A stretch of DNA of 64,000 nucleotides from Enterococcus pallens ATCC BAA-351 (GTDB taxonomy: Bacteria > Bacillota > Bacilli > Lactobacillales > Enterococcaceae). Below, piece after piece: positions 1-64,000 of this stretch (positions are counted from its first letter, which is position 1; every line of letters begins with the position of its first letter). The notes under the pieces are model-generated. The model had not been told where the DNA came from and made no database searches. It worked only from the letters and a program-made list of their open reading frames with translations. The position numbers and the translations under genes were made by a program. The stretch lies in NCBI RefSeq assembly GCF_000407485.1, contig NZ_ASWD01000002.1, forward strand, positions 620,001 to 684,000, given 5' to 3'.

Positions 1-530
1 AAATAAGCGAGATCGGTTTCGTCGATCGTTTTTTGCTCCGTGATGACATACTCCAAATAATCGGATAAATAGCGCAAATAAATTTTTTGACCAACCTTCG
101 CCTGCTGCAATTTCCCGAAAAGCAGATCCGAGACGCCCACATGATGTCCCAGAAGAACAAGATTATTACGGCGGGGATCACGTTTGGGATACATCGATCC
201 GGCGCCGTAAATCATCTGCTGCTGGCTCAAGCCTGAGAAGATCGGTGTCACCAAGTCGATCGAAGGCAGTTGGATTTCCCCGATACTTTCCAGATTTTGC
301 GGACTGCTCTCAGCAATCTCACGCAATGTAGGCGCATCGATCCGATCAAAGGGTATGTTCTCGATTTCCTTCGCCTGATTGATCTTGGTGATGGTAGTAT
401 GAGTCGTTTTTTCAACAAATACCAGATCCTTGATAATTGGAAAAAATACCAGCAGCAAGCCGATATAAGTCAGCAGCAATAAAATGATCTTGAGTAGACT
501 ATTCTGCTTTGTTTTCCTTGTCTTCTTCAT
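1..530 (-). CDS. Sortase, class A-type (partial, C-terminus off the window)
   Basis: Last gene of the WxL surface operon. The visible 176 residues start at ATG 530, overlapping the 3' end of the DUF916 gene by 32 bp, which suggests translational coupling. A short basic N-terminus (KKTRKTKQ) is followed by one membrane helix at about residues 13-33, then an extracellular sortase fold with the segment IQLPSIDLVTPIFSG and the conserved LGHHVG stretch, where the first His fits the catalytic His of sortases. The catalytic Cys and Arg lie outside the window. N-terminal anchoring and the GH-H motif fit class A. From context it probably attaches the small IPRTG protein at the head of this operon to the wall; that pairing is inference. 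Sortase assignment is firm, subclass less so. Confidence 0.85.
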   Translation of the reverse strand, partial: MKKTRKTKQNSLLKIILLLLTYIGLLLVFFPIIKDLVFVEKTTHTTITKINQAKEIENIPFDRIDAPTLREIAESSPQNLESIGEIQLPSIDLVTPIFSGLSQQQMIYGAGSMYPKRDPRRNNLVLLGHHVGVSDLLFGKLQQAKVGQKIYLRYLSDYLEYVITEQKTIDETDLAY

Positions 531-1602
531 CTTTTTTCTTTTTTCTCCAAATCAGCCAAATAATAAACAATACCAAAAGCAGTAATAGAATACCGATCAA
601 AATGTACAACCAAGTGTAATCCTTCTTGATGGTAACGTCCTTATCATTCAATTTGCGGGCAACCTGTCCATCGATAGTAAAGTCTTTGTCGAAGACCCAC
701 TGATTCGTGTAATGTTCTGCCTGATTGTCCTTATCTTTTCCGCGAATATATTGTCCTTCCGCGTTTTTATCCCCGTTTACTACAAGCTTGATGTGGTATT
801 TTCCAGCCTCTAATGGCTTGCCGTTTAGGTGTACTGGAAAATCAAACTGAGAGTTTGGCGCGATTTGCAATCCATCATGATGTTCGCTGTAAAGAACAGT
901 TGAATCGCCTTTTTTGGTGATTTCCGCATCGATCGCTACTTGATTGATGTAAGTCGCCTTGGAATTTTGCAGGTTAGAGACGATGACATTACGGGCATTC
1001 AGCTGACTTGGTTTAACAGTATTCAAGGCCATTTGCGGAGTTACCTTCGTTGTATTTTGGCGCATCAATAAAGCAACAACGTAAGAATACTCATTTTCGA
1101 TTGCCAAGCCCTTTTGCTCAGAGGTGTTTTCAGTGGTTTTTTCATCCTTCGCTTCTTTAAAGGTGATCCCGCCGGCCATCAAGCCGTCAAACTGCTCCTT
1201 AGGCATGGTCAAATCAAAGGGTACCTGTAAGGTGGAATGGGCGTTGATCGTTACTTGATTCGGTGCCTTTACATAGTCCTTCAAGTTGTATTTCAAGCTT
1301 TTATCGGGAGCGATTTTATTTTTCCCGTATTCCACGATGACATTTGAATTGGTAGTGGCGCTATTGACTGTCACATCGACCTTTACATTGCGGTCGGTAT
1401 CATTACGCAGCTCCACATTGACCTGTTCCTTTTGATCCGGTGCCATCTTCAAATCAAAATAGGTTTTGGTTTTATCGATTTGGTTTTCTGGAATGACTGG
1501 TGTTACGGCAAAGCTGAATTCACTCGCAAAGGTCGGAATCGTTCCAGCAAAAACTGAAACAAGCAGAATCCCCAACGCGATCATAGATTTTTTGAACTTC
1601 AT
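499..1602 (-). CDS. DUF916/DUF3324 membrane protein (WxL-interacting protein, CscA/DufA-like)
   Basis: 367 residues. Signal peptide about 1-26 (cleavage near TFA-SEF), an extracellular DUF916 domain (about 28-150, immunoglobulin-like strands with motif KTYFDLKMAPDQKEQVNVEL), DUF3324 (about 160-310), one membrane helix (about 332-353) and a charged KKKKDEEDKENK tail. This is the standard architecture of CscA in Lactobacillus Csc clusters and of DufA in E. faecium WxL loci, where it is thought to bind peptidoglycan and WxL proteins. It lies downstream of four WxL genes and overlaps the sortase gene. A hairpin at 1635-1657 separates it from the preceding WxL gene and could lower its expression relative to them. 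Confidence 0.93.
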   Translation of the reverse strand: MKFKKSMIALGILLVSVFAGTIPTFASEFSFAVTPVIPENQIDKTKTYFDLKMAPDQKEQVNVELRNDTDRNVKVDVTVNSATTNSNVIVEYGKNKIAPDKSLKYNLKDYVKAPNQVTINAHSTLQVPFDLTMPKEQFDGLMAGGITFKEAKDEKTTENTSEQKGLAIENEYSYVVALLMRQNTTKVTPQMALNTVKPSQLNARNVIVSNLQNSKATYINQVAIDAEITKKGDSTVLYSEHHDGLQIAPNSQFDFPVHLNGKPLEAGKYHIKLVVNGDKNAEGQYIRGKDKDNQAEHYTNQWVFDKDFTIDGQVARKLNDKDVTIKKDYTWLYILIGILLLLLVLFIIWLIWRKKKKDEEDKENKAE

Positions 1603-1634
1603 TACGCTTTTCTCCTTCTATATGTAAACAAAGC

Positions 1635-1657
1635 AAGATTCGTCAAAGACGAATCTT
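1635..1657 (-). terminator. Hairpin between WxL gene and DUF916 gene (attenuator-like)
   Basis: Perfect 10-bp stem (AAGATTCGTC / GACGAATCTT) with a 3-nt loop, in the 79-bp gap. The minus-strand continuation is only moderately T-rich, so partial termination or an mRNA processing site are both possible. Confidence 0.55.
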
Positions 1658-1681
1658 ACTTGATGTATGATCTGACACAGC

Positions 1682-2473
1682 TTAAGGTGCTGGTGTACCT
1701 GAGTTTCCTGGAACATCCGTTAATGTCCAAGTTAATTTCGTTGAATATTTTTCCGCGTATTTCGTTGTTGAGCCTGGAACAGCTAATTGGATACTATCCG
1801 CACCAGATGCTTCATCGGTACCCCAGTCATTTAGGAAAGTACCCGCACCTTGACCCGCTGCTGCTGACATTACTGTTACCGCAGCGCCTGGGTTTGTGTC
1901 ATCGCCAGGAACTAATGTGATCGTAGCTGTTGTAGTTGGCTTTGGCGAATCAGAAGCGGTTTGGATATTCGCGTTTTTCATAGTGATTTCCGCGCCTTTT
2001 AGCTCATGGTTCTTATCGCTTTTGAATTGTGCATCCTGAGCCAAAGTCAACGTCCAACCTGTTTCAGTTCCGCGATCGTCTGTTACTTGGACGTAGTTCG
2101 GACCTTTTTTATCTGTACCAGTTGGTTTGCCATCCTCACCTAACAAATGATAAAGCTGAGGTGCCGCTTTATAGACTTGGTCAGTTGAGGTGATTTTTTG
2201 TTGACCGAAATCTAGGCTTGAAGCAAAGTCGATAGATAATGGACCTTTTGTTCCTGGATCTGGCTTGCCATCTGGATCAGTTGGGTCAACTGGATCGACT
2301 GGGTTTACTGGATCAACGGGATCAACCGGGTTTGTTTGGTCATCATTTGGTACGAATTCGATCACGCCATTTGAATGATACACGCCGCCATCTGCCGCAA
2401 AAGTTGTTACCGGCGCCGCTGCTAATGATCCTAAGATCACGGTTGATAAGAATAATTTAGAAATGTTTTTCAT
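1682..2473 (-). CDS. Small WxL-domain surface protein
   Basis: 263 residues. Signal peptide about 1-27 (TTFA-ADGG), then the short motif YHSNGVIEF, an acidic proline linker built from PVDP/PTDP repeats (about 50-75), and a C-terminal WxL domain carrying the two hallmark motifs GWTL (near residue 139) and TWTLTDVPG at the C-terminus. WxL domains bind peptidoglycan non-covalently. Closest relatives in the window are the WxL proteins at 7391-8176 and 8226-8957, with the same layout, so these are likely paralogues by duplication. The gene is 23 bp downstream of the giant WxL gene and belongs to the same operon. Confidence 0.95.
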   Translation of the reverse strand: MKNISKLFLSTVILGSLAAAPVTTFAADGGVYHSNGVIEFVPNDDQTNPVDPVDPVNPVDPVDPTDPDGKPDPGTKGPLSIDFASSLDFGQQKITSTDQVYKAAPQLYHLLGEDGKPTGTDKKGPNYVQVTDDRGTETGWTLTLAQDAQFKSDKNHELKGAEITMKNANIQTASDSPKPTTTATITLVPGDDTNPGAAVTVMSAAAGQGAGTFLNDWGTDEASGADSIQLAVPGSTTKYAEKYSTKLTWTLTDVPGNSGTPAP

Positions 2474-2496
2474 GCTATATGCCTTCTTTCATTTGT

Positions 2497-5400
2497 TTAG
2501 TTATTGTTTGGAACATCTTCCAATGTCCAGGACAAGGTTCCTTTATAGTTGCCGACTTTTTGCTTGTTGGCAGGGACGGTCAGCTTGATTCCTTTTTTAC
2601 TGTCTTTGCCCCAGTCTTGGTTGACAACCTCTTCCCCATCATTGGTGAATTTCTTCTCCTCTACCTTAACCTGCTCTGTGCCGATCGTGGTGTCGCTGGT
2701 GCCATCCTTTGAAAAGGTTAGCCCATCTGCTAGAGAATCATTTCCATCTGTCAATGGTGAAGTTTGGGCAACCATTAAACGCCATGTCTTCTTGCCTGCT
2801 CCACGAGTATCGCTGACAACGAGATTCCCTTTTAGAGTGGGCCAATAGGTTGCTGTTTTGTTTGAAACCTTTTGCGTTCCAAAATCCATCGCACTTGGTA
2901 CTTCTTCCAGCTTCAATTCCCCTGAAATCTGAACATTCACTTGTTTTTCTACATGCTTTCCGTTTAAATCATAGGAATAAGTAGTCGGAATATTCTTGAT
3001 GATTTCAGCGGCGGTGGTGTTTTTGATACTGTCAAACGTCGTCTGCGGCAAGCTTGGCGCAGCATTCGGCGTGTCATCCGCAAAAATCACCTGAGCTTTT
3101 GTATGGGTATTAAGTTCATCGATAGATTGTAATGCATTGGCATCCGCGAGACTGAAACGTGCATCCTGCGCATAAACGGCAAATGAACGATCGTCTGAAA
3201 CCGCGCTGTCATTAGGAACAATAACAAGGTTCGCTGTTACTTCCTTTTTGTTTGTGTCAGATGAGCCAACACTGTAATGGATCGGTTGTTTTCGATAGGT
3301 TTCATTTTCCGCTAACGGCTTTTGGATAGTCGCCAAGACATCAGGAGTAATGTCTTCCTTCAATAATGGCCGCCCTGAAGCCTCCATGATCTTCATCACG
3401 TCCTCTTTGGTCGCTAATTTGCTAGCTTCCTGCTCTGTAACGATGACATTTTTAGCCGTCAGTTGCGCTTCATTTGAATATTTCACTTTCACCTGATAGC
3501 TGTATTCTCCATCAGGCACTTGCCAATCGACTGGATCCGTCGTAGTGCTTTCCTTTAACGTATCAGGCTGACTATTTAGTTTCGAGGAAACAATATTTCC
3601 GCTGTATAGCCAAGAACCGGTTGCCTTATCGGGAGCAAAGCTCAATTTAGGCTGTTGGCCCGTTTTGAAAGGAACAACTAACCGTCCTTTTTGAACTTCT
3701 TTTCCAGCAACCACTGTTCCCCAAGCAGAGATAGTCAATGGCGCGTTGTTTTCCTTGACTCCTTGAACGTCGTGAGTGATCGCGCCTTTTCCTTCAGCGA
3801 TTCCAGGATTTTCAACCTCATAATCAATCACTGAACCGGGAATCATCACACCATAGCCATTTGCATCTGATTGAACATCGTTATCCCCGATATATGTTTT
3901 ACCTGTAGCTTTCTCAAAACCGGTAAAATTCTGCGGTGTGATTTTTTCCGCATTCGCCTTTGTTGGGTTAATGGTCAATACTTGGTACCCTTTTGTATCA
4001 CCAAACCAGGTTCCCTTGTTATTCACCAGTTTGCTTGTATCATCCGTATTTTTGATCCAAGTAAGACGGTCTTTCGACGCATCCGGTGTTTCAAAGTCCG
4101 AGAGATTGACCACGCCGGTTCCTTGAGGGGACTCCAGTGTGCCTTCATCTTCGACAGTCAGCTTTCCGCCAGAAATCAATTGCCCTGCCTTCGCAACGGC
4201 CAATCCGGCATTTTTAGTTAAATGGATGTCTCCAAACTCATTGTAGTTAGAGCCATGATTCGCAGCATTCGCTCCCTTACCATTCGAAATATTCCCTTGA
4301 TCCGCTTCAAGCTTTAGACCATTGGTTACATTCAATTGTGTAAAGTTCACGACACCTCCGCCATTTACCTTGATCGGAGTTTTCTGAATCACGCCAGTCC
4401 CATCAACATCCGTCCCAAAATTAAAGACAGATTTGTTGGTGCTGTTCTTGACGATCGTGTTGGTGAAATTATCCCCCTCTGATCCGCCAGAAAAGCCATC
4501 AATGCTGGCTGCTCCTTGGATATTCGCCGTAACATCGCGGAGAATCTTGCCGCCACTAATATTTGAATATTGTGTCGCATAGATATGCCCGATATTGGAA
4601 CCTACCCCTTGAATATTCATGGTGATTTTTCCATTTTTCGTATTCGTAGCCCTTGTTCCGCCATCACCATACACATTCGCTCCGGCTAATGAATCCACAC
4701 CATCCTTGAGATAGATATTCAAGGTGATCGTATTCTGTTCTGAGGTACCTAAAGAGGTTGTACCATTATAAGGTCTTCCGCCAGAGATACTTGTCCCGCT
4801 AGGAAGTTTAAAATCGCCCTGATAATTCCTCAAATCGATCGTTAAATTAGCATTTCCTAATAATTTCCCCGTATTCGTAATTCCCCCTGAAAAAGCGCTT
4901 GGTCCTTTCAATGGAGTACCAGAAAAGTCTCCGCCATAAATGAAATTATGTGAATCTCCATCAACTGTATGATCGGCGCCGGAACCATAGGATGCACCCA
5001 TGGATGCGTTGATGATTCCGTCATGTACTTCAACACCGACATCCCCGACGATTTTCTGATCATTCCAGCCGCCGCCAGATAAGAACCAGTCAACTTCACC
5101 ATAAATTACGATAGATTTAGTATTCCCATACACACGTTTGCCGGAATACCCCGCACCTTCAAGGGTGGAAACCATACCCGCGTTCATCTCGTTCGTCGTG
5201 GTTCCCTCGATGATGCCCGAAAAGCCTCCGCCGTATGTCCAACGAGCTAAATCATTGTTATGGATCGTCTTGGTATTTCCCCAAATGTACATGTTGGTCG
5301 CCCGAGCCGCGTTGCTTCCGCCGCCGCCGACAATATCAAAAGTACCGATTGCTTCTGTTACATAAGGCCTTTTATTTCGATAATCGATACCGTCCTTGTA

Positions 5401-7365
5401 TTGTCTGCCGCCAGAATTATAGACAAAGCCAGGACCGCCGACTTTTTTATCCGCACGGAGCGTTCCTACTTCAATCGTCGTATCGCCTTCGACATATCCG
5501 CCATAACCAGCACCTCTGGCATACGCGGTATTGTCGCCACCTTCACTAATCATTCCTTCTAAAATATCTGTGGTGATATTTCCATAGACTTTAAACCTGG
5601 CTGTTTTTTCTGCAAAAGCCTTACGATCTTGGGGGCTCATTGCATCATAAGCCGCGTCACTTCCGGTTTGGAGGTTGGCGACCTCTACATCCAGTCCAGC
5701 TCCGCCATTGACACTGCGAAGAGAGCCTTCATGATAAACGCCAGCTTTGATCGTATTGCTGATGGAACCCATAATCGTTCCTTCATTCGAATTCGCACCG
5801 ACAAAAGCCGCGGTACCATCTGAAAATTTACTGCTGTCAAGGTTCGTCGTGATTGCCGCCTGTCCTCGATCCGTTCCAATATTTCCTGAACGAGAGCCGC
5901 CATTAAAATCTTGTGTTAGGCTTGACCACTTGCCATAACCGCTTACCTTGTTTTGAATACCGCCATTGATATCTCCATATTCGACCCCGCCATAGAAGGT
6001 ACCTAATGAGAATTTCGTCGCGGGATCTTGGATATCGATAGTGGTAGACACATTCCCAGTCACATTCGCGTGATTCGCAGTCGTACCTTCGCCTCCGCCA
6101 TAATAATTCGTCAATGCTCCGTTAATGTTTTTTACGTTCACAGAAATGTTTCCATCCACCGTGCCTTGTTCTGCACCGCCAACCAAATCAGTAATACCAG
6201 CAGTGGTGTTATTGATGTTGATCGTAGGATTGCCTTTTAAGGTTCCACCAGCCTCATTCCCGCCATAAAAATGCCATAGTCCAGTTCCTGTACTATTCAC
6301 CGTAATGGTAGGATTGCCGCTGACATCCCCTTTGTCCGTTCCGCCATAGACTGAAGAAGTCGCCGGACCAGAGGCGCTGGCAGCTAACGTCAGATCATGA
6401 CCGTTGGTATAAATCGCCGATCCCGTATATTTAATATTTCTCAATTGGATATTGGTCCCAAAATGAACCGGATTCTCGAAGGTTAAGGTATTTGCACCAT
6501 TTGAATCCGTCGCGTCCACAGGATCATTGCTATTTCCAGTGATTGCCAGTGTATTGACTTTTCCCTGAAGCGCGGTAAAGGTAATATTTTTATCCGATAC
6601 GGTCGCTGGAACAGCCTTCGCGGTTGTCGCCTCACTTACTGAGAAGGATTTTCCGACATACAGTACGAAATCATTTCCACCGCCATTTGTATATAAATCG
6701 AATAATGCTGTTTTCAACCCTGTATCCGAGCTTTCATATTCTTTATACGCAGCGCCGTCACCAGCTGGGCTGGGTACAACGATGACTTTTGTCTTATCCG
6801 CGGCATTGATGACATCCTTGATCGAATCAGAGACAGCCTTTAAGTTAACTGCGGGTTTGTTTTCCTTGAAGACCGCGGAATAGACTTGATCTTGATCAAC
6901 AGGATTTTCTTCCAAATCTTCAATCGTGTAGGTTCGTGCGTCGGCTTTCCAGCCGACAAAGGCAGCTTCGTCCTGCTCAGAAAAATCCGGAACCTGATCT
7001 TTCGTGATGGAATCCTTTTCGTCAACCGAAACATTTTTCGCAATTGTTCCATCGGTAAATGGATGCTCTGCATCTGTTTCAAAAGAGACAGTAGCCAGCG
7101 CTGGCTCGGATGATTCCGATGCTGTCATAGACTCGGTAGAACTGGTAGAAGAAGATACATCTGAAGCAGACGTTGCCGCCTCAGATGATTGATTAGGCTG
7201 AGAGTTAGAATCTATTGTGCCTGTTCCACTCAGTTCATGCTCTTCAACAAGTCCATTTTTTGATTGTTCTTGCGAAGTTGACGTAGGAGAAGCTAGGCTT
7301 ACAATTGGCATATAGCTCATAAATATACTTGCCGTAACCACTGTAGTTAACACTTTCTTGTACAC
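2497..7365 (-). CDS. Giant WxL-domain surface protein with glycine-rich beta-repeat region
   Basis: 1622 residues, the large WxL partner of the cluster (LwpA/CscC-like). Order: signal peptide about 1-26; Ser/Thr-rich stalk about 55-90; an InlB/Listeria-Bacteroides-type module about 92-165 (FVGWKADA...YSAVFK); a long repeat region of about 900 residues in which units of roughly 35-45 residues each carry an aromatic or small residue followed by GG (YGGTDKGD, YGGNEAGG, VGGAEQGT, YGGVEYGD and so on), suggestive of a beta-solenoid; further beta domains; and a C-terminal WxL domain with TWRLMVAQ and the final SWTLEDVP. No LPXTG motif or C-terminal membrane helix, so attachment should depend on the WxL domain. 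Ligand unknown; by analogy a polysaccharide or host glycan. Confidence 0.93.
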   Translation of the reverse strand: MYKKVLTTVVTASIFMSYMPIVSLASPTSTSQEQSKNGLVEEHELSGTGTIDSNSQPNQSSEAATSASDVSSSTSSTESMTASESSEPALATVSFETDAEHPFTDGTIAKNVSVDEKDSITKDQVPDFSEQDEAAFVGWKADARTYTIEDLEENPVDQDQVYSAVFKENKPAVNLKAVSDSIKDVINAADKTKVIVVPSPAGDGAAYKEYESSDTGLKTALFDLYTNGGGNDFVLYVGKSFSVSEATTAKAVPATVSDKNITFTALQGKVNTLAITGNSNDPVDATDSNGANTLTFENPVHFGTNIQLRNIKYTGSAIYTNGHDLTLAASASGPATSSVYGGTDKGDVSGNPTITVNSTGTGLWHFYGGNEAGGTLKGNPTININNTTAGITDLVGGAEQGTVDGNISVNVKNINGALTNYYGGGEGTTANHANVTGNVSTTIDIQDPATKFSLGTFYGGVEYGDINGGIQNKVSGYGKWSSLTQDFNGGSRSGNIGTDRGQAAITTNLDSSKFSDGTAAFVGANSNEGTIMGSISNTIKAGVYHEGSLRSVNGGAGLDVEVANLQTGSDAAYDAMSPQDRKAFAEKTARFKVYGNITTDILEGMISEGGDNTAYARGAGYGGYVEGDTTIEVGTLRADKKVGGPGFVYNSGGRQYKDGIDYRNKRPYVTEAIGTFDIVGGGGSNAARATNMYIWGNTKTIHNNDLARWTYGGGFSGIIEGTTTNEMNAGMVSTLEGAGYSGKRVYGNTKSIVIYGEVDWFLSGGGWNDQKIVGDVGVEVHDGIINASMGASYGSGADHTVDGDSHNFIYGGDFSGTPLKGPSAFSGGITNTGKLLGNANLTIDLRNYQGDFKLPSGTSISGGRPYNGTTSLGTSEQNTITLNIYLKDGVDSLAGANVYGDGGTRATNTKNGKITMNIQGVGSNIGHIYATQYSNISGGKILRDVTANIQGAASIDGFSGGSEGDNFTNTIVKNSTNKSVFNFGTDVDGTGVIQKTPIKVNGGGVVNFTQLNVTNGLKLEADQGNISNGKGANAANHGSNYNEFGDIHLTKNAGLAVAKAGQLISGGKLTVEDEGTLESPQGTGVVNLSDFETPDASKDRLTWIKNTDDTSKLVNNKGTWFGDTKGYQVLTINPTKANAEKITPQNFTGFEKATGKTYIGDNDVQSDANGYGVMIPGSVIDYEVENPGIAEGKGAITHDVQGVKENNAPLTISAWGTVVAGKEVQKGRLVVPFKTGQQPKLSFAPDKATGSWLYSGNIVSSKLNSQPDTLKESTTTDPVDWQVPDGEYSYQVKVKYSNEAQLTAKNVIVTEQEASKLATKEDVMKIMEASGRPLLKEDITPDVLATIQKPLAENETYRKQPIHYSVGSSDTNKKEVTANLVIVPNDSAVSDDRSFAVYAQDARFSLADANALQSIDELNTHTKAQVIFADDTPNAAPSLPQTTFDSIKNTTAAEIIKNIPTTYSYDLNGKHVEKQVNVQISGELKLEEVPSAMDFGTQKVSNKTATYWPTLKGNLVVSDTRGAGKKTWRLMVAQTSPLTDGNDSLADGLTFSKDGTSDTTIGTEQVKVEEKKFTNDGEEVVNQDWGKDSKKGIKLTVPANKQKVGNYKGTLSWTLEDVPNNN

Positions 7366-7390
7366 GTTCTCTCGCCTCTTTCTGTCTTAC

Positions 7391-8176
7391 TTAGTTACCT
7401 GGAACGTCAGTCAGCATCCAGGTCAAAGTCGTTTGATACTTCACCGCGTCTTTAGGTGTCGCACCTGGCACGCTTAGGCTGACATCTTTTGTTACATTGA
7501 CATCTTGTTCTTTACCGTCTTTATCCTTTTCCTTCACTGACTCGACTTTACCCCAATAATCCTCCCAAGTTCCGGCACCGGAATCCGCCTTCGCAGACAT
7601 TACCAATGATTCAGAACCATCAGGGTTTAAGGTGATTTCCTTTGCTTCAGGAGGTGTTACTCCTTTTGCATTTGAAGTAACGGTCGGTTTTTTGACAGTG
7701 ATTTGCGAACCATCTAAAACTTTGTTCAACGTAGTAGTTGTCGCAGTTAATTGTCCATCTTGTTTGACCGTCAAAGTCCAGCCCGCATTAGTTCCGCGAT
7801 TATCAGAAACTTGTACATAGTTTTCCGTATCGGCATGACCATTTCCGTAGTGCTGCGCACGTGCATAGTAGGTTTGGTCTTTATTAGAGATTTTATTCAA
7901 ACCAAAATCAAAGCTGGATGCATAGTCGATTGATAATGGACCGTTTGTTCCTGGCTCTGGTTTTTGATCCGGATTGGTTGGATCAACGGGATTAACGGGA
8001 TTTTCTGGATCAGGGTTTTCTGGGTCCACCGGATCAGTTTGACCATCGTTAGGGACAAATTCAACGACTCCGTGTGAATGATATTCTGAGCTGTCAGCAG
8101 CAAATGCCGTGGTGCTGACAGTGGTTAATGCAATTGCGCTCAAAGCGACAATGCTTAATAATTTAATATTTTTCAT
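7391..8176 (-). CDS. Small WxL-domain surface protein
   Basis: 261 residues. Signal peptide about 1-26 (TAFA-ADSS), N-terminal motif YHSHGVVEF, a PVDP/ENPDP linker, then the WxL domain with GWTLTVKQ and the terminal TWMLTDVPGN. The linker and the following segment GPLSIDYASSFDFG nearly repeat those of the WxL protein at 1682-2473, so the two are probably duplicates flanking the giant gene. Second WxL gene of the operon, 49 bp after the preceding one and 25 bp before the giant one. Confidence 0.95.
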   Translation of the reverse strand: MKNIKLLSIVALSAIALTTVSTTAFAADSSEYHSHGVVEFVPNDGQTDPVDPENPDPENPVNPVDPTNPDQKPEPGTNGPLSIDYASSFDFGLNKISNKDQTYYARAQHYGNGHADTENYVQVSDNRGTNAGWTLTVKQDGQLTATTTTLNKVLDGSQITVKKPTVTSNAKGVTPPEAKEITLNPDGSESLVMSAKADSGAGTWEDYWGKVESVKEKDKDGKEQDVNVTKDVSLSVPGATPKDAVKYQTTLTWMLTDVPGN

Positions 8177-8225
8177 TGAGCATACTCCTTTAGTACATCA
8201 GAATTTAAGTGATTATTCACTCGTT

Positions 8226-8957
8226 TTAATTGTTATTGCCTGGTGTGCTGGCTAATGTCCAGTTCAAGGTTGTTTTATATTCCTTCGCTAATTTCACTGT
8301 TTTACCAGGTACATCTAATTCAATCGCTTTTTTACCAGTATCTGCGTCGTTACCAAATCGGTAGACCCAAGTACCTGCACCTTTTGTTTTTTCAGCCGTG
8401 ATACCAGCCGCTTCTTGACCAGGTGTCAAATCAATTGAAGCTGCGACAGTTCCCGATGCGTAAGTATCGCTGCCAGAAAGCCCCGCGATAGCCGCCGTCT
8501 TGATTTTTAGCGCCGCTCCAGTCAGTTCATCGCCATCAGCTGTTTTGAATTGCTCTGGTTGAGTAACAGATAGTGACCAACCTTCCAATGTCCCGCGCTT
8601 ATCCGTCACCTGAACATAATTAGGTTTTTCAATCGTAGGTTTTCCTTCGCTATCTTTGAATTGATCCAATTGTGCGAAATACGTTTGATCAGTTGTTGAT
8701 ATTTTTTGGGTCCCAAATTTCCACTGAGAAGCATAGTCGATTGATAATGAACCGCCTACTGGAGTTGGTGGGTCAACTGGGTCAATCGGAATATCTGGAT
8801 CTTCTGGATCGACCGGCGGTGTAACATCATCCCCCGCTTCAAAATTAATCGTTCCCTGAGTTGGGTAAGTCCCGCCTTCAGCAGCGAAAACCTGCGAAGT
8901 GTTTGCCGCCAGGCTTAGTAATAAAGCCGCTGATGCTAAAAATACAGTCTTTTTCAT
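8226..8957 (-). CDS. Small WxL-domain surface protein
   Basis: 243 residues. Signal peptide about 1-25 (QVFA-AEGG), N-terminal motif YPTQGTINF, a PVDPEDPDIPIDP linker, SLSIDYASQWKFG, and a WxL domain with GWSLSVTQ and the terminal NWTLASTPGN. Its ATG overlaps the stop of the upstream LPxTG-like gene (ATGA), so the two are translationally coupled. It is the most diverged of the three small WxL paralogues. Confidence 0.95.
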   Translation of the reverse strand: MKKTVFLASAALLLSLAANTSQVFAAEGGTYPTQGTINFEAGDDVTPPVDPEDPDIPIDPVDPPTPVGGSLSIDYASQWKFGTQKISTTDQTYFAQLDQFKDSEGKPTIEKPNYVQVTDKRGTLEGWSLSVTQPEQFKTADGDELTGAALKIKTAAIAGLSGSDTYASGTVAASIDLTPGQEAAGITAEKTKGAGTWVYRFGNDADTGKKAIELDVPGKTVKLAKEYKTTLNWTLASTPGNNN

Positions 8958-9340
8958 GCTTGTTTCTCTCCTTTTTTATTTCGTTTTTGTATCCATAGGA
9001 ATGAAGCAATCGATAGCAATAAGATCATTCCCGCGGATTGAACTGCAACTAGATTTTGATCGCCGGTTCGAGGGATAATTTCTTTCCCAGAAGCAGAATA
9101 GTTGGGGGAAGTTTGATAATGCAATGATCCGCCACTCGCTCCGCCCACAGTACCGTTGCTTGCTCCGTGATCCTCGCCTTTATCTACAGAAGAATCAGGT
9201 TTTTCGTACGTCCCATAAAACGAGGTAGTTCCATGTGAAGGATACGCCTTCGATTCCTCCGCAAAGACCGAGATAGGATTGAACGATCCTAAAAATATTA
9301 ACCCGACAATTAGAAGTACTCTTATTTTTTTCGTTGTCAT
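8954..9340 (-). CDS. Small cell-wall-anchored protein with non-canonical IPRTG sorting motif (CscD-like)
   Basis: First gene of the WxL operon. The longest frame starts at 9388, but ATG 9340 sits just after AAGGGGGAG and begins a proper signal peptide (MTTKKIRVLL...VFA-EES), so 9340 is preferred, giving 128 residues. The mature part is short: motif YPSHGTTSF, a Gly/Ser/Asp-rich linker, then IPRTGDQN (residues 89-96), a hydrophobic helix (about 97-116) and a basic tail QKRNKK. This is sorting-signal layout with Ile in place of the Leu of LPXTG. Its YPSHG motif matches the start of the three small WxL proteins. Matches the small LPXTG partner (CscD) of Csc clusters. Confidence 0.85.
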   Translation of the reverse strand: MTTKKIRVLLIVGLIFLGSFNPISVFAEESKAYPSHGTTSFYGTYEKPDSSVDKGEDHGASNGTVGGASGGSLHYQTSPNYSASGKEIIPRTGDQNLVAVQSAGMILLLSIASFLWIQKRNKKGEKQA

Positions 9341-10207
9341 CTCCCCCTTCGATACTATTTTTAAACAGATGTCGTTGAGACAATTCATATCTTACATCGC
9401 TAGTTAAAATGATTCTATTTAAAAAATTTCGAAAACAAAAAATAAAAAAAATCCCTTAACCTGTCATTAGCCACCCTCTTGATAAATTAATAGAACAACG
9501 AAACAAAAACTTATCGATTTTTGCCAGAATCGCCTCTTTAAATATTCTTTAGTTTTAAACACAAAAAATTCGTTTTAATTTTACTTATACATCGTTTTTT
9601 TTTCAATTATTCGTATTCGTATTACTGTTCTTTTTTTAACCAACTTTTGAGTGTTCTTTTTTTCTTTTCCGACAATTAATTGTCTGATCCAGTTAAAACA
9701 GAACCTTCTCTTGTCGTTTATTTTCATAAATAGAAATAAAGGTCAAAATACCAAAAAATAAACTGTTAATTTGACATTCCGAAAAAATATTTCTATCTTA
9801 TTTCGATATCATCCGTTATTTTATATGTTGAAATACGCATTCTGCAAAATAGAATGATTTTTTTCTTCTGTATAAACAGCAAAAAACAGACCAACCTTAA
9901 GCTGATCTGTTTTACCATTCTTATTATTCATCTATTCTAGCTAAACCTTTGATTGATTATCTCTAAAGCGATCAGCTGCTCCGACCTTTTTTTCGACTTG
10001 ACTCGCGGAACTTCACAGGGGTGAACCGATGAATCTCATCCTCATTGAAGCTTCTTCTAGCCTCAATGGACGCCGCAGCAGCCCGGGATATTGCTCAATT
10101 ATTTCCACCAGCGTATTTCTCAAAAACACCTGCCTAGCTAGTGTTCCTTCACGGATTGCCCTTTTCACAAACAAGCACTTCGCCAAAAACTTTTTGCAAA
10201 AAACAGA
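9341..10207. other. AT-rich intergenic region upstream of the WxL operon
   Basis: No supported gene. 9400-9880 is strongly AT-rich with many T tracts and holds a perfect palindrome GACAATTAATTGTC at 9671-9684 (possible operator). A minus-strand terminator lies at 9883-9913. Between 9930 and 10207 a minus-strand frame stays open from about 10193 to the stop at 10013 (KRAIREGTLARQVFLRNTLV is part of it) but has no ATG or ribosome binding site; it may be a relic. The plus-strand 66-codon frame at 10029 has no such support either. Confidence 0.5.
9883..9913 (-). terminator. Intrinsic terminator, probably for the ABC-2 exporter pair
   Basis: On the minus strand a 13-bp stem (AAAACAGATCAGC with two G-U pairs) is followed by a TTTTTT tract. 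It is the first terminator downstream of the ABC genes, about 290 bp after the permease stop. Confidence 0.7.
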
Positions 10208-10996
10208 CTATTTCAACAGCATCTCATAGGTAAAGCTTTGCATCGAACCTTGCAGCAACGCAATCGCCACACCAAACAATACCACGCCGGCTATCAAAAG
10301 AGCCCACGAACTAATCAGGAACAATCCTGTAAACTGACCTACCATGAAAAGCACTAGCGGCATAATCAAAAAGCCGGAACGTTGCTGAGCTTCCTCCATG
10401 GTTTGCGACTTGGCAGAGCCTTTAACGATCAAGGTAATCGATACTAAAGTAATTGCCGGTACCAGCAGCAGTAAAATGTAAGCCCACGAGATGCTTAAAG
10501 AAAGCAGCGTGCTTCGCAGTAAGAAGACCTCCAACTGAACCACTACTAACATAATGACAAAGGACGCCAAGGTAATCCCAAAGCTGACTACAAAAGAAGA
10601 ATAGACCTTCGCCTGAAAAATCTGTTTGACTGACAATGGCGAATAAAAGAGCGTCTCCAAGGTGTTCTTCTCCTTTTCCCCTACAAAGGAGCTGGCAGCC
10701 ATAACGGTCGCCGTCATAATGGGAATCATTAAGAAAAACATTGGCAGAACCGAATTGAAGATTGTTTGAACAATTACAACACCTAAATCGCCCTGCGATT
10801 GATTCGGCAGTATGGTTAACAGCTTTTGAAAATCATTGGAGCTGGTAGGCGTCAGCAATGCAATTAACACGAACACACTAGGCAAGATTACCGAAAATAG
10901 TAAGGGCAGCAACAACAGCATATAAAAATAGCGCTTGTTGGCAATGATGCCCTGAACATCCTTTTTGACGATGGCTTTTTGTTTGGAATTAATCAT
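10208..10996 (-). CDS. ABC-2 type transporter permease
   Basis: 262 residues, six predicted membrane helices with a large gap between the first and second. The segment GEKEKNTLETLFYSPLSVKQI is typical of ABC-2/NatB-type exporter permeases (conserved E-K-E-x-x-T-L-E-x-L). Ribosome binding site AAGGAGG eight bases upstream of ATG. Its start overlaps the ATPase gene by 8 bp, so the two form one exporter. Substrate unknown; NatAB-like exporters move ions or drugs. Confidence 0.88.
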   Translation of the reverse strand: MINSKQKAIVKKDVQGIIANKRYFYMLLLLPLLFSVILPSVFVLIALLTPTSSNDFQKLLTILPNQSQGDLGVVIVQTIFNSVLPMFFLMIPIMTATVMAASSFVGEKEKNTLETLFYSPLSVKQIFQAKVYSSFVVSFGITLASFVIMLVVVQLEVFLLRSTLLSLSISWAYILLLLVPAITLVSITLIVKGSAKSQTMEEAQQRSGFLIMPLVLFMVGQFTGLFLISSWALLIAGVVLFGVAIALLQGSMQSFTYEMLLK

Positions 10997-11903
10997 GGGC
11001 TGGCCCTCCTTCTTCTAACAAGGCAAAATAAATTTCCTCTAGCGTCATTTCCTTCGCCGAAACACCATAAACGTCCGTACCTGACTGAACAATTTTTCTT
11101 ACCAGCTTAGGAATTTCCTGTTCACTGGCTAAGGTGAATTCAAACTCGCCAGGGCTCAAAGCCTCATAAGGTTCGTCTATAGTCAGCTGATTGGCTTCGA
11201 TTTGCACCTTTAGCCCCTTGAAGGTTTGTTTGCGCAAGCTTTCCAATGTGCCGGCAGCTAATAGCTTGCCTTCATCCAGCAGCCCATAGCTAGTACAAAT
11301 CTCCTGGGCATATCGTAATTGGTGGGTACAGAGAAAGACCGTAACTCCTTGATTTTTAGCCAGCTCTTGAATCAGCCGATTCACATTCAAGACACTCTCC
11401 GGGTCTAATCCGCTTGTTGGCTCATCCAAAAAAAGGACTTTAGGCTGATGAATCAATGCTCGTCCCAAGGAAAGCCGCTGGCGCATCCCCGTAGAATAAG
11501 AGGTCAGCTTGCGATCAGCCACATAAGTCAGCTCTAATTGCTCCAATAGGGCCAAGCCTTTTTCTCGACTTTCCTGGTTACTTAGACCGAATACTTCTCC
11601 ATAAAACATCAGATTCTCCAAGCCGGTCATTTGATCATACATGGCAGCCCGTTCGGTTAATACACCAGAAACTTGATGAATGATCTCCGGCTCCTTGGTA
11701 GGATCATGGCCCAATACAGACATCTGTCCGCTGGTAGGCTGCAGCATGCCGTTTAGTAGTTTGACTGTCGTAGTTTTCCCGGCACCATTTGGCCCAAGAA
11801 AACCAAAGACCTCACCCTGGTTAATCGAAAGATTCAGATCCTCCACGGCAATCTGTTGATTACCGAAATGCTTTGATAGCTGTGCTATTTCAATGGCTTT
11901 CAT
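10989..11903 (-). CDS. ABC transporter ATP-binding protein (NatA-like)
   Basis: 304 residues. Walker A GPNGAGKTT (about 36-44), Q-loop region, signature YSTGMRQRLSLG, Walker B VLFLDEPTSGLD and the switch His in CTHQ. A C-terminal extension of about 80 residues matches DrrA/NatA-type ATPases. Partners the downstream ABC-2 permease. The start is preceded by GAGGAT, an average ribosome binding site. Confidence 0.93.
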   Translation of the reverse strand: MKAIEIAQLSKHFGNQQIAVEDLNLSINQGEVFGFLGPNGAGKTTTVKLLNGMLQPTSGQMSVLGHDPTKEPEIIHQVSGVLTERAAMYDQMTGLENLMFYGEVFGLSNQESREKGLALLEQLELTYVADRKLTSYSTGMRQRLSLGRALIHQPKVLFLDEPTSGLDPESVLNVNRLIQELAKNQGVTVFLCTHQLRYAQEICTSYGLLDEGKLLAAGTLESLRKQTFKGLKVQIEANQLTIDEPYEALSPGEFEFTLASEQEIPKLVRKIVQSGTDVYGVSAKEMTLEEIYFALLEEGGPAHD

Positions 11904-12013
11904 TATTATCCTCGTTTTGTTCTATAAATTTTTAATTATTCTAAGTGTAGCACGCTCAAGACTAGTTAGTAAGAGAGCTGTAGTTAACTTTGTCACCCGC
12001 TGAGAAACCTTGA

Positions 12014-12949
12014 CTAGCTGAAAACAACCTTTTTTAAGAAATCAGCGAATTCAAGCTGCTTCCACTTATCCGCAATCGCATCATCCTGCTTCAGCATAAA
12101 GCCTAAGAAAAACAAATAGAAATAGTCCTTGCGATACTGCGGCTGAAAGTCCAATTGAAAAAGCTGGAAGCTCTCAGCAAAAGCTTCGTCATACTTCCCT
12201 GCTAAGTAATCCTGATAATAATGCTGATTACCATGTACATCCAGCTCATTCCAGATGAACTTGAAAAAATCGTGGAAAAAAAGATAGTCGCCAGCCGTGT
12301 CCCAATCAATATACCAAAGCTTTTCACTTTCTCGCTCCAATAAAATATTCTCCGTCCACAAATCACCATGCAGCATTAGAAAAGGAAACTTGGTTGCCAG
12401 CAGGTCAGGATGAATTTCCTTCGTTAGCACAGCGAGTTCCTCCCTTGTCTGATCTGCTAAACGATGCGCTGCAGCGGTTGTTCGCTGCTGCTGAAAATAA
12501 TGCCTGTAATCCTGATAAATCGTCTTTAGGATCAGTGAATCATCCTGAGGCGTGATTTTTCTAAAATCAATCCGCTCTTCCATCAATTGCAGTTTTTCAG
12601 CATCCTGCTGCTGCAATGCTGGTACGGAAAAGAACGACGAAAAATAATCGTAATGCTGGATTTTCTGCTGATAACTGGTTTTGCTGCTGCATAGAATCAG
12701 CACTTTCTCTGGGGAAAAGATTTTAATTTCGCCACCGCTGGTAAACCAAAGTATCCTGCCGGAAAATGCTTTAGGCTGGTCAGAAATCAGCACCTTTTGA
12801 GTATTGGCAGAATCGTATTTCCCGTCAATCATCGGATGGTTCCTTTCGGTCGTTAAGAAAAAGATACGCCCATCCTCGGCACTGGCATATTCCCCAGCAG
12901 TTAAGTAGCGGCTGAATTCTTGAACTTGTTCCGCTCTAGTTAGATTCAT
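12014..12949 (-). CDS. APH-like phosphotransferase family protein
   Basis: 311 residues. The catalytic core shows HGDLWTEN (Brenner motif HxDxxxxN) and, after a short gap, YIDWDTAGDY, where the Asp should bind Mg. These are the hallmarks of the aminoglycoside/choline kinase fold. The N-terminal half (about 1-150) does not look like a known resistance enzyme, so a drug-resistance role is not supported. It begins 11 bp after the helicase stop with AAGGTGA as ribosome binding site, so the two are probably co-transcribed. Substrate unknown. Confidence 0.75.
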   Translation of the reverse strand: MNLTRAEQVQEFSRYLTAGEYASAEDGRIFFLTTERNHPMIDGKYDSANTQKVLISDQPKAFSGRILWFTSGGEIKIFSPEKVLILCSSKTSYQQKIQHYDYFSSFFSVPALQQQDAEKLQLMEERIDFRKITPQDDSLILKTIYQDYRHYFQQQRTTAAAHRLADQTREELAVLTKEIHPDLLATKFPFLMLHGDLWTENILLERESEKLWYIDWDTAGDYLFFHDFFKFIWNELDVHGNQHYYQDYLAGKYDEAFAESFQLFQLDFQPQYRKDYFYLFFLGFMLKQDDAIADKWKQLEFADFLKKVVFS

Positions 12950-12960
12950 TTTTCATCACC

Positions 12961-15387
12961 TTACGTCCAAATATTTTTTTGAACAATTACTTCATCGCGA
13001 GTCTGGAAGACCTGTGCCATCCGGTAAGCCACCAGCTTTTGACGGCCGACAGGATTTCTAGTATACACCAGCTGACATTTAAGCAGCGGCGACTGATTTA
13101 TTTCCTTAAGAAAAAGATTTGCGGTTTGCTTATTTCGGCCGAAGCGCTCCGGCACTGACAGAACCAGCTTTTTCCCTTCAATTAAATACCGCGGGTTCTC
13201 CAACGGTGCCAAAAGCTCCCTCATAACCTCTGTAAAAAGCTGTCCTTCTCGATAGCCGGCATTCTCAAGGTAGCAGCTGAATTCCTGCTGATCAGCCGCT
13301 GCGATTACTTTGCGCTCACTAATTTCACCAAGCCGCTGCAACGTCTTTTGAACGCAGATAGCCAAGCTTTCTTTGCGGGCACATTCCTTTTGCCAGTGCT
13401 TCTGCTGGACCCGAGTTCGGAAATATTCCGGCAAGCTGCCTTTAAGTAGAGCTGACCAGAAGCTTGGCGGCTCTGTATTTTTAACTACCATTGGCAATAA
13501 AGCTGCTTGTTCTGGCTTTGCCTGATCGATTTTCCGAACGATGACCGGCATAGAAAGATGCCAGCCGTCAGCTAAAGCCGTGCGCCACTGTTCCTTCAAC
13601 CGACTCCGTTCACTGGAAAAGTAGAACATCGACTGGGTATAAGTTTCCATCGTAGTAGTCGTATAGTCCAGCGGCAACGCAAAACGATCCCCACCACTTT
13701 CAATTTTGGGAGAAGCTTCAAAGGTCAAACCAGAAATATAGCCCAAACGCCGCAATATTCTTATCAAATCCGGTTGCTCAGGCAGCGGAACTCCTGGCAG
13801 GCCAATCGCCAAATGCCAAATATTCGTTACTTTATTTTGCGCGCCTAGACGTAAGCCGCGACCTCGCAGCTGTTGTGTTTGTACAAAAGACGAAGCTTGA
13901 TTAGCCAAAATCAGCAGATTAATCACCGGACAATCCCAGCCCTCTCCTAACAAACTAACGGTTCCTACTAAGATATTCAGCTTTTTCTCGGTTAATAGTC
14001 GCGTAACTGCTTGCATCAAGGCGTGACGATTTTTGTCATCCAGCGCCAAATAGAAATAACCCGACAAATAGGGATGTTCCTTCATGCCCACTGCAAGTTC
14101 CGCCAGCTCAACAGTTACCAGCTGTTGCGGCAGTAGTAAGAACTCTCCGCAGATTGCACCGATTTGCTGGGTGGTACCTAATAGTCGAACAATCTCGTCA
14201 AACAAAGGAACCACACCATAAGCTAAGGTGCCATCACTGCCTGCCAATACCTCCTTGCAAATACGATCCGTCAAAACGACTGCTGTCAGCTCCTGCTTCA
14301 GCTGAACTTCTTCCTTTAGCAGAATTTGACACACGGCTTGCTTTTTCTCGGGAATTGCTTGATTGCCAACTGTGTCTGGATATTCTGGGAACAAATGCAG
14401 CGCCTCATCATACAACCAGCCCGCCTTTTTCAACTGATGAAAAATGGGCAATTCCGGCTGCTCTGCAAACAGCTGCTGATAAATAGTAATTAATTGCTTT
14501 TTGCCTAAAGGTGGAACTGCAGCTTTCTTCCCCTGACGCTTGGAACTGCCTAATAGCTGCCAATGCTCAGGAGTCAATTCATAGCCATGATGATTCAAGT
14601 AAATTAAGGCACTAGTAAATAGCTCAAAATTTTCATAAATCTCCTTTGAGTACTCTAGCGGCTGCTGAACAAAGCCTAAGGAAAGCAAATAGTCCACCGT
14701 CTCCTGACTTTCCATCAACGCTTCCACCAGCTCATTTTGTTTCGCTAAAAAGGCAAAATACTGCTGGGTAATTTCCTGATTGGCCGGAATCAAATAGAGA
14801 AAATCCTGATGCGGACACAGAACCTCCTCCTTCACCAGCTCGGGAATGCTAATTTCTTCATCAATCGGGCCATTTAACTCAATGTATTGCTTCCACTCCG
14901 CCTGCGAACTGTCAATTGGCGGTGTGGCAGTCAAGGAAATCGTCAACAGCTGCGGATGTTTTTTCTTCAAGTCAATCAGCAATTCGCCCCAGCTTTTTTT
15001 TAAATGATGGGCTTCATCAAAAACTAACAGCTCCAGCTGATCAACATAAGTCGGCTCCTCCTTCAGTCGGTTGTAAATGGTCTGATACGTCTCCACTGTA
15101 ATACGACCAGGCTGTTCAATCGAGCCAGAAAGATAGCAGCTGTCTGCTGGATTTACTAAAAAATATTCTTCGATTGTTGTTAACCACTGCTTTTTCAAGA
15201 TCAGGGAAGGAACCAAAATTAAGGTTTTACGATCCAAACGCCGGATCATTTCAATCCCTAAAAAGGTCTTGCCAGCCCCTGGTGGAGCCACCAGATGGAC
15301 TGAATTATTGGTTAAATAAGCAGCAAAGTTAGTCAATAGACGCTCCTGATAACTGCGCCATTGAATCTTTTCATCCGATAACCACAT
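12961..15387 (-). CDS. DEAH-box superfamily 2 helicase
   Basis: 808 residues. RecA-like domain 1: Q-type YQERLLTNF, Walker A PPGAGKT (34-41), motif Ia, DEAH at 124-127 within VFDEAHHLK, motif III SLTATPP. Domain 2: TVSLLGEGWDCP (motif V) and QLRGRGLRLG (motif VI). An insertion of about 200 residues separates the two domains, and about 270 residues with no motif I recognise follow. The fold resembles ResIII/type III restriction-like helicases, but no nuclease or methyltransferase gene is nearby. Transcribed ahead of the phosphotransferase and isolated from the upstream operon by the terminator at 15445-15481. Role unknown. Confidence 0.85.
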   Translation of the reverse strand: MWLSDEKIQWRSYQERLLTNFAAYLTNNSVHLVAPPGAGKTFLGIEMIRRLDRKTLILVPSLILKKQWLTTIEEYFLVNPADSCYLSGSIEQPGRITVETYQTIYNRLKEEPTYVDQLELLVFDEAHHLKKSWGELLIDLKKKHPQLLTISLTATPPIDSSQAEWKQYIELNGPIDEEISIPELVKEEVLCPHQDFLYLIPANQEITQQYFAFLAKQNELVEALMESQETVDYLLSLGFVQQPLEYSKEIYENFELFTSALIYLNHHGYELTPEHWQLLGSSKRQGKKAAVPPLGKKQLITIYQQLFAEQPELPIFHQLKKAGWLYDEALHLFPEYPDTVGNQAIPEKKQAVCQILLKEEVQLKQELTAVVLTDRICKEVLAGSDGTLAYGVVPLFDEIVRLLGTTQQIGAICGEFLLLPQQLVTVELAELAVGMKEHPYLSGYFYLALDDKNRHALMQAVTRLLTEKKLNILVGTVSLLGEGWDCPVINLLILANQASSFVQTQQLRGRGLRLGAQNKVTNIWHLAIGLPGVPLPEQPDLIRILRRLGYISGLTFEASPKIESGGDRFALPLDYTTTTMETYTQSMFYFSSERSRLKEQWRTALADGWHLSMPVIVRKIDQAKPEQAALLPMVVKNTEPPSFWSALLKGSLPEYFRTRVQQKHWQKECARKESLAICVQKTLQRLGEISERKVIAAADQQEFSCYLENAGYREGQLFTEVMRELLAPLENPRYLIEGKKLVLSVPERFGRNKQTANLFLKEINQSPLLKCQLVYTRNPVGRQKLVAYRMAQVFQTRDEVIVQKNIWT

Positions 15388-15444
15388 TTCGGTTCCCCTC
15401 TCTTGCGTGTTTTCTCTATTATAGCCTAAATGAATCCAGCAAAA

Positions 15445-15481
15445 AAACTGCTGGCAGCCTTTATAGGCGTGTCAGCAGTTT
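15445..15481 (-). terminator. Intrinsic terminator of the mannose-family PTS operon
   Basis: Stem AAACTGCTG / CAGCAGTTT with a nested GCCT/AGGC helix, and a T-rich tail on the minus strand. It lies 10 bp after the last gene of the operon. Confidence 0.88.
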
Positions 15482-15490
15482 TTGTGCGTG

Positions 15491-16474
15491 TTATCCAATT
15501 TCCAACCGTTCCAGCTCGGCATTGATAGCCTGTAAGTCTTCGTCTGCCAGCTGCCAGTTGAAGGCCTCGCAGTTGATTTTGGCTTCCTGTGGGTTGCGTA
15601 CGCCTAGCAAAGCAGTATTCACAAAGCTTTGCTGAGTAGACCAGTTAATGGCGACTTGAGCGACTGGCTTGTCGTATTTTTCGGCAATCTGATCCAACGT
15701 CTTTAATAGTTCCATAATCTTCGAGAAGGTTGGCTCTTTGAAGAATGGGTAAAAGGTTAATCGGAAATCTTTTTCATCAAACTTCGGCAACTCGCGAATA
15801 GTGCCGGTTAAAATTCCTGCTCCCAAAGAACCAGAAGTCATTGTCGCAATGCCCTTGCTTTCTGCCCACTGCATCAATTCCTTTTGTGACTGGTTAACCA
15901 TTGAAAAGGGTGGTTGAATTACATTGACTTCCCCATATTGCAAGGCTTCTTCGATTAATTCTTTAGAGGCATTGCACAGCCCAGTATAACGAATCTTGCC
16001 GGCTTTTTTCAAATCATTTAAAGCGGCCATTGTTTCTTCAATTGGCGTATTAACATCCGGCCAATGCATCAAGTAAAAGTCGATGTAGTCTGTACCTAAT
16101 CGTTCCAATGAATCTTCAAATTCTCGCATAATGGGATCATATTTGTTGTTGCGAACCGGCTTGCCGTCAAAGTGACTGATGTACGAGCCAAACTTGGTAG
16201 CAAGATATAATTTTTCACGGTCATAGCCTTTGATTGCTTCCCCGACAATTTCTTCTGCTGCTCCTTCACCGTAAATCGGAGCGGTATCGATAATATTGAC
16301 CTCTTCCTCCAGCATCGCTTTGATCGCTGCAATTGATTCACTGCGATCTACCTCGCCAAAGCTGCCACCCGCAGAATTGGCTCCCCCCATTGCCCAAGTG
16401 CCAACTGCTACAGAGGAAATTTCCTGTCCCGTACTGCCAAATGTTTTATATCTCATCTTCTTTTTATATCTCAT
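15491..16474 (-). CDS. Aldo/keto reductase
   Basis: AKR-fold NADPH-dependent oxidoreductase; DTAPIYGEG holds the catalytic Asp and Tyr, ATKFG the Lys and MHWPD the His. Start: ATG 16474 has AAGGAG six bases upstream; ATG 16489 has no such site, and ATG 16456 is also possible. The first residues are MRYKKKMRYKTFG, because an 18-bp segment is duplicated in tandem exactly at the junction with the upstream gene (16447-16482). The gene overlaps the mannitol dehydrogenase-like gene by 11 bp. Last gene of the PTS operon; likely reduces a carbonyl intermediate or cleavage product, exact substrate unknown. Confidence 0.9.
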   Translation of the reverse strand: MRYKKKMRYKTFGSTGQEISSVAVGTWAMGGANSAGGSFGEVDRSESIAAIKAMLEEEVNIIDTAPIYGEGAAEEIVGEAIKGYDREKLYLATKFGSYISHFDGKPVRNNKYDPIMREFEDSLERLGTDYIDFYLMHWPDVNTPIEETMAALNDLKKAGKIRYTGLCNASKELIEEALQYGEVNVIQPPFSMVNQSQKELMQWAESKGIATMTSGSLGAGILTGTIRELPKFDEKDFRLTFYPFFKEPTFSKIMELLKTLDQIAEKYDKPVAQVAINWSTQQSFVNTALLGVRNPQEAKINCEAFNWQLADEDLQAINAELERLEIG

Positions 16475-16482
16475 CTTCTTCT
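16447..16482 (-). repeat. 18-bp tandem duplication at a gene junction
   Basis: Two adjacent copies (17 of 18 bases identical), each holding ATGAGATATAA on the minus strand. The unit carries both the stop of the upstream gene and an ATG of the aldo/keto reductase, so it adds six codons (MRYKKK) without breaking either gene. Confidence 0.9.
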
Positions 16483-17591
16483 CCTTCAATTCCTTGATAG
16501 TGTTTTTTGATTAACTGATAGAGGATAAAATCCTGCTGAGGATCCAGGCCGCAGACTTCTATCAATAGCTGATCAACAGTTCGCTGATCTTCCTTTTGCA
16601 GATAACGAAGCCCATAGGCAACCCCCAATGTAATATAGAAAGGCAAAATATTGTATGCCAAACACAGCTTCGCTGGTCCAATAAAACGTTCCTCGGCACC
16701 TAGTTTTACCGCTGGATTGGCCGTAACCCGTTGAATCGGGTCTTTGACATTTTGGGTTAATTTTTCCTGCATGTAGGCTACCCATTCCTGGTCTTCTACT
16801 GGATCAAAGGTGTATTTGGCGCTTATCGCCTCATGCGCTTCTTCAAAGGCACCTATTAAATAGGAGCGAATCTTCGAGTCCTGCTGAGCTTCACAGACAA
16901 AGGTCATGTGTTGTGCATCACCGATAAAACCGGCCATCACATGCCGCATGTTGCCGACATAAACCTTGCGATAAATTCGACCTTCCGCATTAGAGACAAA
17001 CGCTACCTGTGGAATTTGCGGCTGCTCACCTTTGAAGGACAAGCCATCTATTTCTAAGTGCGGATTAGCAGTAATCATAACTGCGTATGGGTATTTCTCC
17101 AATTGTGCTTCACTTAATGGCAGACCTGCAGATAAAACCATCACTTGATTGATTCCGACTGTTTTCTGGAAATCAATCTTCTTATCTTCATCTAGGGCGT
17201 CTTCAACAAAAGCACGGAACTTCTGCGGTGCACCTAAAGAATTCACACAAAGCATAATGTTCATCAGTTTCATTTTCTGACGCAGCGCTTCAGCGAGATG
17301 ATTTGCAATGCTTTGAAAAGCGCCTTCGTAAACACAGCAGAAAACGAATTCGTGATCGATTAGCGCTTCGGTTAGTCGATCCGGCGGGATAATTTCAAAA
17401 GTATTTATCTCATGCCGTTCCGATGTTTCTCCGTCAGCGACAAAAACAGAATAGCCGCCATTTTGTTGCATAGTTTCCAAGGCTTCAGTGTTTAAATCAT
17501 AGAAGGAAAGCTGGTAGCCAGCTTCCTTCAGCAAATAGCCCACGACTCCGCGGCCAATATTTCCTGCTCCGATGATTAGTGCTCGTTTCAT
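16464..17591 (-). CDS. Mannitol-1-phosphate 5-dehydrogenase-like polyol-phosphate dehydrogenase
   Basis: 375 residues from ATG 17591, which has AAAGGAG eight bases upstream; the longer frame from 17636 would run into the preceding gene. N-terminal Rossmann motif GAGNIGRGVVG, then the long-chain polyol dehydrogenase features (VNSLGAP, VGNMRHVMAGFIGDAQ, and a C-terminal helical domain). Length is near that of MtlD (about 380). It is embedded in a mannose-family PTS operon without mtlA, so the substrate is probably a different sugar-alcohol or keto-sugar phosphate. NAD-dependent oxidation of a C5 or C2 hydroxyl is expected from family knowledge. Confidence 0.82.
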   Translation of the reverse strand: MKRALIIGAGNIGRGVVGYLLKEAGYQLSFYDLNTEALETMQQNGGYSVFVADGETSERHEINTFEIIPPDRLTEALIDHEFVFCCVYEGAFQSIANHLAEALRQKMKLMNIMLCVNSLGAPQKFRAFVEDALDEDKKIDFQKTVGINQVMVLSAGLPLSEAQLEKYPYAVMITANPHLEIDGLSFKGEQPQIPQVAFVSNAEGRIYRKVYVGNMRHVMAGFIGDAQHMTFVCEAQQDSKIRSYLIGAFEEAHEAISAKYTFDPVEDQEWVAYMQEKLTQNVKDPIQRVTANPAVKLGAEERFIGPAKLCLAYNILPFYITLGVAYGLRYLQKEDQRTVDQLLIEVCGLDPQQDFILYQLIKKHYQGIEGEEDEI

Positions 17592-17604
17592 TCTATTCGC
17601 TCCT

Positions 17605-18426
17605 TTAGGCAATAATGCCCAGCATGAACAAGGCAACGCCGACCACCATCGTACCTAGCAAAAGCGGTACAACCTTTACACCGCGATCCAGCAGCCAGTA
17701 TATAATTCCTACTAAAATTAGTGACAGCATGCTTGGCAAGATACTGTCCAAGGTTTCCTGCAGCTGCATCGCCCCGTCCTTCACCGATCCGCCAATCACG
17801 ATTGGGGTAGAAACTTTAATGTTAAAGGCACACATAGCTCCAATTGCCATCAATCCCACTACTGAACAGGCATAAGAAACCTTTTGCATAATGTTGGATT
17901 TTTCCGATTGGATAATAAAGTCGCTTCCTAGGTTGTAGCCTAGCTTCAAGGAATAAAAGCGGGCTAAAAAATTAGGAATATTGTACACTAGCAGGAAAAT
18001 AATCGGTGCCAACACACTGCCGTTTGCCGCCATTTCAGTAACCATCGCAGTGGCAATAATTCGCAGCGTTGCCGGAAAAATCGTATCGCCAATCGCAGAC
18101 AAGGGACCCATTAACGCAGTCTTCATCCCACTAATAGTAGTAACATCAAATTCAGCCGACTTGGCATTTTCCTCTTCCATCGCCAAGGTAATCCCCAACG
18201 GAAAGCCGGCTAGAGATGGCGTGATATTGAAGTATTCAGTATGGTGACGACGAACCGCTTCATTTAATTTCTCAGGATTGTCAGCATAGATTTTTTCTAA
18301 CGCTGGCAGCATGGAAAAGGTAAAACCGCTGTGCATTTGCCCAGGGTAATCATTCAAGCAATTCAAGGCAATATAACGGGTAAACACTCGATTTAAATCT
18401 TTTTTAGTTAATTTAGAAGTCATCAT
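17605..18426 (-). CDS. PTS mannose/fructose/sorbose-family IID component
   Basis: 273 residues. Starts with the IID signature (LTKKDLNRVFTRY... and GFTFSMLPALEKIY), holds HHTEYFNITP and GFPLGITLAMEEE, and ends in membrane helices. Forms the membrane sugar channel with IIC, whose 3' end it overlaps by 14 bp. The family covers mannose, sorbose, GalNAc, fructoselysine and others; sequence alone does not fix the sugar. Confidence 0.95.
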   Translation of the reverse strand: MMTSKLTKKDLNRVFTRYIALNCLNDYPGQMHSGFTFSMLPALEKIYADNPEKLNEAVRRHHTEYFNITPSLAGFPLGITLAMEEENAKSAEFDVTTISGMKTALMGPLSAIGDTIFPATLRIIATAMVTEMAANGSVLAPIIFLLVYNIPNFLARFYSLKLGYNLGSDFIIQSEKSNIMQKVSYACSVVGLMAIGAMCAFNIKVSTPIVIGGSVKDGAMQLQETLDSILPSMLSLILVGIIYWLLDRGVKVVPLLLGTMVVGVALFMLGIIA

Positions 18427-19180
18427 CCAGATCCCCCTGTTCTACGGTTGGTGTATTATTTAAATTGTGCGGTGTCAGCATAATCATCACAAACATTACG
18501 GCAAACAAGGTAATAGCAATCGTCGGCAATTTCAAATAGGCTGCCAGCATAAAGCCGATGAAGAAAAACGGCGACATTTTTTTACTGATAATCATCTTCA
18601 GCAGCATGGCAAAACCGATAGCCGGCAAAAGATTGGCTGCAGCTGACATCGCGTTGATGACATCTACTGGAATGGAATCAACAAAGGTTTGAACTGCACC
18701 GCTGCCGGAATAGACCGCCAGCAAGCCGAAAACAAAATAAATCCCAAAAGTAGAAATCCAGCAGCCCAGCACATAAATTCGCGAGGCCGACTTCAGCTGG
18801 CTTTTTTCCAACTGCTTGCTCATGGCAGTGGCAAAAACGGAATTAAATAATTTCACAACAATAAACAGGAAGCCCCCCAATAAACCAATTGGAACTGCTA
18901 AAGCGGTTGCCAGCTCACTGCCGGCATTAGTCATAATGGCAAAGGCGGTTCCGATAACCCCAGCAGCAGCGCCATCTGGACTTACCGCTGCCCCAACAGG
19001 AAACGAACCAATGAAGATAACCTCCAGCACACCACCAATAATTACACCCTGCGTTACATCTCCTAATGCCAGTCCCATCAGCGTGGATGCCACCAGCGGA
19101 CGTGACAAGTAGCAGTAGCCAAAAAACATATCCATCTTACAGATTCCCAAGATCAACCCTGCAAGTACTGCTTCTAACAT
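18413..19180 (-). CDS. PTS mannose/fructose/sorbose-family IIC component
   Basis: 255 residues of almost continuous membrane helices. Contains the family segment LSRPLVASTLMGLALGDVTQGVIIGGVLEVIFIG and a Gly-rich loop PVGAAVSPDGAAAG. Starts after AAGGAGG. Together with IID it forms the translocating subunit. Confidence 0.95.
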   Translation of the reverse strand: MLEAVLAGLILGICKMDMFFGYCYLSRPLVASTLMGLALGDVTQGVIIGGVLEVIFIGSFPVGAAVSPDGAAAGVIGTAFAIMTNAGSELATALAVPIGLLGGFLFIVVKLFNSVFATAMSKQLEKSQLKSASRIYVLGCWISTFGIYFVFGLLAVYSGSGAVQTFVDSIPVDVINAMSAAANLLPAIGFAMLLKMIISKKMSPFFFIGFMLAAYLKLPTIAITLFAVMFVMIMLTPHNLNNTPTVEQGDLDDDF

Positions 19181-19203
19181 AGTTTTCCCTCCTTGACTCT
19201 TCT

Positions 19204-20250
19204 TTAAAAGACGACGCTTACCCGAAATGCACCTGGGACAGTAGCCGCTTCAAAAGCCTCTTGAATTTTTCCCAGCGGATACTTGGCTTCTACTAGCTTG
19301 GATACATCAATTCTTCCTTCACTAATAATCTCAGCCGCATATTGGAAATCATCAATATCGGCACTAAAAGTTCCTAACAATTCCAGCTTGCGGTAGTGAA
19401 TAGCATTGGAATCAATGTTCAGCTCTGGGCTGGGGTAGCCGGCCGCAAAAAGTAAAATTCGTCCGTCAATCTGCTTCACCATTTCCAGTGCCTGATTATT
19501 GGCCGAGGTTGCTCCAACCGCAACCACCACTGCATCAACACCTTTGCCGCCAGTCCATTCTTTAACGGCTTCCACTGGATCTGTCTCCGAAACATTGACA
19601 ACTTCAAAGCCGTAATCCTGGGCAGTTTGAATTTTCTTCTCCATCATTTCAGTTAAAATTACTTGGCAGCCCATTTCACGGGCGATTAATGCATTCAAGA
19701 TCCCCATCGTGCCGGCACCAATAATTGCTACAGTTTCTCCTGGCTGAACCCGTAATTTTCGCAACCCTTCAACAACCGTTCCAGCAGGTTCCACAAAAGC
19801 AGCTTCAGAAGGATCAACCTCTGGACTCATTTTGCACAAAGCACGGTAAGTCTTCACCACATATTCCCCACAGCCAAAATTGCCGTAGTAGCCATCTGAT
19901 GAAGCCACATTCATTACGCCGCGATGCGGACACTGGCTGGTTTTTCCTGCTTGGCAATAGTCACACTCACCGCACCAGTCATAGCCGACACCAATCGTTT
20001 CACCGACCTCAAAATCAGGAACTTCCGCTCCTTTGGCAATAATTTCCCCGCTGTATTCATGGCCGAAAGCCATAGGCAATGGTTGTTTGCCTAGACGGGC
20101 ACCATTCCAGACACCATATTCTGACGTACACAGGTTGCAGGCTTTAACTTTTACTAAGACTTGATCAGGCTTCAGCTCCGGAATAGTGCGCTCATGAACC
20201 TGAGCGACGAATTTATCAGTAATAACAGCAAATTTTGTTTGGTTGGTCAT
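19204..20250 (-). CDS. Zinc-dependent medium-chain dehydrogenase (polyol/alcohol type)
   Basis: 348 residues. Catalytic zinc ligands are visible in CNLCTSEY and GHEYSGE; the structural zinc loop is CGECDYCQAGKTSQC. NAD-binding GAGTMGILNA follows. Similar to sorbitol, threonine and galactitol-phosphate dehydrogenases. The ATG overlaps the stop of the isomerase gene by 4 bp. In this operon it probably oxidises a hydroxyl of the imported sugar phosphate; position unknown. Confidence 0.9.
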   Translation of the reverse strand: MTNQTKFAVITDKFVAQVHERTIPELKPDQVLVKVKACNLCTSEYGVWNGARLGKQPLPMAFGHEYSGEIIAKGAEVPDFEVGETIGVGYDWCGECDYCQAGKTSQCPHRGVMNVASSDGYYGNFGCGEYVVKTYRALCKMSPEVDPSEAAFVEPAGTVVEGLRKLRVQPGETVAIIGAGTMGILNALIAREMGCQVILTEMMEKKIQTAQDYGFEVVNVSETDPVEAVKEWTGGKGVDAVVVAVGATSANNQALEMVKQIDGRILLFAAGYPSPELNIDSNAIHYRKLELLGTFSADIDDFQYAAEIISEGRIDVSKLVEAKYPLGKIQEAFEAATVPGAFRVSVVF

Positions 20251-21080
20251 AATTGCTCCTCCAATAGTTTTAGTTGATCATAGGTAGCCTGGTAAATTTT
20301 TCGAGGATTTTCACGATAACTGCTGTGGGTAAATTCTAAGCAAAATTCCCCTTGATACCCTTGCTGTTGAAATTCCTCCAGCACCTGCTGCAGCTTCAGC
20401 TCTCCCGTTTGCCAGGCTACATGGGCAAATTGCCCTTTTTGATAATTGGTTAAATGACAATAATCAATGCATGAGCCGAATATCTGAAAATAATCAGCAA
20501 TACACTCGCCCTGACGGCTGATGGTTCCCGTATCAATAATCACCTTCAAATTCTCCTCATCTACCTCAGTCAAATAGCGTTTCATGCGTTCTAACGAGTT
20601 TACCAGCTTGGTACTTTGAGGAGTTAACGGCTCCATTGCCACCTTAATACCATAGCTTTTGGCAAATCGACTTAACCAATGCGCCATTTCAACTGATCGC
20701 AGCCAGGCTGCAGCCGGATCCTCATCGTGAAATGCCCAGCCGGAAGTAATCATAATCCTCGGACATTCCAGCTCATGGGCACTGTATACCACGTGGCGAA
20801 AATAGTTTTTAGTCTGTCGAATTGCTTCGGTTCCCTTAGCAGCCAAGTGGAAAGGCTGTGGGCAGCTTTGTCTGGGACTCAAGCAGCTGACAGATAAGCT
20901 GAACTTTTTCAGCAGCTGCTGAAAAGTCAGAGTGTCCGTGTGGCTGTATGAATCAATGAAAAAGTGAGTCGGACAAGCCCAAAGATCAATCGTTTGATAG
21001 CCAATTTCACTGATCTCTTTTAGAAAAGTTTCCAGTTGATACTGCTGGTAGCAGTGATTCATCGGGGCAAAGCGCTGCAT
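20247..21080 (-). CDS. Sugar phosphate isomerase/epimerase (AP-endonuclease-2/xylose-isomerase-like TIM barrel)
   Basis: 277 residues. Metal-site residues expected of the family are seen in AMEPLTPQ (Glu), VIIDTGTI (Asp), CHLTNYQ (His) and CLEFTHSSY (Glu). The fold is that of IolE/IolI/UxaE-like enzymes. Starts one base after the aldolase stop and overlaps the next dehydrogenase. Likely epimerises or isomerises the keto-sugar product of the adjacent dehydrogenases. Confidence 0.85.
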   Translation of the reverse strand: MQRFAPMNHCYQQYQLETFLKEISEIGYQTIDLWACPTHFFIDSYSHTDTLTFQQLLKKFSLSVSCLSPRQSCPQPFHLAAKGTEAIRQTKNYFRHVVYSAHELECPRIMITSGWAFHDEDPAAAWLRSVEMAHWLSRFAKSYGIKVAMEPLTPQSTKLVNSLERMKRYLTEVDEENLKVIIDTGTISRQGECIADYFQIFGSCIDYCHLTNYQKGQFAHVAWQTGELKLQQVLEEFQQQGYQGEFCLEFTHSSYRENPRKIYQATYDQLKLLEEQL

Positions 21081-21081
21081 C

Positions 21082-21963
21082 TTACCAGCGCCCTTCAGAT
21101 TTGAACAGCTTCATATAATGCATTAATTTAGCTTTGTAAGCATCGGCGCCTACAGCGAAAAGCTGCTGCATGTTCATGCGTTTAGTCGTGAACTCATCAG
21201 TGTCTACTCCCTTTGGTACTTTGATTTCTAAATTATTGGCATAGCTGGCTTCCATCGCATCTAAACCAGCCATTACTAAATCAGTGTTTAAATTAACCTT
21301 TTGAATGCCATGTTCGATGGTTTTGCGCAGATTGTCATCGCCGGAACCAGATCCGCCATGCAAGACTAATGGCTGTTCAATTTGAGCGGCCAAAGTATCC
21401 AGCAATGGGAAATCAATTTTGCATTCACCTTGGTAAACACCATGAGAGGTACCAACAGCTACTGCCAAACAATCGACATTAGTTTGGGCTAAGAAATCGG
21501 CAGCCTCTTCTGGTCGAGTCAACCCAGAATCACGAGTCTTATCGTATTCAAAGGCTTGACCGACATGTCCTAACTCTGCCTCTACCGAAATTCCGCAGGC
21601 ATGGGCAAACTTAACAATTTCCGCGGTTTCCTTCACATTGTCCTCAAAGCTGCTTTGAGAGCGGTCAATCATGACTGAACTAAATCCGGCTCGGATCGCA
21701 TTGGCGATATCTTCAAAGGGTCCGCCATGATCCAAATTGACAGCAACCGGTACTTCTGGATAACGACGTTCATAAAAACGAGCAATCTCAGCACATTCAT
21801 AAATGCCGTGAACCCCTGCAACATCCAAAATAATTGGTGCCCGCAGCTCCTTGGCGGCTAAAAAACAGGCTTCTATCGTTTCACGGTTAAACACATTAGG
21901 TGCGGCCACCCCGTATCCGCCTTTCTTGGCTTCCTTTAACAGCTGATGCATTGGAATAATCAT
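21082..21963 (-). CDS. Class II (zinc) ketose-bisphosphate aldolase family protein
   Basis: 293 residues. Zinc and substrate motifs: VNLDHGGPFEDI, MIDRSQSSFEDN, EAELGHVGQ, LHGGSGSGDDNLRKTI and KVNLNTDL. Same family as FbaA, GatY, KbaY and IolJ. No sugar-phosphate kinase is present in the operon, so it may cleave a monophosphate (as IolJ does) rather than a bisphosphate; that is inference. Confidence 0.92.
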   Translation of the reverse strand: MIIPMHQLLKEAKKGGYGVAAPNVFNRETIEACFLAAKELRAPIILDVAGVHGIYECAEIARFYERRYPEVPVAVNLDHGGPFEDIANAIRAGFSSVMIDRSQSSFEDNVKETAEIVKFAHACGISVEAELGHVGQAFEYDKTRDSGLTRPEEAADFLAQTNVDCLAVAVGTSHGVYQGECKIDFPLLDTLAAQIEQPLVLHGGSGSGDDNLRKTIEHGIQKVNLNTDLVMAGLDAMEASYANNLEIKVPKGVDTDEFTTKRMNMQQLFAVGADAYKAKLMHYMKLFKSEGRW

Positions 21964-22002
21964 TGTTTTCCTCCTATTTTTTCCTTCAAAAATTACTCTC
22001 GT

Positions 22003-22464
22003 TTATTTGTATTGAACAATTGAATCGGTGGGAACCTGTTGGATTTCTACGCTGACTCCAGTTGAAACCAGCTCCTTCAACTGTTCCTCTTCCTGCGGCA
22101 GCAGATTAATGGCTTTTGAGATATTTTTGGTTCCTTCTCGTGCTTTAGTTCCACCCAAATTCAGTCGCTTAATATCCGGGATTGCCTGGATCAATTGATA
22201 AGCATCGTCGATTGAAGCTACAACAATAAATAGTTTGTATTTGTCGGTTTTACCGGCTTGAATCGCTGTAATTGAATCTTTGACCGTCTTGATAACCACC
22301 TTAATATTGTGGGGACAAGCCATTTTCAAGGTCGCTTTTTGCAAGGCATCGTTAACTACACTATCGTTAGCTACCAAGATACAATCGGCCTTGATACTAT
22401 TGGTCCAAGACAAGGCTACCTGTCCATGGATTAAGCGATGATCAACACGCACTAATTGGATCAT
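22003..22464 (-). CDS. PTS mannose/fructose/sorbose-family IIB component
   Basis: 153 residues, cytoplasmic. MIQLVRVDHRLIHGQVALSW carries the phosphorylated His in RLIHGQV. Closely follows IIA, with which it exchanges the phosphoryl group. Family length is about 160. Confidence 0.96.
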   Translation of the reverse strand: MIQLVRVDHRLIHGQVALSWTNSIKADCILVANDSVVNDALQKATLKMACPHNIKVVIKTVKDSITAIQAGKTDKYKLFIVVASIDDAYQLIQAIPDIKRLNLGGTKAREGTKNISKAINLLPQEEEQLKELVSTGVSVEIQQVPTDSIVQYK

Positions 22465-22476
22465 TTCATTTCCCTC

Positions 22477-22896
22477 CTAAAATTCGTCTTCTGTCATGTT
22501 CAGCTGCAACTGATTGCAGTAAGTAAATCCTTCATTGGCACTAGCCATCGCCTGAACAATCGCTGTCTGACTGTCGGCTTCTTCGTTGGACAACTGCACC
22601 AGCAAATCAATTAAAAACGCCAAGTTCATGCCCGAAATCAAATGAATGTTTTCGCCTTTATTGATACGCTTCATCCATTCATTGTTTACACTGCCGCCAA
22701 ATATATCGGAAACTACAAACAATTCATTGTCCTGGTTTGCCTGAATGATCTGGTCGATTTCTTTTTCGACATCTTCATGCTCCCGGGTGTAAGCACAATA
22801 ATAATCAAGATTGGGAAAATCGCCAGCGATCATCTTGACTGTATCTACCATGCCTTTGGCTAACCAACCGTGGCTGAAGCATAAAACCTTCCTCAT
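22477..22896 (-). CDS. PTS mannose-family IIA component
   Basis: 139 residues from ATG 22896, with AAGGAGG seven bases upstream. The longer frame from 22947 starts inside the sigma-54 promoter and is rejected. N-terminal CFSHGWLAKGMVD holds the active His, and DIFGGSVNNEW is the family's second conserved loop. First gene of the operon. Confidence 0.93.
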   Translation of the reverse strand: MRKVLCFSHGWLAKGMVDTVKMIAGDFPNLDYYCAYTREHEDVEKEIDQIIQANQDNELFVVSDIFGGSVNNEWMKRINKGENIHLISGMNLAFLIDLLVQLSNEEADSQTAIVQAMASANEGFTYCNQLQLNMTEDEF

Positions 22897-22930
22897 GGAA
22901 TCCCTCCTTTTTCCTCTTCGCTTTATTAAA

Positions 22931-22947
22931 AGCAAGTCCTGTGCCAA
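22931..22947 (-). promoter_or_regulatory. Sigma-54 (RpoN) -24/-12 promoter of the PTS operon
   Basis: Minus-strand TTGGCACAGGACTTGCT: -24 element TTGGCAC, five bases, -12 element TTGCT, matching the sigma-54 consensus with correct spacing. It lies 35 bp upstream of the IIA start, and the gene immediately upstream encodes a GAFTGA-bearing activator of the LevR type. Confidence 0.92.
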
Positions 22948-23018
22948 TTACTGTTCATCAATAAAAAATAAGCCAAAATCCTACTGCTGCAAGGACTGCG
23001 GATTGAATGCAAACAAAA

Positions 23019-23053
23019 AGTGACACTATCTTTTGCAAAAAGACAGTGTCACT
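23019..23053 (-). terminator. Intrinsic terminator of the LevR-type regulator gene
   Basis: Long stem AGTGACACTGTCTTTT paired with AAAAGATAGTGTCAC on the minus strand, followed by TTTTTGTTT. It separates the regulator from the sigma-54 operon. Confidence 0.9.
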
Positions 23054-23070
23054 GATTTCTTTATTTAGTG

Positions 23071-25785
23071 TCACACAAAGTTCTGAGTGATATTGTAAAT
23101 GTAATAAGCCTCTTCTACCGGCAATGTAATATTGTACAACTGCTCGATTGGGTGAAAGGCCGTTTGGATCATGGAACAAATCTGCTGCTGGTTTCGTAAA
23201 AATGCTTCATCCTGCGGCATCGTGTCCATCTGCTGATTGCGAATCAGCCGTTCAATCATGCAGCTGACGTGCACATACAACGTCAGCTTTTGATTATTGT
23301 TCAGCTTGCGATTGATAAAGCGTTCCAACGTTTCCATACAGGGCTCAATTTGGGAAATGACTTTAGTGCTGTCCAAAATCGTTAAGGAATCAATGATCTT
23401 ATTCAAGGACAGATTCTTAATCATTTCATTGTTTACCACTTCTGCCACTTCCTTGGCGGTATGCTGTTCCAACAGCTGCAGCAGCCGATTGTCCTTATCG
23501 GAAAACAGATCCTCAATTGAAATAAACGGCAGCTGCCCCAGCTGCGGATCAGCCGTGCCGATTAAACCGATCACTTCATTCGTTTTGAAGACCTCTGTTT
23601 CAAAGCCCTTTTGCTTCAGCTGCTCAAAGTCTTGAGCAATAAATTGCAGCTCGCTTTCGGCTGGTACAATCTTAGTGAACAATTCCTTTAGTTTAATGGC
23701 AGTCCCAAACCCGGTACTGCAGGATATAATCACTGCCTTCGAAGCTTTCTTCTCTGGGTAAATCAGCTGGCAGTGAATTTTTCCGGTTTCCTTCATCTTC
23801 TCAGAGATTTCAAGAATACTTTGCTTTTGCTGGATTAGATCACCGCCCCATAAAGCCATTTCAGTGGATACATTGTTGATCAGTACAATCGGTGAAGTAA
23901 TATTTTTAACTAACTGCTTGCCAATATTGTGAAGCGAACCCATATCCACCAGCACCAGCAATCCTTCCTGATAGTCGTAGCTTTCTACATATTGCTCAAT
24001 GCGTTCAATTAACTCGTCAACACTAACATCCAGCGGCATATCAAAGGAATCAAAGATATGCGCCTTTAGCATTCGGTTCACCACACTGCTGATACTGCTG
24101 GCAGTCGCATAGCCATGGGCGATAATTAGGCCGCCAATCGCTTTGCTCTCAACCGTTTTTCCGGCAATTTGCGTGAGCATAATAAATAGCTTATCAAACT
24201 GACTTAAGGACAAATCTAAATTGTTTTCCAGCAGCTGAAACAACGTGGGGGTATTTTGTTTACTCATTTTATAAAGGTATTGGTACAGCTCCTGCAGCTC
24301 GGCTTTTTCTATATTAAACTGCAGTGCTTCGGTTCGTTTCAATAAATAATTGGCAATCATGAAGATGTCATTGCCGTTAGACAGATGGTTCTGAGCGTGC
24401 ATCACCAGCTGGAAGGTCTCCTGCACCTGACGAATCATGTAATTCAGGATTTCCTGAGAAGTACTGACATCATTGAAAATCAATTGATCAATAAACGAAT
24501 ACAATTCCGACATCGCCTGCTCCTGAAAATCGACAAAAGTAAGCTGCTCCTTTTGCAGGGCCTTAAAAAGCTTTAGTACCCGGCGAATCATCTTGTCAGC
24601 ATAGCGATTAAACAAGGTAATTTCCTTAGATACCCGAATCTCCATCGCCGGAGTAAACAAAACCGGTTCGTTCAAGAACTTCTTCTCATTTAACAAATCC
24701 AAATTAGCTAAAAGCATTTCCTCAGGCACGGAATTCCGGCGAATATCTACTGGATTTTTTCCCTGCTGCAGCGAATACTCGCGGGCACAAACCCGTTTGA
24801 TCAAATTCTCCACTTCTCCAATATTACCTTTGTGCTGAGCATGCGTCAGTAGATGGATGACCGTACTGGACACCCGCAGTGAGCATTGCAGGACACTGGC
24901 TTCTTGCTTCAACATCAAGTAAATCAAATCCTGACGCTCCTGATAGGTTCGCTCCGCAAAGTTCGGCAAATGACAAATCATAGGAATTCGCCGTAAAAAG
25001 GTCGGCAAAAAACTGCTTTGCACTTCTTCAGTTGTGGCAAAAATTAACCGAACATTGGCTTTCCGCAGATTGTCCGTCTCCCCAATCCGACTGAAAACCT
25101 TCTGATCCATCAAAATAAATAGCTTTTCTTGTCCTTCCGGCGATAATCGGTGAACCTCATCCAAAAAAAGGATACCACCTTTAGCCTCTTCGATTAAACC
25201 GCCACGGTCACTATCCGCTCCGGTAAATGCCCCACGTTTGTAGCCGAAAAGCTGACTGGATAAAAGCTCCGGATTGTTGTAGTACTGGGCACAGTTAAAC
25301 ACAATAAACGGTGCCTTTTCGCTCAAAATATTCTTTGCTAGGCTGTATTCATAAACTAGACGAGCCAGCATGCTTTTCCCAGTTCCTGACTCCCCATGCA
25401 GCAGGATCGGTAAGCCTTCTGGATAAATCGCCGCGGAAATCAACTGCTCAATTGGTTCCTTCAGACTGTCGTTGCGGCCGATCACTCGATCAAAAGCATC
25501 GACTCCTCCCTGGCGCTTCAGCTCTCCGATCGAAGCGTACACCGCTCCCTCCAAAGCACAATCTAAAACGGTTTCAACAAAATTCCGACTAAAAAAATAA
25601 ACTGGCCGGGAATTGATTTTGATTAACAACGACTCTTCCACCAGCTCGTTCAAATACTTACTAGCGGTGTTGCGCTTAATGGTAAAGTAATCACAAATTT
25701 CGTTAGCAATCACTGCTGCTGCTTCATCCAATTGATTGACCTGTTGATTTTTATCTACTACAAATTGATATATTTTCTGCTTCAC
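23071..25785 (-). CDS. LevR-type sigma-54-dependent, PRD-containing PTS transcriptional activator
   Basis: About 904 residues. Start: GTG 25785, nine bases after AAAGGGG, fits better than ATG 25821, which has no site; ATG 25794 abuts the site directly. N-terminal winged HTH (KRNTASKYLNEL), AAA+ domain with Walker A GESGTGKS, GAFTGADSDRG (sigma-54 contact loop) and ILFLDEVHRL, then a PRD, an EIIA-Man-like domain (LIIAHGYATASS and VLVDMGSL), an EIIB-like segment (IISCSTGFGTA) and a C-terminal PRD. Family members are controlled by PTS phosphorylation and activate an adjacent mannose-type operon. It lies directly upstream of such an operon and its -24/-12 promoter. Confidence 0.92.
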   Translation of the reverse strand: MKQKIYQFVVDKNQQVNQLDEAAAVIANEICDYFTIKRNTASKYLNELVEESLLIKINSRPVYFFSRNFVETVLDCALEGAVYASIGELKRQGGVDAFDRVIGRNDSLKEPIEQLISAAIYPEGLPILLHGESGTGKSMLARLVYEYSLAKNILSEKAPFIVFNCAQYYNNPELLSSQLFGYKRGAFTGADSDRGGLIEEAKGGILFLDEVHRLSPEGQEKLFILMDQKVFSRIGETDNLRKANVRLIFATTEEVQSSFLPTFLRRIPMICHLPNFAERTYQERQDLIYLMLKQEASVLQCSLRVSSTVIHLLTHAQHKGNIGEVENLIKRVCAREYSLQQGKNPVDIRRNSVPEEMLLANLDLLNEKKFLNEPVLFTPAMEIRVSKEITLFNRYADKMIRRVLKLFKALQKEQLTFVDFQEQAMSELYSFIDQLIFNDVSTSQEILNYMIRQVQETFQLVMHAQNHLSNGNDIFMIANYLLKRTEALQFNIEKAELQELYQYLYKMSKQNTPTLFQLLENNLDLSLSQFDKLFIMLTQIAGKTVESKAIGGLIIAHGYATASSISSVVNRMLKAHIFDSFDMPLDVSVDELIERIEQYVESYDYQEGLLVLVDMGSLHNIGKQLVKNITSPIVLINNVSTEMALWGGDLIQQKQSILEISEKMKETGKIHCQLIYPEKKASKAVIISCSTGFGTAIKLKELFTKIVPAESELQFIAQDFEQLKQKGFETEVFKTNEVIGLIGTADPQLGQLPFISIEDLFSDKDNRLLQLLEQHTAKEVAEVVNNEMIKNLSLNKIIDSLTILDSTKVISQIEPCMETLERFINRKLNNNQKLTLYVHVSCMIERLIRNQQMDTMPQDEAFLRNQQQICSMIQTAFHPIEQLYNITLPVEEAYYIYNITQNFV

Positions 25786-25936
25786 AAGTATCATCCCCTT
25801 TGATATTGTTCGACATTTCACGTATATAATTTAACAGACAAACTATTGGTTAGCATTATAAGCTAGAAACAGAGAATCAACAATAGCTAAAATGGCCTGC
25901 CCAAAAAGAAAGCAGGTGATTTTGAATAAAAAAATC

Positions 25937-25962
25937 AGCATTCAGCCTGGAAACTGAATGCT
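25937..25962 (-). terminator. Intrinsic terminator of the RpiR-family regulator gene
   Basis: Stem AGCATTCAG / CTGAATGCT with an eight-base loop and minus-strand tail GATTTTTTTATT, 12 bp past the stop codon. Confidence 0.9.
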
Positions 25963-25974
25963 AACTTTTTACGA

Positions 25975-26829
25975 TTAATGGTCAATTTTCACTTTCTTAA
26001 CTGCTTCTTTGGTATTTTGCAGCAGCTCAATGGTTTGATCGTAATGTTTTGCTGCATAAGACAGGAAGAAGACATCCACTACAAACAGCTGCGCCATTAA
26101 AGAAACGGTGGCTGCCGCACGCAAAGGATTCTCCCCTTCGTGCTCACTGACCAAACTGATGGTGGCGATGTCGGCCAATTTTGAACCCCCGAATGAGGTT
26201 AAGCCAATTACCTTCATTTGTCGCTCTCGAGCTAATTGTGCTAAACGAATTGTTTCCCGCGTTTCGCCAGAGTTGGAAACTCCGATAAACAGTGAGCCTT
26301 CACCGACAGAAGCCATCATTCCAGCCATGTGATGGTAATCCTGCTCAAAGATCGTCACCTTTCCTAAACGAGAAAATTTTTGATACATATCTTGGGCGAC
26401 CAAACTGGAGGCACCCACCCCGTAGATATAGATCGTCTGTGCGTTTTCTACCAATTCTACACATTTTTCGACGGTTTCATTGGTTAAACAGGCCACATTT
26501 TTGTTTAAGACATAATCGATTCGAGCCTTCAATTTCGTTTTGATGGTATCAGGATTGTCTTCTTTATCAATATCCGTATAAACCTCAACTTTTTGCTGGC
26601 CGATGTCTGAAGACAGCTGCAGCTTCAGCTCGGTAAAGCCGTTCAAACCGATCGAACGAGTAAAACGAATAATCGTCGCAGGACTAGATGCAGCCTCTTT
26701 GGCTAATTGACTGGCCGTATAACGAATTACCTTTTCTGGCTTTGCTAAAATATACTCTGCTAAATTCCGTTCAGACTTACTAAGGGTAGGCAGCTTGTCT
26801 CGAATTAAAAATAGAATATCATCGTTCAC
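25975..26829 (-). CDS. murR: RpiR/MurR-family regulator of MurNAc catabolism
   Basis: 284 residues. N-terminal RpiR HTH (about 1-77; LAKEAASSPATIIRFTRSIGL) and a C-terminal SIS sugar-phosphate domain (IYGVGASSLVAQDMYQKF, ISNSGET-like VSNSGETRET). It follows the MurNAc operon, so the ligand is likely MurNAc-6-phosphate. Own transcription unit: a terminator separates it from murP and an inverted repeat (26856-26879) lies just before it. Whether it represses or activates cannot be read from sequence. Confidence 0.85.
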   Translation of the reverse strand: MNDDILFLIRDKLPTLSKSERNLAEYILAKPEKVIRYTASQLAKEAASSPATIIRFTRSIGLNGFTELKLQLSSDIGQQKVEVYTDIDKEDNPDTIKTKLKARIDYVLNKNVACLTNETVEKCVELVENAQTIYIYGVGASSLVAQDMYQKFSRLGKVTIFEQDYHHMAGMMASVGEGSLFIGVSNSGETRETIRLAQLARERQMKVIGLTSFGGSKLADIATISLVSEHEGENPLRAAATVSLMAQLFVVDVFFLSYAAKHYDQTIELLQNTKEAVKKVKIDH

Positions 26830-26855
26830 AAAAGTCAGCTCCTCGTAAAATTGAT

Positions 26856-26879
26856 ATCAGAGAATCCAAGATCTCTGAT
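26856..26879 (-). promoter_or_regulatory. Inverted repeat upstream of murR
   Basis: Arms ATCAGAGA / TCTCTGAT separated by eight bases, 27 bp upstream of the murR start. Could be an autoregulatory site or a leader hairpin; unlike the repeat before mupG. Confidence 0.45.
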
Positions 26880-26957
26880 TTTGTACTAATCCTTTTTTAT
26901 CCTCTTCGTGAATATTTTACAGGAAGCCCTACTATTTAGATAGAGAAAATTCAAAAA

Positions 26958-26976
26958 CTCCGGTATCGAACCGGAG
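26958..26976 (-). terminator. Intrinsic terminator of the mupG-murQ-murP operon
   Basis: Stem CTCCGGT / ACCGGAG with a five-base loop and a TTTTT tail on the minus strand, 11 bp after murP. Confidence 0.88.
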
Positions 26977-26987
26977 CTTTTCAAAGG

Positions 26988-28433
26988 TTATGCAATATCG
27001 CCATCAATCGCTCGTTGCGGAACACCAAACAGATACGTTACGATAAAGCCGCCAAGATAGCCGGCCAAAAGTCCTGCCAGATAGCCCCACCATTTGCCAT
27101 CAGCAATCAACGGAAGCAGCGCCACGCCGCTTGGGCCAATTGTCGTCGCCCCAATGCCGCCGATTAAACCAATTACGGCACCACCAATGCCGCCGCCAAT
27201 ACAAGCCGTAACGAAGGGACGTCCTAATGGCAAGGTCACACCATAAATTAATGGTTCACCGATACCTAAAATCCCTACTGGCAGAGCCCCTTTGATCATT
27301 TCTGTCAATTGATGATTTTTACGACATTTGATCCAAAGAGCCACAGCAGCTCCAACCTGTCCTGCACCAGCCATTGCCAAGATTGGCAGCAGCAAAGTCA
27401 TTCCAGATTGATCAATCATTTCCAAATGAATAGGTGTCAAAATTTGGTGCAAGCCAAACATTACCATCGGCAGGAATAACGCCCCTAAAGCAAAACCAGC
27501 AAATGCACCACCAACATTCAAAATCGTATTAATCGCACCAACTAAGCTGTTTGATACAGCTCCCGCAAAAGGCATCAGGATGAAAATGGTGATTAAACCA
27601 ACCACTAGCAAGGCAATCGTTGGTGTAACGATAATGTCAATTGCTTCAGGAATGATTTTGTGCAGACGTTTTTCCAGCATTGCCAATAACCAAACTGCAA
27701 GGATTACCCCGATAATTCCTCCTTGCCCAGCAGCTAAATCGCCACCGGTAAACAAGTTTTTCAAGGGTTCTTCCACATTCATTCCATTTAACATAGTAAC
27801 GCCGCCGATGACTCCTCCCAGGGCTGGTGACGCACCAAATTCAGTCGCAGCGTTAATCCCTACATAGATAACCAAATAGGTGAAAATACCATTCTTGATG
27901 ATATTCATCACTGTTACATATTGCAGCCAGTCGCCGGAAAGCTGTCCCCCAGTAATCATGTTTCCTAAGACAGAGGCTATCCCGCCAATGATTCCTGCGC
28001 CAACAAAGGCTGGAATCAGCGGTACAAAGATGTTGGAAATTGATTTTAACGCTCGCTTGAAGGGGGTGTTCTTATTGGTTTTCGCTTTTTGCTGCGCCTT
28101 AACCTCTGCCGCCCGCTGCTCGACTTTGGCTTTGCCGCTTAATTCTGGTTCAGCATTGGGAAATTCTTCCCCTAGCTTAACGCCCGCCAAACCAACCATT
28201 TCATTAGCTACTTTGTTGACTGTTCCTGGACCAACCACCACTTGCAGCGTTTCATCCTCGACCACACCCATGACGCCTTCAACTGCTTTCAGCTTTTCCA
28301 GGTCTACTTTGTCATAGTCTTTAATTTCCATGCGAACTCGCGTCATGCAATGAACGATTTTATTGACATTGTTCATGCCACCAACATTTTCATAGATTTC
28401 TCTTGAAATGCGTTTGATTTTGTCTTCTGCCAT
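26988..28433 (-). CDS. murP: PTS IIBC permease, MurNAc type
   Basis: 481 residues. IIB domain at the N-terminus with the phosphorylated Cys in HCMTRVRM (about residue 29), a linker of about 30 charged residues, then a IIC domain with about ten membrane helices of the glucose/sucrose superfamily ([18 protein letters not shown]). No IIA domain, as in MurP, so a IIA in trans is needed. Located directly after murQ with 13 bp between them, which supports MurNAc (or MurNAc-GlcNAc) as substrate and 6-phosphorylation on entry. Confidence 0.88.
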
Positions 28434-28446
28434 TTTTTTACCTCTC

Positions 28447-29337
28447 CTATAAAGTATTCTTGATAAAGCCTCTGCCTTGAATCAGTTTCTCTTCTGCTGC
28501 TTCTTTGCTTGAACCAGTTAGAATCATCACGATGGCTACTTTGACACTCTCGCCGGATTCAGCGAATGCTTGACTAGCTGTTTCGTAGGTACAATCAGTC
28601 GCCTCCATGATAATTCGCTTGCTGCGTTCCACTAGTTTTTCGTTGGTTGCCTTCACATCTACCATCAAATTCTTATATACTTTTCCGATACCAATCATCG
28701 ACAGCGTCGAGATCATATTTAAAACCAGCTTCTGAGCTGTTCCCGATTTTAGTCGGGTTGATCCAGTCAAAAATTCTGGACCGACTTCAATCTCAATTGG
28801 GTATTTCGCGTATTTACTGATCACCGCATCGCCATTGCAGGATAAGGAAGCCGTTGAAGCACCGACTTCTTGGGCATACGTTAAAGCACCAATTACGTAA
28901 GGGGTTCTTCCGCTGGCAGCAATTCCGATGACCATATCTTTATCCGTCAGGTTCAGATCAATCAAATCTTGTCTTCCTAGTTCTTGAGAATCTTCAGCAC
29001 CTTCAACGGCAACCGTCATCGCTTTTTCTCCGCCTGCAATTAGTCCGACTACCATTTCACTGGAAACACCAAAGGTTGGCACACATTCCGCTGCATCCAG
29101 TACTCCTAAGCGTCCGCTAGTTCCCGCACCTAAATAAATTAAACGGCCTCCTTGATTAAAGGATTGGATCGTCGCTTCAATGACTGGCTCAATTGTCGAT
29201 AGCTTTTTCTCTACAATTTTGGCAACCTTTTGATCCTCTTGATTCATCAGCTGAAGTGCCTCTGAAATCGATAGTTCATCTAAATTCATCGTTGCCTGAT
29301 TCCGTTTTTCTGTAATCAAATTTTCCAAATTAATCAT
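28447..29337 (-). CDS. murQ: N-acetylmuramic acid 6-phosphate etherase
   Basis: 296 residues from ATG 29337 (GGAG eight bases upstream); the longer frame from 29367 overlaps mupG and lacks a site. Strong family match: [64 protein letters not shown]-fold enzyme that removes the lactyl ether of MurNAc-6-P to give GlcNAc-6-P and D-lactate. Length is standard (about 300). Confidence 0.97.
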
Positions 29338-29347
29338 TTGCCTGCTC

Positions 29348-30409
29348 CTACTCTTTCTTTTGTTCAATTAACTCAAAGGCCACCCCTGCAGTCACCAGGT
29401 TTAGCAGCGGTAAATCTTCAGGGCATATCGCTGCCACAACATTTACCTTTTCATCTGCGGGTAAGGCTCTTTTGATAATTTGAATCTCTCCCATATAGCG
29501 TTGATACTTCTGATTATCAATTGTCACAGCACCAATTGGACGTGCAACAGTATTTTCTGGCGGGATTGAATCAATGTCTTGAAACCTAGCATCTGCGCTG
29601 CGAATTACATCCCTGGCTTCGTCTTGACGATTCCGGTGTGTGCGCAAAATCATTGATCGATAGTCCTCAACCACCTTTTGAACCCTGAGCACTACTTTCT
29701 TTTCCTGTGAAAACTGCTGCCATTGCTGCAAAGTGGACATTTTAATCTGCGGGTCTCCAATGTAGCAAGCGTCACAATAGCCCTGCGTTTTCAATTCCCA
29801 GCTGGCAAATAAAGGATGAACCTCTCGATGCTGCTCTAGTGTAGGCAGTCCTCGCTTCAACGGGCCTCGTCGTTCCTTGTCACCAGCAACAAAAGCTACT
29901 ACCCGAAAGGATTGCTTTAACCACTGGTTTTTAGCAGCCGCCCACTTATTATCTAGGCCCGTTTCAGGTCTTGGATAATAATTGTGCCATGCCTCAAGCT
30001 TTGAAAAATCTGCGCCTAATTCCTGCAACTCCGTTAGGTCGTCTGGTGTAATCGTGCTGGCGTTTAAACCGATTTCAATTCGGTGTGTCAGCTCAGCAAT
30101 CGTTTGATTAGAAATACCATCATCCATTCGCAAACCAGTGACCCCCAGCTGCTTCAATTCCTCCACACGTTGCAAGGAAAATCCCGCCTTTTCCAAAGCA
30201 TTCGCTGAAATATCAACCATCAGCTTCATCGATAACGCTTGCGCCAATGCACCCAGTCTTTGCAATCGCTCTTTATACTGCGAAGCATCCTCTTCTGGAA
30301 TGTGCAGAGAAGAAAAAATCCCTGTAAAACCCGCCTGATGTGCTTGGCGAATATACGCTTCTTGCTCGCGGCTCATGTCCTGATCCAAAAATACTGAGAT
30401 ACCGTCCAT
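29348..30409 (-). CDS. mupG: 6-phospho-N-acetylmuramidase (DUF871, MupG)
   Basis: 353 residues from ATG 30409 (AAAGGGG ten bases upstream); the longer frame from 30589 would start upstream of the promoter. N-terminal TIM barrel (GISVFLDQDMSRE, GFTGIFSSLHIPEED, WHNYYPRPETGLD) plus a C-terminal cyclophilin-like domain, the DUF871 layout. In Staphylococcus aureus MupG hydrolyses MurNAc-6P-GlcNAc delivered by MurP. The order mupG-murQ-murP-murR matches the staphylococcal recycling cluster. Confidence 0.93.
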   Translation of the reverse strand: MDGISVFLDQDMSREQEAYIRQAHQAGFTGIFSSLHIPEEDASQYKERLQRLGALAQALSMKLMVDISANALEKAGFSLQRVEELKQLGVTGLRMDDGISNQTIAELTHRIEIGLNASTITPDDLTELQELGADFSKLEAWHNYYPRPETGLDNKWAAAKNQWLKQSFRVVAFVAGDKERRGPLKRGLPTLEQHREVHPLFASWELKTQGYCDACYIGDPQIKMSTLQQWQQFSQEKKVVLRVQKVVEDYRSMILRTHRNRQDEARDVIRSADARFQDIDSIPPENTVARPIGAVTIDNQKYQRYMGEIQIIKRALPADEKVNVVAAICPEDLPLLNLVTAGVAFELIEQKKE

Positions 30410-30439
30410 AAAACTGCAACCCCTTTCATTCACAAACAC

Positions 30440-30468
30440 ATTATACACATTTAGGAATATTATTTCAA
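30440..30468 (-). promoter_or_regulatory. Sigma-A promoter of the MurNAc operon
   Basis: On the minus strand: -35 TTGAAA, 17-bp spacer, -10 TATAAT. About 30 bp upstream of the mupG start. Confidence 0.85.
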
Positions 30469-30512
30469 TATATATTTTCAAATTTCCCATTTTCGGAAAT
30501 ATTATTCCTAAA
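30450..30512 (-). promoter_or_regulatory. Inverted repeat (probable MurR operator) overlapping the MurNAc promoter
   Basis: Arms TTTAGGAATATTATTTC (30450-30466) and GAAATATTATTCCTAAA (30496-30512) are near-perfect inverted copies. The proximal arm fills the spacer and part of the -35 box, a layout expected for repression. Confidence 0.75.
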
Positions 30513-31180
30513 AAATCACTCAGGTTATTTAATGTTGCCCTTCGATAAAGGCACTCTTGATTTCTTGTCGCTTTATTGTAAGACAGCATTTACCCGTTAG
30601 TATTTTGATCCCAAAAAAGACTGTATCCTCCATTCCTTTTTAGGAATTTTGTCTACAGTCTGAAGCTATGTCTCTTTTATTCTTTGTCGTTTCATCGAAA
30701 AGTATGTCCGGGTTTCGTTCAAGGAAAACATTTAACGATACTCTTATACTCGGGCAAGCGATATCCTCTCTCTTGCTCGCATTTTGATTAAGAAATCCTG
30801 CACCTTGCGTTCCAGTGTTAAAAATTTTTTCAGCATTAAAATAACAAATATTCGTGTGAAAACCAGAATGCTTTTGAAAGTGATGCTGGCGTGCCAAAAA
30901 ACAAAAGAAATTAACGAAAATACTTGATTGTAAGTCACCTTTCACTTTTCTCTTCACGAAAAAAACTTACATAAAATAACCACTGTTATATTACACGTGT
31001 TATAAATAGTTTTAACAAAAGTGACTATTAATTGCAATTTATTATTGAATCATGAGATTTTTTACGGTATTCTATAACCAAATTATTAGAGCATTTACAA
31101 CAATACAACAAACAAAAAAATTAGAATGATCACATTTTTGCTACAACTAAACCATTTAATGCTTACGAGGAGATGTAACT
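30513..31180. other. Intergenic region between the MurNAc operon and the lysine-tailed gene
   Basis: No convincing gene. Minus-strand frames of 105 codons (30640-30957) and 64 codons (GTG start, 30744-30938, hydrophobic) lack good ribosome binding sites and look spurious. A terminator-like structure lies at 30618-30661 on the minus strand. 30960-31130 is very AT-rich and probably holds the promoter of the plus-strand gene. Confidence 0.5.
30618..30661 (-). terminator. Orphan terminator-like structure
   Basis: Outer stem AGACTGTA / TACAGTCT enclosing a nested ATTCCT / AGGAAT hairpin, followed on the minus strand by TTTTTT. No recognised gene ends here, so it may close a small RNA or insulate the MurNAc promoter. 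Confidence 0.55.
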
Positions 31181-32161
31181 ATGACAGCGAAATCACTTAT
31201 GAACAAATCAGCCCAGCCCTTCGGAAAAAGACAGGTCTTCACCCTAAAAAAACGCGAGACTCTTTCCAGCCGCTTAGAAGCTTTTTTATCGGAAACCAAA
31301 AATACTGCGTTTTTCATTCAATTTTGTGTAGCCATCATGGTACGCAATGCGTTTAGTCCGCTTGATCTATCCTTTGTCGCAAAAAAACAAGTGCGCGACT
31401 TATTCCTAACTGGCGAAGTTCCGGCCTCCGTTCGTCATTTATGCATCTACTTCCAAGATTATTTTACCACTGATAAAGAATGGCAAACTGTCATCAACCG
31501 CCTATACAAAAACCAACAAGAATTCAACGAGCTGACGCAACAAGCGCGTTTACAGATAGAACCCTTGCGCCCTGCACTAATTTCTGGGGAGCAACCCGTC
31601 GACAGCAGACAAAAATTGAAGGCCGGCTTCTTAGATGAAGCCAACAAAATGCATACTTGGAGCTTAAGTAACGTAGTGTGTCTGCGTTCACCTGAAGAAC
31701 ATCGGGCTCTATTAGATATTTTAGGAAATTTAACCGTTTTCCAAAAGGATGGCCGGCGTCAATTCACCCAAGTGGTTTGGCTGGACTTTGCCCCTGATGA
31801 ACGCACCCGCAACTTCGACATTCGCAATGAAGAAGACACGGCGGAAGAAGCAGGCGAACAATTAACCGAACAGCAAAAAAAAGCTTCAGCTAAAAAGGCC
31901 GTGCCAAACGATGGTGATAAAGCAGACGCAGATACTGAGGCTCAGTCAGCTCCGCCCGTTAATCAGTCAGAGCAGACACCATCTTCGAATGATACGAAGA
32001 AGAAAAAAGCCGGCAAAGTCCCAACGGATCGGATACCCAGCTGGAAAGACTTGACTGCAACTGGCAAAAAAAAGAAAAAAAAGCGGAATCTTGAGCTGGA
32101 AAAAGCGCTGCGCAAGAATACCAGCAAGAAAAAGAACCGGAAGCGGAATAGGCGGAAATAG
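31181..32161 (+). CDS. Uncharacterised protein with very basic Lys/Arg-rich tail
   Basis: 326 residues, ATG after GAGGAG with eight-base spacing. I do not recognise a domain. Residues 1-225 are folded-looking, mixed alpha/beta; 226-285 are acidic, Ala/Gln/Ser-rich and probably disordered; 286-326 are extremely basic (KKKKKKRN, KKKNRKRNRRK), which could bind nucleic acid or the membrane. No signal peptide or membrane helix. Monocistronic, preceded by a long AT-rich region and convergent with the HAD gene. Expressed gene is likely; function unknown. Confidence 0.75.
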   Translation: MTAKSLMNKSAQPFGKRQVFTLKKRETLSSRLEAFLSETKNTAFFIQFCVAIMVRNAFSPLDLSFVAKKQVRDLFLTGEVPASVRHLCIYFQDYFTTDKEWQTVINRLYKNQQEFNELTQQARLQIEPLRPALISGEQPVDSRQKLKAGFLDEANKMHTWSLSNVVCLRSPEEHRALLDILGNLTVFQKDGRRQFTQVVWLDFAPDERTRNFDIRNEEDTAEEAGEQLTEQQKKASAKKAVPNDGDKADADTEAQSAPPVNQSEQTPSSNDTKKKKAGKVPTDRIPSWKDLTATGKKKKKKRNLELEKALRKNTSKKKNRKRNRRK

Positions 32162-32222
32162 CTGTATGTTGGGAAAACAGAAAAAGCCCCAGCAGCCAGC
32201 TTAGGACTTAGTTTACGAAGGA

Positions 32223-32900
32223 TTAAATTCCTAGTTTTGGCAATTCCTCCAGCTTAGTGAGCTCCAAGAGTTCAGGAAGATCCGCTGGTCGACTTCGCTG
32301 ATGCTTGTTGAACCAGATAGGAATTAATCCGGCATTTATTGCACCGTGGATATCTGCTGTTAGGCTGTCTCCTAACATAAACGTTGCTTCAGCTGCAGCA
32401 CCACTTCTTTTTAGGCATTCGTTGAAAAACTCAGGATCAGGCTTTTCATACCCTATTTCGTCTGAAACATAAGTATCGTCAAAAAAATGAAGCAGCTGGG
32501 CCTTTGCTAACCGTTTGAGCTGCGTGGCCAAAATACCATTGGAAGCTGCATAAAGCCCATAGCCTTTCTGTTGTAGATAGGACAGCATTTCGAGTGCGCC
32601 CTTGATTACCACAGCTTCTTCGCCTAAATGTTGCTGGAACATGGTTTGGAATCGTTGATAAGGTTGGGATGACTGCGTCTGCTCTAAAAATTGCCGAGCT
32701 CTTTCTCTCAGCACCTCTTCAATGGTCAGCTCTCCTTTTTTCTGTTTGGACCAAAGCATTTTATCGATTTGGCGATAAATGGCTAACGTAGCTGATGAAT
32801 ACCCGATGTCCAGCTGTTGGCAGGTCTTTTTCAGCGCCTGCTCACTCCCCTTTTCGTAATCTAAAAGGGTATCGTCAATATCTAAAAAAATAGTTTTCAT
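32223..32900 (-). CDS. HAD-superfamily hydrolase, YjjG-like nucleotidase
   Basis: 225 residues. Motif I DIDDTLLDY with the nucleophile Asp, motif II ASNG, motif III Lys in YEKPDPEFF, motif IV MLGDSLTADIHGA. The helical cap and length fit the YjjG/YfnB group of 5'-nucleotidases, which act on pyrimidine nucleoside monophosphates. A -10 TATAAT lies at 32934-32939 on the minus strand. Confidence 0.9.
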   Translation of the reverse strand: MKTIFLDIDDTLLDYEKGSEQALKKTCQQLDIGYSSATLAIYRQIDKMLWSKQKKGELTIEEVLRERARQFLEQTQSSQPYQRFQTMFQQHLGEEAVVIKGALEMLSYLQQKGYGLYAASNGILATQLKRLAKAQLLHFFDDTYVSDEIGYEKPDPEFFNECLKRSGAAAEATFMLGDSLTADIHGAINAGLIPIWFNKHQRSRPADLPELLELTKLEELPKLGI

Positions 32901-33516
32901 TGGGTTCCCCTCACTTGTTTGATGGTTTATTTATTATACCAGAGGAGAGCTTAAGTCTTACCACCAGTAAGCATTCAAAAAACAGAAATGACGGGCATCT
33001 TTGTCTTTTGAGTTAAATTGACGCCATAATTGCCTTTTTCTCCAACGCTCTGCAGCAAAGCCAGGCTCCTTTATGCCATTGGAAAAGACGGGATCGTCAA
33101 CTTTTTCCTACATTGAATACCCCATCCTCAGCTGGTGCATAGCCCTCAGCTTTTTTATTTTACAAAAATCCAACTATAAACGTCTCCTATTTACTGAAGA
33201 CCGTTCCCTTGTCGACATCATAATTCCTAAAAAGAGAATAAAAAACCAGTATTAAGTAGTACCCCCCCAAGCTCTGAATTTTCCCATTGTGATAGTAGCT
33301 CCTCCACTCTTTCATTTCTACGTCCGCTTAAGAATTCACGTTTCCAGCCCTTTAGAGAACCTTTTTCCGGCTAAACCTCTCAAGAATTTTAGAAATATTT
33401 TAGAATTGGTTGAGAGTTATCTGAAAAAGAAACCGTAAACTGATAAGTATAGAAGGTCAGTTAACTGATTCCGGACCTTATTAAAACTAAACTTAACTTA
33501 AAAGGAGCAGCACACC
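32901..33516. other. Intergenic region between divergent HAD and ABC exporter genes
   Basis: Promoter region of the HAD gene at its left end (TATAAT 32934-32939, minus) and of the exporter at its right end (long AT-rich leader 33380-33500, ribosome binding site AAAGGAG). I see no gene; the 60-codon plus frame at 33073 has no ribosome binding site. Confidence 0.5.
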
Positions 33517-34443
33517 ATGGAAACTATTCTAACTGTTCAGCAGCTGAATAAAAAATACAAACAGCAATATGCCTTAAAGGATGTCTCACTACACATTCGC
33601 AAAGGAGAAATTTACGGCTTGATCGGTCGCAATGGCGCCGGTAAAACAACCTTGCTAAAGGCAATCACCCGATTAATTGCGCCGACAAACGGCCAGATTG
33701 CTTTGTTCGGTTCTTCTACCGATAAAGAATGGACCAACAGCCTAAAGCGTACTGGGGCGGTGATTGAAACACCCTCCGCCTACGATCAGCTGACAGCCGA
33801 ACAAAACTTAGCCTACTATTGCAAATTGCGCGGCATTGTTCAGTCAAAGCAGGTCATCAAAGAAACCCTAGAACTGGTGGACTTAACGGATACCGGCAGA
33901 AAAAAATATAAGAACTTCTCATTAGGGATGAAGCAAAAGCTGGGGATTGCCATTGCTATTTTGACTCGGCCAGACTTTCTAATTCTAGATGAACCGATTA
34001 ACGGCTTGGACCCAATTGCGATCGTCGAGTTTCGTCGTCTGATTAAACGCTTGAATGAAGAGCGGGGCATGACCATCATTATTTCCAGCCATATTTTAAC
34101 GGAGCTTTATCATGTGGCAACCCGCTTTGGGATTATTAACGACGGTCAGCTGGTGAAGGAAATTTCGAAAACTGAATTTGATCAGATGAATGATGAATTT
34201 ATCGTCCTGCAAACCAAGCAAATCCAGCAGGCCAGTCAATTTTTACAGGACAGCTTGCATTATGTCCTAAAGGTAGTTGACAAGAATACCATGCACATTT
34301 TTGGAGAATCCAATCAAGTCAATCACATCATTCAGGCGCTGGTTGAGGAACGAATTGTCATTGACGGCATTTACCATTCAAAACAAAACTTAGAGGATTA
34401 TTTCACCGAACTTGTGGGTGAATTAGGAGGAAACTTATCATGA
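33517..34443 (+). CDS. ABC transporter ATPase, BcrA/lantibiotic-immunity type
   Basis: 308 residues. Walker A GRNGAGKTT, signature NFSLGMKQKLGIA, Walker B FLILDEPINGLDP, switch His in SSHIL. The signature is typical of BcrA-like exporters for bacitracin, lantibiotics and similar peptides. Note the Ile in DEPINGLD. Overlaps the permease by 4 bp (ATGA). Faces a two-component system across a shared terminator. Confidence 0.93.
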   Translation: METILTVQQLNKKYKQQYALKDVSLHIRKGEIYGLIGRNGAGKTTLLKAITRLIAPTNGQIALFGSSTDKEWTNSLKRTGAVIETPSAYDQLTAEQNLAYYCKLRGIVQSKQVIKETLELVDLTDTGRKKYKNFSLGMKQKLGIAIAILTRPDFLILDEPINGLDPIAIVEFRRLIKRLNEERGMTIIISSHILTELYHVATRFGIINDGQLVKEISKTEFDQMNDEFIVLQTKQIQQASQFLQDSLHYVLKVVDKNTMHIFGESNQVNHIIQALVEERIVIDGIYHSKQNLEDYFTELVGELGGNLS

Positions 34444-35213
34444 TTAATACCATTCGAGCAGATTTTTATCGTTTATTTCATTCAAAGGGCTTTTACATCA
34501 ACCAGCTGCTTTTAATTGGCTTAGTCGTGCTCTCAGTCGGCACCGAAGCGTTAGGCTCCGTCGGGATTTCCCATGACTCTCTCCAGCAGCTGCAGGAGCA
34601 GGTTACCCAAGCGAAGTGGTCGGGTGCCAACACTTTAATTGCCATGTCCACTATGTCCAGTTTTCTTATGTATTTCTGCTTGCCGCTTTTCGTTATGACT
34701 ATCGGCTTTGATCTATCAAAAAAGACCTTGAAAAACTTGATTTCATCTGGCATTTCTCGCGGGGAATTTTTCTTTTCAAAATACATTGTTTTCCTGGTGA
34801 CCATATTGATGCAATTTGCCTTTTATTATGGTTTATCCTTTTTAACGGCAGCCATCAAAAATGGCGTAGGGGATTTTGGGGTCAATTACTTTGAAAATTT
34901 TTTCCGTACCTTAGGTGTACAGTATTTATCCATTAACGCAATCTTTGCTTTTGGTTTACTGGCTCTGTATCTATGCTTCTCTAATATTGCAGCCGTTCTA
35001 GCTGTCGTGATTTTGCCGATTGCAACTGGAATTATCACTATCATCTATTCTAAGGTAAAAGTTCTGCAATATATAAGCTTCCAAGGCAGCATGGATTCTG
35101 CTTGGCTAAGTCTTCCTGACAACTTTTGGTTAAACACCATGATTGCAGCTGTTCTAGTAATTATTTGCTGCGGCACGCTTTCCCTCATCTCCTTTAAGAA
35201 GCGAGATCTATAA
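34440..35213 (+). CDS. ABC-2 family permease, BcrB-like
   Basis: 257 residues with about six membrane helices. Starts with a short cytoplasmic segment (IRADFYRLFHSKGFY) common in lantibiotic-type ABC-2 permeases, and has the loop DLSKKTLKNLISSGISRGEFFFSKY. Forms an exporter with the ATPase directly upstream. Substrate probably an antimicrobial peptide; inference from the ATPase type and the neighbouring two-component system. Confidence 0.88.
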   Translation: MINTIRADFYRLFHSKGFYINQLLLIGLVVLSVGTEALGSVGISHDSLQQLQEQVTQAKWSGANTLIAMSTMSSFLMYFCLPLFVMTIGFDLSKKTLKNLISSGISRGEFFFSKYIVFLVTILMQFAFYYGLSFLTAAIKNGVGDFGVNYFENFFRTLGVQYLSINAIFAFGLLALYLCFSNIAAVLAVVILPIATGIITIIYSKVKVLQYISFQGSMDSAWLSLPDNFWLNTMIAAVLVIICCGTLSLISFKKRDL

Positions 35214-35219
35214 AAACAG

Positions 35220-35248
35220 GAGGCTGTGACGGTTATCGCCACAGCCTC
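35220..35248. terminator. Bidirectional terminator between exporter and histidine kinase
   Basis: Stem GAGGCTGTG / CACAGCCTC with T-rich flanks on both strands, in the 38-bp gap between convergent genes. Confidence 0.88.
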
Positions 35249-35251
35249 TCT

Positions 35252-36142
35252 TTATTTCCTGCTTAACTCCCAAGTAATTTCTAAACAAAACTGTTGGTCC
35301 TGAGCCTTCATGGAGAAAAATCCTTGCGTCAATTCAACCAGCTCTTTCGTAATGTACAAGCCCAATCCCGAAGATTTTTCCGTTTCAGACATATTCTCTG
35401 AATAAAAACGGCTGGTCAGCTTTTCGAGATTTTGAATTTCCTGCTGACTCTGATTGCAGATGGTTACATAAGCCCGCTTATCATCACTAGAGAGCTTAAC
35501 CGTCAGCTGCTTTTCCCCATGCTTTAAAATATTGCTGAAGATGTTCTGGAAAATCCGCTGCAAGATTTCTGGATCATTTTCGATCAAACAGCCTTCCTGA
35601 ATAGCCACCTCTGCCTCAAACTGCTGCTCAGTCAAACTACTATAATAATTTAACAGGTTTTCGGTTAATGCCTGCGAAAGATCCAGCTGCTGAAACTTAG
35701 GCTGGACATTGGCCTCCAATAAATCTTGATATTCCAGCAATACCTCGACCCGCTGAGAAACTGTCGTTAAATTCTTTTGGATTTTTGCTAGTCGTTCCTG
35801 TTCCTCCGGCAGCTCCTTTATCAAGGTTTGCGTGAAGCCGCTGGCAATTGTTAAGGGTGTCCGAATGTCATGGGTAATATTATGAATGGCTAAATCCAGC
35901 GTCTTTTTCTCCTGCTGATTAAGAATGCGACTCTCCTGTAGCTCGTTAAAAATCTGGTTTACCTCATGAATTAACGGGTCCAGCCCCTTTTGATGTTGGG
36001 AATTCATCAAAACAACGTTCGTTTGACTGACTCGCTTCTCTTCAATCTCTTTTGCCAGACTGCGAAGGCTCAAACGCAAAACAATATAACGATAAGCCAA
36101 AAACACAGCTGCCAACGTACTAAAAATTGCTAAATAGCTCAT
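35252..36142 (-). CDS. Sensor histidine kinase
   Basis: 296 residues. One N-terminal membrane helix (about 2-22), a coiled linker, H-box THDIRTPLTIASGF with the phosphorylated His, N-box NIFSNILKHG and G-box SGLGLYITKELV. With almost no extracellular domain it resembles intramembrane-sensing kinases of peptide-resistance systems. Its ATG overlaps the regulator's stop by one base (TAATG). The adjacent exporter is a likely regulated target. Confidence 0.93.
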   Translation of the reverse strand: MSYLAIFSTLAAVFLAYRYIVLRLSLRSLAKEIEEKRVSQTNVVLMNSQHQKGLDPLIHEVNQIFNELQESRILNQQEKKTLDLAIHNITHDIRTPLTIASGFTQTLIKELPEEQERLAKIQKNLTTVSQRVEVLLEYQDLLEANVQPKFQQLDLSQALTENLLNYYSSLTEQQFEAEVAIQEGCLIENDPEILQRIFQNIFSNILKHGEKQLTVKLSSDDKRAYVTICNQSQQEIQNLEKLTSRFYSENMSETEKSSGLGLYITKELVELTQGFFSMKAQDQQFCLEITWELSRK

Positions 36143-36819
36143 TATTCACCTGCCAGCTTTACACCGACAGCCCAGACGGTTTCGATGTACTCATTCTCAG
36201 CATCCAGCTGGCTGATTTTCTTACGCAAATTACTTAAGTGGGTGTTCAAGGTATTATCTCCTGGCAAATAGCTTTCCTGCCAAACCTGCTCATACAGCTG
36301 TTCCTTTGTAAAAATCTGCTTAGGACGGCTCATTAACGTTTTCAAAATCTCAAATTCCTTTTTCCCTAACCGCAGCGACTGGTCCCCTGATTGGATGGCA
36401 AAAGAATTCTCATCCAGTGTGATATTTTTATAGCATAAACAGGGTTTCTCTGTTTCAGCAGGCTGAGCACTTCTCAGCTGAACCATCACTCTGGCACGGA
36501 CTTCATCTAAATCAAAGGGCTTGGTAATGTAATCATTGGCGCCATTCAGCAAGTAATCACTAACAGTCTTTTTATCACCTAAGGCCGTAATAATGATTAC
36601 CGGCACGTTACTGCTCTGACGAATTTCCGCTAACACCTCTTCACCGTTTTTCCCCGGCAGCATAATATCCAGCAACACTAAATCGATCGCTTCATAACGA
36701 AACAGCATCAGCCCCTCAGTCCCCGAAAAAGCCGGAAACACCTCATGCTGCTCCTTCAATAAATCCTGTAAAATTTCATTGATATCGTTGTTATCTTCAA
36801 TAATTAAAATCTTGGCCAT
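36142..36819 (-). CDS. OmpR-family response regulator
   Basis: 225 residues. Receiver domain with acidic pocket IEDN, phosphorylated Asp in LVLLDIMLPGKNG (about residue 53), ITALGD and KPFDLDE; winged-helix DNA-binding domain with TLNTHLSNLRKKI near the C-terminus. Co-transcribed with the kinase. Confidence 0.95.
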   Translation of the reverse strand: MAKILIIEDNNDINEILQDLLKEQHEVFPAFSGTEGLMLFRYEAIDLVLLDIMLPGKNGEEVLAEIRQSSNVPVIIITALGDKKTVSDYLLNGANDYITKPFDLDEVRARVMVQLRSAQPAETEKPCLCYKNITLDENSFAIQSGDQSLRLGKKEFEILKTLMSRPKQIFTKEQLYEQVWQESYLPGDNTLNTHLSNLRKKISQLDAENEYIETVWAVGVKLAGE

Positions 36820-36881
36820 CCGTTATCCTCATTTCTCTTAGGTAAGAACGCTCTTCACTCTGGTAAAAATATTTCCAGATC

Positions 36882-37565
36882 TCATTTTTTCTTCAGCTTA
36901 CTGAAAAACTTTTGCAGCAAAGAGCTTTGCTTCGCAGCAGGTTCGCTAGCCTTCTGCTCATTTCTCAACGATTTCATCAAAGTAGCATTCAGCTGCTGAT
37001 AGCTTTCTCTGGTGAAAAGTGTTTCCCCGTGATGATTAGAATATTCATCAGTCCCAATCGTCGAACCTAATGCATCCCCGGGAAAAATCCACTGGTTTTC
37101 TTCCAGCTTTTCAATTTGCTGAATAAGCGCTGCGATGGCGTGATAAAATTCCAAATGGTCTTCATAAAAACCGATCATCTGTCCATAGTCAATGGTAATC
37201 GTTGCCTCAGGATTGTGTTCCTTTTGCTGCTTAATTACGTTTATAAACGCATCATAGGTTTCCGTTAAGCAGCCATATGCCGACTCAATGTAGGTACGAT
37301 TCTTTTCTAAGTTGTCTAAATACGCTTGAATGCCTAGCTGAACTTCACCAATTTGATTCGTGGTGAACCAGTCCACATACAGCTCTTCGTAGTCATCCTC
37401 ATCCATTCCCTCTGGTTCTTTTGGAGCGGATAGCTGAACAGCTTCTGCTATTTTGGCCTGAAACGGCTGCGGACACCCGCCTAAAATCCAAAAAACTGGT
37501 AACGTATTGTTGGCCTCGAATAATTGACACTGATCATCGGTTAACAAGTAACTTCTATTCCCCAT
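36882..37565 (-). CDS. Hypothetical acidic protein
   Basis: 227 residues from ATG 37565, with GGAGG seven bases upstream; ATG 37580 lies before that site. No signal peptide or membrane helix, and no family I can name. The N-terminus (GNRSYLLTDDQ, PVFWILGG) and the DDYEELYVDW stretch are notable; the C-terminal 30 residues are basic (LQKFFSKLKKK). Stands alone upstream of the response regulator gene, with 62 bp between them, so it might be read through into that operon. Confidence 0.75.
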   Translation of the reverse strand: MGNRSYLLTDDQCQLFEANNTLPVFWILGGCPQPFQAKIAEAVQLSAPKEPEGMDEDDYEELYVDWFTTNQIGEVQLGIQAYLDNLEKNRTYIESAYGCLTETYDAFINVIKQQKEHNPEATITIDYGQMIGFYEDHLEFYHAIAALIQQIEKLEENQWIFPGDALGSTIGTDEYSNHHGETLFTRESYQQLNATLMKSLRNEQKASEPAAKQSSLLQKFFSKLKKK

Positions 37566-37733
37566 GTTTACTCCTCCCAACCCTTTTAATTCCTTAACTC
37601 ATTTTAGCAATAAATGCTAAGCATAACTATTGTTTTTCTAAAATGGCTTTACTCCGACCAACCAAAAGCAGTTATTAATCAAATTCCATCAGAAGCGCTT
37701 GTCCTCAGTTATTCATTCTCTCCAGCTAAAAAA

Positions 37734-37772
37734 TACTCCTAAAGTCAAGACAAAAATCAGTCTAAAGGAGTA
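37734..37772. terminator. Terminator-like hairpin between two divergent genes
   Basis: Outer stem TACTCCT / AGGAGTA with an inner AGAC/GTCT pairing and T tracts on both strands. No gene ends here; it may be a leader attenuator or insulator for the zinc-ribbon gene. Confidence 0.5.
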
Positions 37773-37837
37773 AGCTTTTTTCCCGAAAAATTGCTATTCT
37801 ATAAGTGTAGTTAAGCTAAATAAAGGAGAAAAAGAAA

Positions 37838-38050
37838 ATGGAAAAACGACAATACGTTTGTGACAAGTGTGGGAATCAGCATTACGAAACCGATCAGTTT
37901 CAGGCAACTGGGGGAAACTTTGCCAAAATCTTTGATGTGCAAAACAAAAAATTCCATACCATCAGCTGCTCGCAATGCGGCTACACCGAAATGTACCGCG
38001 GAGAAACATCCGATGGCTGGAACATTTTAGACTTTTTAATGAACGGTTAA
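37838..38050 (+). CDS. Small zinc-ribbon protein
   Basis: 70 residues, ATG after AAAGGAG. Two Cys pairs, CDKCG near the N-terminus and CSQCG near residue 46, form a zinc ribbon; the rest (TGGNFAKIFDVQNKKF) matches the COG3478-type predicted nucleic-acid-binding proteins of Firmicutes. Exact role unknown. Confidence 0.88.
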   Translation: MEKRQYVCDKCGNQHYETDQFQATGGNFAKIFDVQNKKFHTISCSQCGYTEMYRGETSDGWNILDFLMNG

Positions 38051-38093
38051 TCATTCGATTTAACGTATTAACATTCACATAAAACCTTACGCT

Positions 38094-38127
38094 AGCCGGA
38101 CCATTCGACGGGAAGAATGGTCCGGCT
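38094..38127. terminator. Shared terminator of convergent zinc-ribbon and ABC-F genes
   Basis: 13-bp perfect stem AGCCGGACCATTC / GAATGGTCCGGCT with an eight-base loop; TTATTTTAG follows on the plus strand, a weaker T tract on the minus strand. Confidence 0.88.
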
Positions 38128-38131
38128 TATT

Positions 38132-39601
38132 TTAGTTCTGCAAGCTTAATTTCTGCCCCTCCAGCAAATACCCCTCGTCTGCGACCCGCTCCACAAAATA
38201 CGAATCATGGGAAGTAAACAATACGGTTCCGTCATAAGCCTGAAGCAGCTCCTCCAAAGCTTCAATCGTTGTCAAATCAATAAAGTTGGTCGGTTCATCT
38301 AAAATCAGCGTATTAGACGGTTGAATGAACACCAAAGCCAGTGAAACTCTGGTCGCCTCACCACCACTCAACTCAGACAATGCTTTGGTAATATCCAGTT
38401 GAGAGAAGCCGAGCCTGTTCAGCACGCTGCGGACAATTGGTTCGGAATAGCTGGTTTGCTTCATCAAATACTGCAACAGGCTCTCAGTCCCACTATATTT
38501 GTAATCCATCTGACGATACATTCCCAAGACTACTTTTGGAGAAAGAATGATTCCCTCTCCGTTGGCTGCAATCTGGTTTAGCAAGGTGGACTTGCCCACA
38601 CCATTGTCGCCAATAATGGCGATTTTTTTACCTAATGGAAATTGGAAATCACAAGTCTCAAGCAGGATTTTGTCTCCTGGCTGCAGTGTTACCTGCTCTC
38701 CACGAATAGGAAATTTGTTGTGCAGCTCCAATGACTGGCTCTTAGGAAAAGCAATCCTTGGTTTTCCGTCCAGTGCTACTGCTTGATCCAATTGTGCCAA
38801 ACGAGATTCCATCGCTTTAGCTGATTTTTGCAGACCTTTTTGAACGGTGTCTTTTTGCTTAGAGGAGGACAAGCGATCCGGCCGAACGTTTTGCTGCTTT
38901 TTCTTAGCAGATACCTTTTCGGCTTTAGCTGCCTGTTCTTTTTTCTTGGCAATGGCTGCTTCTATTTTACTTTTTTCTTTTTGATACTTTTCAGCTGCTC
39001 GGCTCTGCTCCAACTGCTCAGCTTCTTTTTGCTGCTTATAGTCTTCATAATTGCCAATGTATTCGGTGACTCGTCCATCCTTGATTTCCCAAATGGTGGT
39101 CGCTAGCTGATTCAGAAAATAGCGGTCGTGGCTGACAAAAATCAAGGTACCATAGTAATAGCGCAGCTCCTCAATTAGAATATCGACACCCTTGCGATCT
39201 AAATGAGTCGTTGGCTCGTCCAGCAGCAGACCCATTTGATAAGTGGACAACACCTGCGCCAGTCGAAGCTTAGTAGCTTCACCCCCGCTTAAGGTTGCGA
39301 CGTCGTTTTTAGGGATCTTCAACCGTCCCATTAATTCCCAATCCATACTCTCGGAATCCGTTACTTCTATCGTTTCGGCAATTTGCGAAAAGTAGTTAAA
39401 GCTGGTTTCTCGCTGAACAGTTCCTACTTCTGGAGCCAGTTCTCCTTGAATTATTTTTAGTAAGGTAGATTTTCCCGACCCGTTGTCGCCGATAATGCCG
39501 ATGCGGTTATTCTCGTAGGCGCTCAACTCTTCAATGTGCAGCACATCTTTTGCGCCAAAGCTTTTTTGAATATTGGTTAATTTGATTGCTAAAGTTTCCA
39601 T
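38132..39601 (-). CDS. Msr-type ABC-F ribosomal protection protein
   Basis: 489 residues, soluble. Two ABC domains: GDNGSGKST and LSGGEATKLRLA in the first, GDNGVGKST and LSGGEATRVSLA in the second, with LLDEPTTHLD and ILDEPTNFID as Walker B motifs. A long Lys/Glu/Ala-rich linker (about 190-265) is the interdomain helix pair that reaches the ribosomal tunnel. Length and layout match Msr proteins such as MsrC of E. faecium, which displace macrolides and type B streptogramins. A leader peptide with terminator lies upstream, which supports drug-inducible expression. The spectrum is inference; Lsa/Vga-type would be the alternative. Confidence 0.88.
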   Translation of the reverse strand: METLAIKLTNIQKSFGAKDVLHIEELSAYENNRIGIIGDNGSGKSTLLKIIQGELAPEVGTVQRETSFNYFSQIAETIEVTDSESMDWELMGRLKIPKNDVATLSGGEATKLRLAQVLSTYQMGLLLDEPTTHLDRKGVDILIEELRYYYGTLIFVSHDRYFLNQLATTIWEIKDGRVTEYIGNYEDYKQQKEAEQLEQSRAAEKYQKEKSKIEAAIAKKKEQAAKAEKVSAKKKQQNVRPDRLSSSKQKDTVQKGLQKSAKAMESRLAQLDQAVALDGKPRIAFPKSQSLELHNKFPIRGEQVTLQPGDKILLETCDFQFPLGKKIAIIGDNGVGKSTLLNQIAANGEGIILSPKVVLGMYRQMDYKYSGTESLLQYLMKQTSYSEPIVRSVLNRLGFSQLDITKALSELSGGEATRVSLALVFIQPSNTLILDEPTNFIDLTTIEALEELLQAYDGTVLFTSHDSYFVERVADEGYLLEGQKLSLQN

Positions 39602-39642
39602 GATTTCCCTGCTCTCCTTTTGGGAAAAGAGCGCACAAAAAA

Positions 39643-39665
39643 AGAGATAGTCTGGTACTATCTCT
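39643..39665 (-). terminator. Attenuator terminator in the ABC-F leader
   Basis: Stem AGAGATAGT / ACTATCTCT with a five-base loop, followed on the minus strand by TTTTTTTG. It lies between the leader peptide and the ABC-F gene, 42 bp before its start codon. Confidence 0.92.
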
Positions 39666-39714
39666 AGCCATTTCTATTCGAACAGGAAAAAAGTATAGAC
39701 TCATCCCTTGAAAT

Positions 39715-39761
39715 CGCTCTTCCCAAGACTTTTGAATGTATTCAATTAACTATTCAAAAGT
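39715..39761 (-). promoter_or_regulatory. Alternative leader stems upstream of the ABC-F gene
   Basis: Stem 1 pairs 39728-39736 with 39753-39761 (ACTTTTGAA / TTCAAAAGT) and covers the end of the leader ORF. A long-range stem pairs 39715-39726 with 39620-39633 (CGCTCTT.CCCAA), enclosing the terminator and ending at the ABC-F ribosome binding site. A ribosome stalled in the leader would disrupt stem 1. Confidence 0.7.
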
Positions 39762-39790
39762 ACGTTGCGCAATTTCATTGATGCAGTCAT
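39746..39790 (-). CDS. Leader peptide MTASMKLRNVLLNS (macrolide-stalling type)
   Basis: 14 codons with ribosome binding site GAGGAG upstream of ATG 39790. The start MTASMKLR closely resembles ErmD-type leaders (for example MTHSMRLR), whose +X+ motif (here K-L-R, residues 6-8) stalls ribosomes bound to macrolides. A terminator and alternative stems follow, then the Msr-type ABC-F gene. Stalling would be expected to favour transcription into the resistance gene. Confidence 0.88.
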   Translation of the reverse strand: MTASMKLRNVLLNS

Positions 39791-39874
39791 GGCTTTAGCT
39801 CCTCACTTGGTTGTTTGATACCTTAAGCCTAGCGTATTCTCTGACAAAAGTAAAGTTTTCCGCCAGACAAAAAA

Positions 39875-39900
39875 AGTGCGCACCTTTTACAGTACGCACT
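39875..39900 (-). terminator. Intrinsic terminator of the LPKTG adhesin gene
   Basis: Stem AGTGCG / CGCACT, extended by weaker pairs, followed by a TTTTTTT tract on the minus strand; 9 bp after the stop codon. Confidence 0.88.
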
Positions 39901-39909
39901 CAAATTGTT

Positions 39910-42900
39910 TTAGAGATTACTGAACTTTTGTTTTCTTAACAGGAGAACAGCTGCTCCAACAATTAAAATTCCTAAAGCAGTGATCAACACTGGATTCGCT
40001 CGTTCTTCTCCCGTTTTAGGCAGCGTCTTGCCTTGAGCAGCAGGTGCTGTGCTGCGCTGTACAGTGTCCGGCAGGCTTCTGACTGTGGCTGGTGTTGTTA
40101 TGACACCTGTGCCTCCGCCAGTTGCTGAACCAGCTCCGTCACCGGTTGTTGGCAAGCTGTCTTTCACATAAACATAGGTAATGGTTTGTTCTTGCTCCTG
40201 ATAAGTGCCATTCGCATTTTCAGGCGTTTCCTTTACCTTCCAGCCAGTAATTGCTTTAGCGGTCGTTTCATATTTTTCGCCAATGATGCCTGTTTGCTGT
40301 TCAGTGTCAGCTAGTTCATTGCCGGCTTCATCCACGTAGCGAATTGCGATGGTTCCCTTATTGCTGTAAATGTAGGTGACTATTTGTGGCTCCAAGGTGT
40401 ATTTGCCCGCCTTATTGCCTAATACTTCCTTCAATACATATCCATCAAATTTCTTTTCTTCGGTCTGGTAATCTGAATTGACGGCACCAGATAAGAGAGC
40501 TGGATTCGCTAATTGCTTGCCTTCTTCGCTTAAGTAATTAACGAGTACCTTACCTTCTTGTTTCCGGTAAATCACAGTTACCTCTTGGGTCTTCTCGGTG
40601 TAGAAGCCGCTAGTTAAGCCTTTGATTTCCTTTAACGTATAAGAATCGATTGTTTTGGTAAACAGCTCCAACGGAATCGCTGTGTCGATTGGCTGTTCAT
40701 CTGAAAAGTCTTCGGCAATTTTCTTGCCGGCTTCATCCTGGTAATGAACAATCAGCTTTCCTTTACTCACATTTTTCTGATAAATGTAGGTAACCTTCGT
40801 AATTCCCTCGGCATATTCGCCGACCTCAGAGCCTTGAACTTCCTTAAGGGTGTAGCCTTCAATTTTCTTAGAAGAAGTGGTATAGGACTTGCCCACCTCA
40901 GCAATCGTCACTTCACTGTTGCGCAAAGGATGACCATCCTCGTCCTGATGCTCAACTACCAAGACACCTGTTTGTTTTCCGCTGTCTTTTTCAGCATAAA
41001 TCAAGGTCACTTCCTGATCGGCGGCTGTGAATTTCCCGCTGACAGCGCCAGTGATTCCCTTCAATACATACCCATCGAAGGCTTTCACCTCAGCAGCATA
41101 ATACTCATCCACAGCTCCAGTTAATGTCTCATCATCAGCTAATGGTGTGGTATCTTCCTTCTGATAGTGGACGATCACTTGGCCTTGTGCCGCTGGATCT
41201 TTCGTATAAACGTAGACAACCTTCGTTATTCCTGCAGCATACTTTCCATTGGGTGCGCCTTGCACTTCTTTGAAGGTGTAGCCTGGAATGTCTTTTTGCT
41301 GGGTCGTATAATCGGTGTCAATTTCTCCCATCGAAACCTCATCGCCAGCCAATGGTTTGCCTTCTTCGTCTTGATATTGAGCCAAGACAGTTCCTTTTTC
41401 TTTTACCGTCTTCGTATAAATCAAGGTAATTTCCTGCGGCTGATCACTAAAGATACCAGTAATTGAGTCGCCTTCCTTTACCCCGGAAAACACGTAGTCA
41501 TCAATTTGCTTAATTGATGCATGGTAAGTTTCTCCTAAGGCACCTGTTAACGTTTCATCTGGGCTGATGCTGACCAGCTGTTTATTTTCGTCGTAGGTCA
41601 TGTAGTGGACGATTACCGGCTCTGATTTTTTCCAAACAGCATAAAGCGTTTCATTGCCTTTAGGGATGGTGATCGAATTGCCCTCCGCATAAGTTGGGTC
41701 AGGGTCCTTGGCTGCTTCATCCTTTGACCAGCCAGCAAATTGATAGCCTTCTTTGGTTGCTTTCAGGTCAGTACCTGCAGGAATTGACTGGTTCAAATCC
41801 TTGTAGCCTACTTGATAGTAAGCAGTGGGCTGTGTCCCCTCATAGTAAATGGTACCTTCATATTTAGCCAGCTCCGTACCAAGATCAAAAATCCCGCCAT
41901 TGCTGTCATATTTAATCCAATCAATTTCAACCGATCCAATGTCAGCCTTCGCCGTTCTTGGCAAGTCCCGCTGATCTACAAATACACCCCACAGATTATC
42001 TACCTGGTCATCAGCGGCTTTTTCAGGAGCAATTGGGACAGTCGGTAAAACGATCGCATCACTAGCAGTGCCTGCTGTGATTTTGTTGTAATTGTCCACT
42101 AACCCTACTGGCGCTGTTCCGAAAACATCCGTCATAGTTGTGGTGCTTGCTGTTCCATTGTCATACCCAATGTTGGTTTCTAAATCACCGGTACCAGCGA
42201 TTGAGGTAGCATCGGCAATATTGTTTTTGCTTGCCGTTCGGGATTTATTGCCGACAAATAGATTGTTGGCATAACGTCCAGCAGAAACATTCGTTATATA
42301 GCCTGAGCTTCCAATGGCACCCCCATCGTAAACAGCTTCGTTTTCCACAAAGCTGTTATTGACATAATCAATGGCCGCTTTTCTGCCTTGAGTCATTCCG
42401 CCATTGGCATATATCTGAATGGCCCCGCCGCTGTTTCCTGAAAGATCCTGTCCCAAAGCTTTATTTTGGTAGAAGGTATTGTTCTTGAACAGCACTCCGC
42501 TGTCAATGTTGTCATTAGTTTGTATCAGAATCGCACCGCCATCATCTCCGGCAATGTTGCGTACAAAGGAGTTGCTGTCGAATAAAATCTGCGTGCCGGC
42601 TACCGTATTAAAGAAGGCGATAGCCCCACCATCCGCCAGCTTCGCTTTTCCGCTGGTAATCGTTTCTACCGATTTATTGCCTTCAAAGTAATTGTTGGTA
42701 AAGCTGAAGGTTGCGGCACTGCTAGGCTGGAAGAAATAAATCGCCCCACCTTCACCACCGACATTGCCGGTTCCAGCATAGGTGGTTTCATTGTTTAGAA
42801 ACTGACAATTACTGGCAGAAAAGTTAGCAGAATACCCTTTACAGGCAATTGCTCCCCCAGAATAACCAGAGCCGGTATTCTTATTATTGGAAAAGGTACA

Positions 42901-43380
42901 ATTAACCAATCGGGTATTCCCTGCCGTGTAAAAGGCAGCCCCATCGTCATAAGATTGAAAATTATTCACTTTGGTATTTTCTAAAATGAACTCACCCTTG
43001 TAACCAGAGATAGCTAAGGCGCGTGCATTATTACCCAATCCTTCCAGATTCATATTTTTCAAGGTTAAGGTTGAGCCGGCAGCTCCCGTGCCGCTGCCGT
43101 AGGAAAACAATTGCTTTCCCGTAGTAGATTGCAAGGTCAGGCCATTCCCGTTTACCACCACTTGATACGGCGACTCCTGCAAAGCAATCGTTGTATCAAG
43201 ATCCGTTGGAAACGAGCTGTCCAAGGTAACGGTTCGATCACTGGGTGCATTGTTCACCGCATCCTGCAAATCTGCAACCGTAGTAACCGTCATTTCATCC
43301 GCAAACGCTTTCTGTCCTGCCACGCCGAATGAAAACAGCAGCAGGCCGATTCCTAACAATCCTTTAATCCTTTTATTCAT
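39910..43380 (-). CDS. Cell-wall-anchored adhesin with beta-helix head, InlB-like module and MucBP repeats
   Basis: 1156 residues. Signal peptide about 1-28; an N-terminal parallel beta-helix region (about 30-450) with recurrent GGAI/GGAIA and NNxF motifs typical of polymorphic outer-membrane/pectate-lyase-like helices; an InlB-type (Listeria-Bacteroides) module ending in FAGWSKDEA...YAVWKK; seven MucBP-type repeats of about 65 residues (VIVHYQ...DETLTG...VTLIYT); and the sorting signal LPKTGEE (1120) with membrane helix and RKQK tail. A second LPTTGD motif at 1076 is not followed by a helix. MucBP repeats bind mucin in lactobacilli, so host mucus adhesion is likely. Single gene with its own promoter and terminator. 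Confidence 0.94.
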   Translation of the reverse strand: MNKRIKGLLGIGLLLFSFGVAGQKAFADEMTVTTVADLQDAVNNAPSDRTVTLDSSFPTDLDTTIALQESPYQVVVNGNGLTLQSTTGKQLFSYGSGTGAAGSTLTLKNMNLEGLGNNARALAISGYKGEFILENTKVNNFQSYDDGAAFYTAGNTRLVNCTFSNNKNTGSGYSGGAIACKGYSANFSASNCQFLNNETTYAGTGNVGGEGGAIYFFQPSSAATFSFTNNYFEGNKSVETITSGKAKLADGGAIAFFNTVAGTQILFDSNSFVRNIAGDDGGAILIQTNDNIDSGVLFKNNTFYQNKALGQDLSGNSGGAIQIYANGGMTQGRKAAIDYVNNSFVENEAVYDGGAIGSSGYITNVSAGRYANNLFVGNKSRTASKNNIADATSIAGTGDLETNIGYDNGTASTTTMTDVFGTAPVGLVDNYNKITAGTASDAIVLPTVPIAPEKAADDQVDNLWGVFVDQRDLPRTAKADIGSVEIDWIKYDSNGGIFDLGTELAKYEGTIYYEGTQPTAYYQVGYKDLNQSIPAGTDLKATKEGYQFAGWSKDEAAKDPDPTYAEGNSITIPKGNETLYAVWKKSEPVIVHYMTYDENKQLVSISPDETLTGALGETYHASIKQIDDYVFSGVKEGDSITGIFSDQPQEITLIYTKTVKEKGTVLAQYQDEEGKPLAGDEVSMGEIDTDYTTQQKDIPGYTFKEVQGAPNGKYAAGITKVVYVYTKDPAAQGQVIVHYQKEDTTPLADDETLTGAVDEYYAAEVKAFDGYVLKGITGAVSGKFTAADQEVTLIYAEKDSGKQTGVLVVEHQDEDGHPLRNSEVTIAEVGKSYTTSSKKIEGYTLKEVQGSEVGEYAEGITKVTYIYQKNVSKGKLIVHYQDEAGKKIAEDFSDEQPIDTAIPLELFTKTIDSYTLKEIKGLTSGFYTEKTQEVTVIYRKQEGKVLVNYLSEEGKQLANPALLSGAVNSDYQTEEKKFDGYVLKEVLGNKAGKYTLEPQIVTYIYSNKGTIAIRYVDEAGNELADTEQQTGIIGEKYETTAKAITGWKVKETPENANGTYQEQEQTITYVYVKDSLPTTGDGAGSATGGGTGVITTPATVRSLPDTVQRSTAPAAQGKTLPKTGEERANPVLITALGILIVGAAVLLLRKQKFSNL

Positions 43381-43764
43381 TTTTTTCCCCTCACATTTCT
43401 GTTAAAAATTATTTTGTCCATTAATTCACAAAAAGTAATTTGATCGCTTCACTTCCCTCATAGATTCAGACCAAAAATCATTTTCTGACCCTATAACATT
43501 ATTTTAATTTTATTTTATGGGATTTAACTTGCTTTTTCAACACATTATTTTATAATTCACTTATTTTTTCGTTTAATCAGCTTTAATTAAAGATTATTGT
43601 TTAGAGCTAAATTAACAAAAAACATTTAACTTATTTCTCAAAACCAATCGATTTATTATCACTCATAAAATTACTAACGTTATTTAAAGACAAAGGCCTT
43701 TGGGAATAATAATCAGAAATTCTTTTGCGTTTTCTTACGTAACTTAAACACGAAACACAAAAAA
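43381..43764. other. AT-rich leader and promoter region of the adhesin gene
   Basis: No gene seen. Holds the adhesin promoter at 43512-43540, giving an untranslated leader of about 125 bases; the rest is AT-rich without clear repeats. Confidence 0.55.
43512..43540 (-). promoter_or_regulatory. Sigma-A promoter of the adhesin gene
   Basis: Minus strand: -35 TTGAAA, 17-bp spacer, -10 TAAAAT. Confidence 0.7.
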
Positions 43765-43799
43765 GCTGAACAAGAGCAGCGAGTGCTAACTTGTTCAGC
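43765..43799 (-). terminator. Intrinsic terminator of the aldo/keto reductase gene
   Basis: 10-bp perfect stem GCTGAACAAG / CTTGTTCAGC, then TTTTTTG on the minus strand. Confidence 0.92.
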
Positions 43800-43821
43800 A
43801 AAGGTCAATTGTATTTAGTTG

Positions 43822-44667
43822 CTAGTCAAATTCTTCATATTCATTTGGATCTTGTCCATCCACACGACCCTCTGGCTTGTTCAGCTGATTGATCGCCGCT
43901 ATTTCTTCCTCGGTCAAATGAAAATCAAAAACGGCGAGATTGTCCCGTTGACGTTGCGGATTGCTGGATTTTACTACTGGTAAAATTCCGCGATCCAAGT
44001 GCCAGCGAATGACAATTTGCCCCGGGGTTTTATCATATTTTTCCGCCAACTTTTTCAATATGTCTTCTTCCAGCGAAACCGTGCCGCGACCTAATGGACT
44101 CCACGCCTCGGTGACAATACCACGACGTTTGTTCTCAGCCAGCCGTTTTTCCTGCACCCAGTAAGGATGAATCTCAATCTGGTTGACTGCCGGTGTGACA
44201 CCCGTTTCTTCAATGATGCGATCCAAATGCTCGGGTTCAAAATTCGACACCCCAATGGAGCGGATCAAGCCCATTTTCTGAGCAGTGATCAAGGCCTGCC
44301 AAGCCTCTACATAATGATCTCGCTTTGGCAGCGGCCAGTGGATCAAATACAAATCAAAATAGTCCAAGCCCATCCGACGCAGCGATTCTTGAATCATCAT
44401 CAAGGCATCGTCATAGGTATGATATTTCCCTGGTAATTTAGAGGTTACAAAAAGCTCTGCCCGCGGTACACCTGAGCGGCGAATCGCTTCACCCACAATG
44501 CCCTCATTGTCATAGTTCGTGGAAGAATCGATTAAACGATACCCGCTTTGAATCGCTGTAATAATCTGGTTCATCCCATGGTCTCCGCGAATCGCTACTG
44601 TCCCTAAGCCTAAAGCTGGCAATTTGTGTCCATCATTCAATGTAATCATTGGTGCTGTCATTTGCAA
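43822..44667 (-). CDS. Aldo/keto reductase, 2,5-diketo-gluconate reductase type
   Basis: 281 residues. Catalytic tetrad visible: Asp and Tyr in LIDSSTNYDNE, Lys in VTSKLPG, His in YLIHWPLP; C-terminal KSSNPQRQRDN binds the NADPH phosphate. Single gene with its own terminator. General carbonyl reductase; substrate unknown. Unlike the aldo/keto reductase of the PTS operon it belongs to the short, DkgA-like group. Confidence 0.92.
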   Translation of the reverse strand: MQMTAPMITLNDGHKLPALGLGTVAIRGDHGMNQIITAIQSGYRLIDSSTNYDNEGIVGEAIRRSGVPRAELFVTSKLPGKYHTYDDALMMIQESLRRMGLDYFDLYLIHWPLPKRDHYVEAWQALITAQKMGLIRSIGVSNFEPEHLDRIIEETGVTPAVNQIEIHPYWVQEKRLAENKRRGIVTEAWSPLGRGTVSLEEDILKKLAEKYDKTPGQIVIRWHLDRGILPVVKSSNPQRQRDNLAVFDFHLTEEEIAAINQLNKPEGRVDGQDPNEYEEFD

Positions 44668-44828
44668 ATTCCTCCTTTAGTAATATGGCTGACCTTCATT
44701 TTTAAGGCAAACATGCTTGTTTTCCTGAATTCAAAAAACAGCCCTCGCCATGAAAATCAACTCTCCACCTTCAACTCTACCACTCATAGGACCACACGTT
44801 AAATTTGCTGTTTATAGGGACGAAAAAA

Positions 44829-44864
44829 GCGCACTCTCTTTTTTAGCTGAGAAAGTGCACCTTT
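44829..44864 (-). terminator. Intrinsic terminator of the GNAT gene
   Basis: GTGCACTTTCTC pairs with GAGAGTGCGC (small bulge), then TTTTTT on the minus strand. Confidence 0.8.
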
Positions 44865-44865
44865 T

Positions 44866-45366
44866 TTATTGCTCTGTTTTCCAAATTAGCTTTTCCGACT
44901 GAGTGGTTATTCCACCAATCGTATCTTCAAAATACTTCAAGTGAAGGGCACCTAGTTTGCTGTACACCGCTCGGGCTTGGTCGTTGCCTCGCAGGATACA
45001 AATAGTGACCTGCTTTCCTTCCTGTCTGGCATCAGCTAAGATTTCTCGCAGCAGTAAAGAACCAATCCCTCGGTTGCGGAACGACGAGGAAACATGAAGA
45101 GAATCAACATAGATCGTATTTTCCAGCTCAGACTCTTTTGATACAGCAACAAAGCCGGCAATTTGTCCTTCTGCCATTGCAACCAGTAAGGTCGTTTCTT
45201 GCGTTGCCAAAAACTTCGCCCATTGCTTTTCACTATCTGCTGGATTCATCGCCTGCAGAAACGCCTCAGGTAAAATTTGTTTATACGTGTGCTGCCAATT
45301 CTCTGTATAAATAGCAGCAATTGCCGGCAAATCAGTCACCTGTGCCGGACGCAATTCAACGGTCAT
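44866..45366 (-). CDS. GNAT-family N-acetyltransferase
   Basis: 166 residues. Acetyl-CoA loop FRNRGIGSLLL (R-x-x-G-x-G) near residue 97 and the conserved C-terminal GNDQARAVYSKLGA. N-terminal YTENWQHTYKQILPEAFL resembles PhnO/RimI-like small-molecule acetyltransferases. Substrate unknown. Single gene. Confidence 0.9.
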   Translation of the reverse strand: MTVELRPAQVTDLPAIAAIYTENWQHTYKQILPEAFLQAMNPADSEKQWAKFLATQETTLLVAMAEGQIAGFVAVSKESELENTIYVDSLHVSSSFRNRGIGSLLLREILADARQEGKQVTICILRGNDQARAVYSKLGALHLKYFEDTIGGITTQSEKLIWKTEQ

Positions 45367-45434
45367 AGAATCCCTCCTCGAAAATATTTCCTATCATAAG
45401 CGATGCAGACGGATTGTTCAAGTTGAATCTGCTG

Positions 45435-46193
45435 TTAAATTGCCACTGCCACCGGCCGAAATCCTTCTAGGCCGATTACCATAAATGGTCGATCTTTTTT
45501 GATCACTTCTTGATTGGTTTTGAGGCTCAGCTTTTTACCATTAACAAGACCAGTCCCTTTGTAAGAAATGTCCGTGACAGCCACACCTATTTCCCAAAGC
45601 AGCTGCTTTTCTTTACGGTCCTTGACGAATGTGATCAGATACCGCTGCAGGGTAAGCAATCCCGCCAACAGCAAAATACAAAAGAGCTTCTGCTGGAGAG
45701 AGCCGGAAAACGGAAAAACTGCGATTGCTAAAACGAAGCCGCTATTGGTAATTCCTCCGCCATCCCAGTTTTCACCCCAAGCATAGAACAAGGCCGAATC
45801 GGTATATTTTTCCATAAAAGAAATCAAAAAGCCGGCGCACGCAGTTATCCCCGCAATGCCATACAAAATAAAATTTGGTGCCGAAGCACTGGTTCGTCCA
45901 TAGCCGAAAAAGTAAGGAACTACATTTATAATTACCGCACAAATTAGAAAGTAACCGGTCATCCGCCAATCAATTCCTCGACGATGGACCTTGTTCAATT
46001 GTCTCCCAACAACGACTGGATCACCTAATTGCTCCAGTACTTCCTGCTCAGCCGCTTCTTCACTTATCCCCTGACGGATCAACGATTCCTTATGATCCTC
46101 AATATGAGCGGTATACTCTGCCAAAATTTCTTTGCGAACACTGCTGACACTGATTTGCTTGGTCAGCCTTTTTAAATAGTTTTTAGTATCCAT
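45435..46193 (-). CDS. HAAS-domain membrane protein with NfeD-like C-terminus
   Basis: 252 residues. N-terminal HAAS/DUF1700-type helical domain (IEDHKESLIRQGISEEAAEQEVLEQLGDP), four membrane helices in the middle (about 75-190) and a C-terminal small beta domain (GTGLVNGKKLSLKTN...FMVIGLEGFRPVAV) that resembles NfeD/OB folds. HAAS proteins are usually encoded beside PadR regulators, as here: the PadR gene overlaps it by 11 bp. The NfeD-like end is the less certain part. Confidence 0.82.
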   Translation of the reverse strand: MDTKNYLKRLTKQISVSSVRKEILAEYTAHIEDHKESLIRQGISEEAAEQEVLEQLGDPVVVGRQLNKVHRRGIDWRMTGYFLICAVIINVVPYFFGYGRTSASAPNFILYGIAGITACAGFLISFMEKYTDSALFYAWGENWDGGGITNSGFVLAIAVFPFSGSLQQKLFCILLLAGLLTLQRYLITFVKDRKEKQLLWEIGVAVTDISYKGTGLVNGKKLSLKTNQEVIKKDRPFMVIGLEGFRPVAVAI

Positions 46194-46518
46194 AAGTCAC
46201 AGCTCCAAGAATGTCGGTGACGGTGCTGGAGTAGGTTTCCCACTCTTTGATTTTCTCTTCTAAAAAAAGACGGCCGGTTGCAGTCAATTGGTAATACTTC
46301 CGCTTTTTCCCCTTCACCTCAGTTTCATAGCTGGTTAAATGTCCAGCTTTTACCAGCTGATGCAGCAAGGGGTATAAGGTACCCGTTTTCAATTCAAATA
46401 CATTTTGCGAGCGCTTGGCTAAGGTTTCGATCATTTCATAGCCATACATATCCTTGTCTGACAGCAAACTTAAAATCAGCAATGTCGTACTACCAGATAC
46501 TAAGCCTTTATCAATCAT
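46183..46518 (-). CDS. PadR-family transcriptional regulator
   Basis: 111 residues from ATG 46518, with GGAGGTGA upstream; the frame start at 46533 precedes that site. Winged HTH: LLILSLLSDKDMYGYEMIETLAKRS, then TGTLYPLLHQLVKAG and GKKRKYYQLTATG. Upstream repeat GTAGATTATCTAC overlaps its promoter, suggesting autorepression. Co-transcribed with the HAAS membrane protein. Confidence 0.93.
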   Translation of the reverse strand: MIDKGLVSGSTTLLILSLLSDKDMYGYEMIETLAKRSQNVFELKTGTLYPLLHQLVKAGHLTSYETEVKGKKRKYYQLTATGRLFLEEKIKEWETYSSTVTDILGAVTYGY

Positions 46519-46535
46519 TGATCTCACCTCCATAG

Positions 46536-46574
46536 GTAGATTATCTACTTATAGTATATGTCGACAATCTACTT
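46536..46574 (-). promoter_or_regulatory. Probable PadR operator and -10 region
   Basis: Palindrome GTAGATTATCTAC (46536-46548), a -10 TATACT (46552-46557, minus) and a second half-site AAGTAGAT (46567-46574) lie within 40 bp upstream of padR. Confidence 0.7.
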
Positions 46575-46592
46575 ATGTCAATGGCACAAAAA

Positions 46593-46620
46593 AAGACACA
46601 ACCAATTTCAGTTATGTCTT
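46593..46620 (-). terminator. Intrinsic terminator of the hypothetical gene at 46629
   Basis: Stem AAGACATAAC pairs with GTTGTGTCTT (one G-U), followed by TTTTTTTG on the minus strand, 8 bp after the stop. Confidence 0.88.
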
Positions 46621-46628
46621 CATCCGAT

Positions 46629-47081
46629 CTATTCAGCTAAAGCCGCTATTTTTTTCAACGTTCCATCTAAATTGTTTACATGCCAGCTTTTGGTGCCCCA
46701 GAAGTTTTCAACCGAAAGTGCACCGCTGTTTCTAAATAGTGCCAATTCTTTTTGCTGGGTAACCAAATCAATCTTGCCATCTTCTAGTCCCAAAGAGATC
46801 CGGTAGTCAAAGCCTGATTCTTCAATCTGTACCGATTTAACTGTACTGATAGGAATTTTTAAGGGCTCTTGATCCTTCACTTTGCCCGTCCAGCTTAACG
46901 GTGCCAAGACTAAATCCTTTTCGCAAAGCTGTAAAATGTAAGAAGGTGCTTCCTTAATTAAAAAACGTGCGACCTTTTCACTTAAGTTTGGCGCTGCATA
47001 TTTTACTACGATACAGCTGTTTTCTAAAGGCTCTACCCCTAATGCTCTCAATGATTCTACCACTTTAATTTCTTTTGCCAT
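46629..47081 (-). CDS. Hypothetical protein, PH-like fold suspected
   Basis: 150 residues, soluble. Pattern of short beta strands ending in an amphipathic helix (FRNSGALSVENFWGTKSWHVNNLDGTLKKIAAL), as in bacterial PH or YokE-like domains; assignment by pattern only. Good ribosome binding site (AGGAGCGAG). Single gene with its own terminator. Confidence 0.7.
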   Translation of the reverse strand: MAKEIKVVESLRALGVEPLENSCIVVKYAAPNLSEKVARFLIKEAPSYILQLCEKDLVLAPLSWTGKVKDQEPLKIPISTVKSVQIEESGFDYRISLGLEDGKIDLVTQQKELALFRNSGALSVENFWGTKSWHVNNLDGTLKKIAALAE

Positions 47082-47254
47082 GTTTAACTCGCTCCTTTTT
47101 TCTTTTCCTTCGATGAATTAAAGATACTGGAAAAAGCCGCAGAGAAGGCTTGAATTTCCTGAATGGTTTCTTTTCTTTCCTGAACAGAAGTTTATGGTTG
47201 GCTTTTGCTACTTCTATAGTTGGAATAAAGTTTGGTATTGCAATCGCACAAAAT

Positions 47255-47280
47255 AAGCCGGCTCGAGTTCAAGCCGGCTT
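47255..47280 (-). terminator. Intrinsic terminator of the hydroxyacid/DASS operon
   Basis: 9-bp GC-rich stem AAGCCGGCT / AGCCGGCTT, 20 bp after the RraA-like gene; tail TATTTTGTG on the minus strand. Confidence 0.85.
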
Positions 47281-47299
47281 ACCTCTTTTCTAAATTAGT

Positions 47300-48001
47300 T
47301 TATCGGTCATTCCATTTGCTTGGAATAAACTCGATAGATTTTTTCTCAAGTGTATTTTTTACCCAATCACGATTGTTTTTGCCTTCTCTAGCAGCATTCA
47401 CCTTCGCTTGATCGCCTTCAGAAAGCTTCAGCGCTTTTTCGTAAATGTCTTCAGCGTCTTCCCGTGGAATAACAATTACGCCGTCCTGATCACCTAAAAT
47501 AATATCGCCCGGATTCACGGAAATTCGTCCGCAGGCAATCGGAACATTCACTTCTCCGGGGCCTTCTTTATAAGGGCCACCTGGAGTTGTTCCGCTAGCA
47601 TAGAAAGGAAAATCCATTTTACCAATGCTGTCGATGTCTCGCATTGGACCATCTAATACAATGCCGCCTAATTCCAAGAAGCTGGCACTATACACCGTCA
47701 TAATTTCCCCCATCAAGGCTTGGCTGCGATCGCCTTCATTGGATACCACAATGATGTCTCCCGGCTGTGAAATATCTAAAGCCGCATGAATCATCAGATT
47801 ATCTCCTGGACGTGCCTTTACCGTCAAGGCTGGACCACACATGAACTTTGTTGGTTTAGACATTAATTTAATATCGCTGTGCATCGCACATAAGCGCCCC
47901 ATTGTGTCCGCGACATTGGCCGCTGGGAGTTTGCTAAACTTCTCGATTAATTCTTTTGAAGGTAATTCTCTTTCTAAAAAAACTCTACTTCCTACACCCA
48001 T
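47300..48001 (-). CDS. RraA-like aldolase/decarboxylase family protein
   Basis: 233 residues. Central motif GGIVLDGPMRDIDSI carries the D-G-x-x-R-D signature of the HMG/CHA aldolase and oxaloacetate decarboxylase group, which use Mg and pyruvate-type substrates; RNase E inhibitor RraA itself usually lacks the full set. N-terminal PAANVADTMGR and C-terminal GDQDGVIVIPRE also fit. Fourth gene of a sigma-54 operon with a hydroxyacid dehydrogenase and a dicarboxylate transporter, so it probably cleaves or decarboxylates the resulting 2-oxo acid. Confidence 0.87.
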   Translation of the reverse strand: MGVGSRVFLERELPSKELIEKFSKLPAANVADTMGRLCAMHSDIKLMSKPTKFMCGPALTVKARPGDNLMIHAALDISQPGDIIVVSNEGDRSQALMGEIMTVYSASFLELGGIVLDGPMRDIDSIGKMDFPFYASGTTPGGPYKEGPGEVNVPIACGRISVNPGDIILGDQDGVIVIPREDAEDIYEKALKLSEGDQAKVNAAREGKNNRDWVKNTLEKKSIEFIPSKWNDR

Positions 48002-48012
48002 TTTTCCATCTC

Positions 48013-48579
48013 CTAATCAACTTCTAGTGTAAGCGGAACGTTGGCTTCCATAAAATGAAGATCCGCATCCATAACATCACAGTAAAATAAAATCAATTCT
48101 TCCTTTGTTTTAGGCAACAGCTTCGACTGCCCCGCATGAGAAACACAGAAAGCCACTACTTCTTTTGGCAAATTGTATTTTTGCGCATAGAAGCCGCTTA
48201 GGAACCCGTGCTGATAAATGGCTCCAATGTCTGATTTCTTACTAGTACCGACGCCGCCTTCAGCATAGGTCATTTCCTCTAGCTTGCATACATCATGCAG
48301 CACACCTGAAATGATCAAGATATCAAGATCCAGCGGATAATTGTATTCAGTGATTGTCCGCTTCGCAACCTTCAAGGCATTGTCGACTACGCTGTTAGTA
48401 TGCTGCACCAAAGGAACATTAGGTGCTCGCATAGCAAACTGGGCATCTTGAACGTCCTTCCAGTCACTTTTTTCAAAGGCTTCTATCCAAATATCACAGG
48501 CGGTATCCACCCATTGTTTATTTGTTACTTCATTTAAAGCTGGGAAAAAATCTAAGATATTTTGTCTGTTTAAGGTCAT
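48013..48579 (-). CDS. HD-domain metal-dependent hydrolase
   Basis: 188 residues. HTNSVVDNALKVAKR (first His), HDVCKLEE (HD), then HG and HAGQ form an HD metal site. Substrate unknown; HD proteins hydrolyse phosphate esters. Lies between transporter and RraA-like gene, 11 bp before the latter, which is unusual company for an HD protein. Confidence 0.85.
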   Translation of the reverse strand: MTLNRQNILDFFPALNEVTNKQWVDTACDIWIEAFEKSDWKDVQDAQFAMRAPNVPLVQHTNSVVDNALKVAKRTITEYNYPLDLDILIISGVLHDVCKLEEMTYAEGGVGTSKKSDIGAIYQHGFLSGFYAQKYNLPKEVVAFCVSHAGQSKLLPKTKEELILFYCDVMDADLHFMEANVPLTLEVD

Positions 48580-48622
48580 TTTTGTTACTCCTTCTTTTTT
48601 TATTTAAAACAGGGAATTCTTT

Positions 48623-50023
48623 TTACCAAAAACCTAGCAGCTTCCAATAAGGAAAACCAATAACAATATAAATAGCTAAGATGATGATCAGCATAATGGT
48701 TCCTACTACATACCAATCTCTTTGCGAAACATATCCATTTCCGTAGATATAAATGCTGGCTCCATTTCCGTAGTTACACAGCAGTGCGCCATAGCCGCCA
48801 AAGAATGCCAGCATAAAGGATAGGATCAGCATATTAACCTGTGTAGTAGAAGCAATCGTTAAAATAACCGGATAGATCGAAGCAATATAGGCTGCATTCG
48901 ATACGAAAAAGTATTTAGTGAGAAAACTAATTAATAATAAGATAGCTAATACAACCATACCGTTGACATGAACTAAATCTAAATTGGCTTCCAGGATACC
49001 AGATAGCCAAACATAAAAGCCGCCGGTCATAAGTGCAGAAGAGACACTGAAGAATAAGCCGTACCATAAATACATGTTCCAAGCAGCTTTTTCCTGCATT
49101 AAATCGTTCCAGTCCAATATTCCTAGAACTAATTCCAAGGCTAAAAATCCATAAGCAACGGCGTACATGTCGATACCAAAACGAGGTCCAATCATCCAGC
49201 CTAAAATAGCTAAGATAAACAGCACTGCTAATTGCTTTTCTTGCTTAGAAACTTCGCCCATTTCAGCTAATTTCCCTTGCACAAAAGGCTTGATATTTTC
49301 CAATTTTTTCAGCTCAGGCGGGTAAAGCTTATAAACCACTAGCGGTGAAATTAACAATACAATAGCACCTGGTACTAATGCAGCCTTGAACCAAAGCATC
49401 CAAGTTAACTCAATTCCTGCTACACTCTTAATCGTTGAAGCAATTACCGCATTGGAAGCCATCCCCGTCAGAAACAGCACCGCTGTGGACATTGCCACTA
49501 CGTGTTCCAATATTTCTAAATAAGCACCCAATTTTCTTGGATTTTTATCAGGATGGGAATCTAAAGACTCCGCCACCCCTCTAAAAATCGGGAAGACAAT
49601 CGCTGATCGTGAAGTATTCGATCCCGTAGCAGGACTTAAAATCAAATCACAGAACATCATGATGTAGCCTAACCCCAAGGAAGTTCTGCCGAATTTCGAA
49701 AGAATCATATAGGCCAAGCGTTTGCCTAAACCCGTTTTATTGAAGGCCCCGCAAACCAATAAGACGACCAGTAAAAACCAAACACCCTGATTGGCATAAC
49801 CGGAAAACAGGACAGTGGCATCTTCGACAAAGAAGGCGAAGACACCGATAATTACTAAGGAAATGATTGGTTCACTTAAGGGCTTCAGGATAAGCCCTAG
49901 CAGAACAGACAAACAAATTCCAAACATTCTCCACGTTTCTGTCTCTAAGCCTGCTGGTGTTTCGATTAGCCAAATAATCACAGGAACTAAAAAGACAATC
50001 ACTAATTTAACGATCCTTTTCAT
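48623..50023 (-). CDS. DASS/SLC13-family anion transporter
   Basis: 466 residues, about 11 membrane helices. CATGSNTSR-like segment SPATGSNTSRSAIVFP and the C-terminal FLTKYFFVSNAAYIASIYP fit the two SNT-type motifs of the divalent anion:Na+ symporters (CitT, YbhI, SdcS). The imported acid is probably a di- or tricarboxylate or hydroxy acid; consistent with the flanking dehydrogenase. Confidence 0.9.
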   Translation of the reverse strand: MKRIVKLVIVFLVPVIIWLIETPAGLETETWRMFGICLSVLLGLILKPLSEPIISLVIIGVFAFFVEDATVLFSGYANQGVWFLLVVLLVCGAFNKTGLGKRLAYMILSKFGRTSLGLGYIMMFCDLILSPATGSNTSRSAIVFPIFRGVAESLDSHPDKNPRKLGAYLEILEHVVAMSTAVLFLTGMASNAVIASTIKSVAGIELTWMLWFKAALVPGAIVLLISPLVVYKLYPPELKKLENIKPFVQGKLAEMGEVSKQEKQLAVLFILAILGWMIGPRFGIDMYAVAYGFLALELVLGILDWNDLMQEKAAWNMYLWYGLFFSVSSALMTGGFYVWLSGILEANLDLVHVNGMVVLAILLLISFLTKYFFVSNAAYIASIYPVILTIASTTQVNMLILSFMLAFFGGYGALLCNYGNGASIYIYGNGYVSQRDWYVVGTIMLIIILAIYIVIGFPYWKLLGFW

Positions 50024-50046
50024 TACAAACCCTCACTTTTTATGAT

Positions 50047-51030
50047 TTAAACAGTCACCTTTTTTTTACAAAAGTCCTTCATTTCTGGAATCGGCCAAGT
50101 GACTTCCTTGCCGCTAAGCACTTCATCCACACCAATTGCACAATGCAGCGACGCACGATCTGTTGCTTCAATCGTGGCAGCACCTAAGTGAGGCCCAATT
50201 GTAACGTTGTCTAAATAAAGCAATGGGTTATCAGCTTTTGGAGGTTCTTCCATCATTACATCCAGTGCAGCGCCAGCAATTCGTTCATTCTTCATCGCTT
50301 CGTAAAATTCGTCTTCTTTAATCAATTTCCCTCTGGCGGTATTGATTAAGTAGGCAGTCGGTTTCATAAGCTCTAATTCTCGTGTACCAACAAATCCTGT
50401 TGTTTCTTCATTAGCCGGACAATGCAAGGACACGAAATCACTTTCCTTAAAGATCTGATCAAAATCATCGATTAATTGAACACCCTCTGGAACCTCGGCT
50501 TGGGTTTTATATGGATCGTAAGCAATGACCTTCATGTTAAAGCCGTGCAAAGCCTTTTTGGCTACGCGAGAACCAATATTACCGACTCCAATAAGTCCTA
50601 ATGTTTTCCCATCCATTTCTACACGCGGTAATTTTAATTTTGCATAGTAGAAATCATCGATGAAGTGCTTTTGAGTCTTTTTGAAATTGCGTGAGCAATT
50701 CAGCATGTACATCATCGCTGCTTCAGCAACCGACATGCTGTTTGCAACTGGTGCATAACAAACCATTACATTGTGGTCTCGGGCTGCCTGTAAATCTACC
50801 GTATCGTAGCCTGCCCCATGACGTACCACGACTTTCAATTTATCAGCTGCTTCAAACACCTTGCGAGACATCTTTGACAGACGTACGATAATGCCATCAC
50901 AGCCCTTAATATCACGAATGATATCTTCCTCTTCTAGACCTGAACCTTTAATTAGTTCATACCCTCGTGATTCTAAATACTCTCTTCCTTCTTCCATAAT
51001 TTCTTGCGGCAATAAAATTTTGTATCCCAT
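50047..51030 (-). CDS. D-isomer-specific 2-hydroxyacid dehydrogenase (SerA/PGDH-like)
   Basis: 327 residues. NAD site GLIGVGNIGSRVA, catalytic Arg in INTARGKLI, Glu in DVMMEEPP and His in GPHLGAAT. No C-terminal ACT domain, so not a full SerA. First gene of the operon; ribosome binding site AGGAGG. Probably oxidises the hydroxy acid brought in by the DASS transporter. Confidence 0.93.
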   Translation of the reverse strand: MGYKILLPQEIMEEGREYLESRGYELIKGSGLEEEDIIRDIKGCDGIIVRLSKMSRKVFEAADKLKVVVRHGAGYDTVDLQAARDHNVMVCYAPVANSMSVAEAAMMYMLNCSRNFKKTQKHFIDDFYYAKLKLPRVEMDGKTLGLIGVGNIGSRVAKKALHGFNMKVIAYDPYKTQAEVPEGVQLIDDFDQIFKESDFVSLHCPANEETTGFVGTRELELMKPTAYLINTARGKLIKEDEFYEAMKNERIAGAALDVMMEEPPKADNPLLYLDNVTIGPHLGAATIEATDRASLHCAIGVDEVLSGKEVTWPIPEMKDFCKKKVTV

Positions 51031-51068
51031 GAATAACTCCTCCTTTTTTCTTATACAACTATTTATAA

Positions 51069-51085
51069 AGCAAATAGCGTGCCAA
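51069..51085 (-). promoter_or_regulatory. Sigma-54 (RpoN) -24/-12 promoter of the hydroxyacid/DASS operon
   Basis: Minus strand TTGGCACGCTATTTGCT: -24 TTGGCAC, five-base spacer, -12 TTGCT. Lies 39 bp upstream of the dehydrogenase start and faces away from the PrpR-type activator gene. Confidence 0.93.
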
Positions 51086-51123
51086 AAGTAAAAGCCTAAA
51101 AGAAAGGGTTTACTTCCCTATTT

Positions 51124-51170
51124 ATGAAATGATATATTTCATATAGCGAAACTTTTTATTTCAACGAAAT
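51124..51170. promoter_or_regulatory. Probable upstream activator sites (inverted repeats)
   Basis: Palindrome ATGAAAT-GATAT-ATTTCAT (51124-51142) and ATTTC-AAC-GAAAT (51158-51170) share the GAAAT half-site. They lie about 40-85 bp behind the -24 element, where a sigma-54 activator would bind, and just before the activator gene itself. Confidence 0.7.
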
Positions 51171-51193
51171 ATTTTATCCCAAAGGAGAATATC

Positions 51194-53077
51194 ATGGAGA
51201 TCATACTTTTTTCTGGTCAAGAACGCTTTACTGCAAAGGCGGAAAAAATTCTTGAAGACCGTAATCTTAAAGAACGATGTCTAGTTGTGGAAACGGCTGG
51301 AAGAAAAACTCAGCAGGTAGCTGACTTCTATTCTGAAAATGGCGCCAAAGTATTTATTGCTCGTGGACAGAATTTTGACCTGATCAACAAAAAATACAAT
51401 ATTCCGGCTGTCTCGGTAAGAGCTACCTACGAGGAAATTTTGGTGGCTTACCAACAAGCACAAATGATTTCCAATCGAATTGCGATTCTAGGCTACGGTT
51501 CGATTTACACCATGATTCAACGGTTTCAACGCATTTCACAGGAAGAGTTTTTGGCAATTAAAATTGACGATGTGAAAAACGTCAGTCATTTGATGAAGGA
51601 AGCGGCTGCTAAAGGGTACGATACCTTTGTTGGCGGAATTACAACCCGTGAAGCCTGTAGTGAACTCGGTCTAAACCATGTCATGTTGGATAGCGATTCG
51701 CTATCCATCAAAATAGCTTTAGATCAGGCACTGAGCTTAATTGACATTCAATCAGAAAGAAGCCAGAATTTCACATTAATTCAAACGATCCTGAACACCT
51801 CAGAAGATGCGATTATCGCCTTTGACGAGAAGCTGAAGATCACCTTTATCAATGACAAGGCCAAAAGAATTTTCAAAAGCGAGTTGAATCAAAGCGTTAC
51901 TGAAAAACTCTTTCCAGCTGAAATCAAGACAAAAATATATGACAATCAAGAAAGCCTGCAAAATTACTTAATTCAAATCAATGAAGAACCACACTTGCTC
52001 TCCATCAAACCATTAATTACTAATCAAAAAGTTTACGGCGCCGTAGCAACCATCACAATTAGTACCGAATTGATTAATTCGGAAACTACCTTGCGGAAAC
52101 AATTAGCCGAAAAAGGACATATTGCTAAATCAAACTTCAAGGATGTAATAGGCAAAAGCAGTGTCATTGCCAAGACAATTACTTGGGCTAAAAGAATCGC
52201 CAAGTCTGAAAACAATATTCTAATTCACGGTGATACCGGTACAGGTAAAGAGTTGTTCGCTCAAAGCATTCATAATTTCAGTTCTCGTCAGTATGGTCCC
52301 TTCATTGCCATCAACTGTGCGGCATTAGCAACCTCCATTTTGGAGAGCGAGCTCTTTGGTTATGAAAAAGGTTCCTTCACTGGCGCCAGCAATCAAGGGA
52401 AAATGGGCGTATTTGAACTTGCTCATAAAGGAACACTTTTCTTAGACGAAATTGGTGAGATCAGCGGTGAACTGCAAGCGAAGCTGTTAAGAGTGATTCA
52501 AGAAAAGGAGATCGTTCGCGTAGGTGGCAACAATGTTATTCCTGTCGACGTACGGATTATTACAGCTACGAATAAAGATCTGAAGAAGCTGTCTAGAAAA
52601 AATGAATTTCGCAGTGATTTATTCTATCGTTTATCCGTCTTAGAATTAGAACTGCCTCCATTGAAGGAGCGCAAAGAGGACATTCCCCTATTGGTTTCAA
52701 ATTATTTAAAAATTAACTATCCAACGATTGAAATCGAAGAAGCTAGTCTCGATTATTTTAAAAAGTTTCCTTTCGAGGGGAATATCCGACAATTAATCAA
52801 TCTGGTAGAAAGATGCGCTGTCTTAGCGGATTATTCAAAAATTAGTCAATACATTGTAGAGAAGGTCTGTAAAAAGGAATTCGAAGCAGTAAATGAGGAC
52901 ACCTCAATAGACATAGAAGATGCGGCAACTCCGCTTCAACCGATAACTGATGAAGCGAGGTGCCTTGAAGCAGCTTTAAAAAGGAATTTCGGTAATCGGA
53001 AGCAAACAGCTCAAGAGCTCAAAATTAGTACAACTACCCTCTGGAGAAAAATGAAAAAATACGGCATTGGTCTGTGA
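51194..53077 (+). CDS. PrpR-type sigma-54-dependent transcriptional activator
   Basis: 627 residues. N-terminal PrpR_N receptor domain (about 1-185), PAS domain (about 190-295), AAA+ domain with Walker A GDTGTGKE, GSFTGASNQG (the GAFTGA loop with Ala to Ser) and LFLDEIGEI, and a C-terminal Fis-type HTH (KQTAQELKISTTTLWRKMKKYG). Ribosome binding site AAAGGAG. Divergent from the operon with a -24/-12 promoter. Ligand likely the acid taken up by that operon or a CoA/2-methylcitrate-like derivative as in PrpR; inference. Confidence 0.94.
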   Translation: MEIILFSGQERFTAKAEKILEDRNLKERCLVVETAGRKTQQVADFYSENGAKVFIARGQNFDLINKKYNIPAVSVRATYEEILVAYQQAQMISNRIAILGYGSIYTMIQRFQRISQEEFLAIKIDDVKNVSHLMKEAAAKGYDTFVGGITTREACSELGLNHVMLDSDSLSIKIALDQALSLIDIQSERSQNFTLIQTILNTSEDAIIAFDEKLKITFINDKAKRIFKSELNQSVTEKLFPAEIKTKIYDNQESLQNYLIQINEEPHLLSIKPLITNQKVYGAVATITISTELINSETTLRKQLAEKGHIAKSNFKDVIGKSSVIAKTITWAKRIAKSENNILIHGDTGTGKELFAQSIHNFSSRQYGPFIAINCAALATSILESELFGYEKGSFTGASNQGKMGVFELAHKGTLFLDEIGEISGELQAKLLRVIQEKEIVRVGGNNVIPVDVRIITATNKDLKKLSRKNEFRSDLFYRLSVLELELPPLKERKEDIPLLVSNYLKINYPTIEIEEASLDYFKKFPFEGNIRQLINLVERCAVLADYSKISQYIVEKVCKKEFEAVNEDTSIDIEDAATPLQPITDEARCLEAALKRNFGNRKQTAQELKISTTTLWRKMKKYGIGL

Positions 53078-53128
53078 AATAGCATTTAATCGGCCGTTTA
53101 TGGTACTACAGCTATTGCTATAAACAGC

Positions 53129-53169
53129 AAAAAAGTTCGGCCCTTCTTCGAGAAAGGTCGAACTTTTTT
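53129..53169. terminator. Shared terminator of the PrpR-type gene and ddh
   Basis: AAAAAAGTTCG pairs with CGAACTTTTTT across a partly paired loop; T tracts on both strands. Confidence 0.9.
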
Positions 53170-53173
53170 ATTC

Positions 53174-54145
53174 TTACAGTAATTCTTTCCGCAACGTCGC
53201 ATCATCTAACGGCGACAAGTATTTTGGTGCAATATCTAATACAGTGAATGCCCCAAATTGTTCTTCCTTTGCCAAACGGACACACGCTCTAGCATAAGCA
53301 ACTAATACACTGGCTGTGAATTCTGGATTGCTCTCTAATTGCAGGGTGTACTCGATCACTTGGTTCGTGATTTCACCAGTCGTTCCTGTGTGTAAAACCG
53401 TTCCGCCATGCGGCATCGCTTTGTGATCACGATTTAACTCTTCTTGAGAAACGAAGTTCACTTCGGTATCGTAGTCAGAGAAATAGTTTGGCATGGTTAC
53501 AATCTCTTCTTTGATTGCTTCGGCGTCTGCGCCTTCCTCCAATACGACAAAGCATTCTCTAAAATGCTTGTCGCGAGTGGTTAATTCCAGCTTTTCGCCG
53601 GCCTTCAAATTTTCAATTACTTCATTGTTAGGAATGGTATATTGAGTCGCATCGGCCACGCCTGCAATTCTCCGTAAAGCATCTGAATGTCCTTGACTGA
53701 CACCCTTGCCCCAGAAGGTATTCGTTTCACCCGTCGGCAAGATACTTTGTGCATACAATCGGTTCAAGCTAAATAATCCAGGATCCCAACCCGTTGAAAT
53801 AATCGACACTGTTTGATTGGCTTTAGCCGCTTGATCAACCTTGGCAAAATGCTCAGGAATCTTGGCGTGGGTATCAAAGCTGTCAATCGTATTAAAATTC
53901 TTGGTGATTTCCGGTGTTTGTACCGGCAAATCAGTTGCTGAACCACCACACAGAATACAAACATCTATATCTGCTTTTTTGCTTAATAGATCATCCATGT
54001 GGAAAGCCGCAGCTCCTTCTGTTGCGACTGTTTCCGGTGATCGTCTAGTAAATACTCCGACTAATTCCATGTCCGGATTCTGTTTTAAGGAACGCTCCAC
54101 ACCGCGACCTAAATTTCCATACCCGACAATTGCTACATTGATCAT
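53174..54145 (-). CDS. ddh: meso-diaminopimelate dehydrogenase
   Basis: 323 residues, usual length. NADP motif GYGNLGRGV, then CGGSATDLPVQ, DSFDTHAKIP, STGWDPGLFSLNRLY, FWGKGVSQGHSDA and PHGGTVLHTG, all diagnostic of Ddh. It forms meso-DAP from tetrahydrodipicolinate in one step, for lysine synthesis. Single gene with -10 TATAAT upstream (54178-54183 region). Confidence 0.96.
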   Translation of the reverse strand: MINVAIVGYGNLGRGVERSLKQNPDMELVGVFTRRSPETVATEGAAAFHMDDLLSKKADIDVCILCGGSATDLPVQTPEITKNFNTIDSFDTHAKIPEHFAKVDQAAKANQTVSIISTGWDPGLFSLNRLYAQSILPTGETNTFWGKGVSQGHSDALRRIAGVADATQYTIPNNEVIENLKAGEKLELTTRDKHFRECFVVLEEGADAEAIKEEIVTMPNYFSDYDTEVNFVSQEELNRDHKAMPHGGTVLHTGTTGEITNQVIEYTLQLESNPEFTASVLVAYARACVRLAKEEQFGAFTVLDIAPKYLSPLDDATLRKELL

Positions 54146-54257
54146 TCAACCACTCCTCATTCTTTGTTAGTTTGATTATACTATAATAGAAGGAAAAAAA
54201 TACTGAATTATTTAATCGTTTTCTCATATTTTCGCTAATGGCAAAATTTTTCCTCAT

Positions 54258-54282
54258 ACTAGCAGAGCCATATTCTGCTAGT
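54258..54282. promoter_or_regulatory. Inverted repeat upstream of glpP
   Basis: Perfect arms ACTAGCAGA / TCTGCTAGT with a seven-base loop, 70 bp upstream of glpP. Possible operator or leader hairpin. Confidence 0.5.
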
Positions 54283-54351
54283 AATTTATGATAAAATAAA
54301 ACTGACTACTAAAGGACCTTGGTTCCTTTCAAGATGGGGAGAAAGTTGACG

Positions 54352-54921
54352 ATGAACACACATGAACTCTATACAAAATTGGAGCTGGCTCCAGTGATTG
54401 CTGCTGTGAATAACGAAGAAGAATTGGCTCAAGCTTTACTAACTGATGTAGAGGTCGTGTTTGTGCTGCAATCTCATTTAATGCAGCTGCAGGAGCTGTC
54501 AGAAAAGATTAAACACAGCGGCAAAGTTGCCGTTTTACATGCGGATCGGGTCAAGGGACTGTCCTCAGATGAGACAGCGATTGACTATATTAAAAAAAGC
54601 ACTTCTTTTGATGGCATTATTTCCACCAAGTCTACAATTGTTCATTATGCGAAAAAAAGGCAGCTGCTGGCTATTCAGCGTTTTTTCCTGCTGGATTCTT
54701 CTGCTTTAGCCAATGTTGAACGGCAGCTGACTCAGACCGAAGCTGATCTAGTGGAAGTCCTGCCAAGTGTTTCGCCAAAAATCGTTAAAGAGCTGGTTAA
54801 ACAATCCCGCAAGCCCTTGATTGTTGGTGGACTAATTCGTGATAAGGAAGATGTCATGGGGGCTTTAGGAGCTGGAAGTCTCGCCGTATCAACAACAATG
54901 GCTGCCGTTTGGTCAATCTAA
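54352..54921 (+). CDS. glpP: Glycerol uptake operon antiterminator
   Basis: 189 residues from ATG 54352 (GGGGAGAAAG upstream), the shorter of two starts. TIM-barrel protein: PVIAAVNNEEELAQAL, VAVLHADRVKGLS, FDGIISTKS, EVLPSVSPKIV, VGGLIRDKED, GAGSLAVSTT, all in the GlpP pattern. In Bacillus GlpP with glycerol-3-phosphate lets polymerase pass a leader terminator. Such a terminator stands right after this gene, before the glpA-like gene. Confidence 0.93.
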   Translation: MNTHELYTKLELAPVIAAVNNEEELAQALLTDVEVVFVLQSHLMQLQELSEKIKHSGKVAVLHADRVKGLSSDETAIDYIKKSTSFDGIISTKSTIVHYAKKRQLLAIQRFFLLDSSALANVERQLTQTEADLVEVLPSVSPKIVKELVKQSRKPLIVGGLIRDKEDVMGALGAGSLAVSTTMAAVWSI

Positions 54922-54923
54922 TA

Positions 54924-54952
54924 TTGTTGCCGCCGCAAAAAGGTGTTATAAT
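54924..54952 (+). promoter_or_regulatory. Sigma-A promoter of the glpA-like operon
   Basis: -35 TTGTTG, 17-bp spacer, -10 TATAAT. The start point would fall just before the leader terminator. Confidence 0.8.
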
Positions 54953-54980
54953 ACAGGTAACTAAATAACTTGCTAGAGAC

Positions 54981-55039
54981 AAAAAGAGTATAGCAGCAAA
55001 TGCCAACAAACCTTGGCATCTGTTTCCTATACTCTTTTT
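54981..55039 (+). terminator. Leader terminator, probable GlpP antitermination target
   Basis: Outer stem AAAAAGAGTATAG / CTATACTCTTTTT enclosing an inner ATGCCAA / TTGGCAT hairpin, followed by TTTTTTTG. It lies between promoter and start codon of the glpA-like gene and directly after glpP. Confidence 0.88.
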
Positions 55040-55080
55040 TTGTGCTGTAGTCCTTGAAAATTAAGCTAGGGGGAAAGAAT

Positions 55081-56529
55081 ATGTATGATGTAACCATCAT
55101 CGGTTGTGGCATCGTCGGAGCCGCAACTGCCTATGAATTAAGTAAATATCAATTAAAAACACTCGTCTTGGAGGCCGAAAACGATGTCAGCCAAGGAGCC
55201 ACCAAAGCCAACAGTGCTATTTTACATGCCGGCTTTGATCCTGAGCCTGGTACTTTAATGGCCAAACTGAATGTGGAAGGTGCTGCGTATGCCAAGGAGC
55301 TTTGCCAAAAGCTTGCCGTTCATTACAACCAGATCGGCTCATTAGTTGTTGCTTTTTCCGAAGAAGATTTAGCCTTGATTCAGGAACTATATGACCGTGG
55401 AGTAAAAAATGGGGTGCCAGATTTAGCGTTGCTGAATAAAGAAGAGCTGTTGGCAAAGGAGCCTAACCTTTCCCACCAAGCTGTTGGGGCACTTTATGCA
55501 CCTAGTGCTGCCATCGTTAATCCTTGGGAATTTTGTCTGGCTCTAGCTGAAACAGCCGTAAAAAACGGAGTCGAACTGGCGTTGAATAATCAGGTAGAAG
55601 CCATCACCCAAACCGCGGAAGGCTACCAAATTGAAACCAATCAAGGCACGTATCAAACGAAATATATCTTTAATGCAGCCGGCATTCATTCAGACGACAT
55701 TCACAATATGGTTGCTGAGCCGAATTTTGAAATCACCCCAAATCGCGGTGAATACTATCTATTAGATAAATCAGAAGGCGCTGTTGTCAATCATGTAATT
55801 TTCCAATGTCCTTCAAGTATAGGAAAAGGCGTGCTGATTAGTCCAACCGTTCACGGTAACCTGATTGTTGGTCCTAACTCTCATGGCCTTCAGAAAAGTG
55901 AGCTGGGAACTGGCTTAGATACAGGCAATACCGCTGCCGGATTATCCCAGGTTGCCCAGCTAGCCGCCAAATCGGTTCCAGATCTTAATCTACGGCAGTC
56001 GATTCGTAATTTTTCCGGTGTTCGGGCCAACAGTACCGGCAGTGATTTCGTAATTCAAGAGGCAGCAGCCGGCTTCATCGATCTGGCCGGGATCAAATCG
56101 CCTGGTCTCACCTCTGCGCCAGCCATTGCGCTCTATGCCATTGAATTGCTGGAAAAATCAGCAGAAACCTCATTTGAACTAAAAGAAACATTTGTCGATA
56201 CACGGGAAAAAGTTGTTTTCCAGGAACTGACTATTCCTGAAAAAAATCAATTGATTGCAGAAGACCCTAGCTACGGGAGAGTAATTTGCCGCTGCGAAAC
56301 CATTACCGAGGGCGAAATCAAAGCAGCCGCTCACTCACCGATTCCTACTACCTCGCTGGACGGCATCAAACGCCGCTGCAATGCCGGAATGGGACGCTGC
56401 CAAGGCGGCTTCTGCGGTCCCCGAGTAGTGGAAATTTTGTCAGAGGAGCTGGGGATTTCTCCGCTAGAGGTGCTGCAGGATCGTAATGGAAGCAACGTAT
56501 TAGTCGAAGCTACTAAGGGAGGGATTTAA
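55081..56529 (+). CDS. GlpA-like FAD-dependent glycerol-3-phosphate dehydrogenase
   Basis: 482 residues from ATG 55081 (AGGGGGAAAG upstream). N-terminal FAD motif GCGIVGAATAYEL, DAO fold, and a C-terminal BFD-like [2Fe-2S] segment with Cys in CRCET and RCNAGMGRCQGGFCG (four Cys). This domain order matches the two-subunit anaerobic G3P dehydrogenases. Oxidises sn-glycerol-3-phosphate to DHAP. Next gene starts 1 bp after its stop. Confidence 0.9.
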   Translation: MYDVTIIGCGIVGAATAYELSKYQLKTLVLEAENDVSQGATKANSAILHAGFDPEPGTLMAKLNVEGAAYAKELCQKLAVHYNQIGSLVVAFSEEDLALIQELYDRGVKNGVPDLALLNKEELLAKEPNLSHQAVGALYAPSAAIVNPWEFCLALAETAVKNGVELALNNQVEAITQTAEGYQIETNQGTYQTKYIFNAAGIHSDDIHNMVAEPNFEITPNRGEYYLLDKSEGAVVNHVIFQCPSSIGKGVLISPTVHGNLIVGPNSHGLQKSELGTGLDTGNTAAGLSQVAQLAAKSVPDLNLRQSIRNFSGVRANSTGSDFVIQEAAAGFIDLAGIKSPGLTSAPAIALYAIELLEKSAETSFELKETFVDTREKVVFQELTIPEKNQLIAEDPSYGRVICRCETITEGEIKAAAHSPIPTTSLDGIKRRCNAGMGRCQGGFCGPRVVEILSEELGISPLEVLQDRNGSNVLVEATKGGI

Positions 56530-56530
56530 T

Positions 56531-57799
56531 ATGCATGAATTAATCGTTATTGGCGGTGGTCCAGCTGGGCTGGCGGCGGCGATGGCTGCCTACAATGAAG
56601 GAGTTCGAGATATTTTAATCATTGAAAGAGACAAGCAATTAGGCGGCATTTTGAATCAGTGCATCCACAATGGCTTTGGCCTGCACTACTTCAAAGAAGA
56701 GCTGACTGGTCCCGAATATGCGGGACGGTTTATCGATATGATTAAGGAAACAACTATTCAGGTCTTTTTAGATACAATGGTGTTGGAAGTATCCGAAAAT
56801 AAAGAAGTTCATATTGTTAATAAGGAGCAAGGCTATCAAATCCTGAAGGCTAAATCCATTGTCCTAGCAATGGGCTGCCGCGAACGCACTCGTGGAGCAA
56901 TTGGGATTCCCGGCAGTCGACCAGCAGGTGTTTACACCGCTGGTACTGCCCAACGCTATGTAAATATGGAGGGCTACCTAGTTGGGAAGAAGGTGCTGAT
57001 TTTAGGTTCTGGCGATATTGGACTTATTATGGCTCGCCGCATGACTTTAGAAGGGGCTGATGTTTTGGCCTGTGTTGAGGTGATGCCTTACTCAGGCGGT
57101 CTGACCAGAAACATCGTTCAGTGCTTAGACGATTTTGATATTCCATTATATTTATCCCATACCATCACTGAAGTTCGTGGCAAAAGCCGGGTAGAGGAAG
57201 TCGTTGTTTCACAAGTGGATGAAAACCGGCGACCGATTCCTGGTACAGAACAGACCTTCGAATGTGACACGATTCTTCTGTCGGTTGGTTTAATTCCAGA
57301 AAATGAATTGAGTCGCAGCGCTGGTGTTGTGATGGATAATAAAACCAGTGGTGCTATTGTTTACGAAAACATGGAAACCTCAATCCCAGGTATCTTCGCC
57401 TGCGGAAATGTGGTTCACGTCCATGATTTGGTGGATTTTGTAACCGCCGAAAGTACCCGGGCTGGTGTGGCAGCTGCTCAGTACCTGTCCCAACAAAACC
57501 AGCAGGAACAGGAAACCGACTGTCTCACAATTAAAAATGGCAATTATGTCACCTATGTCGTGCCGCAAAAAATTCGCGAGGACAACGTGCCGAAAAAAGT
57601 AGAGCTGTTTTTCCGGGTAAACAAGGTCTTTGACGACAGTCAAATTGTTGTGAAGTCTCAAGGAGAGGTCATTGCTAAAAAACGAAAAAGCTATATTGTT
57701 CCTGGAGAAATGGAAAAGATCAATTTATCGAAAAAAGTTTTGGATAAAGCCGGCAGCGGCGAAATTGAAATCTCAGTGGAGGAGGTCGTAAAAGCATGA
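56531..57799 (+). CDS. FAD/NAD-dependent oxidoreductase (GlpB-like partner)
   Basis: 422 residues. Two Rossmann motifs, GGGPAGLAAAMAA at the N-terminus and GSGDIGLIMARR near 157; CGNVVHVHDLVDFV is the second FAD contact. Resembles the small NAD(P)-disulfide-type subunit encoded with GlpA-like dehydrogenases in Firmicutes and Thermotoga. Probably passes electrons from G3P to NAD or an electron carrier. Overlaps the DUF1667 gene by 4 bp. Confidence 0.9.
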   Translation: MHELIVIGGGPAGLAAAMAAYNEGVRDILIIERDKQLGGILNQCIHNGFGLHYFKEELTGPEYAGRFIDMIKETTIQVFLDTMVLEVSENKEVHIVNKEQGYQILKAKSIVLAMGCRERTRGAIGIPGSRPAGVYTAGTAQRYVNMEGYLVGKKVLILGSGDIGLIMARRMTLEGADVLACVEVMPYSGGLTRNIVQCLDDFDIPLYLSHTITEVRGKSRVEEVVVSQVDENRRPIPGTEQTFECDTILLSVGLIPENELSRSAGVVMDNKTSGAIVYENMETSIPGIFACGNVVHVHDLVDFVTAESTRAGVAAAQYLSQQNQQEQETDCLTIKNGNYVTYVVPQKIREDNVPKKVELFFRVNKVFDDSQIVVKSQGEVIAKKRKSYIVPGEMEKINLSKKVLDKAGSGEIEISVEEVVKA

Positions 57800-58149
57800 A
57801 AAATTTCATTTGCATTATGTGTCCCAAGGGCTGTCACTTAACAGTCGACGAAGAAAATGACTACCAGGTTACCGGCTATAGCTGCAATAAAGGAATTAAA
57901 TACGGCAAAGCCGAAGCCACCAATCCCATTCGGGTGGTGACCTCCACTGTTGTAGTAAACAACGGGGAAGCGCATCGTTGCTCAGTCAAAACCGCCCATG
58001 GCATCCCAAAAGAAGCCGTTCGTGCTGCCATGCAGGAGATCGATCAAGTCCGACTGCAGGCACCTGTCAAAATCGGTGATGTCGCGATTGAAAATCTTTT
58101 AGATACCGGCGTCGATGTAGTGGTTACCTGCAACATTCAAGCAAGCTGA
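57796..58149 (+). CDS. DUF1667 family protein
   Basis: 117 residues. Four Cys (CIMCPKGC and GYSCNKG) near the N-terminus suggest an iron-sulfur or zinc site. DUF1667 proteins regularly accompany the GlpA/GlpB-like pair, as here, and may be a third subunit. Confidence 0.92.
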   Translation: MKNFICIMCPKGCHLTVDEENDYQVTGYSCNKGIKYGKAEATNPIRVVTSTVVVNNGEAHRCSVKTAHGIPKEAVRAAMQEIDQVRLQAPVKIGDVAIENLLDTGVDVVVTCNIQAS

Positions 58150-58155
58150 TTTACT

Positions 58156-58185
58156 AGGAGGTTCATCCCTTGAGATGGACCTCCT
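58156..58185 (+). terminator. Intrinsic terminator of the glpA-like operon
   Basis: 12-bp stem AGGAGGTTCATC / GATGGACCTCCT (one G-U) with a six-base loop and TTTCTC tail, just after the DUF1667 gene. Confidence 0.88.
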
Positions 58186-58284
58186 TTCTCATTCACGCCT
58201 AATATTCAACCATTTAGGAAAAAAGCCGCTCTCCAGTCAGCATATCCGCTAAACTTGCTATAAGAAAAGAAATGGAGAGTGGAA

Positions 58285-59364
58285 ATGATGGAAGAGCAAC
58301 TTGAAAGTAAACAGCTGAAGATTTTCTCCGCTATTGCTTTTGGATTACCAGTAATTATGGGGTTATTCATGTGGTATGGCTACAATACTAAAGGAAACAT
58401 TGATCTTTTCACCTTGACACATATGTATTATCCGGCAGCTGGAGCAATGATGGCCCTTTTAATCAGTGGAAAGGCCAAGAAAACTATTCCGAAAGCCTTT
58501 TTTATTGGTTATTTGATTCAAACCGGAATGATGATTGCCTGCAGCTTATTGGGATTATTTATGGGCGGCAGCACGTTTATGATGATCGGCAGCTTCGTCA
58601 TGATTCTTGGCAGTATTTTTCTATGGATTGCTCTGCCGGTTGCTAAAAAAGAGCGCCGAGAAGCTTATGGTCTGCGTAGAAAAAACGGGAAGCTGACCGT
58701 CGCTTTGGTTTTATTGTTTGTTGTATTGTATACCGCACGCATGGTGATTTATTATGTAATCGAAGGTGAACTTGGCAGTATGACAGAGATCTTCTCCAAA
58801 TCGCAAACCTGGTTGTTCTTAGTACAAACCTTAGTCAGCTACTTGATTATGTTTGCCCCTTATTTTGGTGAAGAATACGGCTGGCGTTACTTCCTGCAGC
58901 CGATGTTGCAGAAAAAATATGGCATGGTGAAAGGTGTATTACTACTAGGAATCGTTTGGGGACTTTGGCATTTGCCGCTGAATTTCTTCTATTATACTTC
59001 ACCAGCCATCGGTATTATTTCCGTAGCTAATCAACTTGTGGTTTGTATCACCATGGGTATCTTCATGGGATGGGTATATATGAAGACCGACAATGTTTGG
59101 AGTGTGGTTGCGATTCATTTCCTGAATAATAATCTGGCACCGATTTTCGCTGGCGACCTTACCGGCGAATCGATGTCTGGCTACTCGATCGGCTGGTCTG
59201 ACGTTGCCACAGCAGCTGTTATCATGACCCTTTGCTACGCTTGGCCGATAATTACCAAGTACTTCAGGAATCGAAATCATTTGAACCTGACCCCTGAAGC
59301 TCGGGCAAACCAACTAATTGAAGAACCCGTACCAAAAAAGAATATAACAACTAAATACGCTTAA
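58285..59364 (+). CDS. CPBP-family intramembrane metalloprotease
   Basis: 359 residues from ATG 58285 (GGAGAG upstream; ATG 58288 also possible). About eight membrane helices. Motif 1 EEYGWRYF (EExxxR), motif 2 GLWHLPLNFF and motif 3 AIHFLNNN, the three elements of Abi/CAAX-like proteases. In Firmicutes some members give bacteriocin self-immunity. Target unknown. Single gene. Confidence 0.93.
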   Translation: MMEEQLESKQLKIFSAIAFGLPVIMGLFMWYGYNTKGNIDLFTLTHMYYPAAGAMMALLISGKAKKTIPKAFFIGYLIQTGMMIACSLLGLFMGGSTFMMIGSFVMILGSIFLWIALPVAKKERREAYGLRRKNGKLTVALVLLFVVLYTARMVIYYVIEGELGSMTEIFSKSQTWLFLVQTLVSYLIMFAPYFGEEYGWRYFLQPMLQKKYGMVKGVLLLGIVWGLWHLPLNFFYYTSPAIGIISVANQLVVCITMGIFMGWVYMKTDNVWSVVAIHFLNNNLAPIFAGDLTGESMSGYSIGWSDVATAAVIMTLCYAWPIITKYFRNRNHLNLTPEARANQLIEEPVPKKNITTKYA

Positions 59365-59375
59365 CTATCCAGATA

Positions 59376-59412
59376 AAAAATGGGCTCAGCTATCTTCGCT
59401 GCGCCCATTTTT
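59376..59412. terminator. Bidirectional terminator between CPBP and truA
   Basis: AAAAATGGGC / GCCCATTTTT stem with T tracts on both strands, in the gap between convergent genes. Confidence 0.9.
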
Positions 59413-60153
59413 CTATTTATAATACACTTCATCCAAAAATAACCCTTGAGCTGGCACGGTTTCTCCAGCATTTTTTCTGACCTTGCTGGCAAATACTTCG
59501 TCAATTGCCTCAAGCTCCATTGTTCCGGCACCAATTTCCAGTAACGTCCCCACAATAATGCGCACCATTTTATGCAGGAAGCCATCTCCCACAAAGGTAA
59601 AATGCAGCAGGCTGCCTTCTTCCTCAATGCTAATACGTTCAATTGTGCGAACAGTCGATTTTTTCGTTTTCTTCAAAGCAGAAAAGCCTATAAAATCATG
59701 TTTGCCAGTTAGCTTGCGACATGCTTCCCTCATGCGATCTAAATCCAACGCTTGCGGATAATGATAGCTGTAGCCTCGTTCAAAAGCCGAAGGAATTTCA
59801 GCATGCCAGACATAGTAGCTGTACTGTTTCCCAGTCGCATTGTAGCGCGCATGAAATCGTTCAGCTGCCTCTTCGGCTTTCTTCACTACAATATCCTGCG
59901 GCAGATACCGATTGAGAAAAGCAATCATCTCCGCCAAAGACATGTCACTGTTGGTTTTAAAATTTGCTACCTGACCACGCGCATGAGTTCCGCCATCGGT
60001 TCGTCCTGAACCAATAATCTCAAGCTCCTCACCCGTCATTTGCTTAATGATATTCTCAATTTTCCCCTGAATCGTCTTATCTGAATCTCCCAGCCGTTGC
60101 CAGCCCAGGTAACGTTTGCCATCATATTCGATGGTCAGTTTAATATTTCTCAT
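59413..60153 (-). CDS. truA: tRNA pseudouridine synthase A (TruA)
   Basis: 246 residues. LTIEYDGKRYLGWQR at the N-terminus and GSGRTDGGTHARGQ around the catalytic Asp (canonical form GRTDAGVHA, here GG and T). HKMVRIIVGTLLEIG and C-terminal GLFLDEVYY complete the family pattern. Modifies U38-40 in tRNA anticodon arms. Canonical truA usually sits beside ecf/cbiO genes, so this may be a second copy. Confidence 0.93.
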   Translation of the reverse strand: MRNIKLTIEYDGKRYLGWQRLGDSDKTIQGKIENIIKQMTGEELEIIGSGRTDGGTHARGQVANFKTNSDMSLAEMIAFLNRYLPQDIVVKKAEEAAERFHARYNATGKQYSYYVWHAEIPSAFERGYSYHYPQALDLDRMREACRKLTGKHDFIGFSALKKTKKSTVRTIERISIEEEGSLLHFTFVGDGFLHKMVRIIVGTLLEIGAGTMELEAIDEVFASKVRKNAGETVPAQGLFLDEVYYK

Positions 60154-60267
60154 GTGATCTGTTTTGCTCCTCTAGTTAAGTTAGCTTTATAATATCATTT
60201 TTCAACGATCGCTCGCTTACTTTTTTGCAACACCTTTTGATTCTTAAGAAAATAAGATCCATTCTAA

Positions 60268-60299
60268 AAAAGCCAACCACCCTAAGATGATCAGCCTTA
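60268..60299 (-). terminator. Intrinsic terminator of the DinB-like gene
   Basis: Minus-strand AAGGCTGATCATC pairs with GGGTGGTTGGCTTT through several G-U pairs; TTTTTT follows. Confidence 0.75.
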
Positions 60300-60309
60300 A
60301 CCTATAGAA

Positions 60310-60819
60310 TTATTTGCCGATGACCAGTCTTCTAGTGTAAACTGCTTGCCCCGAATGCATCACCGCATCATCAATTGCCGAAACAATCCGCACCTCTCTT
60401 GTTACCGGTGGTGTCCAGCTGTCGTCAATGATCTCCTCCAGACTTTCTTCCTTTAGCCCTTCTAAGTAAGTAATCGTAAAATCAACACAGGCCGACAAAT
60501 AGTCCAGCAAAATATCCTTGTTGTTCACTACCACCTTCTCGGCTTCTTCTGGCGTATGATGCCACTCTTCTGTATCATCCGGTAAATCCAACGCAAACTT
60601 TTCGCTCCAACCAGCTGACAGCCACAGCGGCTTCGTATGATTCAACTCTGAAATCTGAAAATCCAGTTCGCGAGCCGTGTGCCACATCAGCCAAGTAACT
60701 GATTTGATCAACGGTGCCGGCATCGTGTTGGCTTCCTCCACACTCATCTGGCCTAAGGTATCCTCCAGCCGTTCCTGCCCCCGCTTCAACGTATCAATCG
60801 ACAATTTTGTAAAATTCAT
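60310..60819 (-). CDS. DinB-like four-helix protein
   Basis: 169 residues. Helical bundle with WLMWHTARELDFQIS and the C-terminal DDAVMHSGQAVYTRR; the two His and an Asp/Glu form the DinB metal triad. Family members act as thiol-dependent transferases or stress proteins; substrate unknown. Confidence 0.88.
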   Translation of the reverse strand: MNFTKLSIDTLKRGQERLEDTLGQMSVEEANTMPAPLIKSVTWLMWHTARELDFQISELNHTKPLWLSAGWSEKFALDLPDDTEEWHHTPEEAEKVVVNNKDILLDYLSACVDFTITYLEGLKEESLEEIIDDSWTPPVTREVRIVSAIDDAVMHSGQAVYTRRLVIGK

Positions 60820-60975
60820 CTGTACCCCTCCTAGTTAAACCAAAGTGAACACTAGTATCTATTACTCACTTTACTACAGCGGTTACTTATCAGCAAACGT
60901 TCTGGTGCAAGGAGCAGCCGGAAATTCTTTGCTCTAAGAAGAAAGAATACTCTCATACAAAGCTGGCGACATTTT

Positions 60976-61947
60976 TTATTCAAAGGGATATTTAAATCCC
61001 CATAAATTACGAATTTCTGTCAGTAGTCTGTTCACATCCAAGCTCCAAGCCAATGTGTCATTGCTTTTATTTTCGGTAATATATTTTTGAATAGCAGCCA
61101 CTTCATACTCTAACGCTGCGCCACTATGTCCCAAGACAATTTCTTCTACTCGATTATCCTCAGTAAAAACTATTTTGGCTTGATCCGCCCTGGGGTAATT
61201 TTCAATTTCAATATATCCTTTTTCTGCAATAATCGTACCACGTTTAGCTTGCTTAGCCCTCATTGTCAACGCAATAACCACTAGCTGACCTAAAGCATTT
61301 TTCATCAAAATTCCGGCCTCTTCATCCACTCCTGTTTCAAAATAATTTACAGTTGAGAGAACAACGTTCGGCGTTTCAGCTAAGAAAAAGCGAGCAAAGG
61401 ACACCGCATAGACCCCGATATCCAGTAAAGCACCTCCTGCCAACTCCTTGGAAAAAAAACGATGAGTTACATCATACTCCTTACAACTGCCGAAATTTAC
61501 TTGAACCATTTTTACTTTCCCCAATTCTCCTGACTGCAGTCTTTCTTTGACCGCCGAAAACAGAGGCATATGATACAGAGTCATTCCTTCCATAATTACT
61601 AGGTTCTGTTGCTCAGCAATTGCGATACATTCTTCTAATTGTTGATTATTAACCGTAATCACTTTTTCTACAAATACATGCTTTCCAGCTAATAAAGCTT
61701 TCTTCATCCACTCATAATGCAAATTGTGAGGGGTGGCCACGTAGACAATCTCTATCTGTTTATCTTCAAGAAACTCTTTTTCACTGGTAAATACCTGCTG
61801 AATCGCATATTCCTCGGCAAATTTCTTAGCCATATCTGCTGAAATATCATAAACACCATAAATCTCCCCATTTACTTTCGTCAGAGCCTCGCCCATTTCA
61901 TGAGCAATCCAACCGCTGCCCACTATTCCCCAATTACATTTATCCAT
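60976..61947 (-). CDS. Gfo/Idh/MocA family oxidoreductase
   Basis: 323 residues. NAD motif GIVGSGWIAHEMG, then ATPHNLHYEW, EKVITVN (catalytic Lys in EKV) and C-terminal GGALLDIGVYAVSFAR with catalytic His region at KEYDVTHRFF. Substrate likely the product of the fructose-type PTS upstream (gap 15 bp). Last gene of that operon; I see no clear terminator after it. Confidence 0.92.
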   Translation of the reverse strand: MDKCNWGIVGSGWIAHEMGEALTKVNGEIYGVYDISADMAKKFAEEYAIQQVFTSEKEFLEDKQIEIVYVATPHNLHYEWMKKALLAGKHVFVEKVITVNNQQLEECIAIAEQQNLVIMEGMTLYHMPLFSAVKERLQSGELGKVKMVQVNFGSCKEYDVTHRFFSKELAGGALLDIGVYAVSFARFFLAETPNVVLSTVNYFETGVDEEAGILMKNALGQLVVIALTMRAKQAKRGTIIAEKGYIEIENYPRADQAKIVFTEDNRVEEIVLGHSGAALEYEVAAIQKYITENKSNDTLAWSLDVNRLLTEIRNLWGFKYPFE

Positions 61948-61962
61948 TGAGTATCTCTCCTT

Positions 61963-63009
61963 TTATACCGACGGCTCTTCTTCTATTTGAGTCTCAGCTT
62001 CCGGCGATTTCTTTAATAAGAGAAGACAAATCGCAGTTACTACTCCTCCTAGCAGCCAATAAAGAACGAACAAACCGGGATTACTGCTTAGAAAAACGAC
62101 AAACAATCCCCCATGAGGTGCATGAAGTGTAATGGCAGAAGCATAGCAAAGCGCACCAGAAACCGCTGAGCCAGCCATCAACGCCGGAATAACTCGAAAA
62201 GGATCGGCAACAGCAAAAGGAATGGCAAATTCGGTAATTTCAAAAATCCCTCCAGTAATCAACCCAGGCAGGTTTGAAAACTCATCCTTAGTGAATTTCT
62301 TTTTCATAATAATCATTGCTATAGCGATTCCCAAAGGAGGTGTCATTGCCGCCACACAACTAGTTGTTAAAGGAATCCAGTTTCCTGCTTCACTAGCTGC
62401 TAAGGCAAACGCGTAAGACGCTTTATTCAGCGGGCCGCCCATATCAAAAGCAATCATACACCCATGAATAATTCCCAGCATAATAGCACTTCCTGTACCT
62501 AACCCCTCTAACCAATTAGTCAAACCCACACTTAACGCAGTCATCGGCTTGCCAATCACGTAAATCATTAAAAAGCCAATAACCAGAACGCTGATTATAG
62601 GAATAATCAAAGTCGGAAGAAGCGAACGCATGCTCAAAGGTAATGGAATCTTTTTTAATTCGCGAACCAAAAAGCCGGCAATAATCCCCGCGACCAAAGC
62701 ACCAATAAACCCAGCACCCATTTCATCAGCTAATAGCCCACCTACCATGCCGGAACAGATAGCTGGCTTATCGGCGATGGCAAAAGCTACATAAGCTCCC
62801 AGTACGGGGGTCATCATAGCGAAAGCTCGTTTCCCTACCCAGAAAATGGTGCTGCTGACATTGCCGAAAGGCTCAACCGAGCTGGGAATATCTACTCCCC
62901 CTACCGCAAACCCTAAAGCAACTAAGATACCGCCGGCAATAACAAACGGCAGCATAAACGATACCCCTGTTAACAATCCCGTTTTTATATCATTCAGTAT
63001 TTGCTTCAT
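61963..63009 (-). CDS. PTS fructose-family IIC component
   Basis: 348 residues from ATG 63009 (AAGGAG seven bases upstream); the frame starting at 63042 overlaps IIB more. Membrane protein of about ten helices: KTGLLTGVSFMLPFVIAGG, HGCMIAFDMGGPLNKASYAFA, APHGGLFVVF. Overlaps the IIB gene by 20 bp. Confidence 0.93.
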   Translation of the reverse strand: MKQILNDIKTGLLTGVSFMLPFVIAGGILVALGFAVGGVDIPSSVEPFGNVSSTIFWVGKRAFAMMTPVLGAYVAFAIADKPAICSGMVGGLLADEMGAGFIGALVAGIIAGFLVRELKKIPLPLSMRSLLPTLIIPIISVLVIGFLMIYVIGKPMTALSVGLTNWLEGLGTGSAIMLGIIHGCMIAFDMGGPLNKASYAFALAASEAGNWIPLTTSCVAAMTPPLGIAIAMIIMKKKFTKDEFSNLPGLITGGIFEITEFAIPFAVADPFRVIPALMAGSAVSGALCYASAITLHAPHGGLFVVFLSSNPGLFVLYWLLGGVVTAICLLLLKKSPEAETQIEEEPSV

Positions 63010-63313
63010 TTTCATGCTCCTTCCTAAAGATAATGCCCGCATCCTTCACTAAAGTATGAGGATCTGTTTGAAAAATTTTTTCTTCAAATCCTGCAAATCG
63101 TTCGCTTTTTTGAATGCCGACATCATTTGCTAATACAATCAAATCCGCCTCTTCAATATCTTTTTTATTCAACTCATTTTCAATCCCTAAGGCGCCTTGA
63201 GTCTCAACCTTACAAGGGATGTTTTTTTGTTTGCATAATTTCTTTATCGATTGCGCCGCCATATAAGTGTGCGCAATCCCTGTCGCGCAAGATGTAATCG
63301 CAATTATTTTCAT
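62990..63313 (-). CDS. PTS fructose-family IIB component
   Basis: 107 residues. P-loop ITSCATGIAHTYMAAQ with the phosphorylated Cys at about residue 9. ATG overlaps the IIA stop by 4 bp. Confidence 0.96.
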   Translation of the reverse strand: MKIIAITSCATGIAHTYMAAQSIKKLCKQKNIPCKVETQGALGIENELNKKDIEEADLIVLANDVGIQKSERFAGFEEKIFQTDPHTLVKDAGIIFRKEHENEANTE

Positions 63314-63801
63314 GTGTATTCCCTCTCTTCATCTGCTAAGTCTCTGGCATACTTCAAGAATTCTTGCAGTGTTTCTAGTGAACGTAATTTTTGTAAAAAT
63401 TCATCATTAGCCAATAAACCGGCTAAACTGGCCAGCATTTGAATATAAGCTTCTCCCGATTGCTCCTGAGAAACCGCTAACATAAATATAAAACGAACCA
63501 AGCCGGTCTCACCAGAAGATTCATATAAGAAGGGCTCTCGCATTCGACAAAACAAGACTGCAGGCCTTTTTACTACAGAGCTTTTGGCATGAGGTAAAGC
63601 AATTTCATTGCCCATGTAAGTAGAGCCTAAAGCTTCCCTTTCATATAACGCCTGTTTAAATACTTCTTTATTGGTAATAAGACCCGCTTCAAAATACCAT
63701 CGAGTTAATTGAACAAACATTTCATCTTTATCATTGAACGGGGCTATATCTAGAAAAAAAGTTTTTTCATTTAAGATCGCTCCAATGTTTTTTTCCATCA
63801 T
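63310..63801 (-). CDS. PTS fructose-family IIA component
   Basis: 163 residues. EALGSTYMGNEIALPHAKS places the active His (about residue 73) in the usual ALPH motif. Ribosome binding site GAGGAG. The split IIA, IIB and IIC genes are typical of tagatose, mannitol-like or unknown sugar systems rather than FruA. Sugar unknown. Confidence 0.95.
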   Translation of the reverse strand: MMEKNIGAILNEKTFFLDIAPFNDKDEMFVQLTRWYFEAGLITNKEVFKQALYEREALGSTYMGNEIALPHAKSSVVKRPAVLFCRMREPFLYESSGETGLVRFIFMLAVSQEQSGEAYIQMLASLAGLLANDEFLQKLRSLETLQEFLKYARDLADEEREYT

Positions 63802-63844
63802 GTACTCTCCTCACACCACCATTTGCTTTTTTGGCATCAGCAGT

Positions 63845-64000
63845 CTATTTTGCTGCAATTCCTCCATCAATTCGACAGCAGCAGCCAACGATATAACTGG
63901 ATTTATTCGATGATAAAAACAAGACTAAATCTGCTATCTCATCGGGTTTGGCATAACGCTTTAATGGAATACCACTGACAAAATCCGCATGAGCTGCAGC
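63845..64000 (-). CDS. Short-chain dehydrogenase/reductase (partial, N-terminus off the window)
   Basis: Last 51 residues: IPLKRYAKPDEIADLVLFLSS and YIVG...IDGG, the C-terminal hallmark of classical SDR enzymes. The usual residues between VG and DGG are CCCRI here, which is odd. First visible gene of the fructose-type PTS operon, 43 bp before IIA. Confidence 0.85.
   Translation of the reverse strand, partial: AAAHADFVSGIPLKRYAKPDEIADLVLFLSSNKSSYIVGCCCRIDGGIAAK

Follow-up and report, generated by a model that had tools for sequence, protein, structure and literature searches.

The window, by which we mean the whole 64,000-nt stretch of DNA that was analysed, lies within a 5.44-Mb genome, and the closest relatives at its ABC-F locus are from Enterococcus species. 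The locus is encoded on the minus strand, where a gene for a 489-aa Msr-like ABC-F protein (38132-39601) follows a surface-protein ORF with an LPXTG anchor and seven MucBP stretches in the domain search (39910-43380). The surface-protein gene has its own terminator at 39901-39874, as found by the terminator scan, and the attenuator elements described below lie in the gap that separates this gene from the ABC-F gene (39601-38132), also on the minus strand. A consensus scan of 39560-39920 found no sigma-70-type promoter, and Rfam at gathering thresholds gave 0 matches across the whole window. Elsewhere in the window, a run of secreted proteins encoded on the minus strand at 499-8957 looks by eye like a WxL-type surface-protein cluster, and at 33517-36819 an ABC transporter pair (plus strand) sits beside a two-component pair (minus strand), by eye like a peptide-antibiotic sensing and export module.

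The ABC-F protein has ABC_tran in two stretches and an ABC_tran_Xtn linker. It scored 506.4 bits with the NCBIfam model of ribosomal protection-like ABC-F proteins (NF000355, cutoff 380) and 658.7 bits with the Msr model (NF000168), formally below the cutoff of 680; given a score just under this threshold, the gene is therefore called Msr-like. The top PDB sequence match was 5zlu_EE (1.4e-114; PDB name 'Macrolide efflux protein'), which we take to be MsrE on the ribosome. The putative function of the product is that it probably protects the Enterococcus ribosome from macrolides. No second Msr-like gene was found in the same genome, where the next match was 30% identical, and a relative at E <= 1e-120 was detected in 8 of 20 genomes of the genus (own genome counted).

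Upstream of the ABC-F gene is a 14-codon leader ORF (MTASMKLRNVLLNS; 39746-39790, minus strand). Its ATG is at 39790, with the ABC-F start 189 nt downstream, and its stop codon ends at 39746. A Shine-Dalgarno sequence, AGGAG (39799-39803, minus strand), lies 8 nt before the ATG, and the peptide carries the +X+ motif K6-L7-R8, as the initial annotation had described. A short ORF, its own Shine-Dalgarno sequence and an early R/K-X-R/K motif, the features of the macrolide-sensing +X+ leader class (ErmDL/MsrAL/MefEL), were thus all found. When 39602-39900 was shuffled 2000 times with dinucleotides kept, 30 of the shuffles contained an ATG ORF preceded by a Shine-Dalgarno sequence and with an early +X+ motif; taken by itself, the leader ORF is mildly unlikely and modest evidence, and it is conservation across the family that, in our judgement, makes the leader certain.

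It had been proposed to look for the same leader before other enterococcal msr genes. The leader pattern was detected in 28 of 105 genomes of the same family, one copy in each, with a reversed-pattern control at 0 in every genome, and an Msr-type gene follows all 28 matches, the window included (the copy at L114 is in pieces). For detailed comparison, 20 of 29 sequences (the window and 28 relatives) were aligned (alignment A1), those with a too divergent or a longer leader region being left out (L015, L019, L024, L033, L047, L050, L052, L056 and L058). Across codons 2-8 of the 20 aligned leaders, pS was 0.437 and pN was 0.082 (ratio 0.19), and codon 4 was Ser or Ala in all 20, as ErmDL requires at position 4 for erythromycin. 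The Msr-type genes of L073 and L114, both from genomes of the E. casseliflavus group, are broken, and the leader MTASMKLWIDLLNS is still present at these two loci.

Between the leader and the ABC-F gene lies an intrinsic terminator with a U tract (39637-39665, minus strand), consisting of 9 perfect pairs (39665-39657/39651-39643) and then six U at 39642-39637. Two terminator-like sites came out of the region scan, one in the attenuator and one belonging to the upstream gene; shuffles gave a mean of 0.2. Across the 20 aligned sequences, 94.9% of the terminator cells were paired and both sides had changed in 6 of the 9 pairs and 24 cells, a level of covariation reached by 0 of 500 shuffles; this is the perfect hairpin at 39643-39665 of the initial annotation. 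A simple search found the terminator in 23 of the 29 sequences (the window and 28 relatives) and none in the other 6. Because of the pN/pS ratio of 0.19 and the covariation of the terminator, we conclude from the alignment that leader, terminator and Msr-type gene are a conserved unit under ongoing selection.

The leader is also predicted to fold onto sequences further downstream. Based on the RNAfold MFE structure and the alignment, codons 1-8 pair with a downstream strand in an anti-antiterminator-like helix (39698-39788, minus strand; pairs 39788-39785/39701-39698, 39783-39780/39705-39702 and 39777-39769/39717-39709), which encloses a leader-end stem of 10 perfect pairs (39728-39761, minus strand; 39761-39752/39737-39728) already recognized in the initial annotation. 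The 8-pair core of the leader helix has 160 cells across the 20 aligned leaders, and 159 of them were paired; when the full 12-pair structure was slid along the alignment, pairing was 20-62%. The leader-end stem was paired in 95.0% of cells, with mostly invariant columns. The fold from the leader to the U tract had a z of -3.74, with 1 of 200 shuffles as good. Covariation of the leader helix in the 20 leaders was not above that of shuffles (100 of 500 reached the observed score), and its changes are mostly from G-C to G-U because the leader side is coding. As read from these columns, both structures, the helix and the leader-end stem, are maintained largely by sequence conservation, for which leader coding is part of the explanation. 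The helix is taken as the sensor part of the switch because a stalled ribosome would cover its leader strand.

The alignment also has a conserved stretch at 39706-39685 (minus strand), GGGATGAGTGTATACTTTT (GGGATGAGTCTATACTTTT in the window), which is readable as an ORF, MSVYFS. A second small ORF starting with the ATG in 39706-39701 (MSLYFF; MSVYFS in relatives) was considered and rejected; the stretch is more likely RNA structure than an ORF because the ATG is gone in 4 of the 20 aligned rows (L010, L011, L022 and L025). Masking of the leader Shine-Dalgarno sequence by 39701-39685 was likewise rejected for the window, where 403 of 500 shuffles did as well, and was good in 11 of 20 relatives (<=10 of 500 shuffles as good).

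A candidate antiterminator strand, AAGGGATGAGTCT (39697-39709, minus strand; from MFE and alignment), is able to pair with 39653-39642. The resulting helix was paired in 84.4% of cells across the 20 sequences and showed no covariation (445 of 500 shuffles as high). When the leader was masked in the full-length RNA of the window, the antiterminator (AAGGGAU-AGUCU, 39709-39697/39653-39642) was the MFE structure with 5 of 5 masks; for an RNA ended at the U tract this was the case with 1 of 5 masks, and with a different 5' end the terminator was kept in the full-length stalled fold. In general, whether antiterminator or terminator prevailed in the stalled fold varied with the stretch folded and with the mask. 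Partition functions computed at the U tract gave the terminator of the window a probability of 0.97 when the leader was free and 0.93-0.94 when it was masked, and for most of the 19 remaining sequences of the alignment masking hardly altered this probability (in L025, whose terminator is misaligned, it was 0.25 throughout). The antiterminator probability at the same point was 0.04-0.05 in the window and about 0 in most others. The simple model in which 39709-39697 pairs with the terminator 3' arm thus loses at equilibrium in 20 of 20 sequences, and we keep this helix as a candidate only. When folding was followed on the emerging RNA, stalling did not consistently lead to capture of the terminator 5' arm; in the window, at the end of the arm, this arm was if anything more paired upstream when free (0.62) than when stalled (0.49). 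Because the terminator barely weakens at equilibrium, the argument for transcriptional antitermination is drawn from the conserved terminator and the published mef(E) case, not from folding energies; a kinetic effect of stalling on the terminator is possible.

The annotated long-range stem that ends at the ABC-F ribosome binding site was recovered in the window, with 12 pairs, a 2-nt bulge and a duplex energy of -18.3 kcal/mol (39726-39715/39633-39620). Its 5' strand is TTGGGAAGAGCG (39715-39726, minus strand), and its 3' strand (39620-39633, minus strand) overlaps the 5' arm of a hairpin over the ABC-F Shine-Dalgarno region (39611-39632, minus strand; 39632-39625/39618-39611), which RNAfold predicted in the MFE structure of both the free and the masked RNA. 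In the window, none of 500 shuffled versions of the 5' segment and 1 of 19 foreign partners did as well as the long-range stem. The stem reached the level of <=10 of 500 shuffles in 9 of the 20 sequences; it was weak in several relatives and absent in L026 and L027 (490 and 476 of 500 shuffles as good, respectively).

To place the leader among its relatives, 71 of 78 related loci were scanned for leaders, the seven loci L080-L086 being left out. Upstream of the ABC-F match, 29 of the 71 have a +X+ leader and 24 have Trp for the second basic residue (KLW, KIW, RLW or RIW; L012, L013, L021, L023-L025, L029-L032, L034, L036-L038, L045, L046, L057, L065-L068 and L071-L073). The remaining 18 have neither a +X+ nor a +XW leader by the scan criteria (L028, L035, L039, L041-L044, L048, L053, L054, L059, L061, L063, L064, L075-L077 and L079), and one of them, L079, has only 19 nt upstream. 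Two loci of this last group, L041 and L048, both from E. mundtii, have a small ORF in common, MWLFYLDQVFLNN, about 209 nt upstream. MTASMKLW was found in Enterococcus xiangfangensis, E. pingfangensis, E. casseliflavus and E. innesii, and MTAAMKLW in E. gallinarum and E. nangangensis. Outside Enterococcus, MTASMKIW or KLW was found in Lactococcus and MTASIRLW in Aerococcus, and MGIPRIW and similar leaders in Salinicoccus and Jeotgalicoccus. On a tree of 63 proteins, the distribution of the Trp label requires 7 changes, of which well-supported branches force at least 3; resolution is poor among the deep branches of this tree, and its long branches carry a flag (8 of the 71 proteins were dropped, 6 as short or broken, and L075 and L076 by choice). 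A one-base step separates the tree neighbours E. dongliensis (MKLR, CGG) and E. xiangfangensis (MKLW, TGG).

Based on these features, we consider it very likely that the region is a ribosome-mediated, macrolide-responsive attenuator that holds the Msr-like ABC-F gene off until a macrolide is present. On ErmDL, the ribosome arrests when its P site contains Leu7 and its A site Arg8 (accessible parts of PMC8298421 and PMC10314930); by analogy, a macrolide-bound ribosome on the window leader would arrest at the corresponding residues, L7 (P site) and R8 (A site). By masking leader bases to about +34, the stalled ribosome would disrupt the leader helix and, in part, the leader-end stem. This would leave 39717-39698 free to compete with the terminator, while 39726-39715, also released, could pair with 39633-39620 and thereby open the hairpin at the ABC-F ribosome site. 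Control would then probably have two layers, with read-through as well as better translation initiation, and the odds that the dominant layer is transcriptional or translational are about even. The initial annotation had proposed a macrolide-type attenuator before an Msr-like ABC-F gene, and this kind of device has good support from the comparison and from published relatives. Its mechanism was incomplete: the three stems that it joined into a switch are present but insufficient alone, the annotation lacked the helix in which the leader codons pair with 39717-39698 and which a stalled ribosome would open, and antitermination is not borne out by equilibrium folding.

The two layers could also be weighted very differently, with the terminator merely setting a low basal level and stalling freeing the ABC-F ribosome site via the long-range stem. 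We regard such a mainly translational switch as possible but rather doubtful. It would fit the presence of both the ribosome-site hairpin and its competing stem (strong in the window), the terminator that hardly yields to stalling at equilibrium, and the combined attenuation published for tlrB (yxjB) and vmlR (accessible parts of PMC6851288 and PMC9226507). However, many shuffles do as well as the long-range stem of several relatives, whereas the terminator is clearly selected, and the ribosome-site hairpin is still in the masked full-length MFE structure of the window. A conserved leader peptide that fits a macrolide-specific arrest sequence at the critical positions makes it unlikely that sensing is broader, with the helix opened whenever ribosomes are slowed over codons 1-8 by a drug (lincosamide, streptogramin B) or a stress (starvation) of any kind, even though several ways of compromising translation induce vmlR (accessible part of PMC9226507). 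Least probable by far is a relic leader before a gene expressed constitutively at a low level, a reading that the lack of a consensus promoter in 39560-39920 and the 18 of 71 relatives without a leader by the criteria used, one with only 19 nt upstream, would allow, but that the ongoing selection seen in the pN/pS ratio and the terminator covariation speaks against.

The macrolide-responsive attenuator may come with two types of sensor. The +X(W) motif is an erythromycin arrest motif in vitro, according to the accessible part of PMC6238534. ErmDL with erythromycin tolerates almost any residue at position 8 and only Ser, Ala or Gly at position 4; with telithromycin both basic residues are needed, and R8W relieves stalling (accessible part of PMC8298421). 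From these stalling rules, Trp leaders are predicted to be erythromycin-responsive and ketolide-blind. Tentatively, and at slightly less than an even chance, we suggest that more than one lineage has seen its msr leaders change between the +X+ form (K/R-L-R) and the +XW form (KLW, KIW, RLW, RIW) with the rest of the device kept, such that the +X+ forms, as in the window, would be inducible by macrolides and ketolides and the +XW forms by erythromycin-type macrolides, being blind to ketolides. The +X+ and +XW leaders thereby offer natural sensor pairs for testing the macrolide and ketolide stalling rules of ErmDL on leaders shaped by selection. A literature search, with most subscription papers outside its reach, found no paper with MTASMKLW, and the Trp variants may be in print.

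Leaders of this kind have been described before. Chancey et al. 2015 reported leader-dependent transcriptional attenuation of mef(E)/mel in S. pneumoniae, using mutants and RNA-seq, and Table 3 in the accessible part of that paper gives MTASMKLRFELLNNN as the leader of the enterococcal msr(C) gene and MTASMRLK as that of msr(A); the mef(E) leader is MTASMRLR (PMC4335068). The start of the window leader, MTASMKLR, is nearly that of all three; in the literature search, MTASMKL was found in print only in PMC4335068. The remark in the initial annotation that a +X+ leader is less common on an ABC-F gene fails because the msr(C) and msr(A) leaders were already tabulated there, and +X+ leaders stand at 29 of the 71 related loci. 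The text of PMC7724050, in which chromosomal transcripts were mapped for E. faecalis and E. faecium, does not mention msrC, macrolide, attenuation, leader peptide or uORF.

The likeness to the msr(C) leader of Enterococcus lies in the first eight residues and the Msr-type ABC-F target (PMC4335068, accessible part). At the one locus with the exact msr(C) leader, L058 from Enterococcus lactis, the ABC-F protein is 56% identical in the best segment, but the leader is 273 nt upstream, compared with 189 nt in the window, and the simple terminator search found none at L058. The mef(E)/mel system resembles the window in its MTASMRLR leader, intrinsic terminator and leader-dependent induction, but it controls an efflux gene together with msr(D), and its proposed antiterminator starts downstream of the leader and overlaps the terminator U tract, a pairing that was not found in the window (PMC4335068, accessible part). 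The ermD/ermK leader ErmDL (MTHSMRLRFPTLNQ) likewise has Basic-Leu-Arg at positions 6-8 and a small residue at position 4, whereas its target is an rRNA methylase and it has MTHS where the window leader has MTAS (PMC8298421 and PMC10314930, accessible parts). Fostier et al. 2023 described a different leader on msrD (PMC10314930, accessible part): MsrDL (MYLIFM) also places an Msr-type ABC-F gene under transcriptional attenuation, but the peptide is unrelated, stalls at termination and needs cladinose. In B. subtilis, vmlR, which is an ABC-F gene, and tlrB (yxjB), with the +X+ motif RYR, are under combined transcription and translation attenuation; their leader peptides and drugs are different, and NusG-dependent pausing was shown in those systems (PMC9226507 and PMC6851288, accessible parts). 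The attenuator type is therefore already known, and the window locus adds another case. Our comparison indicates that what was known as the msr(C)/msr(A) leader belongs to a larger conserved RNA device, of which it is the visible part, before chromosomal Msr-type genes in Enterococcaceae and neighbouring families; intrinsic macrolide tolerance in these bacteria is therefore probably drug-induced and can escape uninduced tests.
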